In this document: in pieces, positions 1-64,000 of the stretch
Position numbering within the stretch: the stretch's first letter is position 1
How the letters are laid out: each line of letters starts with the position of its first letter
DNA from: Polaromonas sp. C04
GTDB lineage: Bacteria; Pseudomonadota; Gammaproteobacteria; Burkholderiales; Burkholderiaceae_C
Reading direction: 5' to 3'
NCBI RefSeq assembly: GCF_002002705.1
Contig: NZ_MUNS01000035.1
Location: 1-64,000 of the forward strand
Length of the DNA stretch: 64,000 bases
Notes under the pieces: generated by a model
What the model was told of the DNA's origin: nothing
Seen by the model: the letters and a program-made list of their open reading frames with translations, nothing else
Database searches by the model: none
Position numbers and translations under genes: made by a program

Positions 1-1231
1 CCCCCTCCCCCGCCCGCCGCCCACTCGCAAAGCAGGCTGTCATCAAATAGCCCCCCGTAGGCGCCTCCCAATCGAGCATTTCGCCAGCACAGAACACGCC
101 GGGTAGTTGCGCCAGCATCAAATAGTCATCCAGCGCCTCGAACGGCACGCCGCCCGCGGTGCTGATGGCTTCAATGATCGGCCGGGCGGCAACCAGGCGG
201 ATCGGCAGGGCCTTGATGGCCTCTGCCAGCCGGGCGGGCTGCGCCAGCTCGTTCTTATTCAGCAGTTCGTGCAGGATGCTGGCCTTGATGCCGTCCAGGC
301 CGAGGCGGCTTTTGAGGTGGCTGGAGAGCGTGCGCGAGCCGCGCGGGTGCGCTACCTCGGCCAGCACACGCTCGGGCGTTTTGTCGGGCAGCAGGTCGAG
401 GTGGAAGGTGGCGCTGCCATGCGCCGCGATCTCGTCGCGCAGCAGGCTGGACGCCGCATACACCAGGCTGCCCTCCACGCCCGTGGCGGTGGCGACGAAT
501 TCGCCGCGGCGGCTGAAGCTGTGGCCCTGCGAGTCGGTGAAGGCGATGGCCACCGACTTGAAGGGCTGGCCGGCGAAGCGGGTTTTGAAATGCTCCGTCC
601 AGCCGGCGCGCCCGGCGCTTCCCACATCAAAGCCGCAGTTGGCGGCCTGCAGGGGCGCGATAGTGATGCCGCGCGCACCGAGCAAACCCGCCCACGCGCC
701 GTCCGATCCCAGACGCGCCCAGCTGGCACCGCCCAGCGCGAGCACGACGGCGTCGGCCTGCACGCGCACCGGGTTCGGGTCCTGCGGCGTGGCAAAGGTC
801 AAGGCGCCTGGATCGCCTTGATCGTTCCAGCCGGTCCAGCGGTGCCGCATATGGAACTGCACGCCCGCCGCCCGCAGCCGGTGCAGCCAGGCGCGCAGCA
901 GCGGCGCGGCTTTCAGGTCCTTGGGGAAGACGCGGCCCGAGGTGCCGACAAAGGTGTCCACACCGAGCGCCTTGGCCCAGTCGCGTAGCTCGGCGGCGCC
1001 GAACGTTTTTAACAGCGGCTCGATCTGCGGCTGGCGTGCCGCGTAGCGCGTGACAAATAGTTCGGGCGGCTCGGAATGCGTCAGGTTCAGCCCGCCCTTG
1101 CCGGCCAGCAAAAACTTGCGCCCTACCGAGGGCATCGCGTCGTACACATGCACCTCGACGCCCGCGCCCGCCAACACTTCGGCGGCCATCAAACCGGCCG
1201 GGCCGCCGCCCACCACCACTGCTTTTTTCAT
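1..1231 (-). CDS. FAD-dependent flavoprotein, HI0933/BaiN-like (3' end cut by window)
   Basis: The reading frame opens with MKKAVVVGGGPAGLMAAE, a Rossmann FAD-binding motif (GGGPAG at residues 8-13), followed by a conserved VGRKFLLAGKGGLNLTHS segment near residue 40 that is typical of the HI0933/TIGR03862 flavoproteins. Near the window edge it reads LLTACFASGRRAGEG, which resembles the usual C-terminal FAD-contact segment, so only a few residues should be missing. The physiological substrate of this family is unknown in most bacteria. The ATG at 1231 directly follows the addA stop (TGA-ATG, no gap), so it is probably translated from the addBA transcript. No functional link to DNA repair is known to me; the junction may simply reflect operon packing. 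Confidence 0.85.
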   Translation of the reverse strand, partial: MKKAVVVGGGPAGLMAAEVLAGAGVEVHVYDAMPSVGRKFLLAGKGGLNLTHSEPPELFVTRYAARQPQIEPLLKTFGAAELRDWAKALGVDTFVGTSGRVFPKDLKAAPLLRAWLHRLRAAGVQFHMRHRWTGWNDQGDPGALTFATPQDPNPVRVQADAVVLALGGASWARLGSDGAWAGLLGARGITIAPLQAANCGFDVGSAGRAGWTEHFKTRFAGQPFKSVAIAFTDSQGHSFSRRGEFVATATGVEGSLVYAASSLLRDEIAAHGSATFHLDLLPDKTPERVLAEVAHPRGSRTLSSHLKSRLGLDGIKASILHELLNKNELAQPARLAEAIKALPIRLVAARPIIEAISTAGGVPFEALDDYLMLAQLPGVFCAGEMLDWEAPTGGYLMTACFASGRRAGEG

Positions 1232-4200
1232 TCAATCCAACCTTGTAATTTCCCTGAGTGTGCCTTGTGCGGTCATGAAGGCGGCCTTGACCGTGGCATC
1301 GGGGTAGATGGCCTGCACGGCGGCGCGGTAGGTTTGCAGTTGCGCCACCTTATCGGCCTGGCGCTGCGGCTGCGCCGCCGATTTGTAGTCGAGCACCCAC
1401 CACTCGGGCACGTCCTTGCGGCGCACCAGGCGGTCCAGCCGCAGGCTGGCGCCCTGGTGGGACAGCGCCACTTCGTTGCCGTGCCAGGCGATCGCCTCGG
1501 GGCTCCAGGCCCAGGCACCTTCGCCGACCAGGATGCGCTGCGCCATCTCCAGCGCCTGCTGCGCCTGCGCCGCGTCCAGGGCGAACTCGCGCGCCACCGA
1601 CTGCACCTGCGCGCCGGGGCACGCGCTGGCCCCGAGCGGCGCCCATTCGAGCAGGCGGTGCATGGCTTGGCCGATCAGCGATTCGGGCGAGGACGCCGGC
1701 GCGCCAGCGCCATCTGCTTCTGTTTTAATAGCCGACTGCGCAGGCGGTACAAGGGCTGGCGGCAGAATTGGCAACAAATACGGCGCTGCACCGGGCACCT
1801 GGAGAGCACCGGGCACAGCAGTGGCGGCGCCGTCGATGGGCGTCGCAAGCGCCTGCAGCCGCTGCCACCAGCTGCCCGCATTCGCGTTTTTCGGCTCCAG
1901 CGACGACAGCACGAGACGCTGTTTGGCGCGCGTCATGGCCACGTACAGGCCGTTGAGTTCCTCGCGCGCCCGGGCGATTTTCTCGGCCTGCAGCGCGGCG
2001 ACGGCACTCGGCGGCGGGCTGGTTTCGCTGGCCAGAAACATGAAGCTCTGCGGCGCCGGCGCCTCGCCCGGCCAGTCCACCAGCACGCCCATGGTCTGCG
2101 CGGCGGGCTCGGCGGCGTCGGTGTCGAGCAGCAGCACCAGCGGCGCCTCCAGTCCCTTGGCGCCGTGCACGGTGAGCAGACGCACGGCGTTGGCGTCGGC
2201 CATGGCGGGCGCCTTCACGCCGCCGGCCTTCAATGCGCGCACCAGCGCATACGGCGTTGCGTAGCGTGCGCCGCCACCCTGGTCCAGCGCGGCCGCCAGC
2301 ACGGCGCGCAGATTCGCCAGCACGCTGCCCTGCAGCGCGGCCGGCGTGGCGGCGCAAAAGCGCGCGAGCACGTCGCCGTGCGCGTAGATGCGGTCCAGCG
2401 CATCGTGCGGCGGCAAGCTGTCGAGCCAGCCCTTCCATTGCATCAAAACAGTCGCCAGCCCTTGTCCATTGGGCGCTTTCAGCTCTGTTTTTGGTAGCAG
2501 ATCGAACCACGCGCTGGCTTGCCGCGCATCAGGCCCATCAGGCGCATCGGCGCGGGTTTGCCGCTGCAGCATGGCGATCTGCACCAGCTCGGCATCGCTC
2601 ACGCCAAACAGCGGCGACTTGAGCGCCTGCGCCGTTGAGAGGTCGTGCGAGGGCGACACCAGCGCGTCGAGCAGCGCCACGATGTCGCGCACCTCGGGCG
2701 CTTCGGCCAGATCGGTCTTTTCGGGCTGCTGGCTTGGGATGTGCAGCGTGCGCAGTTCGTCCTGCATCACCGCGAGCCGGTCGCGCTTGCGCGCCAGCAC
2801 CATGATGTGCTGCGGCTGCAAACCATTGCGCAGTTGCTGCGCGAGCCAGTGCGCGGCCTGGCGGCACTCCAGCGTGCGCAGGGTCTCCTCGGGCAGTTCG
2901 CGCGGCGTGGTGAGGCTGTCGCGCCACGCCAGGCCGTCATCGTCTTGCGCCCTTGACTCCTCCCGGCCCGGGCGCGGGATCTGCGCCAGCTTGAGCACCG
3001 CGCCCGCCTCGCTCGATGCGGTGCTGTGCGCCCGAAAGCCCAGGTATTCGCCGGCCTCTTGCGCTGCGGTCATCACCTGGTTGACCGTGGCGATGACCTC
3101 CGGTGCATTGCGCCGCGTGTGGTCGCAGCTCAGCAGGTCGCCCCCCAAACCATCCACCACAAAGGCCTGCGCCGCCAGAAACACCTGCGGCTCGGCGCGC
3201 CGGAAGCGGTAGATGCTCTGCTTGGGGTCGCCCACGATGAAGACGCTGGGCGCGTGGCCGCCGGCCCCCGCGTAGCCACTGAGCCAGCTGCTGAGCGCCT
3301 GCCATTGCAGCGGATTCGTGTCCTGGAATTCGTCGATCAGCAGGTGCTTGATGCGCGCGTCGAGCCGCTCCTGCACCCAGCCGCTGAGCAGCGGGCTGGA
3401 GAGCATGACCAGCGCGGCGCGCTCCACATCGTTCATATCGATCCAGCCGCGCTCGCGCTTGAGGGCGGCGAATTCGGCGCAGAGCACGCGCGTCAGGCGC
3501 GCCATGCGCTGCTGGTGCAGCCACGCGTCGTGCTGCGTGCGCGCCTGCGCCACGCGCAGCAGCAGTTCCTGCGCGGCACGCACCTGCTCGATGCCAATGA
3601 TTTTTTCGCTGAACTTGCGCGGCTCGCCTTTTTGCGTCAGCAGGGCCGTGGCAGCGGCCTGCGTGTCGCCTGCCGTGATGGCCTGCTCCAGCTCCACGCC
3701 CTTGGCCGAGAAGGTCGGCGCGCTGGCGCGGCCCAGCGCCTGCGCGGCGGCCTGCAGCTGCTGGCGGTGCGCGGGTTGGGCCAGCAGTTCTTCAGGCTCT
3801 TGCAGGCCGGCAAACCCGGCCAGCAGCGCATCGAAGCGCGGGACGGATCGCTCCACCACGCCTTGCGCATCGGCCAGCGCAAACTCCACACGCTTGGCCA
3901 GCGCCGCGCTCAGGGCCTTTTCGGTTTGAAACCGGCCATGCTCGGCCACCGCCGCAAAGTAGTCCTGCCGCACCTCGGGCAACGCCGTCAGGGCCGCGTA
4001 GAAGCGGCGCCAGACCTCGCCGACCGCCTGCGCGTCGTCCTCCAGCAATTCGTAGTTGGCGGGCAGGCCGAGCGACTGCAGCACGGCCAGCGGCGCGGTG
4101 CCGAGCAAGGCGGCGAACCAGCTGTGGAAGGTGCGGACCTGTACCGGCCGGCCGCTGGCCAGCACACTCGCGTACAAATTCTTCAGCGCTGCGCCGCCGC

Positions 4201-4558
4201 TGTGGGCACTCGAAGGGCTGACGCCGCGATAGAGCAGTTCCTGCTCCAGCTGCTCAGGCGTTGCGCGCGCGAATTCGGCCAGCCATTCGCCCAGGCGCTG
4301 GCGCATCTCGCCCGCGGCTTTCCTGGTAAAGGTGATGGCCAGGATTTCGTGCGGGCGCACGTGTGCCTGATCACTGTCCTGTGCGCCGTCGAGCAGGGCC
4401 CGCACGATGCGCGACACCAGCATCCAGGTCTTGCCGGCGCCGGCGCAGGCTTCCACCGCCACGCTGCGGCGCGGGTCGCAGGCGATGGCGTAGAACGCCG
4501 CGCTGGAGACGCGCCGGCCGTTGTGTTCGTAGGCAAATTCGGAGGCAGATTCAGTCAT
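1232..4558 (-). CDS. addA: AddA-like UvrD-family helicase/nuclease
   Basis: This 1108-residue protein is a superfamily 1 helicase with a C-terminal RecB-type nuclease. It would process double-strand DNA ends for RecA-dependent repair together with the product of the upstream gene. Visible motifs: Walker A GAGKT (residues 40-44), AITFTRKAAGEMR (Ia), LLIDEFQDTNP (II, Asp409), VGDPKQSIYRFR (III), LLTVHGAKGLE (V), LYVAMTRAKQRL (VI), then IGQAMHRLLEW and the nuclease core WVLDYKSA (Asp1057, Lys1059). The start at 4558 overlaps the addB stop as ATGA, which argues for translational coupling and against a longer upstream start. Two copies of the 56-base dispersed repeat lie inside it, both in poorly conserved linkers. 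There is no recC or recD nearby, so AddAB is the better reading than RecBCD. Confidence 0.92.
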   Translation of the reverse strand: MTESASEFAYEHNGRRVSSAAFYAIACDPRRSVAVEACAGAGKTWMLVSRIVRALLDGAQDSDQAHVRPHEILAITFTRKAAGEMRQRLGEWLAEFARATPEQLEQELLYRGVSPSSAHSGGAALKNLYASVLASGRPVQVRTFHSWFAALLGTAPLAVLQSLGLPANYELLEDDAQAVGEVWRRFYAALTALPEVRQDYFAAVAEHGRFQTEKALSAALAKRVEFALADAQGVVERSVPRFDALLAGFAGLQEPEELLAQPAHRQQLQAAAQALGRASAPTFSAKGVELEQAITAGDTQAAATALLTQKGEPRKFSEKIIGIEQVRAAQELLLRVAQARTQHDAWLHQQRMARLTRVLCAEFAALKRERGWIDMNDVERAALVMLSSPLLSGWVQERLDARIKHLLIDEFQDTNPLQWQALSSWLSGYAGAGGHAPSVFIVGDPKQSIYRFRRAEPQVFLAAQAFVVDGLGGDLLSCDHTRRNAPEVIATVNQVMTAAQEAGEYLGFRAHSTASSEAGAVLKLAQIPRPGREESRAQDDDGLAWRDSLTTPRELPEETLRTLECRQAAHWLAQQLRNGLQPQHIMVLARKRDRLAVMQDELRTLHIPSQQPEKTDLAEAPEVRDIVALLDALVSPSHDLSTAQALKSPLFGVSDAELVQIAMLQRQTRADAPDGPDARQASAWFDLLPKTELKAPNGQGLATVLMQWKGWLDSLPPHDALDRIYAHGDVLARFCAATPAALQGSVLANLRAVLAAALDQGGGARYATPYALVRALKAGGVKAPAMADANAVRLLTVHGAKGLEAPLVLLLDTDAAEPAAQTMGVLVDWPGEAPAPQSFMFLASETSPPPSAVAALQAEKIARAREELNGLYVAMTRAKQRLVLSSLEPKNANAGSWWQRLQALATPIDGAATAVPGALQVPGAAPYLLPILPPALVPPAQSAIKTEADGAGAPASSPESLIGQAMHRLLEWAPLGASACPGAQVQSVAREFALDAAQAQQALEMAQRILVGEGAWAWSPEAIAWHGNEVALSHQGASLRLDRLVRRKDVPEWWVLDYKSAAQPQRQADKVAQLQTYRAAVQAIYPDATVKAAFMTAQGTLREITRLD
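1716..1771 (+). repeat. 56-nt dispersed repeat, copy 1 (in addA, antisense)
   Basis: It begins gcttctgttttaatagcc and carries acaagggctgg at element positions 35-45. It aligns without gaps to the other eight copies. On the addA coding strand it is read as PALVPPAQSAIKTEA, in the same antisense frame as copies 3 to 7. Confidence 0.75.
2443..2498 (-). repeat. 56-nt dispersed repeat, copy 2 (in addA, sense)
   Basis: On the minus strand it begins gctaccaaaaacagagctg and carries acaagggctgg at positions 35-45. It is read in sense by addA as LPKTELKAPNGQGLATVL. The taatag stops usual at positions 11-16 are changed here to acagag, which keeps the addA frame open. Confidence 0.7.
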
Positions 4559-7209
4559 GCGGCGTCCCAGAAGTCTTTGCGGCACAGGCCGCGCGCGGCG
4601 CAAAAGTCGCAGGCCGAACCTTCGCCCAGCGCCGGCAGGGCGGCGCCCTCGCCAATGCGCGCCATGTCGTGCAGGATGCCGGCGATCAGCGCGTCGCGCA
4701 CCTCCACCACGGCGGGCTGTTCGACCGCGGTGGTCGCGCCCTTCTCGCCCACGTTGAGGTAGGCCGCGCGCAGCGTGTCGTGCGGCTGCAGCGCGGCATA
4801 GAAGGCCAGCTGCGTGTCCTCGGTGGGCTGCCGGACGCGCTCGCGCGTCTTGGCCAGGGCCTCGGTCTTGTAGTCGATCAGCAGGACCGCGTCGTCCGCG
4901 TCCTGGTCGATACGGTCGATCTGGCCGATTAGCGTGAGCACGCCGAGCGGCTGCTCCTGCCAGGCCTCGGCCTGCTCGAAGCGGGCGCCGCTGGCTTCGT
5001 GTCCGGCGAGCCAGGCGAGGTAGCCATCGCGCACCTGCGGCCACGCGGCGGCGAACGGCAGGAACTCGTCTTCGCCGAGGTGCATGGCTTCGGTGATTTC
5101 TTCGGCTGCTACATTAATCATAGCTACCAGCGCAGGCAGGTCATGGGCTGGAGCCGCTTTTAATGCTTCATGAAAGGTTTTGAGCACCGCATGCAGCCAC
5201 AGGCCGAAGTCGCGCTTGTCAACTTCGCCCTCGAGTTCGTCGGCCTCCTTCAGGCCGAGCTGGCGCAGTGCAAAAAAGCGGTAGGGGCAGCGCCGCAGAT
5301 CCTCGTAGGCGCTGGCCGACAGGCGCTGCACCGGCAGGCTGGGTGCCACCGGCTGCGGCCGTGGCGCGGGTTGCGACGGCACGGCGCGGTGCTCGCGCGG
5401 GTCCATGGCCGTGGGCGCAAGGCCCTCCAGCAGCAGTTCCTGCACCAGCGGGCTGGGCAGCAGCGGCTCGCCCGTGTCGTCGCTGTGGCGCCACAGCACG
5501 TCGCCGTGCGGCGTCTGCAGTGCATCGCGCCAGGCGGCGCGCACGGCCAGCGCCAGCGCCTCGCGCGTCGGCAGGGCGAGCGCTGCGCGCTGCGCGGCGG
5601 TCCACGGCCCCGGCGGCTCGGGCGAGACCGCCAGGCGCACCTCGTCGCAGCCCGGCAGCACCACCGCGGCAAAGGGACGCGCCAGCAGTTGGGACATCGG
5701 CAGAATCACCACCTGCTCGTCGCCTGCCAGGCTGGTGTGCGACGGCACAAATTTGTCGGCCTCCAGCGCTTCGTTGACCCAGGCCGTGAATTCGGCCAGA
5801 TCCAGCCGCCGCGTGGCCCAGACCGTGGGGGCCAGCGACTGCTCGAACGCGCCCTGCTCCGCCGGACTCAGGCGCAGCACGGCCAGCAGCTTGTCACCGG
5901 CCGCGTCGCCGGCCAGCAAGGCCCACTGCCCGCTGGCGTGCAGGAGCACACGCAGGCCCTCAAGCCACTGCACCAGCGGTCGGGGGCGCTGGACGGTTTG
6001 CAGCAGGCGGTTGACCTCAAGGGTCAGCGCCGTCAACGCCGCGATCCCGGGTTGCGCAGTGTTCGCTGTCGGATCAGGCGCATTCCACGCCCGCCAGGCC
6101 TGCACGCCAGCGCGCCGCAGTGATTTTTCGAGGAGCAGGACCTGACTCTGCGCAAAGGCCGGAGCGTTCTTCAGCCAGTCCAGTACGGCGTCGGAGCTGG
6201 CGTCCCAGCGGCAGGCCCGCAGCGCGCCCATCACATGGGCGGCGGCGCGCGTGGTCGAGAGCGTCCAGCCGTTCTCGTCGCGGATCGTGATGCCCTGCGT
6301 GTCCAGCATGGCGCGCACGCGGCGCGTCAGCACGCGGTCGGTGGCGGCCAGCGCCACCGGCGTACGCCCGGCCTCGATGTGGCGCAACACGCAGGCGGCC
6401 GCGCGCTGGGCCTCGTCCTCAAGGTCGCGCGCCGCATGCAGCACGATGCTGCCGCGGGCAGCGTGTGTCGGCAGCGCGATGGACGCGGCCTTGTCGCCCC
6501 TCTGCGCCTGCAGCGCCTGCGCCAGGGGTTCGGCCTGAAAGCCTTCCAGCACGATCAGGCAATCCAGTCCGGTGCCGCCAGCGGCATCGACGGCAGTCGC
6601 CTCGAACAGCGTATCCGTGGCATAGCTGGAGGCCGCCGCCCATTCCAGCGCCACGCGGGCCACGGCCGCTTCCAGCGCCAGCACCGGGGCGTCCAGCCCC
6701 GAGGCCACCACGGCGCGCGCACGGGCCACCCAGGCCGGCCGCTGCGCTGGCGCGATGGCGGCGACCAGCGCGGCCAGTTGCTGCGCGGACTCGACCAGCC
6801 GGCCCGCCAGGCCGTCGCGCTGCGCACCCAGCCCGGCGCGCTCCAGCAGGGTTTGCGCAGTGAGCCCATCGCGCGCTGCATCGAACGTGATGTCGTCCGG
6901 CCCGGGCATGAAGCCCGTCATGCTGCGGGCCCAGTTCCGGGTGGTTTCAAAGCGCGGCGCGAAGCCGCCTTGCATCACTTGCGACCAGAGTTTTTGCGCC
7001 AGCGGCATGAGCTGGGCGTAGGGCAGCAGGACCACGGTCTGCACCGGGTGCAGCGCCGGTTGCGCCATGCAATGCTCAATCGCCGCGGCGATTCTGGCGA
7101 TCAGCCCGTCTTGCGGATCGAGCCACAACGCGCGCACCGGATGCCCTGGCGCCAGCGCGGATTCATGGCTTTTTGCTATCACGTTCATAGAGTCCGCGTC
7201 CCCGGTCAT
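4555..7209 (-). CDS. addB: AddB-like PD-(D/E)XK nuclease
   Basis: This 884-residue protein fits the AddB partner of the AddAB end-resection complex. The C-terminal third holds the nuclease: LSASAYEDLRRCPYRFF, later VLLIDYKTEA (Asp779, Lys781). Four cysteines fit the AddB iron-sulfur clamp: Cys641 in RRCPYRF, and Cys867, Cys870 and Cys876 at the very C-terminus (ACDFCAARGLC). The N-terminal part is a degenerate helicase-like region with no obvious Walker A, as known for AddB. It is shorter than the firmicute enzyme. It overlaps addA by four bases. A second Met at 7188 is a possible start. The 65 bases up to trxA form a divergent promoter region. One 56-base repeat copy lies inside it, in a linker before the nuclease core. 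Confidence 0.88.
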   Translation of the reverse strand: MTGDADSMNVIAKSHESALAPGHPVRALWLDPQDGLIARIAAAIEHCMAQPALHPVQTVVLLPYAQLMPLAQKLWSQVMQGGFAPRFETTRNWARSMTGFMPGPDDITFDAARDGLTAQTLLERAGLGAQRDGLAGRLVESAQQLAALVAAIAPAQRPAWVARARAVVASGLDAPVLALEAAVARVALEWAAASSYATDTLFEATAVDAAGGTGLDCLIVLEGFQAEPLAQALQAQRGDKAASIALPTHAARGSIVLHAARDLEDEAQRAAACVLRHIEAGRTPVALAATDRVLTRRVRAMLDTQGITIRDENGWTLSTTRAAAHVMGALRACRWDASSDAVLDWLKNAPAFAQSQVLLLEKSLRRAGVQAWRAWNAPDPTANTAQPGIAALTALTLEVNRLLQTVQRPRPLVQWLEGLRVLLHASGQWALLAGDAAGDKLLAVLRLSPAEQGAFEQSLAPTVWATRRLDLAEFTAWVNEALEADKFVPSHTSLAGDEQVVILPMSQLLARPFAAVVLPGCDEVRLAVSPEPPGPWTAAQRAALALPTREALALAVRAAWRDALQTPHGDVLWRHSDDTGEPLLPSPLVQELLLEGLAPTAMDPREHRAVPSQPAPRPQPVAPSLPVQRLSASAYEDLRRCPYRFFALRQLGLKEADELEGEVDKRDFGLWLHAVLKTFHEALKAAPAHDLPALVAMINVAAEEITEAMHLGEDEFLPFAAAWPQVRDGYLAWLAGHEASGARFEQAEAWQEQPLGVLTLIGQIDRIDQDADDAVLLIDYKTEALAKTRERVRQPTEDTQLAFYAALQPHDTLRAAYLNVGEKGATTAVEQPAVVEVRDALIAGILHDMARIGEGAALPALGEGSACDFCAARGLCRKDFWDAA
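5108..5163 (+). repeat. 56-nt dispersed repeat, copy 3 (in addB, antisense)
   Basis: It begins gctacattaatcatagct and carries catgggctgga at positions 35-45. On the addB strand it encodes LKAAPAHDLPALVAMINVA, the same antisense frame as copies 1 and 4 to 7. Confidence 0.75.
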
Positions 7210-7274
7210 TTTGCTTGCTTTCTGTCACAATGCCTCCACTTTAGCGGTACACCCCATCCAACAAGGAACACGCC

Positions 7275-7607
7275 ATGGCCAGCGAACTGATCAAACATAT
7301 CTCCGACGCCACTTTCGAGGCCGAGGTCCTGCAATCCGACAAGCCGGTGCTGGTGGACTACTGGGCCGAGTGGTGCGGCCCCTGCAAGATGCTGGCGCCG
7401 ATCCTGGACGAAGTGTCCACCGCCTATGAAGGCAAGCTGCAGATCGCCAAGATGAACGTGGATGAAAACCGCGACATTCCGGCCAAATTCGGCATCCGCG
7501 GCATCCCCACGCTGATGGTGTTCAAGGGCGGCCAACTCGCTGCCACCAAGGTCGGCGCCATGAGCAAGGCGCAGATGACCGCCTTTATCGATCAGCAACT
7601 CGCCTGA
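7275..7607 (+). CDS. trxA: thioredoxin
   Basis: A 110-residue thioredoxin, the usual family length. It reduces cytoplasmic disulfides, and its own disulfide is reduced by thioredoxin reductase. The active site WAEWCGPCKM is intact (CGPC), and the conserved cis-Pro loop appears as GIRGIPTLMVF. The ATG at 7275 is preceded by aaggaac at good spacing. It is divergent from addB and is followed by rho, a common arrangement in Burkholderiales. A candidate intrinsic terminator follows the stop codon, so rho may have its own promoter. Confidence 0.97.
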   Translation: MASELIKHISDATFEAEVLQSDKPVLVDYWAEWCGPCKMLAPILDEVSTAYEGKLQIAKMNVDENRDIPAKFGIRGIPTLMVFKGGQLAATKVGAMSKAQMTAFIDQQLA

Positions 7608-7619
7608 GTCTTTTCCCCG

Positions 7620-7657
7620 GCAGTCCCGGCACCGTGCTTGGGGCTGCTATCGTTTTT
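7620..7657 (+). terminator. candidate intrinsic terminator after trxA
   Basis: gcagtccc (7620-7627) can pair with ggggctgc (7640-7647), eight pairs with one G-U, then tatcgttttt. The 12-base loop is large, so strength is uncertain. It lies in the 183-base trxA-rho gap, which otherwise holds the rho leader. Confidence 0.45.
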
Positions 7658-7790
7658 CCTGTCATAATCCCCCCAGTTCGCCAATTCGCACACCCACGCG
7701 AATAGGTTCGAGTTTCCGGTTTGTGAGGCACACCCAGCCTCCTTTCAAATCCCCCAATTTTTGTCAAATACTCCTGAACGGAGTCCCCCC

Positions 7791-9053
7791 ATGCACTTAA
7801 ACGAACTCAAGGCACTGCACGTGTCTGAAGTCCTCAAGCAGGCTGAAGAGCTGGAGATCGAGAACACCGGCCGCATGCGCAAGCAGGAACTGATGTTTGC
7901 CATCATCAAAAAGCGCGCGCGCGCCGGCGAACAGGTGATTGCCGACGGCGTGCTCGAGATCCTGCCCGACGGCTTTGGCTTTTTGCGCAGCCCCGACACC
8001 AGCTACACCGCCAGCACCGACGACATCTACATCAGCCCGAGCCAGGTGCGCCGCTTCAACCTGCACACCGGCGACATGATCGAGGGCGAAGTGCGCACCC
8101 CGAAAGACGGCGAGCGCTACTTTGCCCTGAACAAGCTCGACAAGGTGAACGGCGGCGGCCCCGAAGAGAACAAGCACAAGGTCATGTTCGAAGCCCTGAC
8201 GCCGCTGTTCCCGAAGGAGCAGATGAAGCTCGAGCGCGACATCAAGGGCGAAGAAAACATCACCGGGCGCATCATCGACATCATTGCCCCGATCGGGCGC
8301 GGCCAGCGCGCGCTGATCGTCGCGCCGCCCAAGAGCGGCAAGACCGTGATGATGCAGCACATCGCGCATGCCATCGCGGCCAACTACCCGGACGTGCACA
8401 TGATGGTGCTGCTGGTCGACGAGCGCCCCGAGGAAGTGACCGAGATGCAGCGTTCGGTCAAGGGCGAGGTGATCGCCTCGACCTTTGACGAGCCGGCCGC
8501 GCGCCACGTGCACGTGGCCGAAATGGTAATCGAGCGCGCGAAGCGCCTGGTCGAGCTGAAAAAAGACGTGGTCATCCTGCTCGATTCGATCACCCGGCTG
8601 GCGCGCGCCTACAACAACGTGGTGCCTTCCAGCGGCAAGGTACTCTCGGGCGGCGTCGACTCCAACGCACTGCAGCGGCCCAAGCGCTTTTTTGGCGCGG
8701 CCCGCAATGTGGAAGAAGGCGGCTCGCTGACCATCATTGCCACGGCCCTGGTCGATACCGGCAGCCGCATGGACGAGGTGATTTTTGAAGAGTTCAAGGG
8801 CACCGGCAACTCCGAGCTGCACCTGGACCGGCGCCTGTACGAAAAGCGCGTGTTCCCCGCGATCCAGCTCAATCGCAGCGGCACACGCCGCGAGGAGCTG
8901 CTGCTGGCCCCCGAAATCCTGCAAAAAACCCGCATTCTTCGCCAATTCCTGTTCAACATGGACGAAATCGAGTCGATGGAGCTCATGCTCAAGAACATGA
9001 AGGCCACCAAATCCAATGTCGACTTCTTCGACATGATGCGCCGCGGCGGCTGA
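7791..9053 (+). CDS. rho: transcription termination factor Rho
   Basis: A 420-residue hexameric RNA-dependent ATPase that ends transcription at rut sites. The N-terminal domain starts [17 protein letters not shown] and is followed by the cold-shock-like RNA-binding fold ([10 protein letters not shown]). The ATPase core shows the P-loop APPKSGKT (Ser182-Thr185), the [10 protein letters not shown] segment, the Walker B stretch [16 protein letters not shown] and the Q-loop/R-loop region. The ATG at 7791 has ggag seven bases upstream and gives the normal Rho length. A longer frame from a TTG at 7761 is unlikely. The 183-base leader before it would allow autoregulation, as known for rho in other bacteria, but I cannot see a defined attenuator. 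Confidence 0.97.
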
Positions 9054-9092
9054 AGCAGCGCGGCCTGCGATGGCCGGCGGATCTGGATTTCA

Positions 9093-9101
9093 TGCGATAA
9101 T
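9093..9101 (+). promoter_or_regulatory. candidate extended -10 promoter for rpmE2
   Basis: tgcgataat fits an extended -10 element (TGn plus GATAAT), about 90 bases before the rpmE2 start. No convincing -35 is seen. The 140-base rho-rpmE2 gap otherwise shows only the ribosome binding site. Confidence 0.35.
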
Positions 9102-9193
9102 TTAAAGCTAACGCGAAAAGTACCTGGTTTTTATATTGCGCAAAGGGTTTGCGCGAGGCGCCGGGCGGCTGTCGCAACTGAAAAGGAAAGAAC

Positions 9194-9451
9194 ATGAAAG
9201 AAGGCATTCACCCCAGCTACCGCGAAATCTGCTTCGTGGACCTGTCCAACGGTTTCAAGTTCGTGACGCGCTCGTGCGCCAACACCAAGGAAACCATCAA
9301 GATGGACGACGGCCGCGAACTGCCGCTGTACAAGCTCGATACGTCGAGCGAATCGCACCCCTTCTACACCGGCACGCAAAAGTCGGTGGACAACATGGGT
9401 GGCCGTGTCGAGCGCTTCCGCAACCGTTTCGGCAAGACCGCCGCCAAGTAA
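9194..9451 (+). CDS. rpmE2: 50S ribosomal protein L31, type B
   Basis: An 85-residue L31. It has the type B opening [18 protein letters not shown] and lacks the paired CxxC zinc ligands of type A L31; only isolated cysteines remain (EICF, RSCAN). Zinc-independent L31 paralogues typically serve under zinc limitation in species that carry both types. Here it sits directly after rho with a strong aaaggaaag ribosome binding site and a perfect terminator after it, so it may be the main L31 gene. Whether a type A copy exists elsewhere cannot be judged from this window. Confidence 0.95.
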
Positions 9452-9483
9452 TTCGGCCGCAGGTTTTCTGCTGTACGTCCGCC

Positions 9484-9521
9484 AAAGGGCAGCCCGGGTT
9501 ACCGCGCTGCCCTTTTGTTTT
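9484..9521 (+). terminator. Rho-independent terminator after rpmE2
   Basis: A ten-base perfect stem, aaagggcagc (9484-9493) with gctgcccttt (9506-9515), runs into a T-rich tail ttttgtttt. This is the strongest intrinsic terminator in the window. Confidence 0.9.
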
Positions 9522-9561
9522 ACACACCAGCCCCTGATTTTCAGCACGGCATCCTCCCCGC

Positions 9562-11262
9562 GTGAACCAGCCGACCCCCGCCATCGTTGCCCAGGGCGCC
9601 GTGCGTCGCCTGCCGCGCATCGCGCTGCTGCTGTTTTGCGCCGCCTACGTGCTGCCCGGCTTCATCGGCCGCGAGCCCTGGAAAAGCGCCGACATGACGT
9701 CGTTCGGCTACATGCTGGAGCTGGCGCGCGGCGCCAGCGGCTGGCTGCATCCGCAACTGCTCGGGCTGCCGCCGGAGACTGACGGACCCCTGCCGTACTG
9801 GCTCGGCGCCTGGGCCCTGCAGGCGGCCCCGGGCTGGATCACTCCGGCCTTTGCGGCCCGCATCCCGTTTGTGTTTTTGCTGGCGCTGACCCTGGTCGCG
9901 ACCTGGTACGGCGTGTACTACCTGGCGCGCAGCACGCAGGCCCAGCCGGTGGCGTTTGCCTTTGGCGGCGAGGCCAAACCAACCGACTACGCCCGGGCCA
10001 TGGCCGACGGTGGTCTGCTGGCGCTGATGGCCTGCCTTGGGCTGGCGCAGCTGTCGCACGAAATCACACCCGCCCTGACGCAGGTCTGCTTTACCGCGCT
10101 GACCTTTTACGCCGTGGCAGCGGCCCCCTATCGCACGGTGGCCCCCGCCATTGGCTTGACTGTGGGCATGGCCGGACTGGTGGCGAGCGGCGCGCCCGCC
10201 ATGGCCACGCTCTTCGCGGCCGGCAGCGCGCTGCTGTGCCTGGCCGAGCCGGATGAAAGCCATGACGCGCGCCGGCGCAGCATTTTCTGGGCCTGCGGCA
10301 TCGTCGTGGTGACCCTGCTGGCGGCCTGGCTGGCAGCGTGGCTGGACCTGTGGCGCTGGCGCGCCACCCTCCCCGAGAGTCGCTGGGTGGAATGGCGCAA
10401 CCTGGGCCGGCTGCTGCTGTGGTTTACCTGGCCGGCGTGGCCGCTGGCCTTGTGGACCCTGTGGCGCTGGCGCCGGCAACTGGCCAGTCGCCAGCTCAGC
10501 CGGCACCTGGCCCTGCCGCTGTGGTTTGTGCTCGTCTCGGTGGGCGCCATGACCATCATGCGGCCGGCCGACCGCGCCCTGATGCTGGGGATGCCGGCGC
10601 TGGCGACACTGGCCGCGTTCGCGCTGCCCACGCTCAAGCGCAGTGTCACTGCGTTGATCGACTGGTTCACCCTGCTCTTTTTTACGGGCTCGGCCGTCAT
10701 CATCTGGGCCATCTGGATTTCGATGCAAACCGGTTTCCCGAAGCAGCCCGCCGCCAACGTGGCGCGGCTGGCCCCCGGGTTTGAACCCAGCTTCTCGCTG
10801 CTGGCATTTCTGGTCGCGCTGGCCGCCACGCTGACCTGGGGCTGGCTGGTGAAATGGCGGGTCGGGCGAAACCGCGCCGCCATCTGGAAAAGCCTGGTGC
10901 TGCCCGCCGGCGGCACCGCGCTGAGCTGGCTGCTGCTGATGACGCTGTGGCTACCGGTACTGGACTTTGCGCGCAGTTATGCGCCGCTGGTGGGGCGGGT
11001 CGTGAGTGTCATCAACCGGCCGGAATGCGTCGAAGTCTATGGACTGAGCCGCGGCCAGATTACGGCCTTCCAGTACCACGGCCATTTGAACCTCAAAGAG
11101 GCCGCGATGCAGGCGCAGTGCCCCTGGCTGGTGGTCGACGCCGATGCGCGCGACACGCTGCACAAGTCCGTGAACCTCAAGCAATGGACCCTGCAGGGCA
11201 TCTTCCGCCGCCCCTCGGACGACAACGAGAATGTGCTGCTCTACAAGCGTGCGCCTCGCTAG
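9562..11262 (+). CDS. GT39/ArnT-like membrane glycosyltransferase
   Basis: A 566-residue, highly hydrophobic protein with a series of Leu/Ala/Trp-rich membrane segments. The first luminal loop after TM1 reads GREPWKSADMTSFGYMLELARG, which matches the position of the acidic catalytic loop in the PMT/ArnT (GT39) fold. A soluble C-terminal domain follows (about 470-566). Such enzymes move a sugar from a polyprenyl-phosphate donor to lipid A, protein or another acceptor in the periplasm. The acceptor here is unknown: no arn genes are nearby, so an aminoarabinose role is not supported. The start is GTG at 9562; the ribosome binding site is weak. It lies just after the rpmE2 terminator. Confidence 0.75.
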   Translation: MNQPTPAIVAQGAVRRLPRIALLLFCAAYVLPGFIGREPWKSADMTSFGYMLELARGASGWLHPQLLGLPPETDGPLPYWLGAWALQAAPGWITPAFAARIPFVFLLALTLVATWYGVYYLARSTQAQPVAFAFGGEAKPTDYARAMADGGLLALMACLGLAQLSHEITPALTQVCFTALTFYAVAAAPYRTVAPAIGLTVGMAGLVASGAPAMATLFAAGSALLCLAEPDESHDARRRSIFWACGIVVVTLLAAWLAAWLDLWRWRATLPESRWVEWRNLGRLLLWFTWPAWPLALWTLWRWRRQLASRQLSRHLALPLWFVLVSVGAMTIMRPADRALMLGMPALATLAAFALPTLKRSVTALIDWFTLLFFTGSAVIIWAIWISMQTGFPKQPAANVARLAPGFEPSFSLLAFLVALAATLTWGWLVKWRVGRNRAAIWKSLVLPAGGTALSWLLLMTLWLPVLDFARSYAPLVGRVVSVINRPECVEVYGLSRGQITAFQYHGHLNLKEAAMQAQCPWLVVDADARDTLHKSVNLKQWTLQGIFRRPSDDNENVLLYKRAPR

Positions 11263-11264
11263 AG

Positions 11265-11340
11265 CCCCCACGCTTGCCACTGCGTGTGCTGCGCTGCCCC
11301 CCGAGGGGGCTGAACTTGCTCGGGGCGGCCCTTCGCTGCA
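11265..11340 (+). repeat. GC-rich dispersed intergenic repeat, copy 1
   Basis: It fills the whole gap between the GT39 gene and the MATE gene. It contains cgcttgccact, gtgtgctgcgctgcccc, a palindromic ccccccgaggggg and cttgctcggggcggccc. The same blocks recur on the minus strand at 56220-56324 and partly at 62569-62612. It ends three bases before the MATE start codon and leaves no clear ribosome binding site. Confidence 0.8.
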
Positions 11341-11343
11341 TTC

Positions 11344-12717
11344 ATGCCCGAGCTGAAAGTCATCATCCGGCACGCCGTCACCGTGCTGGTGGGCCAGCTG
11401 GCCGTCATGGCATTCGGCGTGACCGACACCATCGTGGCCGGGCGCTATTCCGAGACTTCGCTGGCTGCGCTGTCGGTGGGCTCGGCCATCTACATCAGTG
11501 TCTACGTGGCCTTGATGGGTGTCATGCAGGCGCTGCTGCCGGTCTGGGCCGAACAGCATGGCGCGCGCCGCCTGGCCGACGTAGGCCGCTCGCTGCGCCA
11601 GGCGCTGTACCTGTGCGCCATCACCATCGTGATGGGGATGGCGGCCCTGCTGTCGCCGGACGCGGTGCTGCGCTGGACCGAGGTGCCCGCCGCACTGCAG
11701 GGCGAGGTGCAGCGCTACCTGGGTGTGCTCGCCCTCGCGCTGGCCCCGTCCCTGCTGTTTCGCATCTACAGCACGCTGAACCAGAGCCTGGGCAAGCCCC
11801 AGCTCGTGACCTGGCTGCAAATCGGCTCGCTGTTCATCAAGGTGCCGCTCTCCATCTGGTTTGCCTTTGGCGGTCTGGGCCTGGCGCCGCAAGGCGTGGT
11901 CGGATGCGCCTGGGCCACCCTGGTCGTGAACTACGCCATGCTGGCGCTGGCACTGTGGCTGCTGCGCACCCAGGACTTCTACCTGCCCTACCGCATCTGG
12001 CAACGGCTGGAGCGGCCCGACTGGCGGCAAATCGGCGAGTTCGCGCGACTCGGCATTCCCGGCGGGTTGGCCATTTTGGTGGAGATCACCTCGTTCACAC
12101 TGATGGCGCTGTTCATCGCCCGACAGGGCACGGCGGCCGCAGCGAGTCACCAGATCGCGGCCAACCTGGCGGCCGTGCTGTACATGATGCCGCTGTCGAT
12201 CGCCATTGCCACCAGCGCGCGCACGAGCTACTGGCTCGGGGCCGGCGACCCGCGCCGCGCCCGCGCCGCCATTCGCATGGGTTTTAAGCTTGTAGCCCTG
12301 ATGGCTATTGCGCTGTCCACTATTCTTTTCATAGCACGCGGGGAGGTAGCGGAAATCTATGCGCGCAACCCGGCCGTGATTGCGCTGGCCAGCGCCCTGC
12401 TCGCCTGGGTCGCCGCCTACCACCTGGCCGACGCGGTCCAGACCCTGTGCGTGTTTGTGCTGCGCTGCTATCGCGTGACCGTGGCGCCGCTGCTGGTGTA
12501 TTGCGTGCTCTTGTGGGGATTGGGACTGACGGGCGGCTACCTGCTGGCTTACCACGGTGTCGGGACTGTCCACGCCATCGCATCGCCCATCACGTTTTGG
12601 GCGACCAGCGCCATCGCGCTGGCCCTGACCGCGACTATTTTTGCAGCGATTCTGTGGCGGGCCGTGCGGCGACCGGCGGCGCGGCAGGCGCAGGCGCCGC
12701 GCCGCCCGGCCCCTTGA
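11344..12717 (+). CDS. MATE-family efflux transporter
   Basis: A 457-residue protein of the multidrug and toxic compound extrusion family, with about twelve membrane helices in two homologous halves. The start shows the MATE pattern: VLVGQLAVMAFGVTDTIVAGRYS, then LAALSVGSAIYISVYVALMG. It would export cationic drugs or metabolites using Na+ or H+; the substrate cannot be told. Its last 83 bases overlap the 3' end of phoR on the other strand. One 56-base repeat copy lies in the coding sequence (12280-12335), where it is read as the membrane segment LVALMAIALSTILFIA. The upstream gap is entirely repeat, so translation may rely on a weak start. Confidence 0.88.
   Translation: MPELKVIIRHAVTVLVGQLAVMAFGVTDTIVAGRYSETSLAALSVGSAIYISVYVALMGVMQALLPVWAEQHGARRLADVGRSLRQALYLCAITIVMGMAALLSPDAVLRWTEVPAALQGEVQRYLGVLALALAPSLLFRIYSTLNQSLGKPQLVTWLQIGSLFIKVPLSIWFAFGGLGLAPQGVVGCAWATLVVNYAMLALALWLLRTQDFYLPYRIWQRLERPDWRQIGEFARLGIPGGLAILVEITSFTLMALFIARQGTAAAASHQIAANLAAVLYMMPLSIAIATSARTSYWLGAGDPRRARAAIRMGFKLVALMAIALSTILFIARGEVAEIYARNPAVIALASALLAWVAAYHLADAVQTLCVFVLRCYRVTVAPLLVYCVLLWGLGLTGGYLLAYHGVGTVHAIASPITFWATSAIALALTATIFAAILWRAVRRPAARQAQAPRRPAP
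12280..12335 (-). repeat. 56-nt dispersed repeat, copy 4 (in MATE gene, antisense)
   Basis: On the minus strand it begins gctatgaaaagaatagtgg and carries atcagggctac at positions 35-45. On the MATE coding strand it reads LVALMAIALSTILFIA, a helix-compatible peptide, in the antisense frame shared with copies 1, 3, 5, 6 and 7. Confidence 0.7.
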
Positions 12718-14035
12718 TGCGGCTGGCGGGAAAGATAATCGAAAACGTGGAGCCCAGCCCCGGCGTGCTGGCTATGCGCAGCTCGGCGCCGTGCCGCTGC
12801 GCGACATGCTTGACGATCGCCAGGCCGAGTCCGGTACCCCCCGTCTCGCGCGAGCGGCTGCGATCGACGCGGTAGAAGCGCTCGGTCAGGCGCGGAATAT
12901 GCTCGGGTGCGATGCCCGGCCCCGAGTCCTTTACTGAGAACTCGGCGCGCCCGTCCGGCAGCATCCGCCACTGGACCTCGATGACGCCGCCCGCGGGCGT
13001 GTAGCGCACGGCATTGTTCAGCAGATTCGACAGGGCGCTGTGCAGTTCATTCGGCGCGCCCGCAATCTCGCCCATGCTGTGCGGGTCCGGCGCAGGGTCA
13101 AAGCGCAATTCGTGTCCCGCGGTCTCGCCGCGAGTCACTAGCGCCGACAGCGTGCGCGCCTCTTGCAGGCACCGCTCCAGCAGCGGATGCACCGGTGTCC
13201 ATCCGGCAGCGCCGGGCGGCGGACTGCCTTCCAGCCGCGACAGGGTCAGCAAATCGTTGACCAGTGTCTGCATCCGCTCCGCCTGCTGCGCCATCAGGGC
13301 CAGATAGCGGCTGCGCTCGGACTCGTTCAGCGGCAGCGTGCGCAGCGTCTCGACAAAGCCGGCGAGCACGGTCAGCGGGGTGCGGATCTCGTGCGATACG
13401 TTGGCCACAAAGTCCCGGCGCATGGCTTCGGCCTGCTCCAGCGCCGTCACATCGCGCGACAACAGCAGCTTGCGGCCTTCGCCGTAGGGATGCAGGTGGA
13501 TGGATACCCGCACCGGCCGCGAGGGCGTGCTGCCCGGCCCCGGAATCGAAATTTCGTGCGCATAGTCGCCCCCGGCATAGTAGGCGGCAAAGGCCGGGTC
13601 GCGCACCAGATTGCCGATCTGCTGAAGTACATCGCGCCGGGCGTCGAAACCAAACTGCTCGGCCGCGATCTGGTTGCACCATTCAATGCAGCCGGCCTTG
13701 TCCAGCAGCACGACGCCGTTGGGCGACGCCTGGATCGCCGCCAAAAACTCCTGCAGGCGTGCCTGGCTGTCCTGGGTTTGCTGCTCGCGCTGGCGCAACA
13801 GGCGCCGGGTCCGGTCCGACACCTCCCCCCACAGGCCGCGCAGCGCGGGGGCACCACTGGCCTCGCCCTGCTTGAGCCAGCGCAGAACGCTCGCGCCGCG
13901 CAGCAAGTCCACGCCGAACCAGAACAGGCCGGCGAGTGCCAGGCCGGCCAGCGCACCCCAGCGCCCGCCCAGCCACCACCCCGCCAGTGCGCCGGCGAAT
14001 TGGAGCGTCAGGAAGCCGAAAAAACGAAACAGCAT
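12635..14035 (-). CDS. phoR: phosphate regulon sensor histidine kinase PhoR
   Basis: A 466-residue membrane sensor kinase. Two N-terminal hydrophobic stretches (residues 3-43) lack a sizeable periplasmic loop, as in PhoR, which senses phosphate through PstSCAB-PhoU. A PAS domain follows (AAIQASPNGVVLLDKAGCIEWCN), then the HisKA box NVSHEIRTPLTVLAGF with phospho-acceptor His215, the N box SNLLNNAVRYTP, the G1 box VKDSGPGI and the G2 box GGTGLGLAIVKH. It is last in the pst-pho operon, 61 bases after phoB. Its Ala/Pro-rich C-terminal tail is encoded antisense to the end of the MATE gene. No terminator is possible between the two convergent genes. Confidence 0.96.
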   Translation of the reverse strand: MLFRFFGFLTLQFAGALAGWWLGGRWGALAGLALAGLFWFGVDLLRGASVLRWLKQGEASGAPALRGLWGEVSDRTRRLLRQREQQTQDSQARLQEFLAAIQASPNGVVLLDKAGCIEWCNQIAAEQFGFDARRDVLQQIGNLVRDPAFAAYYAGGDYAHEISIPGPGSTPSRPVRVSIHLHPYGEGRKLLLSRDVTALEQAEAMRRDFVANVSHEIRTPLTVLAGFVETLRTLPLNESERSRYLALMAQQAERMQTLVNDLLTLSRLEGSPPPGAAGWTPVHPLLERCLQEARTLSALVTRGETAGHELRFDPAPDPHSMGEIAGAPNELHSALSNLLNNAVRYTPAGGVIEVQWRMLPDGRAEFSVKDSGPGIAPEHIPRLTERFYRVDRSRSRETGGTGLGLAIVKHVAQRHGAELRIASTPGLGSTFSIIFPASRIKGPGGAAPAPAAPPVAARPATESLQK

Positions 14036-14096
14036 GGCGCGATTGTGAAGGGAGATGGCAGCGCGGGCATTGCCGCGGCAACGCCGACCTCGCGGC

Positions 14097-14807
14097 TCAG
14101 GCCTGGCTGGCAGCCACCTGTGGCTGCGCCGTCAGTCGGTAGCCGGCGCCGCGCACGGTCTCCACCATGGCGCCGGCAGCGCCCAGCGCTTCGCGCAGAC
14201 GCTTGACGTGCACGTCGACGGTGCGCTCCTCGATGAACACGTGGTCGCCCCAGACCTTGTCCAGCAGTTGCGCGCGGCTGTGCACGCGCTCGCGATGCTT
14301 CATGAGGTAATTCAACAGCTTGAACTCGGTGGGCCCGATCTTGAGAACCTGGCCCTGCCAGGACACCCGGTGCGTTGCCGAGTCCAGCGCCAGGGCACCG
14401 ATCGTGATACTGGCATCGACCTGCTCGGGAGCGCGGCGGCGCAGCACGGCACGGATGCGGGCCAGCAGCTCCTGCGTCGAAAAGGGCTTGGTGATGTAGT
14501 CGTCCGCGCCCGCATCGAGCCCCGCCACCTTGTCGGGTTCGTCGCCGCGCGCCGTCAGCATCAGGATCGGGATGCCCTTGGTGCGCGCATCGGCGCGCCA
14601 CCGGCGTGCCAGCGCCACGCCGCTTTGCCCCGGCAGCATCCAGTCCAGCAGGATCACGTCAGGCAGCACGGCATCGAGTTCGCGCTGGGCGGCGACGCCC
14701 TCCTCGGCCCAGATCGGCTGGAAGCCGTTGTGCCGCAGATTGACCGCAATCAACTCGGCAATCGCGGGCTCGTCTTCGACAATCAGGACGCGGGGAAAGT
14801 GCTTCAT
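14097..14807 (-). CDS. phoB: phosphate regulon response regulator PhoB
   Basis: A 236-residue OmpR-type regulator. The receiver domain shows the acidic pocket VEDEP, phospho-acceptor Asp55 (ILLDWMLPG), Thr in LTARG and Lys in TKPF. The winged-helix DNA-binding domain contains the recognition helix region EERTVDVHVKRLREAL and the wing GAGYRL. When phosphorylated by PhoR it activates genes with Pho boxes, and three such sites are visible in this window (before pstS, ppk and phoX). Its ATG overlaps the phoU stop (ATGA), so PhoB is made from the pst transcript and forms a positive loop. Confidence 0.98.
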   Translation of the reverse strand: MKHFPRVLIVEDEPAIAELIAVNLRHNGFQPIWAEEGVAAQRELDAVLPDVILLDWMLPGQSGVALARRWRADARTKGIPILMLTARGDEPDKVAGLDAGADDYITKPFSTQELLARIRAVLRRRAPEQVDASITIGALALDSATHRVSWQGQVLKIGPTEFKLLNYLMKHRERVHSRAQLLDKVWGDHVFIEERTVDVHVKRLREALGAAGAMVETVRGAGYRLTAQPQVAASQA

Positions 14808-15505
14808 TGCACGGCCGACTCGACTTGCTCCATCGTAGTGTGGCGCACGTCCGCGCCCTTCACGATGTAGATGATGAACTCCGCAATGTTCTTGGCATGG
14901 TCGCCAATGCGCTCGATTGCCTTGGCCAGGAACAGCAAGTCCAGGCTCGCGGAAATCGTGCGCGGATCTTCCACCATGTAGGTGATGAGCTTGCGCACAA
15001 AGCCGTCGAACTCGCGGTCGATCAAATCGTCTTCCTTCAGGATGGTCACGGCCACGGCCGTATCCAGCCGCGCAAATGCATCGAGCGCCTTGCGCAGCAG
15101 GCCGGAGGCCAGATCGGCGGCGACGCGCAACTCGGACGCCGGCAGGGTGCGCGCCGCACCGCTCTCGATGATGGACTTGACCATGCGCGCAATTTTTTCG
15201 GCCTCATCGCCGACCCGCTCCAGGTTGGCGGTGGTCTTGGAGATGGCAATGAGCAGGCGCAGGTCGCGCGCCGTTGGCTGGCGCCGCGCAATGATGGACG
15301 ACAGCTCTCGGTCGATCTCGATCTCCATCGCGTTCACGCGCGGCTCCGCGTCGATCACCTGCTGGGCCGCTTCCACACTGAACTGCGAAAGTGCATAAAT
15401 CGCCTGGTGGATCTGGGATTCGGCCAGCCCGCCCATCTCCATCACGCGCGAGGACACGCCATTGAGCTCGCTGTCGAACTGGGTTGAAAGGTGTTTGTCG
15501 GACAT
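14804..15505 (-). CDS. phoU: phosphate signalling protein PhoU
   Basis: A 233-residue, all-helical protein with two PhoU repeats, each with conserved acidic/Arg metal-binding turns (ANLERVGDEAEKIA and IERIGDHAKNIAEF). It connects PstSCAB transport activity to PhoR and keeps the regulon off when phosphate is plentiful. The ATG at 15505 is chosen because aaggagg lies just upstream; a longer frame from 15526 would begin before this site. It starts 17 bases after the pstB stop and overlaps phoB by four bases. Confidence 0.97.
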   Translation of the reverse strand: MSDKHLSTQFDSELNGVSSRVMEMGGLAESQIHQAIYALSQFSVEAAQQVIDAEPRVNAMEIEIDRELSSIIARRQPTARDLRLLIAISKTTANLERVGDEAEKIARMVKSIIESGAARTLPASELRVAADLASGLLRKALDAFARLDTAVAVTILKEDDLIDREFDGFVRKLITYMVEDPRTISASLDLLFLAKAIERIGDHAKNIAEFIIYIVKGADVRHTTMEQVESAVQ

Positions 15506-15522
15506 AACTGCCTCCTTGAAAG

Positions 15523-16293
15523 TCACCCGAACCGGCCGGTGATGTAATCCTCGGTCTCTTTGCGCCGGGGCTTGAAAAACAACTCTTCGGTGACGCCGAA
15601 CTCGACCAGGTCGCCCAGGTACATGTAGGCCGTGTAATCGCTGCAGCGCGCGGCCTGCTGCATGTTGTGCGTCACGATGACCACGGTGTAGTCGTTTTTG
15701 AGCTCGGCAATCAATTCTTCTATTTTGGCAGTGGAAATCGGATCGAGTGCCGAGCAGGGTTCATCGAGCAGCAAAATTTCGGGCTTGATCGCAATCCCGC
15801 GCGCAATGCACAGGCGCTGCTGCTGGCCGCCCGACAGGCTGGCGCCGTTCTGGTGCAGCTTGTCCTTCACCTCGCTCCACAGCGCGGCCTTTCGCAAGGC
15901 CCATTCGACGCGCTCTTCCATATCGGCGGCATTGAGATTTTCGAACAGTTTGACACCAAACACGATGTTGTTGTAAATCGACATGGGGAACGGCGTCGGC
16001 TTCTGAAACACCATGCCCACCTTGGCGCGCAGCAGGGCCACGTCCTGCCGCGAGGTCAGCAAATCCTCGCCGTCGAGCATGATCTGGCCCTCGGCGCGCT
16101 GCTCGGGGTAGAGCGCGTACATGCGGTTGAAGACGCGCAGCAGGGTCGATTTGCCGCAGCCCGACGGGCCGATGAACGAGGTCACCTTCTTCTCCGGAAC
16201 TTCCAGGTTGATGCCCTTGAGCGCGTGGAATTTGCCGTAGTAAAAGTTCAGGTTTCTGACCGAGATTTTCGATTTTTCCTGGGGCATCGTCAT
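15523..16293 (-). CDS. pstB: phosphate ABC transporter ATP-binding protein PstB
   Basis: A 256-residue ABC ATPase that powers high-affinity phosphate uptake. Motifs: Walker [10 protein letters not shown] (residues 42-50), Q-loop [15 protein letters not shown] (PstB-specific), signature LSGGQQQR, Walker B ILLLDEP with the CSALDP extension, and the H-loop IVTHNM. The C-terminal segment [11 protein letters not shown] is typical of PstB. It follows pstA after 48 bases and is followed by phoU in the same operon. Confidence 0.98.
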
Positions 16294-16341
16294 GATCTGT
16301 CTTGCTCGATTTTGAGGGTGGGATTCGGGAACTTGCGGGTA

Positions 16342-17205
16342 TCACTGCCTGCTGCGTGTCATGACGCGCGCCAGAATGTTCAGCCCCAGCACCGCCACCG
16401 TGATCAGGAACACGCCGGCCCACGCCAGTTTCTGCCAGTTCTCGTAGGGACTCATGGCGAACTTGTAAATGGTGACCGGCAGGCTGGCCATGGGCTGGCT
16501 CAAGTCAGAGGTCCAGAACTGGTTGCTCAGCGCCGTAAACAGCAGCGGCGCCGTCTCTCCGGCAACGCGTGCCACCGCGAGCAGGACCCCCGTCACCACC
16601 CCGGCGCGCGCCGCCCGCAGGGTGATGCCGAGAATCACCTTCCACTTGGGCGCGCCCAGCGCATAGGCGGCTTCGCGCAGACCTGCCGGCACCAGTTGCA
16701 GCATGTTCTCTGTCGTGCGAATCACCACCGGAATCACGATCAGCGCCAGCGCCAGCGCACCGGCCCAGCCGGAAAACGACTTGAAGCGGGCCACGACGAC
16801 GGCGTAGATAAAAAGACCGATGACGATGGACGGCGCCGACAGCAAAATATCGTTGACAAATCGCGTGACAGACGCAAGCCAGCCCTTGGGGTTGTATTCG
16901 GCCAGATAGATGCCGGCCATGATGCCAACGGGCGTGCCGATAAAAGTGGCCGCGGCAACCATGACCAGCGAGCCGTAGATGGCGTTCGCCAGGCCCCCAG
17001 CCTCGTTGGGGGGCGGTGTCATTTCGGTGAACGTGGCCAGCACCAGTCCACCGACGCCCAGGCGCACCGTTTCCAGCAATATCCAGAACAGCCAGAACAG
17101 GCCAAACGCCATCGCCGCCAGCGACAGGGTCAGCGCAATCCGGTTGACCCGCTTGCGATGCGCAAATTTGGCCAGGCGCACATCCCGCTGCTGGAGGCCG
17201 TTCAT
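16342..17205 (-). CDS. pstA: phosphate ABC transporter permease PstA
   Basis: A 287-residue inner-membrane permease with about six helices. The ABC-permease EAA loop reads [21 protein letters not shown], which contacts PstB. It pairs with PstC to form the phosphate channel. Its ATG overlaps the pstC stop as ATGA, so the two subunits are translationally coupled. Confidence 0.97.
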
Positions 17206-18254
17206 GCCCGGGTTCCTTCATTCTTTCGCAGTCGCGCCAGCAGAATTTTGGACAGCGCCAGCACGACAAACGTGATGAAGAACAGGACCAGCCCCAGATA
17301 AATCAGGGCCGCCTGGTGCAGGCCCGGAGCGGCTTCGGCGAATTCATTGGCCAGCGCCGAGGTGATGCTGTTGGCCGCCTGGAACAAGCTCAGCGAATCG
17401 AGCTGGTTGAAGTTGCCGATCACGAAGGTCACCGCCATGGTCTCGCCGAGTGCTCGCCCCAGCCCGAGCATGATGCCGCCCATCACGCCGGCCTTGGTGT
17501 AGGGAAGCACCACCTTGAACACCACCTCCCAGGTCGTCGCCCCCAGACCGTAGGCCGACTCCTTGAGCAGAACCGGGGTGACCTCGAACACGTCGCGCAT
17601 CACCGCCGCGATGAAGGGGATGATCATGATCGCCAGGATGATGCCCGCCGACAAAATACCGATACCCACCGGCGGCCCCGAAAACAGGGACCCCAGGTAG
17701 GGCACGCCGGCGAACAGGGTCTGCAGGGGCTGCTGCACATAGGTCGCCAGAATCGGGCTGAACACCAGCAGCCCCCACATGCCGTACACGATGGAGGGCA
17801 CGGCGGCCAGCAACTCGATCGCGGTGCCCAGCGGTCGCTTGAGCCAGGCCGGCGACAGCTCCGTCAGAAACAGGGCAATGCCGAAGCTGACGGGCACGGC
17901 AATCAAGAGTGCGATGAGCGAGGTGGCCAGCGTGCCATAGATCATGACCAGCCCGCCGTACTCGTTCTTCACCGGGTCCCAGACGGTGCTGGTCAGAAAA
18001 CCAAGACCGTACTTTTCGATGGCAGGCCACGCGCCAATCACCAGCGACACCAGAATGCCAAGCAGCAAGCTCAGGGTCAACCAGGCGGCACCCGCAGCAG
18101 TCCAGCCGAACAGCCGGTCCAGCAGGGGGCCCGAGCGGGCCAATGGATGGGGTGGTGGACGGGTCATGGCGCGTGGAGTGACCTTGGCGGCAAGGTCGAA
18201 GGGAGCTTCGTTTACCGGAAGTGTAGAGGACACGTGAAACACCCCTTGCGCCAT
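17202..18254 (-). CDS. pstC: phosphate ABC transporter permease PstC
   Basis: A 350-residue permease partner of PstA, with a longer cytoplasmic N-terminus (about 50 residues) before TM1. The EAA loop reads [37 protein letters not shown] is the conserved PstC segment. The start is uncertain: ATG at 18254 has no clear ribosome binding site, whereas a GTG at 18233 is preceded by aagggg at suitable spacing. The gene starts 28 bases after the pstS stop. Confidence 0.95.
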
Positions 18255-18282
18255 GAAGCTTGAGAAAACCTGATTTTCCTGC

Positions 18283-19323
18283 TTACTTGTAAGCGACGAC
18301 CTTGCCCGATGCGTCCTTGATCTCGCCCCAGCTCTTCTCGACGATCGCCTTCACGCTCGCAGGCAACGGAACATAGTCAAGGCTGTCCGCTGCCTGGTCA
18401 CCGTTTTGGTAGGCCCATTCGAAAAACTTGAGCGTGGTCGCGCCTTGCGCCGGCTTGTCCTGCACCTTGTGCAGCAGGATGAACGTGGCACCCGTGATGG
18501 GCCATGAATCCTTGCCCGGCTTGTCGGTCAGGATCTGGTAGAAGCTCTTCGTCCAGTCCGCACCCGCGGCAGCCGCCTTGAAGGCCGCAGCGTCCGGCGA
18601 CACGAAGTTGCCGGCGGCATTTTGCATCAGCGCATACGTCATCTTGTTTTGCTTCACATAGGCGTATTCGAGGTAGCCGATCGAGTTGGGCAAGCGGCCC
18701 ACGAATGCGGCGACCCCTTCATTACCCTTGCCACCCGCGCCGGCCGGCCAGTTCACCGCCGTTCCCTCGCCCACCTTCGCCTTCCACTCGGCATTGACCT
18801 TGCTCAGGTAGTTGGTGAAGATGAACGTCGTCCCCGAGCCATCGGCGCGGCGAACCGGCGTAATGGTGGCGTCCGGCAAAGCCAGTGTCGGGTTCAGCGC
18901 CTTGATGGCCGGATCATCCCATTTGGTGATCTTGGCCAGGTAAATGTCACCGAGAACCTGCCCATTGAGCTTCAGTTGCCCTGGCGCGATGCCCTTGACG
19001 TTCACCACGGGAATCACACCACCGATCACCGTCGGGAACTGCATTTCGCCTTTTTTTGCCAGATCCTCGTCCTTGAGCGGCATGTCGGAGGCGCCAAAAT
19101 CGACGGTCTTGGCGTCGATTTGTTGAATGCCGGCGCCCGAACCGACGGACTGGTAGTTGATCTTGACGCCCGTGATCTTGTTGTAGTCGGATGCCCACTT
19201 GGCATAGATGGGGGCGCCAAAAGTGGACCCGGCGCCAGTCACGCTCTGCGCGTTGGCGGGCATGGCATAAACGAAGGACACAGCCGCCAGGCTGATCATC
19301 GTCGCACTGAACTTCATCGTCAT
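18283..19323 (-). CDS. pstS: periplasmic phosphate-binding protein PstS
   Basis: A 346-residue substrate-binding protein with a Sec signal peptide ([17 protein letters not shown]...ANAQ) and the PstS start [16 protein letters not shown]. Phosphate-binding loops are recognisable: [21 protein letters not shown] and [11 protein letters not shown]. It delivers phosphate to PstCA. The ATG at 19323 is chosen because agagg lies seven bases upstream; a longer frame from 19443 would swallow the Pho box. A clear PhoB site lies 52 to 69 bases before the start, and pstS is first gene of the seven-gene operon pstSCAB-phoUBR. Confidence 0.97.
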
Positions 19324-19374
19324 GAAAAGACCTCTCAGGGTGGTTAGGAGATGCGCAGACTTTAAGACGCCGAT

Positions 19375-19392
19375 ATGACAATGGTGTGACAG
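19375..19392 (-). promoter_or_regulatory. Pho box upstream of pstS
   Basis: The minus strand reads CTGTCAC-ACCA-TTGTCAT, two PhoB heptamers separated by four bases (7-4-7). Each matches the CTGTCAT consensus at six of seven positions. It lies in the pstS-ppx divergent gap and could also affect ppx. Confidence 0.88.
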
Positions 19393-19455
19393 AAAATCCC
19401 GGGCAAACAAACGGGCCTGAATGCTATGCTGACCAGCAATCAATCAGGCCAGACA

Positions 19456-20955
19456 ATGCAAAACGGAACTCGACTCGCCGCTGTGGACCTGGGCTCCAAC
19501 AGCTTTCGCCTTGAAATCGGCCGCTTCGAGGGCGGACAGATTCACCGGGTTCAATACCTGAAGGAAACGGTCCGGTTAGGTAGCGGCCTGGATGCCGAGC
19601 GCAACCTGACCTGCGTCGCCATGCAGCGAGGCTGGGATTGTCTCGCGCGCTTTGGTGAACGACTGGCAGATTTCAAGCGGGGCCAGGTGTGTGCGGTCGC
19701 CACGCAGACCCTGCGTGAAGCACGCAACCGTGACGCATTTTTGGCGCGTGCCCACGAAGTACTGGGGTTTCCAATTGACGTCATTTCGGGGCGCGAAGAA
19801 GCCCGGCTGATTTACCAGGGCGTGGCGCATCTGTTGCCCCAATCCGACGAAAAACGCCTGGTGGTGGACATCGGTGGGCGCTCCACCGAGTTGATTCTGG
19901 GCCGCGCGTTTGACGCCCGCGTGGTGGAGTCATATCGCGTCGGCAGCGTCACCTTGTCAATGAAACACTTCTCCACCGGCCAGTTCACCGCCCATGCGTT
20001 CCAGATGGCGGAAATCGCCGCCAAAGCAGTGCTCGATGAAGCGCTCAACGCCTATCGACGCGATGCCTGGGAGGTGGCTTATGGCTCCTCGGGCACCATT
20101 GGCGCCGTAGGCGACGTGCTGACTGCAGCGGGCTGGCCGGCCGGCTCAGTCACGCGCGAAGGCCTGGATTGGCTGCTGGCCCGATTGCTCAAGGCGCAAA
20201 GCGCTGACCGCTTGCAGCTTGACGGCATCAGGGAAGACCGCCGCGCGGTCATCGGCGGCGGTGTCAGCGTTTTGCGCGCCGTGTTCGACCTGCTTGGCAT
20301 CGACACGATGCAGGCCGCCCAGGGTGCGTTGCGGCATGGCGTCCTGTACGACCTGCTGGACCGTGAGCAGACGCAGACCGACGTCCGCTCGGCGACCGTT
20401 CAGCGCCTTGTCGACAAGTTCGAAACGGACACCGCGCAGGCCCGGCGCGTCGGCAAGGTCGCCTGTCACTTGTTCAATCAATTGCAGGGCGGGCCTGCCA
20501 CGGCCGGCCCCGGCAGCAATTTGCGAAAACTGGATTGGGCCGCCCAACTGCATGAAATTGGCTGCCGGATTTCACACAGCGACTATCACAAACATGGCGC
20601 CTATATTCTGGACAACATCGATGCATTGGGCTTTGCCCTGCCAGAACTTCATCGCCTCAGCCTGCTCGTGCTGGGGCACCGCGGCAAGCTGCGCAAGCTG
20701 GAGGTGGATTTCGAAGACACCTTGTTTGTGCGCCAGTTGTTGTGCCTGCGCCTTGCCGTCATTCTTTGCCATGCGCGGCGCGATCCCGACCTGAAGGGCA
20801 TGCGGCTCGCGGCAGACCCCGGCGCCGACCACCGGCTGGTACTGGCCTGCCGTCCGGGCTGGGCCGAGGCCTTTCCGCAATCGGCTCACCTGTTGCGCGA
20901 AGAGGTGGCAGCCTGGCAGAAAACGCCCTGGACCCTGCAACTCGCGGGCTGCTGA
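19456..20955 (+). CDS. ppx: exopolyphosphatase Ppx/GppA
   Basis: A 499-residue member of the actin-like Ppx/GppA phosphatases, which remove terminal phosphates from polyphosphate or pppGpp. The first phosphate loop reads LAAVDLGSNSFRLEIGRF, the second DIGGRSTELILG, and GSSGTIGAVGDVL is the third conserved loop. The C-terminal half has an HD-like helical part (LHEIGCRISHSDYHKHGAYIL). The start MQNGTRLAAVDLG at 19456 matches family starts; an in-frame ATG at 19426 is possible. It is transcribed away from pstS across a gap with a Pho box, and ppk, the opposing polyphosphate kinase, lies 1 kb downstream on the other strand. Confidence 0.94.
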   Translation: MQNGTRLAAVDLGSNSFRLEIGRFEGGQIHRVQYLKETVRLGSGLDAERNLTCVAMQRGWDCLARFGERLADFKRGQVCAVATQTLREARNRDAFLARAHEVLGFPIDVISGREEARLIYQGVAHLLPQSDEKRLVVDIGGRSTELILGRAFDARVVESYRVGSVTLSMKHFSTGQFTAHAFQMAEIAAKAVLDEALNAYRRDAWEVAYGSSGTIGAVGDVLTAAGWPAGSVTREGLDWLLARLLKAQSADRLQLDGIREDRRAVIGGGVSVLRAVFDLLGIDTMQAAQGALRHGVLYDLLDREQTQTDVRSATVQRLVDKFETDTAQARRVGKVACHLFNQLQGGPATAGPGSNLRKLDWAAQLHEIGCRISHSDYHKHGAYILDNIDALGFALPELHRLSLLVLGHRGKLRKLEVDFEDTLFVRQLLCLRLAVILCHARRDPDLKGMRLAADPGADHRLVLACRPGWAEAFPQSAHLLREEVAAWQKTPWTLQLAGC

Positions 20956-20980
20956 TTTGCCGAGGCGATTTAAACCGTAT

Positions 20981-20998
20981 AAACTGTATATACAGTTT
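20981..20998. promoter_or_regulatory. perfect 18-bp palindrome (candidate operator)
   Basis: aaactgtatatacagttt is self-complementary and lies in an AT-rich stretch 17 bases before the Lys/Ala-rich gene. It is a plausible repressor site, possibly for that gene's own product. The inner CTG-N6-CAG is too short for a standard LexA box. Confidence 0.45.
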
Positions 20999-21014
20999 TA
21001 ATTAAAATCCTCCC

Positions 21015-21386
21015 ATGCCCACCGTAAAAAAAATCGCCCCCAGCAAGAAACCAGCCTCCGCAAGTCCCGAAAGGATCCCGGCCAAACCAGTGGCAAGTCC
21101 CGCCAAGGCCGCTGTAGCCAAGACCGTTGCCAGACCCAAGGCCGCCGACAAGCCCACCAAGGCCAGGAAGCCCAAGCTGGTGCGCGACAGCTTTACCATC
21201 CCCAAGATTGAATACGGCGTGCTCGACGAATTGAAGCAGCGTGCCGCCAAACTGGCCCATCCCGTGAAGAAGAGCGAAGTGTTGCGTGCCGGCATCAAAG
21301 CCCTGGCCGCCCTGCCCGATGCAGTCTTCCTCACCGCACTGGAAGCCGTTCCGGCCATCAAGACCGGCCGGCCCAGCCAATCCTGA
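21015..21386 (+). CDS. Lys/Ala-rich DNA-binding-like protein
   Basis: I do not recognise a named family. The 123-residue protein has two parts. Residues 1-56 are a low-complexity Lys/Ala/Pro tail (KKIAPSKKPAS..., AKPVASPAKAAVAK) like the tails of bacterial histone H1-like proteins. Residues 57-123 look folded and basic: LVRDSFTIPKIEYGVLDELKQRAAKL followed by KKSEVLRAGIKALAAL, a strand-helix-helix order that suggests a ribbon-helix-helix-type DNA binder. A perfect palindrome sits just upstream. It lies between ppx and sixA, two polyphosphate or phosphate genes, but no link to phosphate is shown. The start has no strong ribosome binding site (atcctcccatg). Confidence 0.75.
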   Translation: MPTVKKIAPSKKPASASPERIPAKPVASPAKAAVAKTVARPKAADKPTKARKPKLVRDSFTIPKIEYGVLDELKQRAAKLAHPVKKSEVLRAGIKALAALPDAVFLTALEAVPAIKTGRPSQS

Positions 21387-21399
21387 CGTCAGGCGCCTG

Positions 21400-21861
21400 T
21401 CACAGGGCTTCCGGCGACTGCACGCTCACCACCACGGTTTGGGACTGTCCCTCGCGGTCGCGATGGCGCAGCCACCAGAGCGCGCCTTTTTTGATCGCGC
21501 ACTCGCTGGCCTGAAGTGCCAGCAATTGCGACAGGGTCTGCCCCAGCGTAGGCTGGTGCCCGATCACCAGCACGGTTGACTTGTTCGCAGGCCACTGCAC
21601 GAGTTCCAGCAATTGCGCAGGCGTGCCGCCCGGGCCGAGTTCGGGCCGCAACTTGTATTTGCGCCCCAGCGCCAGCGCCGTCTGCTCGGCCCGCCGCGCC
21701 GGACTGACCAGAATCCGCGCGCCTTCGGGCAACTGCCGGTCCAGCCAGGTGGCCATGCGCGCAGCCTGCTTCTCGCCACGCGGCGTCAGCGACCGCTCCA
21801 GATCATTGCAGCCTTGCACCCATTGTTCGGCTTCCGCGTGGCGCCACAGGATCAGATCCAT
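21400..21861 (-). CDS. sixA: histidine phosphatase SixA
   Basis: A 153-residue enzyme of the histidine (phosphoglycerate mutase-like) phosphatase superfamily, SixA branch. The phospho-acceptor motif is LWRHAEAE (His8), the second conserved Arg lies in SPARRAEQT, and the second catalytic His lies in VIGHQPTLGQ. In E. coli SixA dephosphorylates histidine phosphotransfer domains; targets here are unknown. It starts five bases after the ppk stop, so it is co-transcribed with ppk and probably induced by phosphate starvation. It converges on the Lys/Ala-rich gene with only 13 bases between stops. Confidence 0.92.
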   Translation of the reverse strand: MDLILWRHAEAEQWVQGCNDLERSLTPRGEKQAARMATWLDRQLPEGARILVSPARRAEQTALALGRKYKLRPELGPGGTPAQLLELVQWPANKSTVLVIGHQPTLGQTLSQLLALQASECAIKKGALWWLRHRDREGQSQTVVVSVQSPEAL

Positions 21862-21866
21862 GGTGT

Positions 21867-23972
21867 TTACTCGCCGCTTGCGGCGTCCCCATCCGCGTAA
21901 CGCGCCATCAGCGCCGCCTGCGCACTGTGTCCCGTGTGCCCTCCCGCCGCATCAACCCGTGTGTAGGTGCCATCCGGCCCCAGATCCCAGGCATCGCGGC
22001 CATCGTGCAAATAAGCCACCAGGCATTCATCGATGATGCGCTGGCGAATGACGGGGTCGCTCACCGGCCAGGCCAGCTCGACCCGCCGCAGCATATTGCG
22101 GTTCATCCAGTCGGCACTGGACAGATACAGCTCTTCCTCATCCGCGCAGCGGAAATAGAACACCCGCGAATGCTCCAGAAACCGGCCGATGACCGAGCGC
22201 ACCCGGATGTTTTCGGTAACACCGGGCAATTGCGCCGGCAGCGTGCAGGCGCCGCGCACGATCAGGTCAATCTTCACGCCGCGCTGCGAGGCCTTGATCA
22301 GCGACAGGACCAGCGCCTCGTCGGTCAGTGCGTTCATTTTGGCGACAATGCGCGACGCCTTGCCCTGGGCCGCACCCTCGCCCAGCGAATCAATCTTCTC
22401 GATCAGTTTGCGCTGCAACTGGAACGGTGCCAGCCATAGCCGGTTCAGTTTGGGCAGCTTGCTCTGGCTCGCCAGATGCACAAACACGCTGTCGACGTCG
22501 GCTGTCAGCAGCGGATCGGCGCTGAGGTAACTCACATCGGTGTACAGCTTCGCGGTACGCGAGTTGTAGTTGCCGGTCGACAGATGGGCATAGCGCTTGA
22601 GGTTCTTGTCTTCCCGGCGCGTGATCAGCAGCATCTTGGCGTGCGTCTTGAGGCCCACCACGCCATACACCACCTGGGCGCCAATGGATTCGAGCATCTC
22701 CGCCCAATTGATATTGGCCTCCTCGTCAAAGCGCGCCTTGAGCTCCACCACGGCCGTGACTTCCTTGCCGCGGCGCACCGCCTCGCGCAGCAGGTCCATC
22801 AGCTCCGACTCCACGCCCGTTCGATAAAACGTCTGTTTGATGGCCAGCACCTGCGGGTCGTGCACGGCCTCGCGCAAAAAGGCAAGAACCGCATCAAAAC
22901 TCTCGAACGGGTGATGAATCGAAACATCCCCCTGCTTGAGTCGCTCAAAAAACGACTGGCCAGGCACCAGCTGCGCGGGATAGGACGGCTTGAACGGTGG
23001 GAACAGCAATTCGGGTTCGTCGATCAGATCGATCAGTTGCGCCAGCCGCGCCAGGTTCACCGGGCCATGAACGCGGTAGAGCGCCAGCGCCGGCAAGTTG
23101 AATTGCTTGAGCAGAAAACTCGCAAGATACTCGGAACACCCCGTCGAGACCTCCAGTCGCACCGCCTGACCGTAGTGGCGGTGCTCCAGGCCCAGGCGCA
23201 ACGCGGTGCGCAGGTTTTGCACGTCGTCTTCGTCCACGGCAAGATCCGAGTGGCGCGTCACCCGGAATTGCGAAAACTGCCCCACATCGCGTCCCGGAAA
23301 AAGCGTTCCCAGGTTGGCACGGATCACACTGGACAACGACAGGAACAGGACCCGCCCGCCCGACACCTTGCCCGGCATGCGGATGAGTCGCGGCAGGACA
23401 CGCGGCACCTTGACGATGGCGATGTCGTTCTCGCGGCCGAAGGCGTCACGCCCGCCGAGCCGCACGATGAAGTTCAGCGACTTGTTGGCCACCTGCGGAA
23501 ACGGGTGCGCCGGATCCAGCCCCACGGGAATGAGCAGCGGGCGCACCTGGCGCTCAAAGTATTGTTTGACCCACTGCCGCTGGACGACGTTGCGTTCGCC
23601 ATGCGCGATGATCTTGATGGCGTGCTTCTCAAACGCGGGCATCAGCTCGTTGTTGTAAAGCGCGTACTGGCGCGCAACCAGGTCATGCGCGGCGGCGGCC
23701 AGCGCCTCGAACGACGCCACCGTATAGGGTCCCTTGTGTTCGGCGCTCTGCAATGCCGCCAGGTGCGGCGCGGCACGAATCTCAAAAAATTCATCCAGAT
23801 TGGAAGAAACAATGGACAAATAACGCAGTCGCTCCAGCAGTGGCACCTGGGGCCGATGCGCCCAATCGAGCACGCGCTCGTTGAACGCGAGAATGCTGTG
23901 GTCCCGATCCAGGAGCGGGACGGCAGGGGGTTCGGCTGCTGCAGGCTGGCGGGCAACGACCTTGGAATTCAT
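21867..23972 (-). CDS. ppk: polyphosphate kinase PPK1
   Basis: A 701-residue kinase that builds polyphosphate from ATP and can run in reverse. Motifs: N-terminal RYLSIVSSNLDEFFEIR, the autophosphorylated His444 in GLKTHAKMLLITR, and RYAHLSTGNYN and SADWMNRNM in the phospholipase D-like catalytic domains. The ATG at 23972 is preferred; a TTG eight codons earlier (23996) is possible. A Pho box at 24040-24057, inside the end of agt, gives it a PhoB-dependent promoter. It is followed by sixA. Confidence 0.97.
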   Translation of the reverse strand: MNSKVVARQPAAAEPPAVPLLDRDHSILAFNERVLDWAHRPQVPLLERLRYLSIVSSNLDEFFEIRAAPHLAALQSAEHKGPYTVASFEALAAAAHDLVARQYALYNNELMPAFEKHAIKIIAHGERNVVQRQWVKQYFERQVRPLLIPVGLDPAHPFPQVANKSLNFIVRLGGRDAFGRENDIAIVKVPRVLPRLIRMPGKVSGGRVLFLSLSSVIRANLGTLFPGRDVGQFSQFRVTRHSDLAVDEDDVQNLRTALRLGLEHRHYGQAVRLEVSTGCSEYLASFLLKQFNLPALALYRVHGPVNLARLAQLIDLIDEPELLFPPFKPSYPAQLVPGQSFFERLKQGDVSIHHPFESFDAVLAFLREAVHDPQVLAIKQTFYRTGVESELMDLLREAVRRGKEVTAVVELKARFDEEANINWAEMLESIGAQVVYGVVGLKTHAKMLLITRREDKNLKRYAHLSTGNYNSRTAKLYTDVSYLSADPLLTADVDSVFVHLASQSKLPKLNRLWLAPFQLQRKLIEKIDSLGEGAAQGKASRIVAKMNALTDEALVLSLIKASQRGVKIDLIVRGACTLPAQLPGVTENIRVRSVIGRFLEHSRVFYFRCADEEELYLSSADWMNRNMLRRVELAWPVSDPVIRQRIIDECLVAYLHDGRDAWDLGPDGTYTRVDAAGGHTGHSAQAALMARYADGDAASGE

Positions 23973-24028
23973 CTTGGGCTGGGGCGAATCAAACAAATTG
24001 GGTCATAAAAGCCTGTTTGTGACAGTAT

Positions 24029-25132
24029 TTACCAATTTGATGACAAATGCGTGACAACGTCCTGCGCCAAACCTGATCTGGCGCAAACCAGGCCGTGACG
24101 CACCGGCACCACATGCCCGAGAAAAAGCTGTGTCGCCTGCGCCCAGCTGAATGCCAACGCCCGGCTACGCGCCTGATACCTGGGCAGTGCCAGTGCGCTG
24201 TAGCAGGCCTGCCGCAGGTCTTCGTTCATCACACCGCCCAGGCTGGCCCCACTATTGCCCGTGCCGGCTTGCCCCAGAACTTCGAGCGGCCCGTCCACCG
24301 GATAGGCTGCCACAGGCGTGCCGCACGCCATGGCCTCCAGCATGACCAGGCCAAAGGTCTCGGACTTGCTCGGAAACACGAAAACGTCGGCCGCCGCATA
24401 GACTTTGGCCAATTCGTCGCGCGGCAGCACACCCAGCCAGCGCACGTGGGGATAGCGCTCCTTGAGCGAGGCTTGCAGCGGACCGACCCCGCAAACCACC
24501 TTGGTGCCGGGCAGGTCCAGGCGCAGGAAGGCTTCAATGTTCTTCTCGTACGACACATGCCCGACGAACAGCGACACCGGGTGCGCCATCACACCCACCG
24601 GCGGATAAACCCTGGCCTCGGTCCGGAACTCGAACAGCCGTGTGTCCACGCCATGCGTCCAGCTGCGCAGGTTGCGAAAGCCACGCTGCTCCAGCATGCG
24701 CAGCACGCCTTGGGTGGGCACCATCACCCCCGAAGATGGCCGGTGGAAATGGCGGATTAGCGCGTAACCCCAGGACAGCGGCACGCGCAAAGCGGCATGG
24801 AGAATTTCAGGAAACTTGGTATGAAACGCCGTCGTGAAAGACAATCCCCGCTTGACGCAGTAGCCGCGCGCCGCCCAGCCCAAGGGGCCTTCCGTTGCAA
24901 TATGGATGACCTCGGGCTGCAGGGCATCGAGCCTGGCACCCAGCAGGCGTTTCGGGCGCACCGCCAGGTCGATGCCCGCATAGCCGGGACAGGGGCGGGT
25001 CTTGAACAAGCCGGGGTGAATCACCTCGACCTGATGGCCCAGCGTCGTAAGCTCCAGCACCAGTTCGACCAGCGTGGTGACCACGCCATTGACCTGCGGC
25101 TGCCACGCATCGGTAATCAAGGCCATTTTCAT
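24029..25132 (-). CDS. agt: GT4-type glycolipid glycosyltransferase, Agt-like
   Basis: A 367-residue GT-B glycosyltransferase. It opens [18 protein letters not shown], the N-terminal motif of the DAG/mannosyl GT4 group, contains [18 protein letters not shown] and [11 protein letters not shown], and has the EX7E donor-binding motif in [11 protein letters not shown]. In alphaproteobacteria the Agt enzyme next to plcP glycosylates diacylglycerol to make phosphorus-free glycolipids (established for Agrobacterium, Mesorhizobium and marine bacteria). The same order here supports that role. Its ATG overlaps the plcP stop (ATGA). The last bases of the gene carry the Pho box of ppk. An alternative is a phosphatidylinositol-type mannosyltransferase; the context makes this less likely. 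Confidence 0.8.
24040..24057 (-). promoter_or_regulatory. Pho box upstream of ppk (inside the agt 3' end)
   Basis: The minus strand reads TTGTCAC-GCAT-TTGTCAT, a 7-4-7 PhoB site as good as the one before pstS, 68 bases before the ppk ATG. It overlaps agt codons. A further CTGTCAC half-site lies at 24019-24025, 21 bases on. Confidence 0.85.
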
Positions 25133-25992
25133 GTTGCCAGCTCCCTTGTTATGGATTCGTGCCCCTGCGCTTCGTGCGAGGGTTCCCAATGCACCAGCTC
25201 CAGGCGGCCATCGAAGTGCTCGACCAGCGCCGTACGGCTTTCCACCCAGTCGCCGTCGTTGCAGTACAGGGTGCCGTCGATGTCGCGCATCTCGGCGCGG
25301 TGGATGTGGCCGCAGACAACGCCCTGATGGCCACGGCGCCGCGCCTCGCTGGCCACCGCCACTTCAAAGTCGGTCACATAGCTCAAAGCCTTCTTGACCT
25401 TGTGCTTGAGGTAGGCCGACAGCGACCAGTAGGGCAGGCCCAGCCGGGCGCGCAGGGTGTTGAGATGGCGATTGAGCTTGAGCGTGAATTCATACAGGTT
25501 GTCGCCGAGGTACGCCAGCCACTTGGCGCACTGGATCACGCCATCGAAGTAGTCGCCGTGAATGACCCACAGCCTGAGCCCGGCCGTCGTGGTGTGGACG
25601 GCGTCCTCGATGACCTCGATGCCGCCAAACCGGTGACCCAGGAAGCCACGCGCGAACTCGTCGTGGTTGCCGGGCACATAGATAATCCGGCAGCCCCTGC
25701 GCGCGCGGCGCAGCAGTTTTTGCACCACGTCGTTGTGTGACTGCGGCCAGTACCACCTGCGGCGCAGCTGCCAGCCGTCGACGATGTCGCCGATCAGGTA
25801 CAGGTAGTCGCTGGGGTGGGCTTTCAGGAACGCCAGCAAGGCCACCGCCTGGCAGCCCGGCGTGCCCAGATGCAGGTCCGAGATAAAGATCGCGCGGTAG
25901 CGTCGCTCGGCCGCCGCATCGTCGCGGTCGTCCGCGTCATCGGGCGCAAAGCCGTGGCCCCATGCGCCCAGTGCCTCGAAGGTGGTACGCAT
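25129..25992 (-). CDS. plcP: PlcP-like metallophosphoesterase (phospholipase C type)
   Basis: A 287-residue calcineurin-like phosphoesterase. Metal ligands are all present: SDLHLG (Asp39, His41), GDIVDGW (Asp69), GNHDEF (Asn109, His110), HGDYFD (His145) and GHIHRAE (His229, His231). It resembles LpxH in fold, but the stretches [32 protein letters not shown] and [18 protein letters not shown] are those I associate with PlcP, the phosphate-starvation phospholipase C that cleaves phospholipid headgroups to diacylglycerol. The adjacent Agt-like gene would use that diacylglycerol. The start overlaps the olsB stop by one base (TGATG), and the stop overlaps agt by four. Simple annotation as UDP-2,3-diacylglucosamine hydrolase is the main alternative. 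Confidence 0.82.
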
Positions 25993-26840
25993 CAGGCCCC
26001 CAGAAAGTGTTTTCGGTAGCGCGGCGGCAGGTCGGCAATGCGCATGAGCATGGGCAGATCGGCTGTGTTGAAGTCGGGGTCCCAGGCCGGCGCGCCGAGC
26101 ACCTTGGCACCCAGGCGCAAATAGCCCTTGATCAGCGCAGGAGGCTCGATATCGAGCGTGCCGTCCAGCTCGTCGACGGGCAGCGGCAAACGTGGCAGCA
26201 CGTGGTCTGCGACCGGCGCCAGATGGGTCTGCCTGAGCTGGTGCCAGATACTGGCCGCCGCGTCGCCACTGATGGCACCGTTGTGCAGCATGGGAATGCT
26301 GGCGCAGCCAATCATGGTGTCGAGGCGGTTGCGCACCATGAACTCGGCCAGCGCGCCCCACAACGCCAGAATCACGCCGCCGTGGCGATGATCGGCATGC
26401 ACGCAGCTGCGGCCCAACTCCACCATGCGCGAGCGCAGACTGCGCAGCCGTGTCAGGTCGAATTCCAGATCGCTGTAGGTGCTGCCGACGCGCTGGGCCT
26501 GGGCCGGTGTCAGCACCCGGTAGGTGCCCACGACTTCCCGCGTGGTCTCGTCCCGTACCAGCAGGTGCTCGCAGTAGTCGTCGAACAGGTCCATGTCGTG
26601 CCCGGCCAGCGGCGTGTTCAGCCGCGCGCCCATTTCGCCCGCGAAGACATTGAACCTCAGCCGCTGCGCTTGCCGGACTTCGTCCTGATGGCGGGCCCAC
26701 GACACCGAGATGCCGCTGCGTGCCGTCTCGACGATGGCCCGGCTTTGCGCATCATCAACCGGTAGATGGCGTCGATGAAGTGACCCCCTGGGCAAGGAGA
26801 TCGGAGACAGTGCAAAGGTCGGGGTCGGTAGTTCTTTCAT
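25992..26840 (-). CDS. olsB: OlsB-like ornithine N-acyltransferase (GNAT fold)
   Basis: A 282-residue protein of the OlsB/hemolysin-type acyltransferases (Acetyltransf_5 group). Conserved blocks: RFNVFAGEMGARL, FDDYCEHLLVRD, VVGTYRVLTPAQA, DLEFDLTRL, VELGRSCVHADHR, then GCASIPM and ALIKGYLRLGAKV. OlsB transfers a 3-hydroxyacyl group from ACP to ornithine, the first step to ornithine lipids, which replace phospholipids when phosphate is scarce. OlsA, the second acyltransferase, is not in this window. A strong aaggagtg ribosome binding site precedes the ATG. It is first gene of the overlapping olsB-plcP-agt cassette, downstream of phoX. The N-terminal 40 residues are unusual and look disordered. 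Confidence 0.78.
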   Translation of the reverse strand: MKELPTPTFALSPISLPRGSLHRRHLPVDDAQSRAIVETARSGISVSWARHQDEVRQAQRLRFNVFAGEMGARLNTPLAGHDMDLFDDYCEHLLVRDETTREVVGTYRVLTPAQAQRVGSTYSDLEFDLTRLRSLRSRMVELGRSCVHADHRHGGVILALWGALAEFMVRNRLDTMIGCASIPMLHNGAISGDAAASIWHQLRQTHLAPVADHVLPRLPLPVDELDGTLDIEPPALIKGYLRLGAKVLGAPAWDPDFNTADLPMLMRIADLPPRYRKHFLGA

Positions 26841-26880
26841 TTTTCACTCCTTCAACAGTTTTCAATGCTTCATTCAGTTG

Positions 26881-26906
26881 TAAAAAAGCCCCGGAGTGCG
26901 GGGCTT
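26881..26906 (-). terminator. Rho-independent terminator after phoX
   Basis: On the minus strand aagccccg pairs with cggggctt around a five-base loop, followed by tttttta. It separates phoX from olsB. The 77-base gap shows no clear Pho box, so olsB may depend on read-through or on a promoter I cannot define. Confidence 0.85.
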
Positions 26907-26917
26907 GGGGGAATGCA

Positions 26918-28834
26918 TCAGGTGCCGACAATGCCGCCATCCTTGCGGCGGATGGCCACGGTGGCAGAGCGCGGGCGTCCCCCCGTAGGTCCATCCGGCC
27001 AGCGGCTCACCGCTTGCGGCCGGTCGGGGTCGCTGCGTTCGCTGGCGGTCTCACCGGGGTGCTGGATGTTGATGAATACGGCACGGCGATCCGGCGTGAA
27101 GGTGATGCCGGTGATCTCGCAGCCCGAGGGGCCGGTCAGAAACCGCTTGGTCTCGCCCGTGGACGGGTCGGCGCACAGCATCATGTTGTTGCCCAGGCTT
27201 GTGTACGCCCCCTGGTTCAGGGCCGAGGTGGAAACATCGGTCTGGATCCAGAGCAGCCCGCCGGCATCCACCTTGAGACCGTCCGGACAGCCATACATGT
27301 CGCCCAGGATCGTGCCGCGGGACCCAGCCTTGTCGGCCTTCGGGTCACCCGCCAGCGCGAAGTGCATCCAGCGAAACTCGCCGGCGCCCGCATCGCCGTG
27401 CTGCGTCGTGCCTTCGCGCCAGCGGATGATGTGACCCATGATGTTGTCGCCGCGCGGGTTGGCGTCATCCACGCCGCGTCCCGGCTGGCCGCGCTGGCTG
27501 TTGTTGGTGAGCGTCACAAACACTTCACCGGTTTGCGGGTGCACCGCGATCCACTCCGGCCGGTCCATCTTCGTGGCGCCCGCCACGTCGGCGGCCTGGC
27601 GGCAGCGGATCAGCACCTCGGCCTGGCTGGCAAACCCCCGCTCGGCAGTCAGGCCGTTTTGCCCATGCACCAGCGGCAGCCAGCGGCCATGGCCCTGCGC
27701 ATCGAAGCGCGCCACGTACAGCGTGCCGTGGTCCAGCACCTGTCGGTTGGCCGGGTAGCCGCCCGGCACCATCCGGTCGCGGCTGACAAACTTGTAGATG
27801 TATTCGAAACGCTCGTCGTCCCCCATGTAGACCACCGCGCGGCCGTCCTTGCTGAGGGTCGTGGTTGCGCCCTCGTGCTTGAAGCGGCCCAGCGCGGTGC
27901 GCTTGACGGGCGTTTGGGTCGGGTCCATCGGGTCGATCTCCACCACCCAGCCAAAGCGGTTCGGTTCGTTGGGGTGTTTGGCGGCGTCGAAGCGCTCGTC
28001 ATGTTCGTGCCAGCGGTAGCCCCAGCCGTTGGGGCCGAGTCCGTAGCGCAGCTCGTCGGCGCCGGGGTGTTGCCGCGAGGAAAAATAGCCGTTCCAGTTC
28101 TCTTCGCAGGTCAGGTAGGTGCCCCACGGGGTTTGGCCCGCCGCGCAATTGTTGAGCGTACCGAGCGGGCGCGTGCCCGACGGGTCGGCTGCCGTTTTGA
28201 GCATGTCGTGGCCGGCCGCCGGACCGCTGAGCCGCATGGGCGTGCTGGCCGTGATGCGCCGGGCGTACATTGAATGCGGCATCACCTGCCAGACGCCTGC
28301 GCGCTCCACCACTTCAACCACGCTCACGCCGTGCGCCGCCTGAGACTTGCGCACCTTGTCGGCGTTCCAGGTCTTCATGCCGTCCGCATGCAGCAGGCCG
28401 TCGTCGGTGTACTCATGATTGATGGCCAGCAAGCCGTGCCGCGGGTCCTGGTCCAGCGGGAAAAATTCCATGCCATCGTGGTGCATGCCCGCCTGCAGCG
28501 ACTGCTCCTGCCAGGTGTTGGAGCCGTCCAGTTCGAAGGCGGGAGATCCCTGCGCCGATCCGATGGGGTCTCCCCATCGGTACAACACCTGCGCCTCGTA
28601 TTCAACCGGCACGGTCAATGTGTCTGCCACCGACACCGGCACGCCGGTAAAGCCGAGCGGCTTGCCTGTGCCCGCGCTCGCGCCCCAGGTGTGCGAGCCC
28701 ATCAGCAACGCCACGGCCGCTGTGGTGCACTTGAAAACATGACGCCGGCCGCTGTCCACCTCGTGAATGGACGGGTTGGGCGTGTCATTCACGCCGTCTT
28801 GCAGCTCAAAGCACTTGCCAAAACCCTTGCTCAT
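26918..28834 (-). CDS. phoX: PhoX-family alkaline phosphatase (DUF839)
   Basis: A 638-residue secreted phosphatase of the PhoX family, which uses calcium and iron and releases phosphate from organic esters. The N-terminus carries a twin-arginine-like signal (SGRRHVFKCTTAAVALLMGS) after about 30 residues, fitting Tat export of a folded metalloenzyme. Family blocks are visible: INHEYTDDGLLHADG, LNNCAAGQTPWGTYLTCEENWNGYF, GWVVEIDPMDP, GRFKHEGATTTLSKDGRAVVYMGDDERFEYIYKFVS, and IGITF/CEITGITFTPD near the end. The ATG at 28834 is preferred over the very long frame because it places the signal peptide near the N-terminus. PhoB-like half-sites lie 46 to 85 bases upstream, and a clean terminator follows. 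Confidence 0.93.
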   Translation of the reverse strand: MSKGFGKCFELQDGVNDTPNPSIHEVDSGRRHVFKCTTAAVALLMGSHTWGASAGTGKPLGFTGVPVSVADTLTVPVEYEAQVLYRWGDPIGSAQGSPAFELDGSNTWQEQSLQAGMHHDGMEFFPLDQDPRHGLLAINHEYTDDGLLHADGMKTWNADKVRKSQAAHGVSVVEVVERAGVWQVMPHSMYARRITASTPMRLSGPAAGHDMLKTAADPSGTRPLGTLNNCAAGQTPWGTYLTCEENWNGYFSSRQHPGADELRYGLGPNGWGYRWHEHDERFDAAKHPNEPNRFGWVVEIDPMDPTQTPVKRTALGRFKHEGATTTLSKDGRAVVYMGDDERFEYIYKFVSRDRMVPGGYPANRQVLDHGTLYVARFDAQGHGRWLPLVHGQNGLTAERGFASQAEVLIRCRQAADVAGATKMDRPEWIAVHPQTGEVFVTLTNNSQRGQPGRGVDDANPRGDNIMGHIIRWREGTTQHGDAGAGEFRWMHFALAGDPKADKAGSRGTILGDMYGCPDGLKVDAGGLLWIQTDVSTSALNQGAYTSLGNNMMLCADPSTGETKRFLTGPSGCEITGITFTPDRRAVFINIQHPGETASERSDPDRPQAVSRWPDGPTGGRPRSATVAIRRKDGGIVGT

Positions 28835-28879
28835 TTTCGTTCCCGCTGCTGTTCGATCCGGGAAGCTTGAACGCCGCCA

Positions 28880-28919
28880 GTGACGCGCCTGTGTCAGTTC
28901 GGCGGCATTTGTGTGACAA
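28880..28919 (-). promoter_or_regulatory. weak PhoB half-site array upstream of phoX
   Basis: Minus-strand heptamers TTGTCAC (28919-28913), CTGACAC (28897-28891) and GCGTCAC (28886-28880) are spaced by 22 and 11 bases, the helical repeat used by PhoB. Individual matches are imperfect. The rest of the 190-base phoX-dehydrogenase gap shows no other clear signal. Confidence 0.45.
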
Positions 28920-29024
28920 GCCGCAAATTCGCTTTCAAAGTGCGCCTTGCAGGCGCGCCGGGCCGCGTCGTGAGCCAAAGGTATGATGATTGACTTGTCC
29001 GGCACCAACGAGGAACTTCTTGCC

Positions 29025-29921
29025 ATGAAACACATCGGATTTATCGGCGCCTCCGGCCTCATGGGCCATGGCATTGCAAAGAACCTGCTGGCCAAGGGCT
29101 ATGCCGTGTCGCTCACGGTGCACCGCAACCGGGACCGGGTGGCTGACTTGCTGGCCGCTGGCGCCAGGCAGGTGTCCGGCGCGGCCGGGCTTGGTGCCTG
29201 CGACGTGGTGATCCTGTGCGTGACCGGCTCGCCGCAGGTGGAAGCGTCCCTGGCCGGGCCGGGCGGCGTGCTGTCGAATGCCAGGGCAGGCCTGATCGTG
29301 ATCGACACCTCCACCAGCGAGCCTGAATCCACCGCCCGGCTGGCCGCCCTGTGCCGCGAGCGCGGCGCGACACTGGTGGACGCGCCGCTCGCACGCTCGC
29401 CAGTGGAAGCCGAGCTCGGCAAGCTCAACACCATGGTCGGCGCGGATCCCAAGGTGTTCGCGCGCATCCAGCCGGTGCTGCAGGCCTATTGCGAAAACAT
29501 CTTCCATGTGGGCGGACCGGGTGCCGGCCACGTCATCAAGCTGCTCAACAACTTTGTCGGCCAGGCCATCTGCACGGCCACCGCCGAAGCCTTTGCCGTG
29601 GGCGCCAAGGCCGGCGTGGACGTGCAGCAGCTCGTCAGCGTGATCGGCGCCGGCGCCGTCAACTCCGGCCTGTTCCAGGCCATGGCGAAAACCCTGGGCG
29701 GCGACTTCACCGGCCTCAGGTTCGAACTCGATAACGCGCGCAAGGACCTGCGCTACTACACCCATCTGGCCGAGCAGAACGGCGTGCCGTCCCTCGTCGG
29801 CGAGGCCGTGCACCAGAGCCTGGCAACCGCGTCGGCGCTCGGCTACGGCAGCAAATTCGTGCCCGCACTGGTGAGCGCGCAGGAACAGCTCACGGGCGCG
29901 CGGATTGCGCCGCAGGCCTGA
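29025..29921 (+). CDS. beta-hydroxyacid dehydrogenase family NAD(P) oxidoreductase
   Basis: A 298-residue enzyme of the 3-hydroxyisobutyrate/tartronate semialdehyde reductase family. It opens MKHIGFIGASGLMGHGIAKNL, a Rossmann dinucleotide fold; the GxxGxMG pattern is kept. VIDTSTSEPES and LVDAPLARSPVEAELGKL correspond to the cofactor and substrate loops, and the catalytic Lys lies in GAGHVIKLLNNF. The usual substrate loop DAPVSGG is changed to DAPLARS, so the exact substrate is unclear. ATG at 29025 is preceded by gagga. It is divergent from phoX and converges on the outer-membrane-like gene. Confidence 0.88.
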   Translation: MKHIGFIGASGLMGHGIAKNLLAKGYAVSLTVHRNRDRVADLLAAGARQVSGAAGLGACDVVILCVTGSPQVEASLAGPGGVLSNARAGLIVIDTSTSEPESTARLAALCRERGATLVDAPLARSPVEAELGKLNTMVGADPKVFARIQPVLQAYCENIFHVGGPGAGHVIKLLNNFVGQAICTATAEAFAVGAKAGVDVQQLVSVIGAGAVNSGLFQAMAKTLGGDFTGLRFELDNARKDLRYYTHLAEQNGVPSLVGEAVHQSLATASALGYGSKFVPALVSAQEQLTGARIAPQA

Positions 29922-29936
29922 CGCTGACAGTCAGCG

Positions 29937-30542
29937 TTAAAACCGCGAGCCCACCGACAGCCGCCACATGTCTTGCGGCGTGAAGTTCACCCGGGGGTCA
30001 TAGGCCAGCCGTACAAAGTTCTGGCGCCAGTCGTAGGTGACCGACAGGCCCAGGCGGTGAATGGGGACGCCATTGAGCAGCCCGGTTTTGGCCAGCAGAT
30101 CGAGCGTCAGCAGGCGCTGGTCTGCCACCGGCGTGCGGTACAGCAGGTGCACATTTTGCTGGCTCGGGTTCTGCCGGTTGTCGCGCACCACCTGCAGCGA
30201 CGGCATGAAGCGCACACCCCCGAAATCGTAGGTCCGGTGCCAACCCGCACGCGGCTGTGCAACGTCCAGCACCGGCGCGCGAAACCAGCCCAGCCAGAGA
30301 TCACCGAGTCCCGAGGTGTAGCGCAGGTTCAGGTCCAGCCCCAAGCCGGCGGGTGCGCCACCGCCCGACATCGAATACAGGCCGGTCGTGAGCTTGAAGG
30401 GCGTGGCGGCTGCGGGTACGGCATCGCCGGCCCGCGCCAGGCTCGCACCCGCCAGGAATGCGGCCCCAAGCGCCAGGGCCACAGCGGCCCGGCTGCCCTT
30501 GTTGCGCGTTTTGCGTGGATGTCGGGGTGGGCGCAAATTCAC
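29937..30542 (-). CDS. outer-membrane beta-barrel-like protein, unknown
   Basis: I do not recognise a family. From a GTG at 30542 the product has 201 residues: a basic start MNLRPPRHPRKTRNKGSR, a hydrophobic signal segment AAVALALGAAFLAGASLARA, then alternating-hydrophobicity strands rich in Tyr, Trp and Arg (LGLDLNLRYTSGLGDLWLGW, LGLSVTYDWRQNFVRLAYD) and a final residue Phe (MWRLSVGSRF). The signal peptide and terminal Phe suggest a small outer-membrane barrel. The reading frame stays open upstream into an acetyltransferase remnant, so an annotator could wrongly fuse the two. GTG as start is an inference; no strong ribosome binding site is seen. Confidence 0.55.
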   Translation of the reverse strand: MNLRPPRHPRKTRNKGSRAAVALALGAAFLAGASLARAGDAVPAAATPFKLTTGLYSMSGGGAPAGLGLDLNLRYTSGLGDLWLGWFRAPVLDVAQPRAGWHRTYDFGGVRFMPSLQVVRDNRQNPSQQNVHLLYRTPVADQRLLTLDLLAKTGLLNGVPIHRLGLSVTYDWRQNFVRLAYDPRVNFTPQDMWRLSVGSRF

Positions 30543-30791
30543 GCCAGCCACTTTGGGCAGAAACTGCGCCTGTCCCAGAGCCGGGTCCAGCTGGTAGCCG
30601 GCAAAGCCCACGCGTTCATACAGCCTGCGCGCACTGCCTTTGCCAGACGGCACCTCCAGCGTGAGTTTGCAGTCGCCGCGCTCGCGCGCGTAGGCGTCGA
30701 GCAGCATCACCAGCGAGCAGGCATCGGTCGGGTTGGCGTATTTGGCCGGGAGGATGTTCAAGAGGCAGGAATACGCCACTGATTTCGACAC
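30543..30791 (-). pseudogene. C-terminal remnant of a GNAT acetyltransferase
   Basis: The frame opens at a GTG and reads VMLLDAYARERGDCKLTLEVPSGKGSARRLYERVGFAGYQLDP, which matches the last third of a GNAT domain (the LTLEV strand, the N/ARRLYERxGF motif). The N-terminal acetyl-CoA-binding half is absent. The preceding residues (MSKSVAYSCLLNILPAK) do not fit the family. It runs in frame into the outer-membrane-like gene. I read it as a decayed gene end, not a functional fusion. Confidence 0.55.
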
Positions 30792-30839
30792 GTGCCGATT
30801 AAAAAGTGCCGAATGGCGGGGTTTGGCAATGGATGCCCA

Positions 30840-31352
30840 CTAGAAGGCATTGGGATCGGGAGTCTCTTCGATCTGGTGATGGTTACGCTGCACAAAGTCT
30901 CGAAACTTTCCCGGGTAGATCTGCTTCGCTTCGCGATCAAACACCTCACGCAGCAGCGGATGCCGCATTTTGCGAAAAATGTACTCGTCCCACCCTTCTT
31001 GTTCGAACTGCCGGGCGATCCAGCCGGAACGGCTCGTGGTGAGGAAGATCTCTTCGAACACGTTCAGGTGAAAGTAGACAAGCGCCTTTAACTGATAGAA
31101 GTCTTTTGTGCGGGGAACCACACTTGGGTCGGCGTAAAAATACGGAGATGTACGATGCACTTCCGCCATGAAACGAGCGAAGAGTTCGGGGTACGAAAGA
31201 ACCAGCTTGTCCAGCTCGTAGACGCGGTCCCAGAGTTTGCCGCTCGGGGCGAGCGGCAACAGCGAGCGAGACAGGACGTAGGTGAGAAGGCCAAGCATCA
31301 ACGCAAGCGCCGCCACGGCGACTCCCAGCAAGGTCGCTTCGATCTGGCTCAT
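30840..31352 (-). CDS. single-pass membrane protein of unknown function, low GC
   Basis: I do not recognise a named family with certainty. The 170-residue product starts MSQIEATLLGVAVAALALMLGLLTYVL, one N-terminal transmembrane helix, followed by a soluble part with VYELDKLVLSYPELFARF, YFHLNVFEEIFL and HPLLREVFDREAKQIYPGKF. The pattern recalls small membrane proteins annotated only as domains of unknown function. GTG/ATG choice: ATG at 31352 has ggag at good spacing. Base composition differs from neighbours: three 60-base lines have 30, 34 and 29 G+C, against about two thirds elsewhere. This suggests recent acquisition. The 186-base gap to glmM shows nothing I can name. Confidence 0.7.
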   Translation of the reverse strand: MSQIEATLLGVAVAALALMLGLLTYVLSRSLLPLAPSGKLWDRVYELDKLVLSYPELFARFMAEVHRTSPYFYADPSVVPRTKDFYQLKALVYFHLNVFEEIFLTTSRSGWIARQFEQEGWDEYIFRKMRHPLLREVFDREAKQIYPGKFRDFVQRNHHQIEETPDPNAF

Positions 31353-31538
31353 GTTGTGTGCTCCCGATGCCCCATGGTTGGCCCACTCGATGCTGGGCGC
31401 AGCCAATTGCCGCAGACAGGTTCAGATTGCCGGACCTGTCCGGTCGGCCGCTGAAAAATCAATGCCCGCATTGAACTTTCCCCTTTCCCTTCTGAACACC
31501 GGCCACTATCACTGGCAACCCTGATAGCCCGGAGAAAC

Positions 31539-32873
31539 CTACCCCGCCCGCACCGCCTGCACCAGCCGCTGCGCACACGCCTTCGCCTGTCCCGCATTGC
31601 GCGCCTCCACCATCACGCGCAGCAGCGGCTCGGTGCCGCTGGCGCGGATCAGCACGCGGCCGGTGTTGTCGAGCTCGGCTTCGACGGCTTTGGTTTCTGC
31701 CGCGAGCCGGACGTTGGCTTTCCAGTCCTGGTCGGGCTGCAGCCGCACGTTGATCAGGGTTTGCGGGAACAGGGTCACCTCGGCCAGCATCTGGGCCATG
31801 CTGCGGCCACTGCGCACGCAGGCCTGCAGCACCTGCAGGGCGGAGATCAGGCCGTCGCCGGTGGTATGTTTGTCCAGCGCCAGCAGATGGCCCGAGCCTT
31901 CGCCGCCGAGCAGCCAGCGGTTCCTCTCCAGCTCCTCTAACACGTAGCGGTCGCCGACCCTGGCGCGCACGAACTGCAGGCCTTGCGCCTTGAGCGCCAC
32001 TTCCACGGCCATATTGGTCATCAGGGTGCCGACCACGCCGGGGATGCGCTCGCCGCGCGCCAGCCGGTCGGCCACCATCAGGTACAGCAGCTCGTCACCG
32101 TTGTACAGGCGCCCCGTGGCATCGACAAGCTGCAGGCGGTCCGCATCGCCGTCGAGTGCGATGCCGTAGTCGGCCTGGCTGTCCCGCACGGCGCGCACCA
32201 GCGCCTGCGGGTGCGTGGCGCCGACGTCCTGGTTGATGTTCAGGCCGTCGGGCGCGCAGCCGATGGCGAAGACCTCGGCGCCCAGCTCGTGGAACACCTT
32301 GGGCGCGATGTGATAGGCCGCGCCGTGGGCCGCATCGACCACGATCTTCAGGCCCCTGAGCGTGAGCTCGTGCGCGAACGTGCTCTTGCAGAATTCGATA
32401 TAGCGGCCGGCCGCGTCGTCGAGCCGGCGCGTCTTGCCCAGCGAGGCGGAGTCGGCCCAGGCCGGCGCCTCGCCCAGCGCCACTTCCACGGCCTGCTCCC
32501 AGGCATCGGGCAGCTTGCTGCCCTGCGCGCTGAAAAACTTGATGCCGTTGTCGGCAAACGGGTTGTGGCTGGCGCTGATGACCACGCCCAGGCTCGCGCG
32601 CTGCGCCCGCGTGAGATACGCCACGCCGGGCGTCGGCAGGGGGCCGAGCAGCACCACGTCGACGCCGGCAGAGTTGAAGCCCGATTCAAGCGCGCTCTCC
32701 AGCATGTAGCCGGAAATGCGGGTGTCCTTGCCGATCAGCACCGTGGGGCGTGCCTCGGATTTCTTGAGCACTTGGCCCACGGCGTGCGCCAGGCGCAGCA
32801 CGAAGTCGGGCGTGATGGGCGGCTGGCCCACGGTGCCGCGGATGCCATCGGTGCCGAAGTATTTGCGTGTCAT
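31539..32873 (-). CDS. glmM: phosphoglucosamine mutase
   Basis: A 444-residue enzyme converting glucosamine-6-phosphate to glucosamine-1-phosphate for peptidoglycan and lipopolysaccharide. It starts [15 protein letters not shown]. The phosphoserine loop [17 protein letters not shown] places the active serine at residue 102, the same number as in E. coli. The metal-binding loop is [13 protein letters not shown], the sugar-binding loop GEGSGHLL, and the phosphate-binding loop [14 protein letters not shown]. It follows folP after 16 bases, the usual ftsH-folP-glmM order. Confidence 0.98.
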
Positions 32874-32889
32874 TTATTTGTTCTCCCCT

Positions 32890-33750
32890 TTATTCATCAG
32901 CATTGTCCGCTACCGGATTCATAGCGCGCAAGATTTTCAGTGCGGCCACGGTCTCGCGCACGTCATGAACCCGCACAATCGCCGCGCCGCGCTCCACCGC
33001 CAGCAGCGCCGCGGCCACGCTGGGCACCATGCGTTCGCTCGCGGGCGGCGCCAGGCCGTCAACGGCAGTCACCGCCGCCAGCGACGACTTGCGTGACCAG
33101 CCCGCAAGGATCGGATAGCCCGCCGCCAGCAGTTCCCGCTGGCGCGCCAGAAGCGCAAAGTTTTGCGCCACGGTTTTGCCAAAGCCGATGCCGGGATCCA
33201 GCACAATGCGCGCCTTATCGACGCCCAGCCCCTGCAGGGCCTGCGCAGTTCGCTCCAGAAACGATAGCACCTGCGGCACCACGTCGCCCGCCATGGGCGC
33301 GGCCTGCATGGTCTGCGGCTCGCGGTGCATGTGCATCAGGCACACGCCGCAGGTGGGGTGTCCGGCCACGACCTGCGCGGCGCCGCTCTGGCGCAAGGCC
33401 CAGATGTCGTTGATGATGTCGGCGCCCAGATCCAGCGCGGCCTGCATGACTTGCGGCTTGTAGGTATCGACGGACAATGGCACGCCCAGCTTGACCGCCT
33501 CCCTGAGCAGCGGCAGCACGCGCGCCAGTTCCTCGTCCAATGGCAGCGGCGGCGCGCCGGGACGGGTGGACTCGCCGCCGATGTCCAGGATGTGCGCCCC
33601 GTCCTTGAGCAGTTGTTCGCAGTGCTTGAGCGCGCTGGCGGCCCCGGCATGCTGGCCGCCGTCAGAAAACGAGTCGGGCGTGACGTTGACGATGCCCATC
33701 ACGCGCGGCTGCGTCAGGTCCACAGAGTAGCGGGTGGTTTGCCAGAACAT
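32890..33750 (-). CDS. folP: dihydropteroate synthase
   Basis: A 286-residue TIM-barrel enzyme joining p-aminobenzoate to the pterin in folate synthesis; it is the sulfonamide target. Signatures: VMGIVNVTPDSFSDGG, HILDIGGESTRPGA, SVDTYKPQVM, INDIWALR, LDPGIGFGKT and GWSRKS. It lies 56 bases after ftsH and 16 before glmM in one operon. A partial match to the 56-base repeat (gctaccggattcatagc) at its 3' end is too short to count. Confidence 0.97.
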   Translation of the reverse strand: MFWQTTRYSVDLTQPRVMGIVNVTPDSFSDGGQHAGAASALKHCEQLLKDGAHILDIGGESTRPGAPPLPLDEELARVLPLLREAVKLGVPLSVDTYKPQVMQAALDLGADIINDIWALRQSGAAQVVAGHPTCGVCLMHMHREPQTMQAAPMAGDVVPQVLSFLERTAQALQGLGVDKARIVLDPGIGFGKTVAQNFALLARQRELLAAGYPILAGWSRKSSLAAVTAVDGLAPPASERMVPSVAAALLAVERGAAIVRVHDVRETVAALKILRAMNPVADNADE

Positions 33751-33806
33751 GTCGAGTCACAACAAAAACGGGGCGCAAGGCCCCGTTGATCCCATTCTTT
33801 AATCCT

Positions 33807-35726
33807 TCAGACCACGGTGGGCGCGGGATCCGGCTTGACCGCAGGCGGCGGGCCGTCGTTGCCGCCACCGGTGGCAGGCGGGATGCGCGGCGTCCAGTCC
33901 TTGGGCGGGCGCGGCTCCTTGCCGGCCATGATGTCGTCGAGCTGCTCGGTGTCAATGGTTTCCCACTCCAGCAAAGCCTTGGCCATGGCGTGCATTTTGT
34001 CGCTGTTGTCTTCGATCAGCTTGCGCGCCAGCGCGTATTGCTGGTCGATGATGCGGCGCACTTCCGCGTCGACCTTTTGCATGGTCTCCTCAGACATGGT
34101 GGTGGTCTTGGTGACCGAGCGGCCCAGGAACACTTCGCCCTCGTTTTCGGCATAGACCATCGGGCCCAGCGCCTCGGTCATGCCGTAGCGCGTCACCATG
34201 TCGCGCGCAATCTGCGTGGCGCGCTCGAAGTCGTTGCTGGCACCGGTGGTCATCTGGTGCATGAACACTTCCTCGGCGATGCGCCCGCCAAACAGCATGG
34301 CGATCTGGCTCAGCATGTATTCGCTGTCGTAGCTGTAACGGTCCTGCGCCGGCAGGCTCATGGTCACGCCCAGCGCGCGGCCGCGCGGGATCACGGTGAC
34401 CTTGTGCACCGGGTCGCATTTGGGCAGCAGCTTGCCGATGAGCGCATGGCCGGACTCGTGATAGGCCGTGTTGCGGCGCTCTTCCTCGGGCATCACCATG
34501 CTCTTGCGCTCGGGGCCCATCAGGATCTTGTCCTTGGCCTTCTCGAAGTCCTGCATTTCGACCACGCGGGCGTTGCGGCGCGCAGCCATCAGGGCCGATT
34601 CGTTGCACAGGTTGGCCAGATCCGCACCGCTCATGCCGGGCGTGCCGCGCGCGATGATGCCGGCGTTCACGTCCTGGCTGACCGGAATCTTGCGCATGTG
34701 AACGTGCAGGATCTGCTCGCGGCCCCGGATGTCAGGCAGCGTCACATACACCTGGCGGTCGAAGCGGCCGGGGCGCAGCAGCGCAGCGTCCAGGATGTCG
34801 GGCCGGTTCGTGGCAGCCACCACGATCACGCCCATATTGGTCTCGAAGCCGTCCATCTCGACCAGCATCTGGTTCAGGGTCTGCTCGCGCTCGTCGTTGC
34901 CGCCGCCCAGGCCTGCGCCACGCTGGCGGCCCACGGCGTCGATTTCATCGATGAAGATGATGCAGGGCGCATTTTTCTTGGCGTTCTCGAACATGTCGCG
35001 CACACGGGCCGCGCCCACGCCGACGAACATCTCGACGAAATCAGAACCCGAAATGCTGAAGAACGGCACCTTGGCTTCACCCGCGATACCTTTGGCCAGC
35101 AGCGTCTTGCCGGTGCCCGGAGGCCCGACCAGCAGCAGACCGCGCGGAATGCGCCCGCCCAGTTTCTGGAATTTCTGCGGGTCTTTCAGGAAATCCACGA
35201 CTTCCTTGACTTCTTCCTTGGCCTCGTCGCAGCCGGCCACATCGGCAAAGGTGACCGTATTGTTGTTCTCGTCCATCATGCGGGCCTTGCTCTTGCCGAA
35301 GCTGAACGCCCCGCCCTTGCCACCGCCCTGCATCTGTCGCATGAAGTAGACCCAGACCCCGATCAGCAGCAGCATCGGCCCCCAGCTGACCAGCAGGGTC
35401 ATCAGGAGCGAGCCTTCTTCGCGCGGCTTGACGTCGAATTTGACGTTGTTGTTGATCAGGTCGCCGATCAGGCCACGGTCGAGGTAGGTCGCGGTCGTGC
35501 GGATCTTGCGGTCATCGTTGGTCACGGCCACGATGTCCGTGCCGCCCTGGCCTTCCTGGATGGTCGCGCTCTTGATCTGGTTGCTGCGCACGTCAGCCAG
35601 GAAGTCGGAGTAACCCACGTAGCCCGCGCTGACGCCGGCACGGGTATCAAACTGTTTGAATACCGTGAACAGCACCATGGCGATGACGAGCCAGATGGCG
35701 ATTTTTGAGAACCACTGATTGTTCAA
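33807..35726 (-). CDS. ftsH: ATP-dependent zinc metalloprotease FtsH
   Basis: A 639-residue membrane AAA+ protease that degrades membrane and regulatory proteins, including LpxC in enterics. Two N-terminal membrane helices flank a periplasmic domain. The AAA core shows Walker A GPPGTGKT (201-208), Walker B IIFIDEID and the second region of homology. The protease motif is HESGH (His423, Glu424, His427). The start is TTG at 35726, encoding [12 protein letters not shown], with cggag six bases upstream; a longer TTG frame at 35744 lies before that site. The C-terminal tail is Pro/Gly-rich. It follows rlmE after 84 bases, the conserved rlmE-ftsH pair. Confidence 0.97.
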
Positions 35727-35810
35727 ACGAGGCTCCGATAGCAAAAAGACAGCAAAAGGTGCCGGAACGCGTTTCCGGACCCCATGTACTTGTGATCCAT
35801 TTTAGGCGTT

Positions 35811-36563
35811 TCAAGATGCGCTGGTACGGCTTTTGCCGCCAGCAGCCACAGGTGTTACAAGGGTTTGTGCGGCATTTCGCGTGGTTTCTTGCCTTAAATC
35901 ATGCTCCAGCCTTGTTTCGATGAGGCCGATGCCGACCAGAAAGGTCTCCGACGATTTGTCGCGCGAGGCCTTGGGCTTGATGGGTTTGACGAGCTTGAAG
36001 GTGTCTTTGAACAATTGGGTCAGCTCGCTGTAGCCATTGCCATGGAACACCTTGGCCACCAGGACCCCCTCGGGTTTCAGGTGGTTCTGGCTGAATTCCA
36101 CCGCCAGTTCCACCAGGTGCGCGATGCGCGCCGTGTCGGCCGACGCGATGCCCGAGAGGTTGGGCGCCATGTCTGAAACCACCACATCCGCTTTCCGGCC
36201 CTTCATTTCGTGCTCCAATTTTTGTAGCACTTCGGATTCGCGGAAATCGCCCGGCAGGAACACCACGCCTTCGATCGGCGCCATCGGCAGGAGGTCCAGC
36301 GCGATGATGGTGCCATTGAGCGCCCCCATCGCCGCGCCGCCCGGCGACAGTTTGCGCCGCAGGTACTGGCTCCAGGCGCCGGGCGTCGAGCCCAGATCGA
36401 CCACCAGATGGCCGGGCTTGATCAGACCCAGTGTTTCGTCGATTTCCTTGAGTTTGTAGGCCGCGCGCGCGCGGTAGCCCTCGCGGGTGGCCAGCTTGAC
36501 GTAAGGGTCATTGACGTGGTCGTTCAGCCACGCCCTGTTGACTTTCTTACTTTTGGACTTCAC
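35811..36563 (-). CDS. rlmE: 23S rRNA 2'-O-ribose U2552 methyltransferase
   Basis: A 250-residue RrmJ/FtsJ methyltransferase acting on the A-loop of 23S rRNA. The SAM site is [15 protein letters not shown]. The K-D-K-E catalytic set is traceable through [28 protein letters not shown] and SSETFLVG. It uses a GTG start at 36563. A 30-residue basic tail extends beyond the E. coli length. It is divergent from yhbY across only 37 bases. Confidence 0.96.
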
Positions 36564-36600
36564 TTTCTTTTCACTTTCATACTGCCTCGATAATACGGGT

Positions 36601-37077
36601 ATGCCCCAAATTCAACTTACCCCCGCCCAGCGCAAGGTTCATCGCGCCGCCGCCCACCACCTCGACCCCGTGGTCATGGTCGGCGGCGAAGGCCTCACGG
36701 CTGCCGTCAAAAAGGAAGCCGACGCCGCCCTGAACGCGCATGGGTTGATCAAGATACGCGTGTTCTCGGACGATCGTTCCGCGCGCGAACGGATGTACCA
36801 GACGCTGGTCGATGAACTCGGCGCCGCTCCGATCCAGCATATCGGCAAACTGCTGATCCTGTGGCGGCCGCAACCCGAGAAGGAAAAGGTCATCGACGAG
36901 GACCGCATGGCCGGCCCGCGCGACTTCAAGGTGCTCAAGTACAGCAAGCGCGGCGGCCAGCGCCCCGAGGTCAAGACCCTGCGCGTGCTGGGCAACCAGC
37001 GCCTGACGGCCGGCGGCAAAGTCAAGCGGGCCAAACCCAAACCGCAGACCTCGGTCAAGAAACGCAGCCAGACCTGA
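36601..37077 (+). CDS. yhbY: YhbY/CRS1 ribosome assembly RNA-binding protein
   Basis: A 158-residue protein. Residues 1-97 form the CRS1-YhbY (CRM) domain: [53 protein letters not shown] and LLILWRPQ. It binds pre-50S particles. About 55 extra C-terminal residues rich in Lys and Arg are not in the E. coli protein but are common in betaproteobacteria. ATG at 36601 starts the conserved domain. The divergent yhbY-rlmE pair is widely conserved. Confidence 0.93.
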
Positions 37078-37081
37078 GACC

Positions 37082-37852
37082 ATGACGACCGCGGCACTGC
37101 CTGTTGCGCCGCCCGAGCGCAACGTCATTTGCATGAAATGGGGCACCAAATACGGCCCCGAATACGTCAATCGCCTGTACGCCATGGTGCGCCGGCACCT
37201 GGGCGGCGCGTTTCGCTTCGTCTGCCTGACCGACGACCGCCAGGGCATCCGGGCCGAGGTGGACTGCTTTCCGATCCCGGCGCTGGAGCTCGATGTGCCG
37301 CCCGGCACGCCGGACCGGGCCTGGAAGAAGCTGACCACCTTCTCGGCCGACCTGTACGGGCTCACCGGCACCGCGCTGTTTCTCGACGTCGACGTGGTGA
37401 TCGTGGGCAGCCTGGACGCCTTTTTCGAGGAACCCGGCGAGTTTCTGATCATCCGCGACTACCGCCGTCCCTGGCAGACGCGGCGCATCACCGGCAACTC
37501 GTCGGTGTACCGTTTCGAGTTGGGCGCGCACCCCGACGTGCTGGCCTACTTCAAAGCCCACTTGGGGGAGGTGCAGTCGCGCTTTCGCAACGAGCAGGCC
37601 TACCTGTCGGATTTCCTGCACCGCCAGGGCAAGCTGCGCTACTGGCCGGCGGCCTGGTGCCCCAGCTTCAAATACCACAGCATCCCGCGCTGGCCGGCCA
37701 ACTACTGGACCGAGCCGGCCGTGCCCGTGGACGCGCGCATCGTGATTTTCCACGGCGAATGCAATCCGCCCGACGCACTGGCGGGCCGGCGCAACCGGCG
37801 CTTTAGCGCCATGCGCCCGGCCGGATGGGTCGCGACGCACTGGAAGGAATAG
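37082..37852 (+). CDS. putative nucleotide-sugar glycosyltransferase (DxD type)
   Basis: A 256-residue soluble protein without a signal peptide. It has the GT-A DxD metal/nucleotide-sugar motif in TALFLDVDVVIVGSLDAFF and the upstream segment FRFVCLTDDRQGI. A late IVIFHGECNPPDAL contains the His/Gly block common in GT8-like enzymes, which suggests a retaining glycosyltransferase. Acceptor unknown; lipopolysaccharide core or a surface glycan is possible, since a Kdo-modifying gene follows on the other strand. It starts four bases after yhbY and should be co-transcribed. It converges on kdoO with 19 bases between. Confidence 0.7.
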   Translation: MTTAALPVAPPERNVICMKWGTKYGPEYVNRLYAMVRRHLGGAFRFVCLTDDRQGIRAEVDCFPIPALELDVPPGTPDRAWKKLTTFSADLYGLTGTALFLDVDVVIVGSLDAFFEEPGEFLIIRDYRRPWQTRRITGNSSVYRFELGAHPDVLAYFKAHLGEVQSRFRNEQAYLSDFLHRQGKLRYWPAAWCPSFKYHSIPRWPANYWTEPAVPVDARIVIFHGECNPPDALAGRRNRRFSAMRPAGWVATHWKE

Positions 37853-37871
37853 CCCTCAATCCGCGGCACGC

Positions 37872-38756
37872 TCACGCCGTCCGCTGCGTCACCAGAGGCC
37901 GTCCGGTCAGCCGGGAGAGGATCGCCAGCGGGCTGGCCTGCGGGTCGTATTGATGCTCAGGCGCCAGGAACAGCGTCTGCTCCAGCATGTACTGGCCCGA
38001 CATCACGGCGTGCGAGGTCTGGTCGGAAAAACACACCCAGACCGAGCCGGCCGGGAACGGCACGGTGGCCTGGTCGGCCGTTTGCTGGTAGTCCAGGTCG
38101 CTCTTCATGCCGTCGTGCAGCTGCAGCATCAGATGGTCGTATTCGGAGCGCAGCGACTTGGTCACGTGCAGCGCGCGCAGCGCCCGGGCCTGCCACGGTG
38201 AATAGGCCCTGGCGCGCGGTAAAAACCGCCGCGCCACGGTCTCGAACGGTTCACCCACGCGCCAGACCCTCGGCACGCCGGACGGATTCACGTTGGTGAA
38301 CACGCGCAGGATGCGCTCGCCGTCATTCGGTCGCGAGGGGAAGGCGTCGACATGCATCCGGCGGTCGTCGGCGCGCCAGGACTGCTGGCGCGACTCCACC
38401 TGCATCGGCCGGTAGCTGGTCGGCGCCAGGCGCAGGAACTCGGTGTAGTGCGGCAGCAGCGCGGCAATGAGCTGCTGCGACTGCGCCCGAAAGCGCCCGA
38501 TCATCGCGGCCAGCGCCTGCACCGTGGCCGGCTCGCCGTTGGCACCGCGCAGCGCACCCTGTGCGTCAAGGCTGATGTTGCGCGATTTCGGCGACAGCAC
38601 GCCGGGGTTGAGCAAGCCCGCTTCCTGCGGCAGCAACTCGAAACCCAGGCGCGGGAAATACAGCACCTTGCCGGCCTCCAGCGCTGCGGTCCACGCCGCG
38701 TTGGCCTGGACGGCCTGCCAGGCCGTCGCTTCAATTTCCACAATTTGTGATTCCAC
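37872..38756 (-). CDS. kdoO: Kdo hydroxylase (Fe(II)/2-oxoglutarate dioxygenase)
   Basis: A 294-residue protein matching the Kdo hydroxylase family, which converts Kdo of the inner lipopolysaccharide core to Ko in Burkholderia and Yersinia. The iron ligands are visible as MHVDAFPSRP (His135, Asp137) and DQTSHAVMSGQ (His249). The 2-oxoglutarate-binding Arg is probably in the C-terminal LTGRPL region. The start is GTG at 38756, preceded by aggggcacggca; the longer open frame upstream is in another gene's shadow. It is a single-gene unit near greA, not in an lps cluster. Confidence 0.85.
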   Translation of the reverse strand: MESQIVEIEATAWQAVQANAAWTAALEAGKVLYFPRLGFELLPQEAGLLNPGVLSPKSRNISLDAQGALRGANGEPATVQALAAMIGRFRAQSQQLIAALLPHYTEFLRLAPTSYRPMQVESRQQSWRADDRRMHVDAFPSRPNDGERILRVFTNVNPSGVPRVWRVGEPFETVARRFLPRARAYSPWQARALRALHVTKSLRSEYDHLMLQLHDGMKSDLDYQQTADQATVPFPAGSVWVCFSDQTSHAVMSGQYMLEQTLFLAPEHQYDPQASPLAILSRLTGRPLVTQRTA

Positions 38757-38835
38757 TGCCGTGCCCCTGGACAAAAAAATCAAGCCATTGCAACAGGATA
38801 ACGCGCTGCCGGGGCGCACCGCAGAAGGACGAGTG

Positions 38836-39270
38836 TCAGTCAGGCGAGCGCGGAGCCGGCACCAGCGTCCACAGCACCACGCCGGCGCACAGCCACTGCA
38901 CCAGGTACATCGCACTGCCCACGCTGTGCCAGAGCCGGAGGTTCTCGCGCGCCACGATCCTGGGCGCCACGGCAAACTGGCTGAGCAGGGCCAGCAGCAG
39001 GCCGAGAACTATAAAAATAATAGCAAACTGCGCCCACTCAGCCAGGGCTTGAGACTGTTTTGACGTCGAAAGCAGCAACAGCAGCAGACCGCAGGCCACA
39101 GACACCCAGGTTTGCGCCGCGAACAATTTGGCCGCCATGCCGCCCGCCATCGCCGGCGTAGGCAGGTTGGCAAACAGCAGGGGCACCACCAGAAAACCGA
39201 TGGTCGTCAAACTGCCCCACCACAGGGCGGCAATCAGGGCCGGAAAGCGTCGTTTCAAAACGCGCGCCAC
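38836..39270 (-). CDS. DUF4149-type membrane protein
   Basis: A 144-residue protein with four hydrophobic helices. LWWGSLTTIGFLVVPLLFANLP and a C-terminal RENLRLWHSVGSAMYLVQW fit the DUF4149 group of small inner-membrane proteins, whose function is unknown. The GTG start abuts the greA stop (TGA-GTG), so it is made from the greA transcript. One 56-base repeat copy (39008-39063) lies within, coding antisense for QALAEWAQFAIIFIV, half of which forms a membrane helix. Confidence 0.8.
   Translation of the reverse strand: MARVLKRRFPALIAALWWGSLTTIGFLVVPLLFANLPTPAMAGGMAAKLFAAQTWVSVACGLLLLLLSTSKQSQALAEWAQFAIIFIVLGLLLALLSQFAVAPRIVARENLRLWHSVGSAMYLVQWLCAGVVLWTLVPAPRSPD
39008..39063 (+). repeat. 56-nt dispersed repeat, copy 5 (in DUF4149 gene, antisense)
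   Basis: It begins actataaaaataatagcaa and carries gccagggcttg at positions 35-45, ending in gttttga. It is read by the gene as QALAEWAQFAIIFIV, in the shared antisense frame. Confidence 0.78.
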
Positions 39271-39747
39271 TCAGAGATAGGACACCGCCACGATCTCGAA
39301 GTGCTTCACACCGCCGGGCGTCTGCACCTCGGCGGTGTCGCCCTCTTCCTTGCCGATCAGCGCGCGCGCGATCGGGCTGCCGATATTCACCAGTCCGAGC
39401 TTGAGATCGGCCTCGTCCTCCCCGACGATCTGGTATTTGACGATGCTGCCCGAGACTTCATCTTCCAGTTCCACGGTGGCGCCGAACACCACCTTGCCGC
39501 CGGCCTCCAGCGTGGACGGGTCGATCACCAGCGAGCCCGACAGCTTGCTCTCGACCTCCTGGATGCGGCCTTCGATAAAGCCCTGGCGGTCCTTGGCCGC
39601 TTCGTATTCGGCGTTTTCGCTCAGGTCGCCCTGGGCTCTGGCCTCGGCGATGGCATTGATGACCCAGGGCCGGTCAACCGTCTTGAGCTTGTGCAATTCG
39701 GCCTTGAGTTTCTCTGCGCCGCGTTTGGTAATGGGAATGGTAGCCAT
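39271..39747 (-). CDS. greA: transcription elongation factor GreA
   Basis: A 158-residue GreA, the standard length. It rescues backtracked RNA polymerase by stimulating transcript cleavage. The N-terminal coiled coil carries the tip acidic residues (QGDLSENAEYEAAKDRQ), and the C-terminal FKBP-like domain contains GSPIARALIGKEEGD. It lies downstream of carB after 99 bases with a candidate terminator between, and drives the DUF4149 gene. Confidence 0.98.
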   Translation of the reverse strand: MATIPITKRGAEKLKAELHKLKTVDRPWVINAIAEARAQGDLSENAEYEAAKDRQGFIEGRIQEVESKLSGSLVIDPSTLEAGGKVVFGATVELEDEVSGSIVKYQIVGEDEADLKLGLVNIGSPIARALIGKEEGDTAEVQTPGGVKHFEIVAVSYL

Positions 39748-39769
39748 AGGATTTTCAACAAAAGGTTCA

Positions 39770-39806
39770 TCAAAAAGGAAACCGCCGAGCGTTGCCGTCC
39801 GGCGGT
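39770..39806 (-). terminator. candidate terminator after carB
   Basis: On the minus strand accgccg (39806-39800) pairs with cggcggt (39787-39781), followed by ttcctttttg. The 12-base loop can shorten the effective stem. It sits in the carB-greA gap and would separate the operons. Confidence 0.6.
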
Positions 39807-39846
39807 GTCTTGATACGCGGATTATGCCGCGATTGTTATTTCCGGC

Positions 39847-43080
<3,234 letters not shown>

Positions 43081-44271
43081 TTAGTTTTTCTCCCGTGCCG
43101 TTTCCATGAGCGCGATGAAGCGGTCGAACAAATAGCCGATATCGTGCGGGCCCGGCGAGGCTTCGGGGTGCCCCTGAAAGCAGAAGGCCGGCTTGTCGGT
43201 GCGCGCCATGCCCTGCAGCGTGCCGTCGAACAGGCTGATGTGTGTGGCGCGCAGGTTCGCCGGCAGCGTTTTCTCGTCCACCGCGAAGCCATGGTTCTGG
43301 CTGGTGATGCTGACGCGGCCCGTGTCCAGGTCTTTCACCGGATGGTTGGCACCGTGGTGGCCGAACTTCATCTTGAAGGTGCGCGCGCCGCTGGCCAGCG
43401 CCATGATCTGGTGTCCCAGGCAGATGCCGAACACGGGAACGCCCGACTCGATCAGCTCGCGCGTGGCGTCGATCGCATAGTCGCAGGGCTCCGGGTCGCC
43501 CGGGCCGTTGGACAGGAACACGCCGTCGGATTTGAGCTTGAGCACATCCGCTGCGGATGTCTGCGCGGCCACCACGGTGACCCTGCAGTCACGCTCAGCC
43601 AGCATGCGCAGGATGTTGTTCTTGACACCCCAATCGTAGGCAACCACATGAAACCTGGGGGCTGTCTGCTCGCCGTAGCCGGGTTTGCCGTCGGCATTGG
43701 CAAGCTGCCACTCGGTCTGCGTCCAGTCGTAGGGCGAGTCGATCGACACCACCCGGGCCAGGTCCAGCCCGGTCATGTCGGGCGCGGCTTGCGCCAGCGC
43801 CACGGCTTTGTCGATCAGCGCGGGGCTCGCCTTCTCCCCCGCCGCCAGACCCATGATGCAGCCGTTTTGTGCGCCTTGTGTGCGCAGGTGCCGCGTGAGC
43901 TTGCGGGTGTCGATGTTGGCAATTGCGACCGTCTTTTCCCGGATCAGGTACTCGGACAGGGTCATGGTCTTGCGGAAGTTGGACGCCACCAGCGACAAGT
44001 CCTTGATGATCAGGCCGGCGGCATACACGCGCCTGGCCTCCACGTCTTCGACATTGATGCCGTAGTTGCCGATGTGGGGGTACGTCAGGGTGACGATTTG
44101 CTGGCAGTAGCTGGGGTCAGTGAGGATTTCCTGGTAGCCGGTCATGGCGGTGTTAAACACCACTTCGCCGACGGTGGTGCCTGGGGCGCCAATGGAATTG
44201 CCAACAAAGACCGTGCCGTCTGCGAGCGCCAGGATGGCGGAAGGGAAGTTTCCCTGTAGAGACAAAAGCAC
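43081..44271 (-). CDS. carA: carbamoyl-phosphate synthase small subunit
   Basis: A 396-residue glutamine amidotransferase subunit. The N-terminal CarA domain contains [24 protein letters not shown]; the class I amidotransferase domain has [14 protein letters not shown], the nucleophile loop [11 protein letters not shown] and the catalytic His/Glu in [13 protein letters not shown]. The GTG start at 44271, with ggaga just upstream, gives [19 protein letters not shown]; a longer GTG frame from 44313 is less likely. The promoter candidate lies at the end of the trmH gene. Confidence 0.96.
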
Positions 44272-44393
44272 TGGGTTCTCCGGGTTGATGACGGTTCGCC
44301 CAAGCGTGCACAAGAAACGACTCTTGGTTGCTGCTGTTGTGAGGGGTTTGGCTTGAATGCGGCTTAGGCGAAGCTGATTTGGGAAAGCCCCTG

Positions 44394-44399
44394 ATTATA
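44394..44399 (-). promoter_or_regulatory. candidate -10 element for carAB
   Basis: The minus strand reads TATAAT exactly, overlapping the stop codon of the trmH-type gene, about 120 bases before carA. No good -35 is seen at 17 bases. The 120-base leader shows no hairpin I would call. Confidence 0.4.
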
Positions 44400-45192
44400 G
44401 CGGAGCGGCAGCCTGCGGCTGCCCAGAAGTGGCAGCGACCGCGCTGGCGTGCAGGCAAATAGCGGCGGCGGCGGCCACGTTGAGCGACTCTTCGCCGCCC
44501 GGCTGCTCGATGCGCACCGACAGGCTGGCGCGCGCCATCAGTGCCGCACCCACGCCCTGCCCTTCGTGCCCGAGCGCCCAGGCGCAGGGCATCGGCAATT
44601 TTTGCTCTTGCAAGGCGCTCCCGGTGTGCGAACTGGTCACGACAACCGGCACCGTCAACGCGTCCAGCGCATCCGGTTCGACGCCTTCGACCAGCCGCAG
44701 CGCGAAGTGCGCGCCCATGCCGGCGCGCAGCACCTTGGGAGACCACAACGCGGCCGTGCCTTTGAGCGCGATGATCTGGCCAAAACCAAACGCCGCCGCG
44801 CTGCGCAGGATGGAGCCCACATTGCCGGCGTCCTGCACCCGGTCCAGGATCACCGAGGCCGTGCCGGGCACCAGCGCAGGGATGGCCGGCAGGTCGATCA
44901 CAAAAGCCATGCGGGCCGGCGACTCCAGCGCGCTGATGCCGGACAGCAGCGCATCGGCAATCACTATTGTTTTAATAGCTGCCTGCGTCCATTGCACCGG
45001 GGCTAGAGGCCAAAAAGACTCCGAAAACACGGCGATGGCCGGCCGCACGCCGCGCGCCAGGGCGGCGCGGCACAGATGGTCGCCTTCGAGCCAGACCTGT
45101 CCCCGCTTGCGGTAGGCCGTGCTGTCCTGCGAGAGCCGGCGCAGCTCCTTGAGCAAGGCGTTGTCGCGCGACGTGATGTGGGTCGCGTTCAT
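44395..45192 (-). CDS. TrmH/SpoU-family rRNA 2'-O-methyltransferase
   Basis: A 265-residue SPOUT methyltransferase: an N-terminal substrate-binding domain ([15 protein letters not shown]...[12 protein letters not shown]) and a C-terminal knotted SAM domain with [31 protein letters not shown] and [18 protein letters not shown]. These are the three SpoU motifs. The exact rRNA or tRNA site is not deducible. The ATG overlaps the rnhB stop (ATGA). One 56-base repeat copy lies in the linker between the two domains. Confidence 0.92.
44963..45018 (+). repeat. 56-nt dispersed repeat, copy 6 (in trmH-type gene, antisense)
   Basis: It begins actattgttttaatagctg and carries ccggggctaga at positions 35-45. 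The gene reads it as [15 protein letters not shown], in the shared antisense frame, within the inter-domain linker. Confidence 0.78.
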
Positions 45193-45806
45193 CGCAGCAC
45201 CCTGGATACCGGTGCAAACGTTTTGCGGTGCTGCGGGCACGCACCATGCTCCTGCAGCGCGGCCATGTGCTCGGCGGTGCCGTAGCCCTTGTGCCCGGCA
45301 AAACCGTATTGCGGATACTGCTCGTGATACTGCACGCACCAGCGGTCGCGGTGCACCTTGGCCAGGATCGACGCGGCCGAAATGGCCGGCACCAGCGCGT
45401 CGCCCTTGACGATGGCCTCCGCCAGCATGCCAAGCTGCGGCAGCCGGTTGCCGTCGACCAGCACCTTGGCCGGCTTCAGCCGCAGGCCCTGCACGGCGCG
45501 CTGCATGGCCAGCATCGTCGCCTGCAGGATGTTGAGGCGGTCGATTTCTTCGACGCTGGCCTCGGCGATCGAGCAGCACAGCGCCTTGGCGCGGATTTCA
45601 TCAAACAGCTGCTCGCGTTTGCGTGCGCTGAGTTTTTTCGAGTCGGCCAGGCCCGCGATCGGATTCAGCTCGTCCAGAATCACGGCCGCGGCCACCACCG
45701 GCCCGGCCAGCGGGCCGCGGCCCGCTTCATCCACGCCGGCCACCAATCCCGGCGCGTCCCACACGAGCGCAACTTGCTCAGCCTTGAAGAATTTTCTGGA
45801 TCGCAT
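45189..45806 (-). CDS. rnhB: ribonuclease HII
   Basis: A 205-residue RNase HII that removes ribonucleotides from DNA. Catalytic acids: [21 protein letters not shown] (Asp and Glu), VLVDGNR and the C-terminal FAGHKGYGT region. The ATG at 45806 overlaps the lpxB end by 29 bases, which is long but gives the best family start. It ends by an ATGA overlap with the trmH-type gene. Confidence 0.96.
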
Positions 45807-46932
45807 CGGTCGCTAGTTTGGCTGTGTCGCGCCGCAGTTCGGTGTGCAGCGTGGTGAATCGTTGCTGGATGGCCGCTATTTTCTCAGGCGCGGCCTGCAG
45901 CCACTGCAGCACGGCATCCGCCAGCGCCCGCGGTGTCGCCGCGTCCTGCAACAACTCCGGCACGACAAAGTCGCGACACAGGATGTTGGGCAGCCCGACC
46001 CAGGGCTGCAACTGCTTGCGCCGCATGATGTGCCAGGACATCCAGTTCATGTTGTAGGCAATCACCATCGGTCGCTTGTACAGGGCCGCCTCCAGCGTCG
46101 CCGTGCCGCTGGCGATCAGGGTGACATCACAGGCGGCCAGCGCGGTGTGCGACTGGCCCGACAGGATTTGCAAATCGCCCCCCAGGCCACTGGCCAGCGC
46201 CATCTGCTCCAGCGTGGCTTTCAGCGCCGGCACCGCGGGAACTATGAATTTGATAGCATGATTCGCTTGTCTTATAAGGGCTGCGGCCTCAAAGAACCTT
46301 GAAGCGAGATACTGGACCTCGGATTGGCGGCTGCCCGGCAATAGTGCCACGACCTGATCATCGGAGCTCAGACCCAGCTTCAGGCGCGCGGCTGGCCGAT
46401 CCGGCTGCATCGGAATCACACTGGCCAGCGGATGCCCGACATAGGTGGCGGCGATGCCGTGGCTCTCCAGCAGCGCCGGCTCGAACGGAAAAATGCACAG
46501 CACGTGGTCCACGCTGCGCTGCAGCTTTTGCACCCGGTCGGCACGCCAGGCCCAGATCGAGGGACAGATGAAATGCACGGTCTTGATGCCCTGCGCCTTC
46601 AGGGCCGCTTCCAGATCCAGATTGAAGTCGGGCGCATCGATCCCGATGAACATCTGCGGCGGCTGCAGCAGCAGCCGGGCCTTGAGCTGGTTGCGAATGC
46701 GCAGGATGCCGCGGTAGTGCCGCAGCACTTCGACGTAGCCGCGCACGGCCAGCGCCTCGCTGGGCCACCAGGCCTCGAAACCGCGCTGCGCCATGTTCGG
46801 CCCGCCAATGCCGCCGGCCCGGACTTGCGGCCAGCGCTCGCGCAAGCCGTCCAGCAGCAATCCGGCCAGCAGATCGCCCGAGGTCTCGCCGGCCACCATC
46901 GCGATGTGCGGCGATACGTCATGCGCCTGCAT
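45778..46932 (-). CDS. lpxB: lipid A disaccharide synthase
   Basis: A 384-residue GT19 enzyme joining UDP-2,3-diacylglucosamine and lipid X. Conserved blocks: [38 protein letters not shown]-like [35 protein letters not shown] and [11 protein letters not shown]. The start [16 protein letters not shown] at 46932 lies eight bases from the lpxA stop. One 56-base repeat copy (46241-46296) encodes [19 protein letters not shown]; remembered E. coli LpxB has a segment of the same length here, so the copy seems to replace, not add, sequence. Confidence 0.96.
46241..46296 (+). repeat. 56-nt dispersed repeat, copy 7 (in lpxB, antisense)
   Basis: It begins actatgaatttgatagcat and carries ataagggctgc at positions 35-45. 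lpxB reads it as [19 protein letters not shown] in the shared antisense frame. Confidence 0.72.
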
Positions 46933-46940
46933 GCGTGGCT

Positions 46941-47729
46941 CTAGCGGACAATGCCGCGCGTGGCTTGCGCGAGGAACCCGGTCATGGTCGCAATGTCGCC
47001 CGCCGCCTGCGGCATCGTGGCGGCCAGTGCGGCGATGTCGGCGCGCGCCTGCTCGAAGGTCAGGCCGGAGCGGTACAGGAGCCGGTGCATCTGTTTCACC
47101 GCCGCCAGCCGCTCGGGGCCAAAGCCGCGCCGGCGCAAGCCCTCGATGTTGAAGCCGCGCACCGCCAGCGGGTTGCCATCGACCGTCATGAACGGCGGCA
47201 CGTCCTGCGACACGGCGCTGGCAAAACCTGCCATGGCATGCGCGCCGATCTTGACGAACTGGTGCACGCCCGTCAGGCCGCCGATGAACACCCAGTCGCC
47301 CAGGTGCACATGGCCGGCCAGCGTGGCATTGTTGGCCAGAATGGTCTGGCTGCCGACCTGGCAATCGTGGGCGATGTGCACATAGGCCATGATCCAGTTG
47401 TCGCTGCCAACGCGCGTCACCGCAGTGTCTTGCGCCGTGCCGATATTGAAGGTGCAGAACTCGCGGATGGTGTTGCGGTCACCGATGTGCAACTCACATG
47501 GCTCGCCGGTGTATTTCTTGTCCTGCGGAATGGCGCCCAGCGAATTGAACTGGAAGATGCGATTGTCCTGGCCAATGGTGGTGTGGCCCTCGATCACGCA
47601 GTGCGCGCCGATGCTCGTGCCGGCGCCTACCTTCACATGGGGACCGATCAGGGTGTAGGGCCCCACCGTCACTGAGCTGCCAAGTTCGGCGCCGGTATCC
47701 ACCAACGCCGTCGGGTGAATGGTCGTCAC
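46941..47729 (-). CDS. lpxA: UDP-GlcNAc 3-O-acyltransferase LpxA
   Basis: A 262-residue left-handed beta-helix acyltransferase, first step of lipid A synthesis. The hexapeptide repeats run through residues 1-190 ([32 protein letters not shown]). The catalytic loop reads [11 protein letters not shown], and the C-terminal helical part contains [13 protein letters not shown]. It uses a GTG start. The gene is 12 bases after fabZ, in the order lpxD-fabZ-lpxA-lpxB. Confidence 0.97.
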
Positions 47730-47741
47730 AGCGCGCCGTCC

Positions 47742-48182
47742 TCAGGTAATGGTGCGCATGGTGCACATCAGCACGGCTTCCGCCGCCAGCTCTTCTCCCA
47801 CGAGTGCGCGCGCGTTGAATTTGTAGATCCCTCCGCGCGCGCGGTCCATCTCCACTTCCAGGATGAGCTGGTCGCCCGGCTCCACCGGCCGCTTGAAGCG
47901 TGCGCTGTCGATGCCCGCAAAATAAAACACGGTCTTGTCGTCAGGCAGCACGCCCATCATGTCGAAAGCCATGATGGCCGCCGTCTGCGCCATCGCCTCG
48001 AGCATCAACACGCCCGGCATGACGGGACGGTACGGGAAATGGCCGACGAAAAAAGGCTCGTTGATGGTGACGTTTTTCAGCGCCTTGATGCGCTTGCCCT
48101 TTTCGATCTCCAGAACCCGGTCCACCAGCAGGAACGGATAGCGGTGCGGCAGGTGCTTGAGGACTTGATGAATATCCATCAT
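47742..48182 (-). CDS. fabZ: 3-hydroxyacyl-ACP dehydratase FabZ
   Basis: A 146-residue hot-dog fold dehydratase of fatty acid elongation. The catalytic pair is His48 in [13 protein letters not shown] and Glu62 in [31 protein letters not shown] is the standard start. The first ATG overlaps the lpxD stop (ATGA). Its place beside lpxA ties use of 3-hydroxyacyl-ACP between phospholipid and lipid A synthesis. Confidence 0.98.
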
Positions 48183-49153
48183 GGTTTTATTTTCTTCTCC
48201 AGCGCCTTGAGGCGTTCGCGCAGACTGTAAAGCTGCTTGAGGGTTGCGGCATTTTTCTCCCAGGCCGCATTGTCGTCTATGGGAAAGAAGCCAGTGTAAT
48301 GGCCGGGCCTGTGGATCGAGCGGCTGACCATCGACGCGGATGAGATATGGACATGGTCGGCGATGGTCAGGTGACCCAGCACCATGGCCGCGCCGCCGAA
48401 AGTGCAGTGCGCCCCGATCACCGTGCTGCCCGCCACGCCGGTGCAGCCCGCCATGGCCGTATGTTTGCCGATGTGCACGTTGTGCCCGATCTGGATCAGG
48501 TTGTCGAGCTTGACGCCGTCCTCGATGACCGTGTCCTGCAACGCGCCGCGGTCGATGCAGGTGTTGGCGCCAATCTCGACATCGTTGCCGATGCGCACCG
48601 CGCCCAGCTGCTCGATCTTTTCCCAGGTGCCGTCATGCGGCGCAAAGCCGAACCCGTCGGCGCCCAGCACCACGCCCGGATGCAGGAGGCAGCGCTCGCC
48701 AACGATGCAGTTCTCGCCCACCGAGACGCGCGACTTGAGCACCGTGTCCGCACCAATGCGCGCGCCACGTTCCACCACGCACAAGGCACCAATGGACGCG
48801 CTGGGATCCACGAGCGCCGCCGGATCAATCACGGCACTGGGATGAATCCCGCTGCCGCCCGCCGCAGCGTGCTGGCGCTTCCAGAGCTGCGTGACCTTCG
48901 CGAAATACAGGTAGGGCTGCGCCGCCACAATGCATGCGCCGCGCATCAGGGCCGCCTCCTGCATGGCTGGCCCCACGATGACGCAGGCCGCCTGCGAGGC
49001 GGCCAGTTGCTGCTGGTACTTGGGATTGCTGAGAAAGCTCAGGCTGGCGTTTGACGCCGTCTCCAGCGGAGCGATGTTTTCAATTTGCACATCGGGGTTG
49101 CCATGCAACTCCCCGCCCAGTGCATCGACGATGGATCCTAAACGCAGCGCCAC
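48179..49153 (-). CDS. lpxD: UDP-3-O-acylglucosamine N-acyltransferase LpxD
   Basis: A 324-residue trimeric acyltransferase, third step of lipid A synthesis. An N-terminal uridine-binding domain (residues 1-100) is followed by hexapeptide repeats ([32 protein letters not shown]) with catalytic-site [13 protein letters not shown]-terminal helix ends in KKIKP. GTG start at 49153, 22 bases after skp. Confidence 0.97.
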
Positions 49154-49175
49154 ACTGGGTCAGCCTCGGCGCCGC

Positions 49176-49688
49176 TTATTTGGCGGGGGTCGCGTTCAGC
49201 GCCTTGATCACCTTGTCGGTGATGTCGAGCTTGGGATTGATATAGACCGCTTCCTGCAGGATCACATCGTACTTTTCGGCCTCCGCCACCTGCTTGACCA
49301 CCTTGTTGGCGCGCTCCAGAACCTGCTGCAGTTCTTCGTTCTTGCGCGAATTCAGGTCTTCCTGAAATTCGCGGCGCTTGCGCTGGAAATCACGGTCCTG
49401 GTCCACCAGCTGCTTCTGGCGCGCCAGGCGCTGGCTGTCCGGCAGCGTCGGCCCTTCACGCTCGAGCTTGTCCGATGCGGCTTTCAGGATATTGCCCTGA
49501 TCCACGAGGTCTTTTTCGCGCTTGGAGAACTCCTGCTCCAGCTTGGCCTGAGCCGCCTTGGCCGCGTTCGCTTCCTTGAAGATGCGGTCCGTATTCACAT
49601 AACCCACGCGAAAGTCCTGCGCGTTCGCGGAAAACATGAACAGGCCGAGCACCAGGCCCAGCCAGCATTGACGCGAAAAGTTTTTCAT
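49176..49688 (-). CDS. skp: periplasmic chaperone Skp/OmpH
   Basis: A 170-residue periplasmic chaperone for outer-membrane proteins. The signal peptide ends at SANAQ (about residue 24). The mature start FRVGYVNTDRIFKEANAAK and the long charged coiled-coil arms rich in Glu, Lys and Arg (QRLARQKQLVDQDRDFQRKRREFQ) are typical. The ATG overlaps the bamA stop by one base (TAATG), placing chaperone and insertase in fixed ratio. Confidence 0.95.
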   Translation of the reverse strand: MKNFSRQCWLGLVLGLFMFSANAQDFRVGYVNTDRIFKEANAAKAAQAKLEQEFSKREKDLVDQGNILKAASDKLEREGPTLPDSQRLARQKQLVDQDRDFQRKRREFQEDLNSRKNEELQQVLERANKVVKQVAEAEKYDVILQEAVYINPKLDITDKVIKALNATPAK

Positions 49689-51985
49689 TAGAAGGATGTA
49701 CCAATCTGGAATTGCAATCTCTGGATTCTATCGCCGGCAAACTTGCGTATCGGATTTGCAATGGCAAATTTGAGGGGGCCGATCGGTGAAATCCAGCTCA
49801 AACCTACACCAACAGAGGCTCTGAGCTGATTCGCGGTGATAGGTTCATTCTCGCCGTAGACATTGCCCACGTCCACAAAGCCGAACATCCGCAGCGTACG
49901 GTCGTTGCCAGTGCCGGGGAACGGCGCATTCAGCTCGGCCCCGAGCGTGACTTTTTTGGCCCCGCCAACGATAAATCCCGTCACATCCCGTGGGCCCAGC
50001 GTCCCCTGCTCAAAGCCACGAACCGAGCCCAAACCGCCGCCATAAAAATTCTTGAAAACGGGGAACGGGGAACCGCCCAGCCCCTTGCCCAGCCCCAGTT
50101 CGCCATTGAACGCCAGCGAGAACTGCTTGTTGAGCGGAACGTATTGCTGGTACTGGTAGTCCGCTTTCAGGTAGCGCGCGGCACCCCCAACACCCCACTC
50201 GGAGTTGAAGCGCTGCAGCCGGCCATCGGTCGGCACCAGCGCACTGTCGCGACTGTCCCGGGACCATCCGACCGTCAACGGGAACGCCGTGCTGGAGTAG
50301 CCAAACTCACTGGCATAGAGCAAATAGGCGGCGGGGATGCTGGTGCCCGGATCGATCCGCGTGCGCTCAGCGCCACCACCGAAATATACCCGGTCGGTTT
50401 CGCTGAATGGCACGCCGAAGCGCACGGAGGCGCCCTCGGTCGTCAGCTTGTAGTTACCCCCCTGATCCTGATACGGCTGGGTGGCTCTGTGGTAGAGGTC
50501 GATGGTGCGCGACACCCCGTCCGTCGTGAAATAGGGATTGGTAGTGCTGACCACGATCACCTGGTTGTACTTGCTGGTGTTGACCTGCAGGCCCAGCGAA
50601 TTCCCCGAGCCGAACGCATTTTCCTGATTGATGCCGAAGGACAGCGAGAGCTTGTCAGCGCTGCCGTAGCCGGCACCCACCGTGAGGCTGCCGGTGGGCT
50701 TTTCCTTGACGCTGATGTTCAGATCCACCTGGTCGGGAGAACCCGGCACGTCCTGGGTTTCAACATTCACGTCGGTGAAAAATCCCAAGCGGTCGACACG
50801 GTCGCGCGACAGCTTGATTTTGTCGCCGTCGTACCAGGACGACTCGAACTGGCGAAATTCCCGGCGCACCACTTCGTCGCGCGTGCGGTTGTTGCCGCTG
50901 ATATTGATGCGGCGCACATAGGCGCGGCGGGACGGGTCGGCGACAATCACGAAGGCCACGCGGCCATTGGCGCGGTCAATCTCCGGGCGCGCTTCCACAT
51001 GGGCAAATGCGAACCCGAATTTTGCAAAGAAATCGGTGAACGCCTTGACCGTTGCGGCCACCTCGTCGGCGTTGTAGGCCTCGCCCGGCTTGATGGTGAC
51101 CAGCGACTTGAACTCGTCTTCCTTGCCCAGGTAATTGCCTTCCAGCTTGACGCCGGTCACCACATAACGCTGGCCTTCCGTCACATTCAGGGTAATGGAA
51201 ATCGCCTGCTTGTCCGGGGAGATGGCCACTTGTGTGGAATCGACCTTGAACTCCAGGTAACCCCGCGTGAGGTAATACGAGCGCAGGGTTTCGATGTCGG
51301 CATTGAGCTTGGCGCGCGAATACCGGTCGGCCTTGGTGTACCAGCTCAGCCAGCCGCCGGTGTTGAGGTCGAACAGATCGAGCAGCGTCGACTCGCTGAA
51401 CGCCTTGTTGCCGACGATGTGGATTTCCTTGATCTTGGCGGGCTCGCCCTCGGTGATGGAGAACGTCAAATTGACGCGGTTGCGCTCGATGGGCGTCACC
51501 GTGGTCACCACCTGGGCGCCATACAGGCTCCTGTTGATGTATTGCCGCTTGAGTTCCTGCTCGGCGCGGTCGGCCAGCGCCTTGTCGAAAGGGCGCCCTT
51601 CCGTCAGGCCGATGTCGGCCATGGACTTCTTCAAGGCTTTGCTGTCGAACTCCTTGGAGCCGACGAATTCGACGTCGGCGACCGTGGGTCGCTCCTCGAC
51701 GACGACCACCAGCACATCCCCGCTGGTCTCGAGCCGCACGTCCTTGAACAAGCCGAGCGCAAACAGCGCCCGGATGGCAGCCGAGCCTTTTTCGTCGGTG
51801 TAGGTGTCGCCCACGCGCAGCGGCAAGGACGCGAAGATGGTGCCCGGCTCCACCCGCTGCAAACCTTCGACCCGGATGTCGCGCACCGTGAAGGGCTCCA
51901 CGGCCCAGGCGGCAGTGGCGGCGAAGGCCATGATCGCCACCGCCGAAACAGTGCGCATGCGAAAGCAATTGAAATAATTATTCAT
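49688..51985 (-). CDS. bamA: outer membrane protein assembly factor BamA
   Basis: A 765-residue Omp85 protein, the core of the BAM insertase. After a signal peptide (cleaved about AAWA-VEPF) come five POTRA domains (FTVRDIRVEGLQRVEPG, VADVEFVGSKEF, IKEIHIVGNKAF, VTGVKLEGNYLG, VRRINISGNNRT), then the 16-strand barrel with the lid motif GSVRGFEQG and a terminal Phe (QFQIGTSF). An internal Met at residue 10 is a possible start. Confidence 0.98.
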   Translation of the reverse strand: MNNYFNCFRMRTVSAVAIMAFAATAAWAVEPFTVRDIRVEGLQRVEPGTIFASLPLRVGDTYTDEKGSAAIRALFALGLFKDVRLETSGDVLVVVVEERPTVADVEFVGSKEFDSKALKKSMADIGLTEGRPFDKALADRAEQELKRQYINRSLYGAQVVTTVTPIERNRVNLTFSITEGEPAKIKEIHIVGNKAFSESTLLDLFDLNTGGWLSWYTKADRYSRAKLNADIETLRSYYLTRGYLEFKVDSTQVAISPDKQAISITLNVTEGQRYVVTGVKLEGNYLGKEDEFKSLVTIKPGEAYNADEVAATVKAFTDFFAKFGFAFAHVEARPEIDRANGRVAFVIVADPSRRAYVRRINISGNNRTRDEVVRREFRQFESSWYDGDKIKLSRDRVDRLGFFTDVNVETQDVPGSPDQVDLNISVKEKPTGSLTVGAGYGSADKLSLSFGINQENAFGSGNSLGLQVNTSKYNQVIVVSTTNPYFTTDGVSRTIDLYHRATQPYQDQGGNYKLTTEGASVRFGVPFSETDRVYFGGGAERTRIDPGTSIPAAYLLYASEFGYSSTAFPLTVGWSRDSRDSALVPTDGRLQRFNSEWGVGGAARYLKADYQYQQYVPLNKQFSLAFNGELGLGKGLGGSPFPVFKNFYGGGLGSVRGFEQGTLGPRDVTGFIVGGAKKVTLGAELNAPFPGTGNDRTLRMFGFVDVGNVYGENEPITANQLRASVGVGLSWISPIGPLKFAIANPIRKFAGDRIQRLQFQIGTSF

Positions 51986-52029
51986 GAATGAAGGTGATGC
52001 CGACGACGCTCTTGGGGGCCGGCGTGTAG

Positions 52030-53403
52030 TTAACCAAAGATGCGGGTAATGTCATTGAACAGCGCAATCGACATCATGAGCAGCAGCACGGCCACACCAC
52101 CGCGCTGCAACCGTCCCATCCATGCCTGCGACACGCTCTTACCCGTCACGCCTTCCCAAAGATAATACATCAGGTGCCCGCCATCGAGAACCGGCAGCGG
52201 CAGCAGGTTGAGCACACCCAGGCTGACGCTGATCAGGGCCAGGAACACCAGGTACTGCGAGAGCCCCAGGCTGGCGGACTTGCCCGCGTAGTCGGCAATG
52301 GTCAAAGGTCCGCTCAGATTCTTGAGCGAGGCCTCGCCAATTACCATCTTGCCCATCATGCGCAGCGTCAACGCAGACACCTCCCAGGTGCGCGTGACCC
52401 CACGCCACAAGCCATCGAGCGGTCCATACCGGACTGTGACGAATTCAGGAGGCGCGCCCACATAGGCCCCGATTTTTCCGACTGCGACCCCGCCGTCCTG
52501 CACCACTTGCGGCAGCACGCTGAGCACCACGGTCTTGTCGCCGCGCTGCACCCGCCACGCCTGCGCCAGCGGCTGCGAGTCCCGCACCGACGCCCGAATC
52601 ACGTCACGCAACTGGCGTCCGTCAACGATGCGGGTCGCGCCAACCGCGTCGACCACATCGCCCTTGCGCAGGCCCGATTTCTCGGCCGCACCGCCGGCCA
52701 TCACGTCGCCCAGCACGGGGCGGGTCCATGGCGCTACCAGGCCGACCTTGCGCAGCAACTGGGCATCGGCCCCTTTCGTATCCAGCCGGCTGAGCGGCAG
52801 CACAACGTCGCGCGCCGGGGCGCCATCCGGACCCGCCAGCTCAAGGCGCACATCGCGTCCGTCCAAAGCGCCCCGGGTCAGCAGCCAGTTCAGGGATTCG
52901 AACGAACGCACCGGCTCCAGCGTGCCATCCTCAAAGCCGGCGCGCTGCACCAGCTCGCCCCCCTGCAAGCCTGCCTGCGCAGCGACGGAGCCCGCCACGG
53001 GACTGCCCAGCACGGCCTTGGGCTCCTCCTGCCCGTACCAGCTGACCGCCGAGTACAGCAACACCGCCAGCAACAGGTTGGCGATCGGTCCCGCCGCAAC
53101 GATGGCGGCGCGCGCGCGCAGAGGCTGGGTATTGAACGCCAGGTGCCGCTCCTCGGGCGCAACCGGGGCCTCGCGCTCGTCGAGCATCTTGACGTAGCCG
53201 CCCACCGGAAAGGCGCCGATCACGAATTCCGTCGATTGCCCATGCTTTTGATTTTTGGGTTGCCAGCGAAACAGCGTCGTGCCAAAGCCAATCGAAAAGC
53301 GCACCACCTTGACACCACACGCCACGGCCACCCGGTAATGCCCATACTCGTGCACTGCAATCAGCAGGCCCAGGGCCACCAAAAAAGCAACAAGGGTCAG
53401 CAT
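52030..53403 (-). CDS. rseP: RIP metalloprotease RseP
   Basis: A 457-residue site-2 zinc protease that cleaves membrane-bound anti-sigma factor, releasing the envelope-stress sigma factor. The zinc motif HEYGH is at residues 18-22 in the first helix; the third ligand lies in LLPLPVLDGGHLMYYL. Two PDZ domains lie between. It sits between dxr and bamA, the standard order. Confidence 0.97.
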   Translation of the reverse strand: MLTLVAFLVALGLLIAVHEYGHYRVAVACGVKVVRFSIGFGTTLFRWQPKNQKHGQSTEFVIGAFPVGGYVKMLDEREAPVAPEERHLAFNTQPLRARAAIVAAGPIANLLLAVLLYSAVSWYGQEEPKAVLGSPVAGSVAAQAGLQGGELVQRAGFEDGTLEPVRSFESLNWLLTRGALDGRDVRLELAGPDGAPARDVVLPLSRLDTKGADAQLLRKVGLVAPWTRPVLGDVMAGGAAEKSGLRKGDVVDAVGATRIVDGRQLRDVIRASVRDSQPLAQAWRVQRGDKTVVLSVLPQVVQDGGVAVGKIGAYVGAPPEFVTVRYGPLDGLWRGVTRTWEVSALTLRMMGKMVIGEASLKNLSGPLTIADYAGKSASLGLSQYLVFLALISVSLGVLNLLPLPVLDGGHLMYYLWEGVTGKSVSQAWMGRLQRGGVAVLLLMMSIALFNDITRIFG

Positions 53404-53421
53404 GTGCCACCTTTCAACATG

Positions 53422-54612
53422 TCATGCCTCCATGCGCGCCACGACGCGCTGCGCGGCTGCGCGCGCACGTGCATCGAGCGCCAGCAGATCATCCAGCGTC
53501 CGGGGGATGGAGGTCGTAACAGCTTGCAAAGTTTCAAGATTGATATGGTGAATCTGATCGAACCGGATGCGTTTGTCCAGAAAGGCCGCCACGGCCACCT
53601 CATTGGCCGCATTCAGCGTGGCACAAGCGCCTGCCGGCGCGCGCAGCGCCTCCCACGCGAGCTGCAGGCCCGGAAAACGGTCCCGGTGCCCCTGTGTCTC
53701 AAATGACTCGAAGGTCATGCCCGACAGCGTCCTGAAGTCGAGCGCCTGGGCGCCCGAGGCGATGCGCTCGGGCCAGGCCAGGCCATAGGCAATCGGCACC
53801 CGCATGTCGGGCGTGCCAAGCTGGGCCACGATCGAGGCGTCGCGGTACTGCACCATCGAGTGAATCACGCTTTGCGGGTGAATCACCACCTCAATCTGCT
53901 GCGCCGGCATGTCGAACAAGTAGCGCGCCTCGATGACTTCGAGCGCCTTGTTCATCATGGTGGCCGAATCCACCGAGATCTTGCGCCCCATGACCCAGTT
54001 CGGGTGCGCGCAGGCCTCGTCGGGCGTGACGTCCGCCAGCGTCGCCGGCTCGCGCGTGCGAAATGGTCCGCCAGACGAGGTGAGGATGATTTTCTCGACC
54101 CGTTGCTGCCAGCTGGCAGGGTCTTCGGGCAAGGACTGAAAGATGGCGGAATGTTCGCTGTCGATCGGCAGCAACGTCGCCCCACCCTCCCTGACCGCCC
54201 GCATGAAGACATCGCCCCCCACCACCAGCGCCTCCTTGTTCGCCAGCAGCAGGCGCTTGCCCGCTCTGGCCGCAGCGAGGCACGAGGCCAGCCCGGCGGC
54301 CCCGACGATGGCGGCCATGACGGTATCGGTCAATTCATGGGACGCTATCAACTTAATAGCTTCAGGTCCAGACAGCACCTCGACATCAAGCCCATTTGCC
54401 TTGATTTTTTGAGCCAGCTCCCGGCCATGCGGAGCGCTGGCCATCACGGCGAACCGGGGCTTGAACTGCGCGCACTGCTGCAGCATCAGGTCTACCCGGG
54501 TTGCCGCACTGAGGGCAAACACCTCGAACCGGTCCGGGTGCCGGGCCATCACATCGAGCGTGCTGGTGCCGATGGAACCGGTCGACCCCAGGACGGTAAC
54601 GCGCTGCTTCAT
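53422..54612 (-). CDS. dxr: 1-deoxy-D-xylulose-5-phosphate reductoisomerase
   Basis: A 396-residue enzyme committing to the MEP isoprenoid pathway (fosmidomycin target). NADPH site VTVLGSTGSIGTSTLD; catalytic acids and substrate loop in LLPIDSEHSAIFQSLP, SSGGPFRT, HPNWVMGRKISVDSATMMNKALEVIEA. ATG at 54612 is preferred; a GTG at 54621 overlaps the cdsA stop. A shortened match to the dispersed repeat lies at 54344-54361 and reads EAIKLIAS in the shared antisense frame. Confidence 0.96.
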   Translation of the reverse strand: MKQRVTVLGSTGSIGTSTLDVMARHPDRFEVFALSAATRVDLMLQQCAQFKPRFAVMASAPHGRELAQKIKANGLDVEVLSGPEAIKLIASHELTDTVMAAIVGAAGLASCLAAARAGKRLLLANKEALVVGGDVFMRAVREGGATLLPIDSEHSAIFQSLPEDPASWQQRVEKIILTSSGGPFRTREPATLADVTPDEACAHPNWVMGRKISVDSATMMNKALEVIEARYLFDMPAQQIEVVIHPQSVIHSMVQYRDASIVAQLGTPDMRVPIAYGLAWPERIASGAQALDFRTLSGMTFESFETQGHRDRFPGLQLAWEALRAPAGACATLNAANEVAVAAFLDKRIRFDQIHHINLETLQAVTTSIPRTLDDLLALDARARAAAQRVVARMEA

Positions 54613-54617
54613 GGCCG

Positions 54618-55463
54618 TCACCAGGAGACCAGCATCATGGCCAGCGGCAGGGTCGGCAGCAAGGCATCCACCCGGTCCAGCACACCACCGTGGCCGGGCA
54701 ACAGGCCGCTGCTGTCCTTGACACCCGCACTGCGCTTGATGAGCGACTCCACCAGATCACCGACCACGCTCATGGCCGCCATGAACAGAACCGCGAGCAG
54801 CAGCATCCACCAGCCCATGCCGACCAGACGGCTGTAAAAGCTGGCCACCGGCGCCTGCCAGGCCGCATCGGCCCAGACCCACAGGACGGCCAGCAAGAGC
54901 ACGCCGGCCATGCCGCCCCAGACCCCCTCCCAGCTCTTGCCCGGGCTGATGGCGGGCGCCAGCTTGCCCTTGGTGAAGCGGGTACCAAAGGCGCGCCCGG
55001 CAAAATACGCAAAGATGTCAGCGACCCAGACCAGCAGCAGGATGGACAACAGGAAGTTGATGCCGATCACGCGCGCCTGGGCCATCGCCAGCCAGGCCAG
55101 CCATACGGCAGCAAGCCCGCCGACGAGCCGGATGGGCCTCGCAATACGCGGCCAGCCCGCGACGCCGGTACGCAATAGCCACGCCCCCACCAGCACCCAC
55201 GCCGCGCCGACAAAGCGCCACAACCAGGGCGTCGGCATGGACAACAGGCCGAAAGCCCAGCTGCCAACGCACAAAAGCACACAGGCTGCGCCCAGCAGCC
55301 AGGCCAGTGGGTTGCTGCAGTCATTGAGGCGCCCCCATTCCCAGGCGCCGGCCGCGATCAACACCAGCGTGATGGCGCAAAACGGGTCGGGCGACGGGTA
55401 AAACAGGGCCGGCAGCAGGATGGCCAGCAAGACCAGGGCGGTGATGACGCGCTGTTTGAGCAT
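54618..55463 (-). CDS. cdsA: phosphatidate cytidylyltransferase
   Basis: A 281-residue integral membrane enzyme making CDP-diacylglycerol for all phospholipids. About eight helices. The signature SVVGDLVESLIKRSAGVKDS followed by GLLPGHGGVLDRVDALL is complete. It starts nine bases after uppS and precedes dxr. Confidence 0.97.
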   Translation of the reverse strand: MLKQRVITALVLLAILLPALFYPSPDPFCAITLVLIAAGAWEWGRLNDCSNPLAWLLGAACVLLCVGSWAFGLLSMPTPWLWRFVGAAWVLVGAWLLRTGVAGWPRIARPIRLVGGLAAVWLAWLAMAQARVIGINFLLSILLLVWVADIFAYFAGRAFGTRFTKGKLAPAISPGKSWEGVWGGMAGVLLLAVLWVWADAAWQAPVASFYSRLVGMGWWMLLLAVLFMAAMSVVGDLVESLIKRSAGVKDSSGLLPGHGGVLDRVDALLPTLPLAMMLVSW

Positions 55464-55472
55464 GAAGCTTCT

Positions 55473-56195
55473 TCAGGCCACCTTCTGCGCGCTCGCCACA
55501 CCGGCGAGCTGCGCGGAAGTCTTGCCAAAGCGGCGCTCGCGCCGGTTGAACGCGGCAATCGCGGCATCGAGTTCGGCTTCGTCAAACTCGGGCCACAGGC
55601 TGTCACTGAAATAGAGTTCGGAGTACGCCGCCTGCCACAGCAGAAAGTTGCTGATGCGCTGTTCGCCGCCGGTGCGGATCAGCAAGTCGGGGTCCGGCAC
55701 GTGCGCCAGCGCCATCGCGCGGTCAAGGCTGACCTCGGTCACGGGCTGCCCCTGCGCCGCGAGCCGGGCTGCGGCCTGGGCGATGTCCCAGCGGCCGCCA
55801 TAGTTGAAACAGACGTTGAGCACCAGCCGCGTGTTGTGTGCCGTCACAGCCTCGGCCTGGGCCAGACCTGCGCTGACCTTGTCGGACAGGCCGGCACGCT
55901 CGCCCACGAAATGCAACTGCACCCCCTCGGCCTTGAGCTTGGGCACTTCCCGGCTCAGGGCCATGGCCAGCAACTCCATCAGGCCTGACACTTCCTCGAC
56001 CGGACGATTCCAGTTCTCGGAAGAAAACGCAAAGACGGTGAGCACCGCCACGCCCCTGGCCGCACAGGCCCTGACGCAGCGATTCAACGCATCGACGCCC
56101 TGCTTGTGACCGGCCACGCGCGGCAGATACCGGCGCGTCGCCCAGCGGCCGTTCCCGTCCATCACGATGGCGATGTGGTGAGGTACCTGGCTCAT
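55473..56195 (-). CDS. uppS: undecaprenyl diphosphate synthase
   Basis: A 240-residue cis-prenyltransferase making the C55 carrier for cell-wall and O-antigen synthesis. The substrate motif HIAIVMDGNGRWA has the catalytic Asp13; SSENWNRP and the late RTGGEQRISNFLLWQ are conserved. The longer open frame upstream (to 56384) runs through a repeat and is not coding, so ATG at 56195 is chosen. Confidence 0.97.
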   Translation of the reverse strand: MSQVPHHIAIVMDGNGRWATRRYLPRVAGHKQGVDALNRCVRACAARGVAVLTVFAFSSENWNRPVEEVSGLMELLAMALSREVPKLKAEGVQLHFVGERAGLSDKVSAGLAQAEAVTAHNTRLVLNVCFNYGGRWDIAQAAARLAAQGQPVTEVSLDRAMALAHVPDPDLLIRTGGEQRISNFLLWQAAYSELYFSDSLWPEFDEAELDAAIAAFNRRERRFGKTSAQLAGVASAQKVA

Positions 56196-56219
56196 GGTGT
56201 GGTGCGGGTTGGGCAGGAG

Positions 56220-56324
56220 CGCCGCCGGGCCGCCCCAAGGCGCGAGAGCCCCCAGCCCAAGCAACGCGCAGGGCACACCTGCGCTTGGGGGCAGCGCAGC
56301 ACACGGAGTGGCAAGCGTGGGGGC
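56220..56324 (-). repeat. GC-rich dispersed intergenic repeat, copy 2
   Basis: On the minus strand it opens gcccccacgcttgccact and continues with gtgtgctgcgctgcccc, then ccttggggcggcccggc. The same blocks, in order, make up the gap at 11265-11340. It fills most of the 133-base frr-uppS gap and falsely extends the uppS frame. Confidence 0.8.
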
Positions 56325-56328
56325 ACCG

Positions 56329-56889
56329 TTATACCGCCATGATGTCCTGTTCCTTGGCCGCCACCAGCTGGTCGATCTCGGCAATGTGCCGGTCGGTCAC
56401 CTTCTGGATCTCGGCCTCGGCCCGCTTCTGGTCGTCCTCGGACGCCAGTTTGTCTTTCACCAGCTTCTTGACCGCTTCGTTGCCATCGCGGCGCAGGTTG
56501 CGCACCGCGATCTTGGCGCCTTCGCCCTCGCTCTTGACCACCTTGGTGAGCTCCTTGCGGCGCTCTTCGCTCATGGGCGGCATCGGCACGCGAATCAGGT
56601 CGCCCATGGACGAGGGGTTCAGGCCCAAGTCGCTCTCGCGAATCGCCTTTTCGATCTTGGCACCCATGCCCTTTTCCCAGGGCTGGATGCTGATGGTGCG
56701 CGAATCCAGCAGCGACACGTTGGCCACCTGGTTGATGGGCATCAGGGTGCCGTAGTAGTCGATCTGCAAGGTATCCAGCAGGGCGGGGTTGGCCCGTCCC
56801 GTGCGGATCTTGGTAAGGTTGCTTTTGAACGCGCTGATGGACTGATCCATCTTCGCCTCCGTCGTCTTCCTGATGTCGGCAATCGTCAT
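56329..56889 (-). CDS. frr: ribosome recycling factor
   Basis: A 186-residue factor that splits post-termination ribosomes with EF-G. Conserved segments: [43 protein letters not shown]-like [19 protein letters not shown] and [17 protein letters not shown] at 56889 has ggaga upstream and gives the E. coli-like length. It starts ten bases after pyrH. Confidence 0.98.
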
Positions 56890-56899
56890 GTTTCTCTCC

Positions 56900-57622
56900 T
56901 CAGACATACACCAGCGTTCCTTCATCTTCTCCCATCACCACCCGCTTGAGCGCACCGTGTTTGAAAATGGAGAACACCTTGATGGGCAGCTTCTGGTCGC
57001 GGCACAGCGCAAACGCCGTGGCGTCCAGGATGCCCAGATTTTTCGCGATCGCCTCGTCGAACGATATTTTGGTATAGCGGGTGGCGCCCGGATCCTTTTT
57101 CGGGTCCGCCGTGTACACCCCGTCCACCTTGGTGGCCTTGAGCACCAGTTCCGCGCCGATCTCCGCGCCGCGCAGCGCCGCCGCGGTATCGGTGGTGAAA
57201 AAGGGGTTGCCCGTGCCGGCAGCAAAAATCACCACCTTGCCCTCTTCCAGGTACTGCAGCGCCTTGGGCCGCACGTAGGGCTCCACCACCTGCTCGATGG
57301 CGATGGCGGACATCACGCGCGCCGTCAACCCGGCCTTGTTCATGGTGTCGGCCAGTGCCAGCGCATTCATCACGGTGGCCAGCATGCCCATGTAGTCGGC
57401 CGTGGCGCGATCCATGCCGACCGAACCCCCGGCGACCCCGCGAAAGATGTTTCCGCCGCCAATCACCACCGCCACCTCCACACCCAGACGGGTCACTTCG
57501 GCAATCTCTTCCACCATGCGAACGATGGTCGCGCGGTTGATGCCGAACGCGTCGTCCCCCATCAAGGCCTCGCCGGACAGCTTCAACAAGATGCGCTTGT
57601 GGGCTGGTTTGGCGTCGGGCAT
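56900..57622 (-). CDS. pyrH: uridylate kinase
   Basis: A 240-residue UMP kinase of the amino-acid kinase fold. Phosphate loop [26 protein letters not shown], and the UMP/ATP site [29 protein letters not shown] are present. A strong aaggag precedes the ATG. It sits between tsf and frr as in most Proteobacteria. Confidence 0.98.
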
Positions 57623-57711
57623 GTGGGGGCTCCTTGGGTTGGTGTGAGTTTAGCGGGGTAAAAGCGCAGGCCCGGGTCCGACGAGTATCAGGTCCGAAGC
57701 TTAAAGAACGC

Positions 57712-58635
57712 TTAAGCGCCCTGTTTGGCAGCGGCGACCTGGGCCGCGACCTCGGCGGCAAAGTCGTCCACCTTTTTCTCGATGCCTTCGCCGACCACGT
57801 ACAGCGTGAACGATTTGACCGTGGTGCCGCGCTCTTTCAGCATCTGCTCGACCGTCTGCTTGTCATTCTTGACGAACGCCTGGTTGTACAGCGAGACCTC
57901 CTTGAGGAACTTCTGCACGCCGCCCTCGACCCGTTTGGCAACAATTTCGGCCGACTGCACGGGCTTGCCAGCGGCTTCTGCCGTCTTCTTGTCTTCTTCG
58001 GCCTTGGCGGCCGCTACCGAGCGCTCCCTGGCCACCAGCTCGGCGGGCACATCGGCGCTGGACAGGGCCACCGGCTTCATGGCCGCCACATGCATGGCAA
58101 CGTCCTTGGCCGCGGCCTCATCGCCCTCGAACTCCACCACCACGCCGATGCGCGTGCCGTGCACGTAGGAGGCCAGCCTGGCGCCCGAAGCAAAGCGCTT
58201 GAAACGGCGAAAGCTCATGTTCTCGCCGATCTTGCCGATCAGCCCCTTGCGTACATCTTCCAGCGTCGGGCCAAAGCCGTCCTGGCTGTAGGCCAGCGCG
58301 CCCAGGGCCGTCACGTCAGCCGGATTGTTTTTGGCGATCAGTTCGACCGCGGCCCGGGTCAGCGCCAGAAAGCTGTCGTTCTTGGTCACGAAGTCGGTTT
58401 CGCAATTGACTTCGAGCAAGGCCCCCGTGGTGCCCTCGATAAAGCTGGCGACCACGCCTTCGGCCGTGATGCGGGCGGCGGCCTTGCCGGCCTTGTTGCC
58501 GAGCTTGACGCGCAGCAGCTCTTCGGCCTTTTCCATGTTGCCTTCGGCCTCCGTCAGCGCCTTCTTGCACTCCATCATCGGTGCGTCGGTCTTGCCGCGC
58601 AGTTCAGCCACCATGCTTGCGGTAATTGCAGCCAT
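57712..58635 (-). CDS. tsf: translation elongation factor Ts
   Basis: A 307-residue guanine-nucleotide exchange factor for EF-Tu. The start [27 protein letters not shown] is the UBA-like domain; [12 protein letters not shown] is the core TDFV motif contacting EF-Tu. ATG at 58635 has ggag upstream. A strong intrinsic terminator in the 105-base gap after rpsB would lower its transcription relative to rpsB. Confidence 0.98.
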
Positions 58636-58679
58636 TTGTTTCTCCGTCACTTCAGTTCAATTCAATTAACAAGGGAGTT

Positions 58680-58704
58680 AAAAAAAAGGGGGCCATGAAG
58701 CCCC
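58680..58704 (-). terminator. intrinsic terminator/attenuator between rpsB and tsf
   Basis: On the minus strand ggggc (58704-58700) pairs with gcccc (58693-58689), followed by a tract of eight T. An A run precedes the stem, so it could act on both strands. It lies inside the rpsB-tsf operon. Confidence 0.8.
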
Positions 58705-58740
58705 ACTTTTTCCGCGTCGGTTCGCGTCAGGGGGCGCGCT

Positions 58741-59493
58741 TCAGGCCGCCGTTTCGTTCACTTCCACAAACTCGTCGCCGCTCTCGGCCGATACCGCCTT
58801 CACCATGTCGGTCATGACGTTGGCACGACCTTCCAGGATCGCGTCCGCGATGCCGCGGGCATACAACTGCACCGCCTTGGAGGAGTCGTCGTTACCGGGG
58901 ATCACGTAGTCGATGCCCACCGGCGAGTGGTTGGAATCCACCACGCCAATCAGCGGGATGCCGAGCTTCTTGGCTTCGGCAATGGCAATCTTGTGATAGC
59001 CGACGTCGATCACGAAGATCGCGTCCGGCAGGGCCGTCATGTCCTGAATGCCGCCGATGTCTTTTTCGAGCTTTTCCATCTCGCGGGCAAACATGAGCTG
59101 CTCTTTCTTGCTCATGGCGTCCAGGCCACCTTCCTGCTGGGCCTTCATGTCCTTCAGGCGCTTGATGGAGGTCTTGACCGTCTTGAAGTTGGTCAGCATG
59201 CCGCCGAGCCAGCGCTGGTCGACATAGGGCACGCCGGCGCGCTTGGCTTCCGTCGCGACGATGTCGCGGGCCTGGCGCTTGGTGCCGACCATCAGGATCG
59301 TGCCGCGGTTGGCGGACAGCTGGCGCACAAACTTGGCCGCCTCCTCGAACATCGGCAGCGATTTTTCGAGGTTGATGATGTGGATCTTGTTGCGATGGCC
59401 GAAGATATACGGGGCCATCTTCGGGTTCCAGAAGCGCGTTTGGTGACCGAAATGGACACCGGCTTCCAGCATTTCACGCATGGTGACGGACAT
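58741..59493 (-). CDS. rpsB: 30S ribosomal protein S2
   Basis: A 250-residue S2. The start [26 protein letters not shown] and the blocks FIFG-like [32 protein letters not shown] and [19 protein letters not shown] are typical. ATG at 59493 with ggag just upstream. A structured leader of over 100 bases precedes it, consistent with the known autoregulation of rpsB by S2. Confidence 0.99.
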
Positions 59494-59531
59494 AATGAAC
59501 TCCAAAGGTTGGGTCTAAAATCCAGTCCGCT

Positions 59532-59592
59532 ATTGCAACTCCGGGATTGATCCCGAAGGCCGCAATACCTTTCGCAGCGAATCCGCTGCAAA
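59532..59592 (-). promoter_or_regulatory. rpsB: structured rpsB mRNA leader (two hairpins)
   Basis: On the minus strand the first hairpin has TTTGCAGCG opposite CGCTGCGAA (59592-59571). The second pairs ATTGC with GCAAT around an inner CTTCGGGA/TCCCGGAG stem (59566-59532). This lies about 40 bases before rpsB, where S2 leaders act. The link is inference. Confidence 0.5.
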
Positions 59593-59660
59593 CACCTTAT
59601 TCGAACTGGTTTGCGATTTGCCTCGCCAAGCAGCTATCAACCACTCAGCGAAACCCAAAG

Positions 59661-59670
59661 ATTCTAGCAT
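59661..59670 (-). promoter_or_regulatory. candidate extended -10 promoter for rpsB
   Basis: The minus strand reads atgcTAGAAT, an extended -10, about 170 bases before rpsB. It lies just upstream of the amidase start on the other strand. Confidence 0.4.
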
Positions 59671-59687
59671 ACGGACCCCTTGACGCC

Positions 59688-61064
59688 ATGCTCGCCGACC
59701 TCCACACCACCCTGCAACACATCCGCTCCGGCCAGACCAGCGCGAGCGCGGAAATTGAAAAATCCATTGCCGCCGCCCGGTCCCCCGCCTGCGACCACGC
59801 GTTCCTCAAAACCATGTTCGACGAGGCCCGGGGCGTGGTCGCCGATGTCGATAGCCGGCACCAGCCGCTGGCCGGCCTCGCCGTCTCGGTCAAGGACCTC
59901 TTTGACATCGCAGGGCAGACCACGGCCGCCGGATCGGCCGTGCTGGCCGACGCGCCGGCCGCCGTTGCGGACTGCCCCGCCGTGGCGCGCCTGAAGGCGG
60001 CCGGCGCCGCCCTGATAGGCCGCACCAACATGGTGGAATTCGCGTTTTCGGGTATGGGGATCAACCCGCATTTCGGCACCCCGGCGGCATGGGACGGACG
60101 CTTCGACCAGCCTGCGGGCGGCGCGGCCTCGCCGGCCCGCATTCCCGGTGGCTCCTCCTCGGGCGCCGCCGTGTCGGTCGCGACCGGGGCTGCGTTTATC
60201 GGTCTGGGGTCCGACACCGGCGGCTCGATCCGCATCCCGGCCGCGCTGAACGGCATCGTGGGCTTCAAGAACACCGCGCGGCTGGTCCCCACGGACGGCG
60301 CCCTGCCCCTGTCCACTACGCTGGACACTGCCTGCGCCATGACGCGCTCGGTGCAGGGCGCCATGCTCGCGCACCAGATCCTGGCGGCGCGGCGCATCAT
60401 CCGCAGCAACGCTCCGCTCTCGAGTTACCGCCTGGCAGTGGTCACAACGGGCATGCTGGATACGCTCGACGCCACCGTGGCGCGCGCGTTTGCACGCACG
60501 CTGCAGGTGCTGCGCGCGGCCGGCGCCCGCATCGAAGAGATTCCGCTGACCGCCATTCGCGATCTCGGCGCGCTCCAGTCCACGGGCGGTTTCTCCGCGG
60601 CGGAAAGCTACAGCTGGCACCGGCCCCTGCTGGAACGCCACGCGGCCGGTTACGACCCGCGCGTAGCGACCCGCATCCAGCGCGGCGCGGCCATGAAGGC
60701 GTACGAATACATCGACCTGATGCAGGCCAGGGGCCGCTGGATTGCCGGTGTGGAAGCCGCGCTGCAAGGCTTTGATGCCGTGCTGTCACCGACCGTGCCC
60801 ATCGTGGCGCCCTTGATCGCCGACGTGGCCCCAGCCCTTGGGCTGGACGCGGCACAGGATGCGGCGCGCGACGCTGAGTTCTTCCGCGTCAACGCCCTGC
60901 TGCTGCGCAATACCAGCGTGGTCAACATGCTCGACGGCTGCGCCATTTCGATTCCATGCCACGCCGCCGACGAGTTGCCCGTGGGTCTGATGCTGTGGCA
61001 CGGCGCGCTGCGCGACGACACGGTGCTGAATCTTGCCCTGCAGGCCGAGCAGGCGCTTCAATAA
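59688..61064 (+). CDS. amidase-signature family amidase
   Basis: A 458-residue amidase of the amidase-signature family (GatA-like fold). The catalytic triad is traceable: Lys69 in AVSVKDLFDIAG, cis-Ser in GGSSSGAAVSVATG (156-158) and nucleophile Ser180 in GSDTGGSIRIPAAL. Substrate is unknown; GatA itself is unlikely, since no gatB or gatC is nearby. ATG at 59688 begins MLADLHTTLQHIRSG; the longer frame upstream crosses the rpsB promoter. The stop codon TAA lies inside a 56-base repeat copy. Confidence 0.88.
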   Translation: MLADLHTTLQHIRSGQTSASAEIEKSIAAARSPACDHAFLKTMFDEARGVVADVDSRHQPLAGLAVSVKDLFDIAGQTTAAGSAVLADAPAAVADCPAVARLKAAGAALIGRTNMVEFAFSGMGINPHFGTPAAWDGRFDQPAGGAASPARIPGGSSSGAAVSVATGAAFIGLGSDTGGSIRIPAALNGIVGFKNTARLVPTDGALPLSTTLDTACAMTRSVQGAMLAHQILAARRIIRSNAPLSSYRLAVVTTGMLDTLDATVARAFARTLQVLRAAGARIEEIPLTAIRDLGALQSTGGFSAAESYSWHRPLLERHAAGYDPRVATRIQRGAAMKAYEYIDLMQARGRWIAGVEAALQGFDAVLSPTVPIVAPLIADVAPALGLDAAQDAARDAEFFRVNALLLRNTSVVNMLDGCAISIPCHAADELPVGLMLWHGALRDDTVLNLALQAEQALQ

Positions 61065-61110
61065 GCATAGCGCATTGCCAATGCCCTTCATGGGCTGGAG
61101 GCACTTTTCA
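61055..61110 (+). repeat. 56-nt dispersed repeat, copy 8 (over the amidase stop)
   Basis: It begins gcttcaataagcatagcgc and carries catgggctgga at positions 35-45. The amidase frame enters it and stops at the TAA within its first ten bases. The following 180 bases to dadA hold no gene I can support. Confidence 0.75.
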
Positions 61111-61257
61111 TGCTGAATCTTGCGGGCCGGCGAGCGGCCGGCTCAAGCCCGGTGCGGCGCACGGCCTGGCGCTGACCGCGGCCGCCTTGGTGCTGCTGCA
61201 GCGCCGGCTCCGGTAAAGCCCGCGCCTGGCCACTCGTATATCCTCGGCACCTGTCTG

Positions 61258-61279
61258 GCGGGCCGCAGCCCGCTTTTTT
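61258..61279 (+). terminator. intrinsic terminator just before dadA
   Basis: gcgggc (61258-61263) pairs with gcccgc (61268-61273) around cgca, followed by six T. It ends 14 bases before the dadA ATG, which leaves no room for a promoter in between. Confidence 0.75.
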
Positions 61280-61293
61280 AACGACCCCCATCC

Positions 61294-62547
61294 ATGAAAA
61301 TCGCGATCATCGGCGCCGGCATCATCGGCGTCACCACGGCCTATGAGCTGGCCGCCGACGGCCATGAAGTGACCGTCTTCGAGCGACACGCCGCCGCCGC
61401 CGAGGAAGCCAGCTTTGCCACCGCCGGCATGGTCGCGCCCGGCTCCGTGACGCCGTGGGCCGCGCCGGGCATGCCGGCCAAGGTCTTGCGCTCGCTGCTG
61501 AGCCGCCACGCCGCGGTCCGAATCGGCCGGCCGCTCTCGGCCGGCGACCTGGCCTGGATATGGAAGTGGCGGCGTGCCTGCAAACTGGAGACCTATCTGG
61601 CGAATCGCGCGCGCCTGCAGCGGCTGGCTTTTTACAGCTCCGAGCGGCTGCGCCAGCTGAGCGCCGACCTGCCCCTGGAGTACGAACGCAGCGAGGGCTA
61701 CCTGATGCTGCTGCGCTCCGGCAAAGACCTGCAGCTGGCGCAGCCCGCACTACAGGTGATCCGCGACGCGGGTGTGGCCTTCCGGGAAATCGACGCGGCA
61801 GAAGCACGCCGGATCGAGCCCGCGCTCAACGCCGACACCGCGCTGGCAGGCGCCATCCACCTGCCGCGTGACGAAGTGGGCAACTGCCGCCAGTTCGCGA
61901 TGGGGCTCAAGATCGGGGCCCAGTTGCTGGGCGCCCGCTTTCTGTCCAACACCACGGTCACCCGCATCGGACGGTCCGTACCCGCGACGCTTTATGTCGC
62001 AGGCGAGGCCAGGCGCAGGCGCTTTGATGCGCTCGTGCTGTGCGCCGGCGTGGCCTCGGCGTCACTGCTCAAACCGCTGGGCCTGTCGGTCCCCATCGCG
62101 CCGGTGTATGGCTATTCGATCAGCGCGCACATCCGCGAGCCGCTCAATGCACCGCTCAGCGCCGTCATGGACGAGCGCTACCAGGTCGCCATCACGCGCC
62201 TGGGCCAGCGCGTGCGCGTGGCCGGCGGCGCCGAGATCGGCGGCGCGCCCGGCCACAAGCGCGCCGCCTCGCTGCAGACGCTGTACAAGGTGCTGCACGA
62301 CTGGTTTCCCGGCGCCGCCCAGTTGTCCAATGGCGTGCAGGAATGGAAGGGCGCACGCCCCATGCTGCCCGACGGGCCGCCCGTGCTCGGCGCCAGCGGT
62401 GTGCCGGGCCTGTGGCTGAACATCGGCCACGGCGCCAGCGGCTGGGCGCTGAGCTGCGGCAGTGCACGTGTCGTGGCCGATCTGATCGCCGGCCGCGCGC
62501 CTGCCATCGATCTCGAAGGGCTGGGGGTCGAGCGCCTGTTGCGCTGA
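61294..62547 (+). CDS. dadA: D-amino-acid dehydrogenase-like FAD oxidoreductase
   Basis: A 417-residue protein of the DadA/DAO family. It starts MKIAIIGAGIIGVTTAYELAADGHEVTVFER, a full FAD dinucleotide fold, and continues SFATAGMVAPGSVTPWAAPGMP, the DadA-specific segment. GHGASGWALSCGSARVVADLI near the C-terminus is the second FAD motif. It would oxidise D-amino acids to 2-oxo acids, feeding electrons to quinone. No alr/dadX racemase is adjacent, so the true substrate could be another D-amino acid. The close upstream terminator suggests attenuation. Confidence 0.88.
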   Translation: MKIAIIGAGIIGVTTAYELAADGHEVTVFERHAAAAEEASFATAGMVAPGSVTPWAAPGMPAKVLRSLLSRHAAVRIGRPLSAGDLAWIWKWRRACKLETYLANRARLQRLAFYSSERLRQLSADLPLEYERSEGYLMLLRSGKDLQLAQPALQVIRDAGVAFREIDAAEARRIEPALNADTALAGAIHLPRDEVGNCRQFAMGLKIGAQLLGARFLSNTTVTRIGRSVPATLYVAGEARRRRFDALVLCAGVASASLLKPLGLSVPIAPVYGYSISAHIREPLNAPLSAVMDERYQVAITRLGQRVRVAGGAEIGGAPGHKRAASLQTLYKVLHDWFPGAAQLSNGVQEWKGARPMLPDGPPVLGASGVPGLWLNIGHGASGWALSCGSARVVADLIAGRAPAIDLEGLGVERLLR

Positions 62548-62568
62548 CGCGCCGGCCGGTGCACGCAC

Positions 62569-62612
62569 GGCCCGAACTTGCTTGGGGCGGCGCTTCGCGG
62601 CCTTGGGCACAA
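62569..62612 (+). repeat. GC-rich dispersed intergenic repeat, copy 3 (partial)
   Basis: It contains gaacttgcttggggcggc followed by gcttcgcgg, matching the second half of the copy at 11265-11340 at about 24 of 28 bases. The first half (the gtgtgctgcg block) is absent. It sits in the 72-base dadA-nnr gap. Confidence 0.65.
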
Positions 62613-62619
62613 TCGGCCC

Positions 62620-64000
62620 ATGCTTCGCATCACCCCCGATCACCCGCACCCGCTGTTCGACATCGCCGCGACCCGTCGCCTTGAACAGGCGGCCACGGCG
62701 ACGTTGCCGCCGCACACGCTGATGCAGCGCGCCGGACTCGCCACGGCCCGGCTGGCGCTGGCGCTGGCGCCGCATGCGCGCACCGTCTGGATCGCCTGCG
62801 GGCCGGGCAACAACGGCGGCGACGGGCTGGAGGCTGCCGCGCAGCTGCAACGCTGGGGCAAACAACCCGTGGTGACCTGGCTGGGCGATGAGGCCAGGGC
62901 CCCGGCAGACAGCCTGGCCGCGCTGGCGCGGGCGCGGCAGGCGGGCGTGGTGCTGGCCACCGCGCCGCCCACCGACCTCACGCGCCAGGACCTGTGCATC
63001 GATGCCTTGCTCGGCATCGGCAGCACCCGGGCGCCCGAGGGTCGCATGGCCGAGTGGATCGCCCGGTTCAGCCGCGGCGCCGCGCCCGTGCTGGCCGTCG
63101 ATGTGCCGTCCGGGATGAATGCCGACACGGGCACGTTTGCTACAAACTCAATAGCAGAATCTTCACGTTCCATAAGGGATTCAGATGGTTTTAATGCTCA
63201 GCACACGCTGAGTCTGCTGTCATTGAAACCGGGCCTGTTCACCGCCCACGGGCGCGACGCCGCAGGCCAGGTCTGGTTTCACGACCTGGGCGTGGACAGC
63301 GCCGCACAGACCCCCGCCGCCGTGTTGCAGGGGCCGCCGCTGGACGGCCCGCGCGCGCACGCCACGCACAAGGGCAGCTACGGCGACGTTGCCGTCATCG
63401 GCGGCGCACCCGGCATGGCGGGCGCGGCGCTGCTGGCGGCCAGCGCCGCCTTGCACGGCGGTGCGGGCCGCGTCTTCGTGGCGCTGCTGGACCCGCAAGC
63501 CATGGCGGTCGATACGAGTCAGCCGGAACTCATGCTGCGCCGCGCCACGTCGCTCGACCTGGCCTCCATGACGGCGGTCTGCGGCTGTGGTGGCGGAGAC
63601 GCGGTGCGCCACCTTCTTCCCAAGGTATTCTCGACCGCAGCCCATGCCGTGATTGATGCAGACGCTCTCAATTCAATAGCAACCGACACGCAGTTGCAAA
63701 CGCTGTTGCGCGCGCGGACCGGGCGTGATGGCGGCGCCCGCGCGACGGTGCTGACGCCACACCCGCTGGAGGCCGCGCGGCTGCTGGGTGCCAGCGCGGC
63801 CCAGGTGCAAGCCGACCGCTTGGGCGCCGCGCGGCAACTGGTGGAACGCTTCGGCTGCGTGGTTGTGCTCAAGGGCTCGGGCACGGTGATCGCGGCGCCG
63901 GGACAGATTGCAGCGATCAACCCCACCGGCAACGCGCGGCTGGCCACCGCGGGCACCGGCGATGTGCTGGCCGGCATGATCGGCGCGCGGCTGGCGGCCG
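62620..64000 (+). CDS. nnr: bifunctional NAD(P)H-hydrate epimerase/dehydratase (3' end cut by window)
   Basis: From ATG at 62620 the frame is open to the window end. The N-terminal YjeF/NnrE domain reads TLMQRAGLATARLAL and CGPGNNGGDGLEAA with AVDVPSGMNADTG; it interconverts hydrate epimers. The C-terminal NnrD domain shows KGSYGDVAVIGGAPGMAGAALLAA, IDADALN and NARLATAGTGDVLAGMIGA, an ATP/ADP-dependent dehydratase. Together they repair damaged NAD(P)H. A 56-base repeat copy lies at the hinge of the two domains and is read in sense as ATNSIAESSRSIRDSDGFN, an unusual Ser-rich stretch. Confidence 0.95.
   Translation, partial: MLRITPDHPHPLFDIAATRRLEQAATATLPPHTLMQRAGLATARLALALAPHARTVWIACGPGNNGGDGLEAAAQLQRWGKQPVVTWLGDEARAPADSLAALARARQAGVVLATAPPTDLTRQDLCIDALLGIGSTRAPEGRMAEWIARFSRGAAPVLAVDVPSGMNADTGTFATNSIAESSRSIRDSDGFNAQHTLSLLSLKPGLFTAHGRDAAGQVWFHDLGVDSAAQTPAAVLQGPPLDGPRAHATHKGSYGDVAVIGGAPGMAGAALLAASAALHGGAGRVFVALLDPQAMAVDTSQPELMLRRATSLDLASMTAVCGCGGGDAVRHLLPKVFSTAAHAVIDADALNSIATDTQLQTLLRARTGRDGGARATVLTPHPLEAARLLGASAAQVQADRLGAARQLVERFGCVVVLKGSGTVIAAPGQIAAINPTGNARLATAGTGDVLAGMIGARLAA
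63139..63194 (+). repeat. 56-nt dispersed repeat, copy 9 (in nnr, sense)
   Basis: It begins gctacaaactcaatagcag and carries ataagggattc at positions 35-45, ending ggttttaa. It is translated in sense as ATNSIAESSRSIRDSDGFN between the conserved DTGT and HTLSLLSLKPG parts of the epimerase domain. Confidence 0.75.

Follow-up and report, generated by a model that had tools for sequence, protein, structure and literature searches.

Rickettsia palindromic elements are short repeats that lie inside protein-coding genes, where they occupy a permissive frame and lengthen the host protein. REP elements are extragenic, and the HIP1 octamer of cyanobacteria is an 8-bp palindrome superimposed on coding sequence. 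The uptake sequences DUS of the Neisseriaceae and USS of the Pasteurellaceae are 10-12 bp long. As described in the available part of one article (PMC2346458), they are present in at least hundreds of copies per genome, in and between genes, with no overall preference for either orientation across the genome and with one orientation commoner in reading frames; lineage dialects are described in the available part of a second (PMC3630211).

The motif that we describe here, a unit of about 63 bp found within lpxB and elsewhere in the same genome, resembles each of these in part. Like Rickettsia palindromic elements it lies within coding genes, and unlike them it adds no length. With REP elements and RAYT it has in common that it is short, partly palindromic and present in hundreds of copies in a genome with a RAYT-like gene; it differs from them in that many copies lie in genes, that the profile PF01797 also matches in motif-free genera and that no near-identical pair occurs among 55 copies of this genome. 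Like HIP1, which is far more frequent, it is superimposed on coding sequence. The copy number, the location in and between genes, the orientation pattern and the dialects recall DUS and USS, from which the motif is set apart by its length, its unconserved spacers, the lack of a receptor among the genes searched and the lack of clear depletion in unshared DNA. Judged from the available parts of two articles (PMC2346458, PMC2397512), the traits common to the motif and to DUS and USS would speak for a motif carried over coding sequence and not for a function.

A repeat found in an essential gene is commonly taken for an insertion; the unit described here, long and repeat-like, runs over protein code of unchanged length. 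Taken as a whole, the observations are best explained, with a probability of roughly two in three, by a recognition motif superimposed on existing sequence, codons included. It would have been built by point substitutions at places where the demands of protein and DNA could both be met, and would be maintained by selection, or by transmission drive, that acts on the DNA through a putative binding factor, with a DNA-uptake or recombination signal as the closest working analogy.

Definition and distribution of the motif

As a DNA motif the repeat is dispersed and spaced, and reads RCTAYnAAAwnn-ATAGC-N5-GCGC-N9-AAGGGCT-rcaGGCYnATTTgayTnAAA. Alignment of 30 exact hits gave a unit of about 63 nt, in which conserved blocks alternate with unconserved spacers. 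Hits were defined by the search pattern ATAGC-N6-CGC-N9-AAGGGCT, with the reversed pattern as control. Over-representation of the DUS and USS type was evident in this genome (G000), with 278 hits at up to two mismatches against 14 for the reversed pattern. The window, by which we mean the whole 64-kb stretch of DNA analysed, held 12 hits at up to three mismatches against 1.99 expected. A position matrix built from 54 exact hits in G000 and its congener G001, the lpxB copy among them, marked 13 places scoring at least 14 in the window and 19 scoring at least 12 in contig 11 (140 kb); in 784 kb of reversed sequence no place reached 12. Half sites seldom occur alone (2 of 30 in G000). In samples of 400 kb, units scoring at least 20 occurred about once per 6.6 kb in G010, with a matrix from nine of its own units, and once per 10.5 kb in G001; motif-free genera had none in 340 kb. 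A coding position seems likely for about 10 of the 13 units in the window and, in contig 11, for 4 to 6 of 19, so that an overall figure of about half is approximate. These calls were made from Pfam matches (window only) and conserved alignments; scoring of third codon positions was set aside because its threshold was too strict and missed lpxB.

Across the family, 63 of 120 genomes have at least one hit at one mismatch, and 28 have five or more. The carriers are some genera of one family, and the motif follows genera: those named among the matches listed include Rhodoferax, Polaromonas, Simplicispira, Giesbergeria and some Acidovorax and Comamonas. The matches listed from the exact-pattern scan also include a few unrelated titles with single hits. 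Dialects are apparent, since allowing AAGCGCT beside AAGGGCT raises the count in G010 from 113 to 195 hits and in G000 only from 129 to 132. Among 97 genomes from other families of the order, none lay clearly above its own control except G217 (family f51), with five hits. Four of these five are one identical sequence, ATAGGTGTAAGCGCTTGGACATCAAGCGCT, with the look of a small mobile repeat built on the same centre. Exact matches occur in 61 stretches of viral contigs, and chance alone gives at least that many by a rough estimate with an assumed collection size.

Literature on this group, searched also by the motif letters and with few subscription journals covered, yielded no description of the motif and no uptake signal for this bacterial group. 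The available part of a paper on Rhodoferax ferrireducens describes CRISPR repeats and holds nothing resembling the motif (PMC2755013).

Motif copies within genes of the window

The gene in which the repeat was originally noticed, and the copy within it, are as follows.

45778-46932, minus strand: lpxB, lipid-A-disaccharide synthase, 384 residues (Pfam PF02684, E=4e-96; PDB 5w8n)
46241-46303, plus strand: motif copy in lpxB, antisense to the gene, with full codons for LpxB residues 211-230; score 54.3

The sequence noted at 46241-46296 is present there, and by the position matrix the lpxB unit spans 63 nt and not 56. The initial annotation had proposed that the repeat replaces residues of LpxB and adds none, and the alignments bear this out. 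The segment was free of gaps in all 34 sequences compared, which comprised the best 30 loci of 117 matching family genomes and four further congeners, with two partial pieces from G002 left out. It was likewise gapless against PDB 5w8n, which we take to be the E. coli LpxB, and positions 1-371 of the Pfam LpxB profile corresponded to residues 10-375 of the window protein. No close orthologue proved to be 18-19 residues shorter, the outcome that the initial annotation had proposed to look for, and ten motif-free LpxB proteins are equal in length.

At a score of at least 25, the motif stands at the same codons in 22 of 24 genomes with five or more pattern hits and in none of ten genomes with 0-1 hits, again at equal length. 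These ten encode a similar segment in quite different DNA letters (scores -9 to -39). The two remaining genomes, G093 and G012, carry copies elsewhere and none in LpxB, which counts against the superimposed-motif explanation. On an LpxB tree made with the motif columns excluded, motif presence takes 6 changes (6-8 in bootstraps); shuffled presence takes 8.9 on average, and 5 of 500 shuffles were as low as 6. Motif presence is clustered and the well-supported branches alone force only 1 change; the 34 genomes are therefore not independent.

The LpxB proteins of G005 (L039) and G004 (L040) fall inside a well-supported group (97/98) with those of G090, G010, G016, G009 and G093, and are only 68-69% identical to the window LpxB, though both genomes are listed in the same genus. 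Transfer may explain this, or the genus may be too broadly defined.

The other copies in the window, with the gene of the second one noted originally, are given below in order of position.

1716-1778, plus strand: motif copy in a UvrD/AddA-like gene (1235-5044, minus strand); score 61.8; gapless in G001, G003 and G005
2436-2498, minus strand: motif copy in the sense frame of the UvrD/AddA-like gene; score 46.9; AGAGC in G000, G001, G003 and G005
5108-5170, plus strand: motif copy in an AddB-like PD-(D/E)XK gene (4558-7209, minus strand); score 48.3; gapless against motif-free G087
12273-12335, minus strand: motif copy in a MatE-family gene (11344-12714, plus strand); score 36.3; gapless in four congeners
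33206-33268, minus strand: weak motif copy in a FolP-like gene (32893-33750, minus strand); score 26.3
39008-39070, plus strand: motif copy in a DUF4149 gene (38839-39270, minus strand); score 54.5
44963-45025, plus strand: motif copy in a SpoU-family rRNA methylase gene (44398-45579, minus strand); score 46.6; gapless against five motif-free genera
53422-54621, minus strand: dxr, 1-deoxy-D-xylulose 5-phosphate reductoisomerase (Pfam PF02670/PF08436/PF13288; PDB 1q0h)
54344-54406, plus strand: partial motif in dxr, with only the 5' palindromic half (54344-54360, 17 nt) clear; whole score 14.1
61055-61117, plus strand: motif copy running from the 3' end of an amidase (PF01425) gene, mostly intergenic; score 39.8; site common to congeners
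63139-63201, plus strand: motif copy in a YjeF/NAD(P)H-hydrate gene (62548-63999, plus strand, reaching the window end); score 32.8
63618-63680, minus strand: weak partial motif in the YjeF gene; score 15.6; gapless in aligned genomes

Gene families were assigned with Pfam; the names AddA and AddB are our own assignments from domain make-up. Codon alignments with motif-free genera are gapless at LpxB, Dxr, AddB, FolP, the SpoU methylase and one of the two YjeF sites (63618); the two AddA-like sites and the MatE site were compared with congeners only. An old insertion with a compensating deletion, one of two routes that the initial annotation had offered, would need the exact length at one after another of these gapless sites. 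The alignment of the FolP-like copy has no gap relative to G050 and G087, both motif-free, or to G005, where the score is -16.8. The Dxr copy had been called partial and length-neutral, and it is both: it aligns without gaps to PDB 1q0h, presumably the E. coli Dxr, and in 11 aligned genomes. Its palindromic end reads ATAGC or GTAGC in G000, its congeners and G104 and in none of the five motif-free genera, with length constant. Two sites lie in loops of varying length, with indels of 1-4 residues between genera, and none of about 21, in the DUF4149 protein and of 1-13 residues at the YjeF site 63139.

Coding presence without protein lengthening, a trait of DUS and USS, was thus found, and host genes longer than their motif-free orthologues, as with Rickettsia palindromic elements, were not. 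Insertion with lengthening of the protein was rejected, as the orthologue alignments, including those with PDB 5w8n and 1q0h, give it no support.

Eight of 11 gene sites read antisense to the motif, and the consensus core has one antisense frame without a stop. In the AddA-like copy that lies in the sense frame, ATAGC would create an in-frame TAG stop; AGAGC stands in its place, and the four congeners are alike in this.

These alignments show that the motif leaves length unchanged in lpxB and in most of the other window genes set against motif-free genera, and that different species keep its spine at the same sites. Divergence from G000 in the spine, set against four-fold sites of the window genes, was 0.062 against 0.089 in G001, 0.104 against 0.153 in G006, 0.137 against 0.289 in G003 and 0.203 against 0.344 in G005. 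The variable blocks diverged by 0.19-0.21, 0.22-0.29, 0.28-0.38 and 0.42-0.43 in the same four genomes, mostly above the four-fold sites, the exception being one G003 block (0.275 against 0.289). Between G000 and G001 these blocks (for example 46258-46263 and 46267-46275) differ about twice as much as four-fold sites (0.20 against 0.089), which counts against the explanation that we prefer; the elevation is seen at 13 sites of the coding class (0.173) and at 12 others (0.236), with flanks at 0.06. Codon preference may hold back change at the four-fold sites, or local rewriting may act on the spacers. Since the variable blocks diverge faster than the four-fold sites, there is room for some local rewriting.

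Origin of the coding copies

The motif could be an old mobile repeat, akin to REP or MITE elements and dispersed by a RAYT-like transposase, with intergenic copies inserted and coding copies owed to compensating deletions or another origin. We regard this as unlikely, though several observations point to it. Five of 14 motif-bearing genomes, and none of 6 motif-free ones, have a unit that overlaps the 3' end of the RAYT-like gene in the orientation of that gene (scores 15.2 in G000, 28.5 in G104, 21.3 in G010, 26.9 in G077 and 39.9 in G041; loci L338, L340, L343, L345 and L349), and is followed by a TTTTGAT.TGTCCC-like stretch. In G016 a unit scoring 38.5 lies just before the start of the RAYT-like gene. 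Two near-identical inverted copies flank the gene in G041 (L349:2164-2226, plus strand, and 3562-3624, minus strand). This pair is the clearest sign of recent copying seen, and only G041 has strong copies on both sides of the gene. The centre of the G010 unit (9 units) is a perfect inverted repeat, AGCGCTTG..CAAGCGCT, and PF01797 matches in 26 of 28 genomes with at least five hits against 62 of the 92 others.

Against a mobile origin, the RAYT-like protein is about equally conserved in motif-free genera, the downstream TGTCCC stretch is present at motif-free loci too, and 8 of the 14 bearing genomes have no unit at the 3' end or only a trace (G029, 2.2). The coding genes are unchanged in length relative to motif-free orthologues, and the 55 copies from G000 include no related ones. 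Nor is the conserved hairpin of REP elements evident: the strongest column pairs of these 55 copies display no clear Watson-Crick covariation, and folding energy is ordinary in 7 of 8 window copies, the exception being the copy at 5108 (z -2.43). The extragenic location of REP elements does not hold either, as LpxB, the AddA-like, AddB-like and SpoU methylase genes and others carry copies. The units at the 3' end of the RAYT-like gene are the best lead for a RAYT link, and they may instead be one old conserved site, as in LpxB. Judged by presence, RAYT does not stand out as the driver: PF01797 matches occur in 88 of the 120 genomes and show no tie to the motif.

The window also holds a second, truly inserted family of intergenic repeats (GCCCCCACGCTTGCCACTGCGTG...), at 11253-11345 and about 56200-56324, an inverted pair 45 kb apart. 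It is present or absent among congeners as indels, with copies up to 98-99% alike, and sites that lack it are shorter by 69 to 105 nt (first site, G001 and G005; second site, G006, G003 and G005). Because these indels are seen in some of the same genomes, they serve as a positive control: true inserted repeats are visible in these alignments.

Most of the intergenic motif sites compared between G000 and G001 are shared and gapless. Two intergenic copies of G001, at c1 118009 and c1 105843 (in loci L100-L106, joined and reversed), are missing from G000. For one of them the difference is a 98-nt block with the motif copy, directly after an apparent stop codon, present in G001 and absent in G000; this one intergenic presence/absence favours a mobile repeat and counts against a motif built in place. 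Relative to G000, a second G001 site is an unclear replacement and a third has a rearranged flank. In a gene that we take from its own sequence to be glycerol kinase-like, the copy scores 34.5 in G001 and 14.7 in G000, with no gap. Intergenic copies can thus come and go with DNA blocks, and the coding copies compared change by substitution.

Overwriting at equal length, in which another repeat copy would replace a stretch of the gene by templated conversion, was the other route offered by the initial annotation, and we consider it improbable. That the repeat occupies pre-existing residues stands; conversion and insertion with compensating deletion are both less likely than point substitution as the way in which it came to do so. 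Conversion would suit the length neutrality of the copies and the greater divergence of the G000-G001 variable blocks relative to flanks or four-fold sites. It would also suit the uneven change over 25 sites (0-6 of 12 positions), LpxB being among the most changed (6 of 12). It makes three predictions, namely shared donor blocks, a peptide unlike LpxB and a difference spectrum of random letters, and none of the three was seen.

With regard to donors, a BLAST search of the 81-nt LpxB region in its own genome gave no near copy (best other E 0.08). Among 55 distinct G000 copies, a sample of several hundred, similarity in the variable blocks is close to that of a column-shuffled null; the best pairs agree at 11 of 15 variable columns (4 pairs against 3.7 expected). 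Since pairwise identity resembles the shuffled null, no sampled G000 copies appear recently related, and there is no excess of related pairs.

As to the peptide, LpxB under the motif is still LpxB-like, with 0.40 identity to motif-free LpxB (22 bearing and 10 free; G093 and G012 left out) against a mean of 0.149, and 0.265 for the best single copy, when 54 other G000 copies are read in the LpxB frame. The segment is variable anyway: identity to motif-free LpxB is 0.39 for all 24 genomes with at least five hits, and motif-free pairs reach 0.45, against 0.69 in the flanks. That the bearing proteins are under the motif slightly less like the motif-free ones (0.39) than these are among themselves (0.45) counts against the preferred explanation. 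Selection after overwriting could restore some LpxB-like residues, and the peptide comparison alone is not proof.

The spectrum of G000-G001 differences in the variable blocks (42 transitions, 19 transversions) is mutation-like, as in the flanks (288:154), and unlike random letters. Together, the shuffled-null similarity, the LpxB-like peptide, the mutation spectrum and the stop-avoiding AGAGC variant, the last of which likewise speaks against conversion, agree with substitution in place under the constraints of the protein. Build-up by point changes in codons already there suits the data better than conversion or insertion plus deletion.

Chance resemblance, with the LpxB protein sequence alone forcing the motif letters, has a negligible probability: the residues are natural for LpxB, PDB 5w8n having TAQLLRQTYPDLEIV there, but the ten motif-free genomes encode their similar segment in other letters and the genome-wide counts lie far above control.

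Possible function as an uptake or recombination signal

In this environmental family of Betaproteobacteria, a 63-bp address motif that varies in dialect from genus to genus and lies in hundreds of copies per genome over core-gene codons might act, by analogy with DUS and USS, as a signal for the uptake of self DNA or for recombination. We advance this tentatively as the leading candidate function, and think it possible rather than probable. If true, such signals would have arisen independently once more, and this one would be by far the longest of them. The length of 63 bp is itself long for an uptake signal and counts against the superimposed recognition motif that we favour. So does the distribution of copies, which are not clearly rarer in DNA that only one of G000 and G001 has (6 copies in 48 kb of such unshared DNA and 51 in 334 kb of shared DNA, with both directions summed and shared sites counted twice).

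The driver gene profiles tested were PF01797, TIGR00361 and TIGR00426. ComEC is found in 118 of 120 genomes, the match in motif-bearing G048 being weak (E 6.5e-4), and the ComEA model gave no match over cut-off in any of the 120. As a discriminator between motif-bearing and motif-free genomes, the competence genes are not informative here. The ComEC and ComEA searches of the 120 genomes yielded no candidate for a binding factor, which also counts against the superimposed-motif explanation. Were a reading factor found, DNA-level selection on core genes would be shown, and annotators would be warned against treating such repeats as mobile.

A role in chromosome polarity, of the KOPS or Chi type, was rejected, as the motif falls on the G-rich and C-rich strands at 27:34 in G010 and 18:20 in G001 (400 kb each). 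The hit lists of G216 and G010 looked one-stranded over long stretches; a fuller list for G010 has hits on both strands there.
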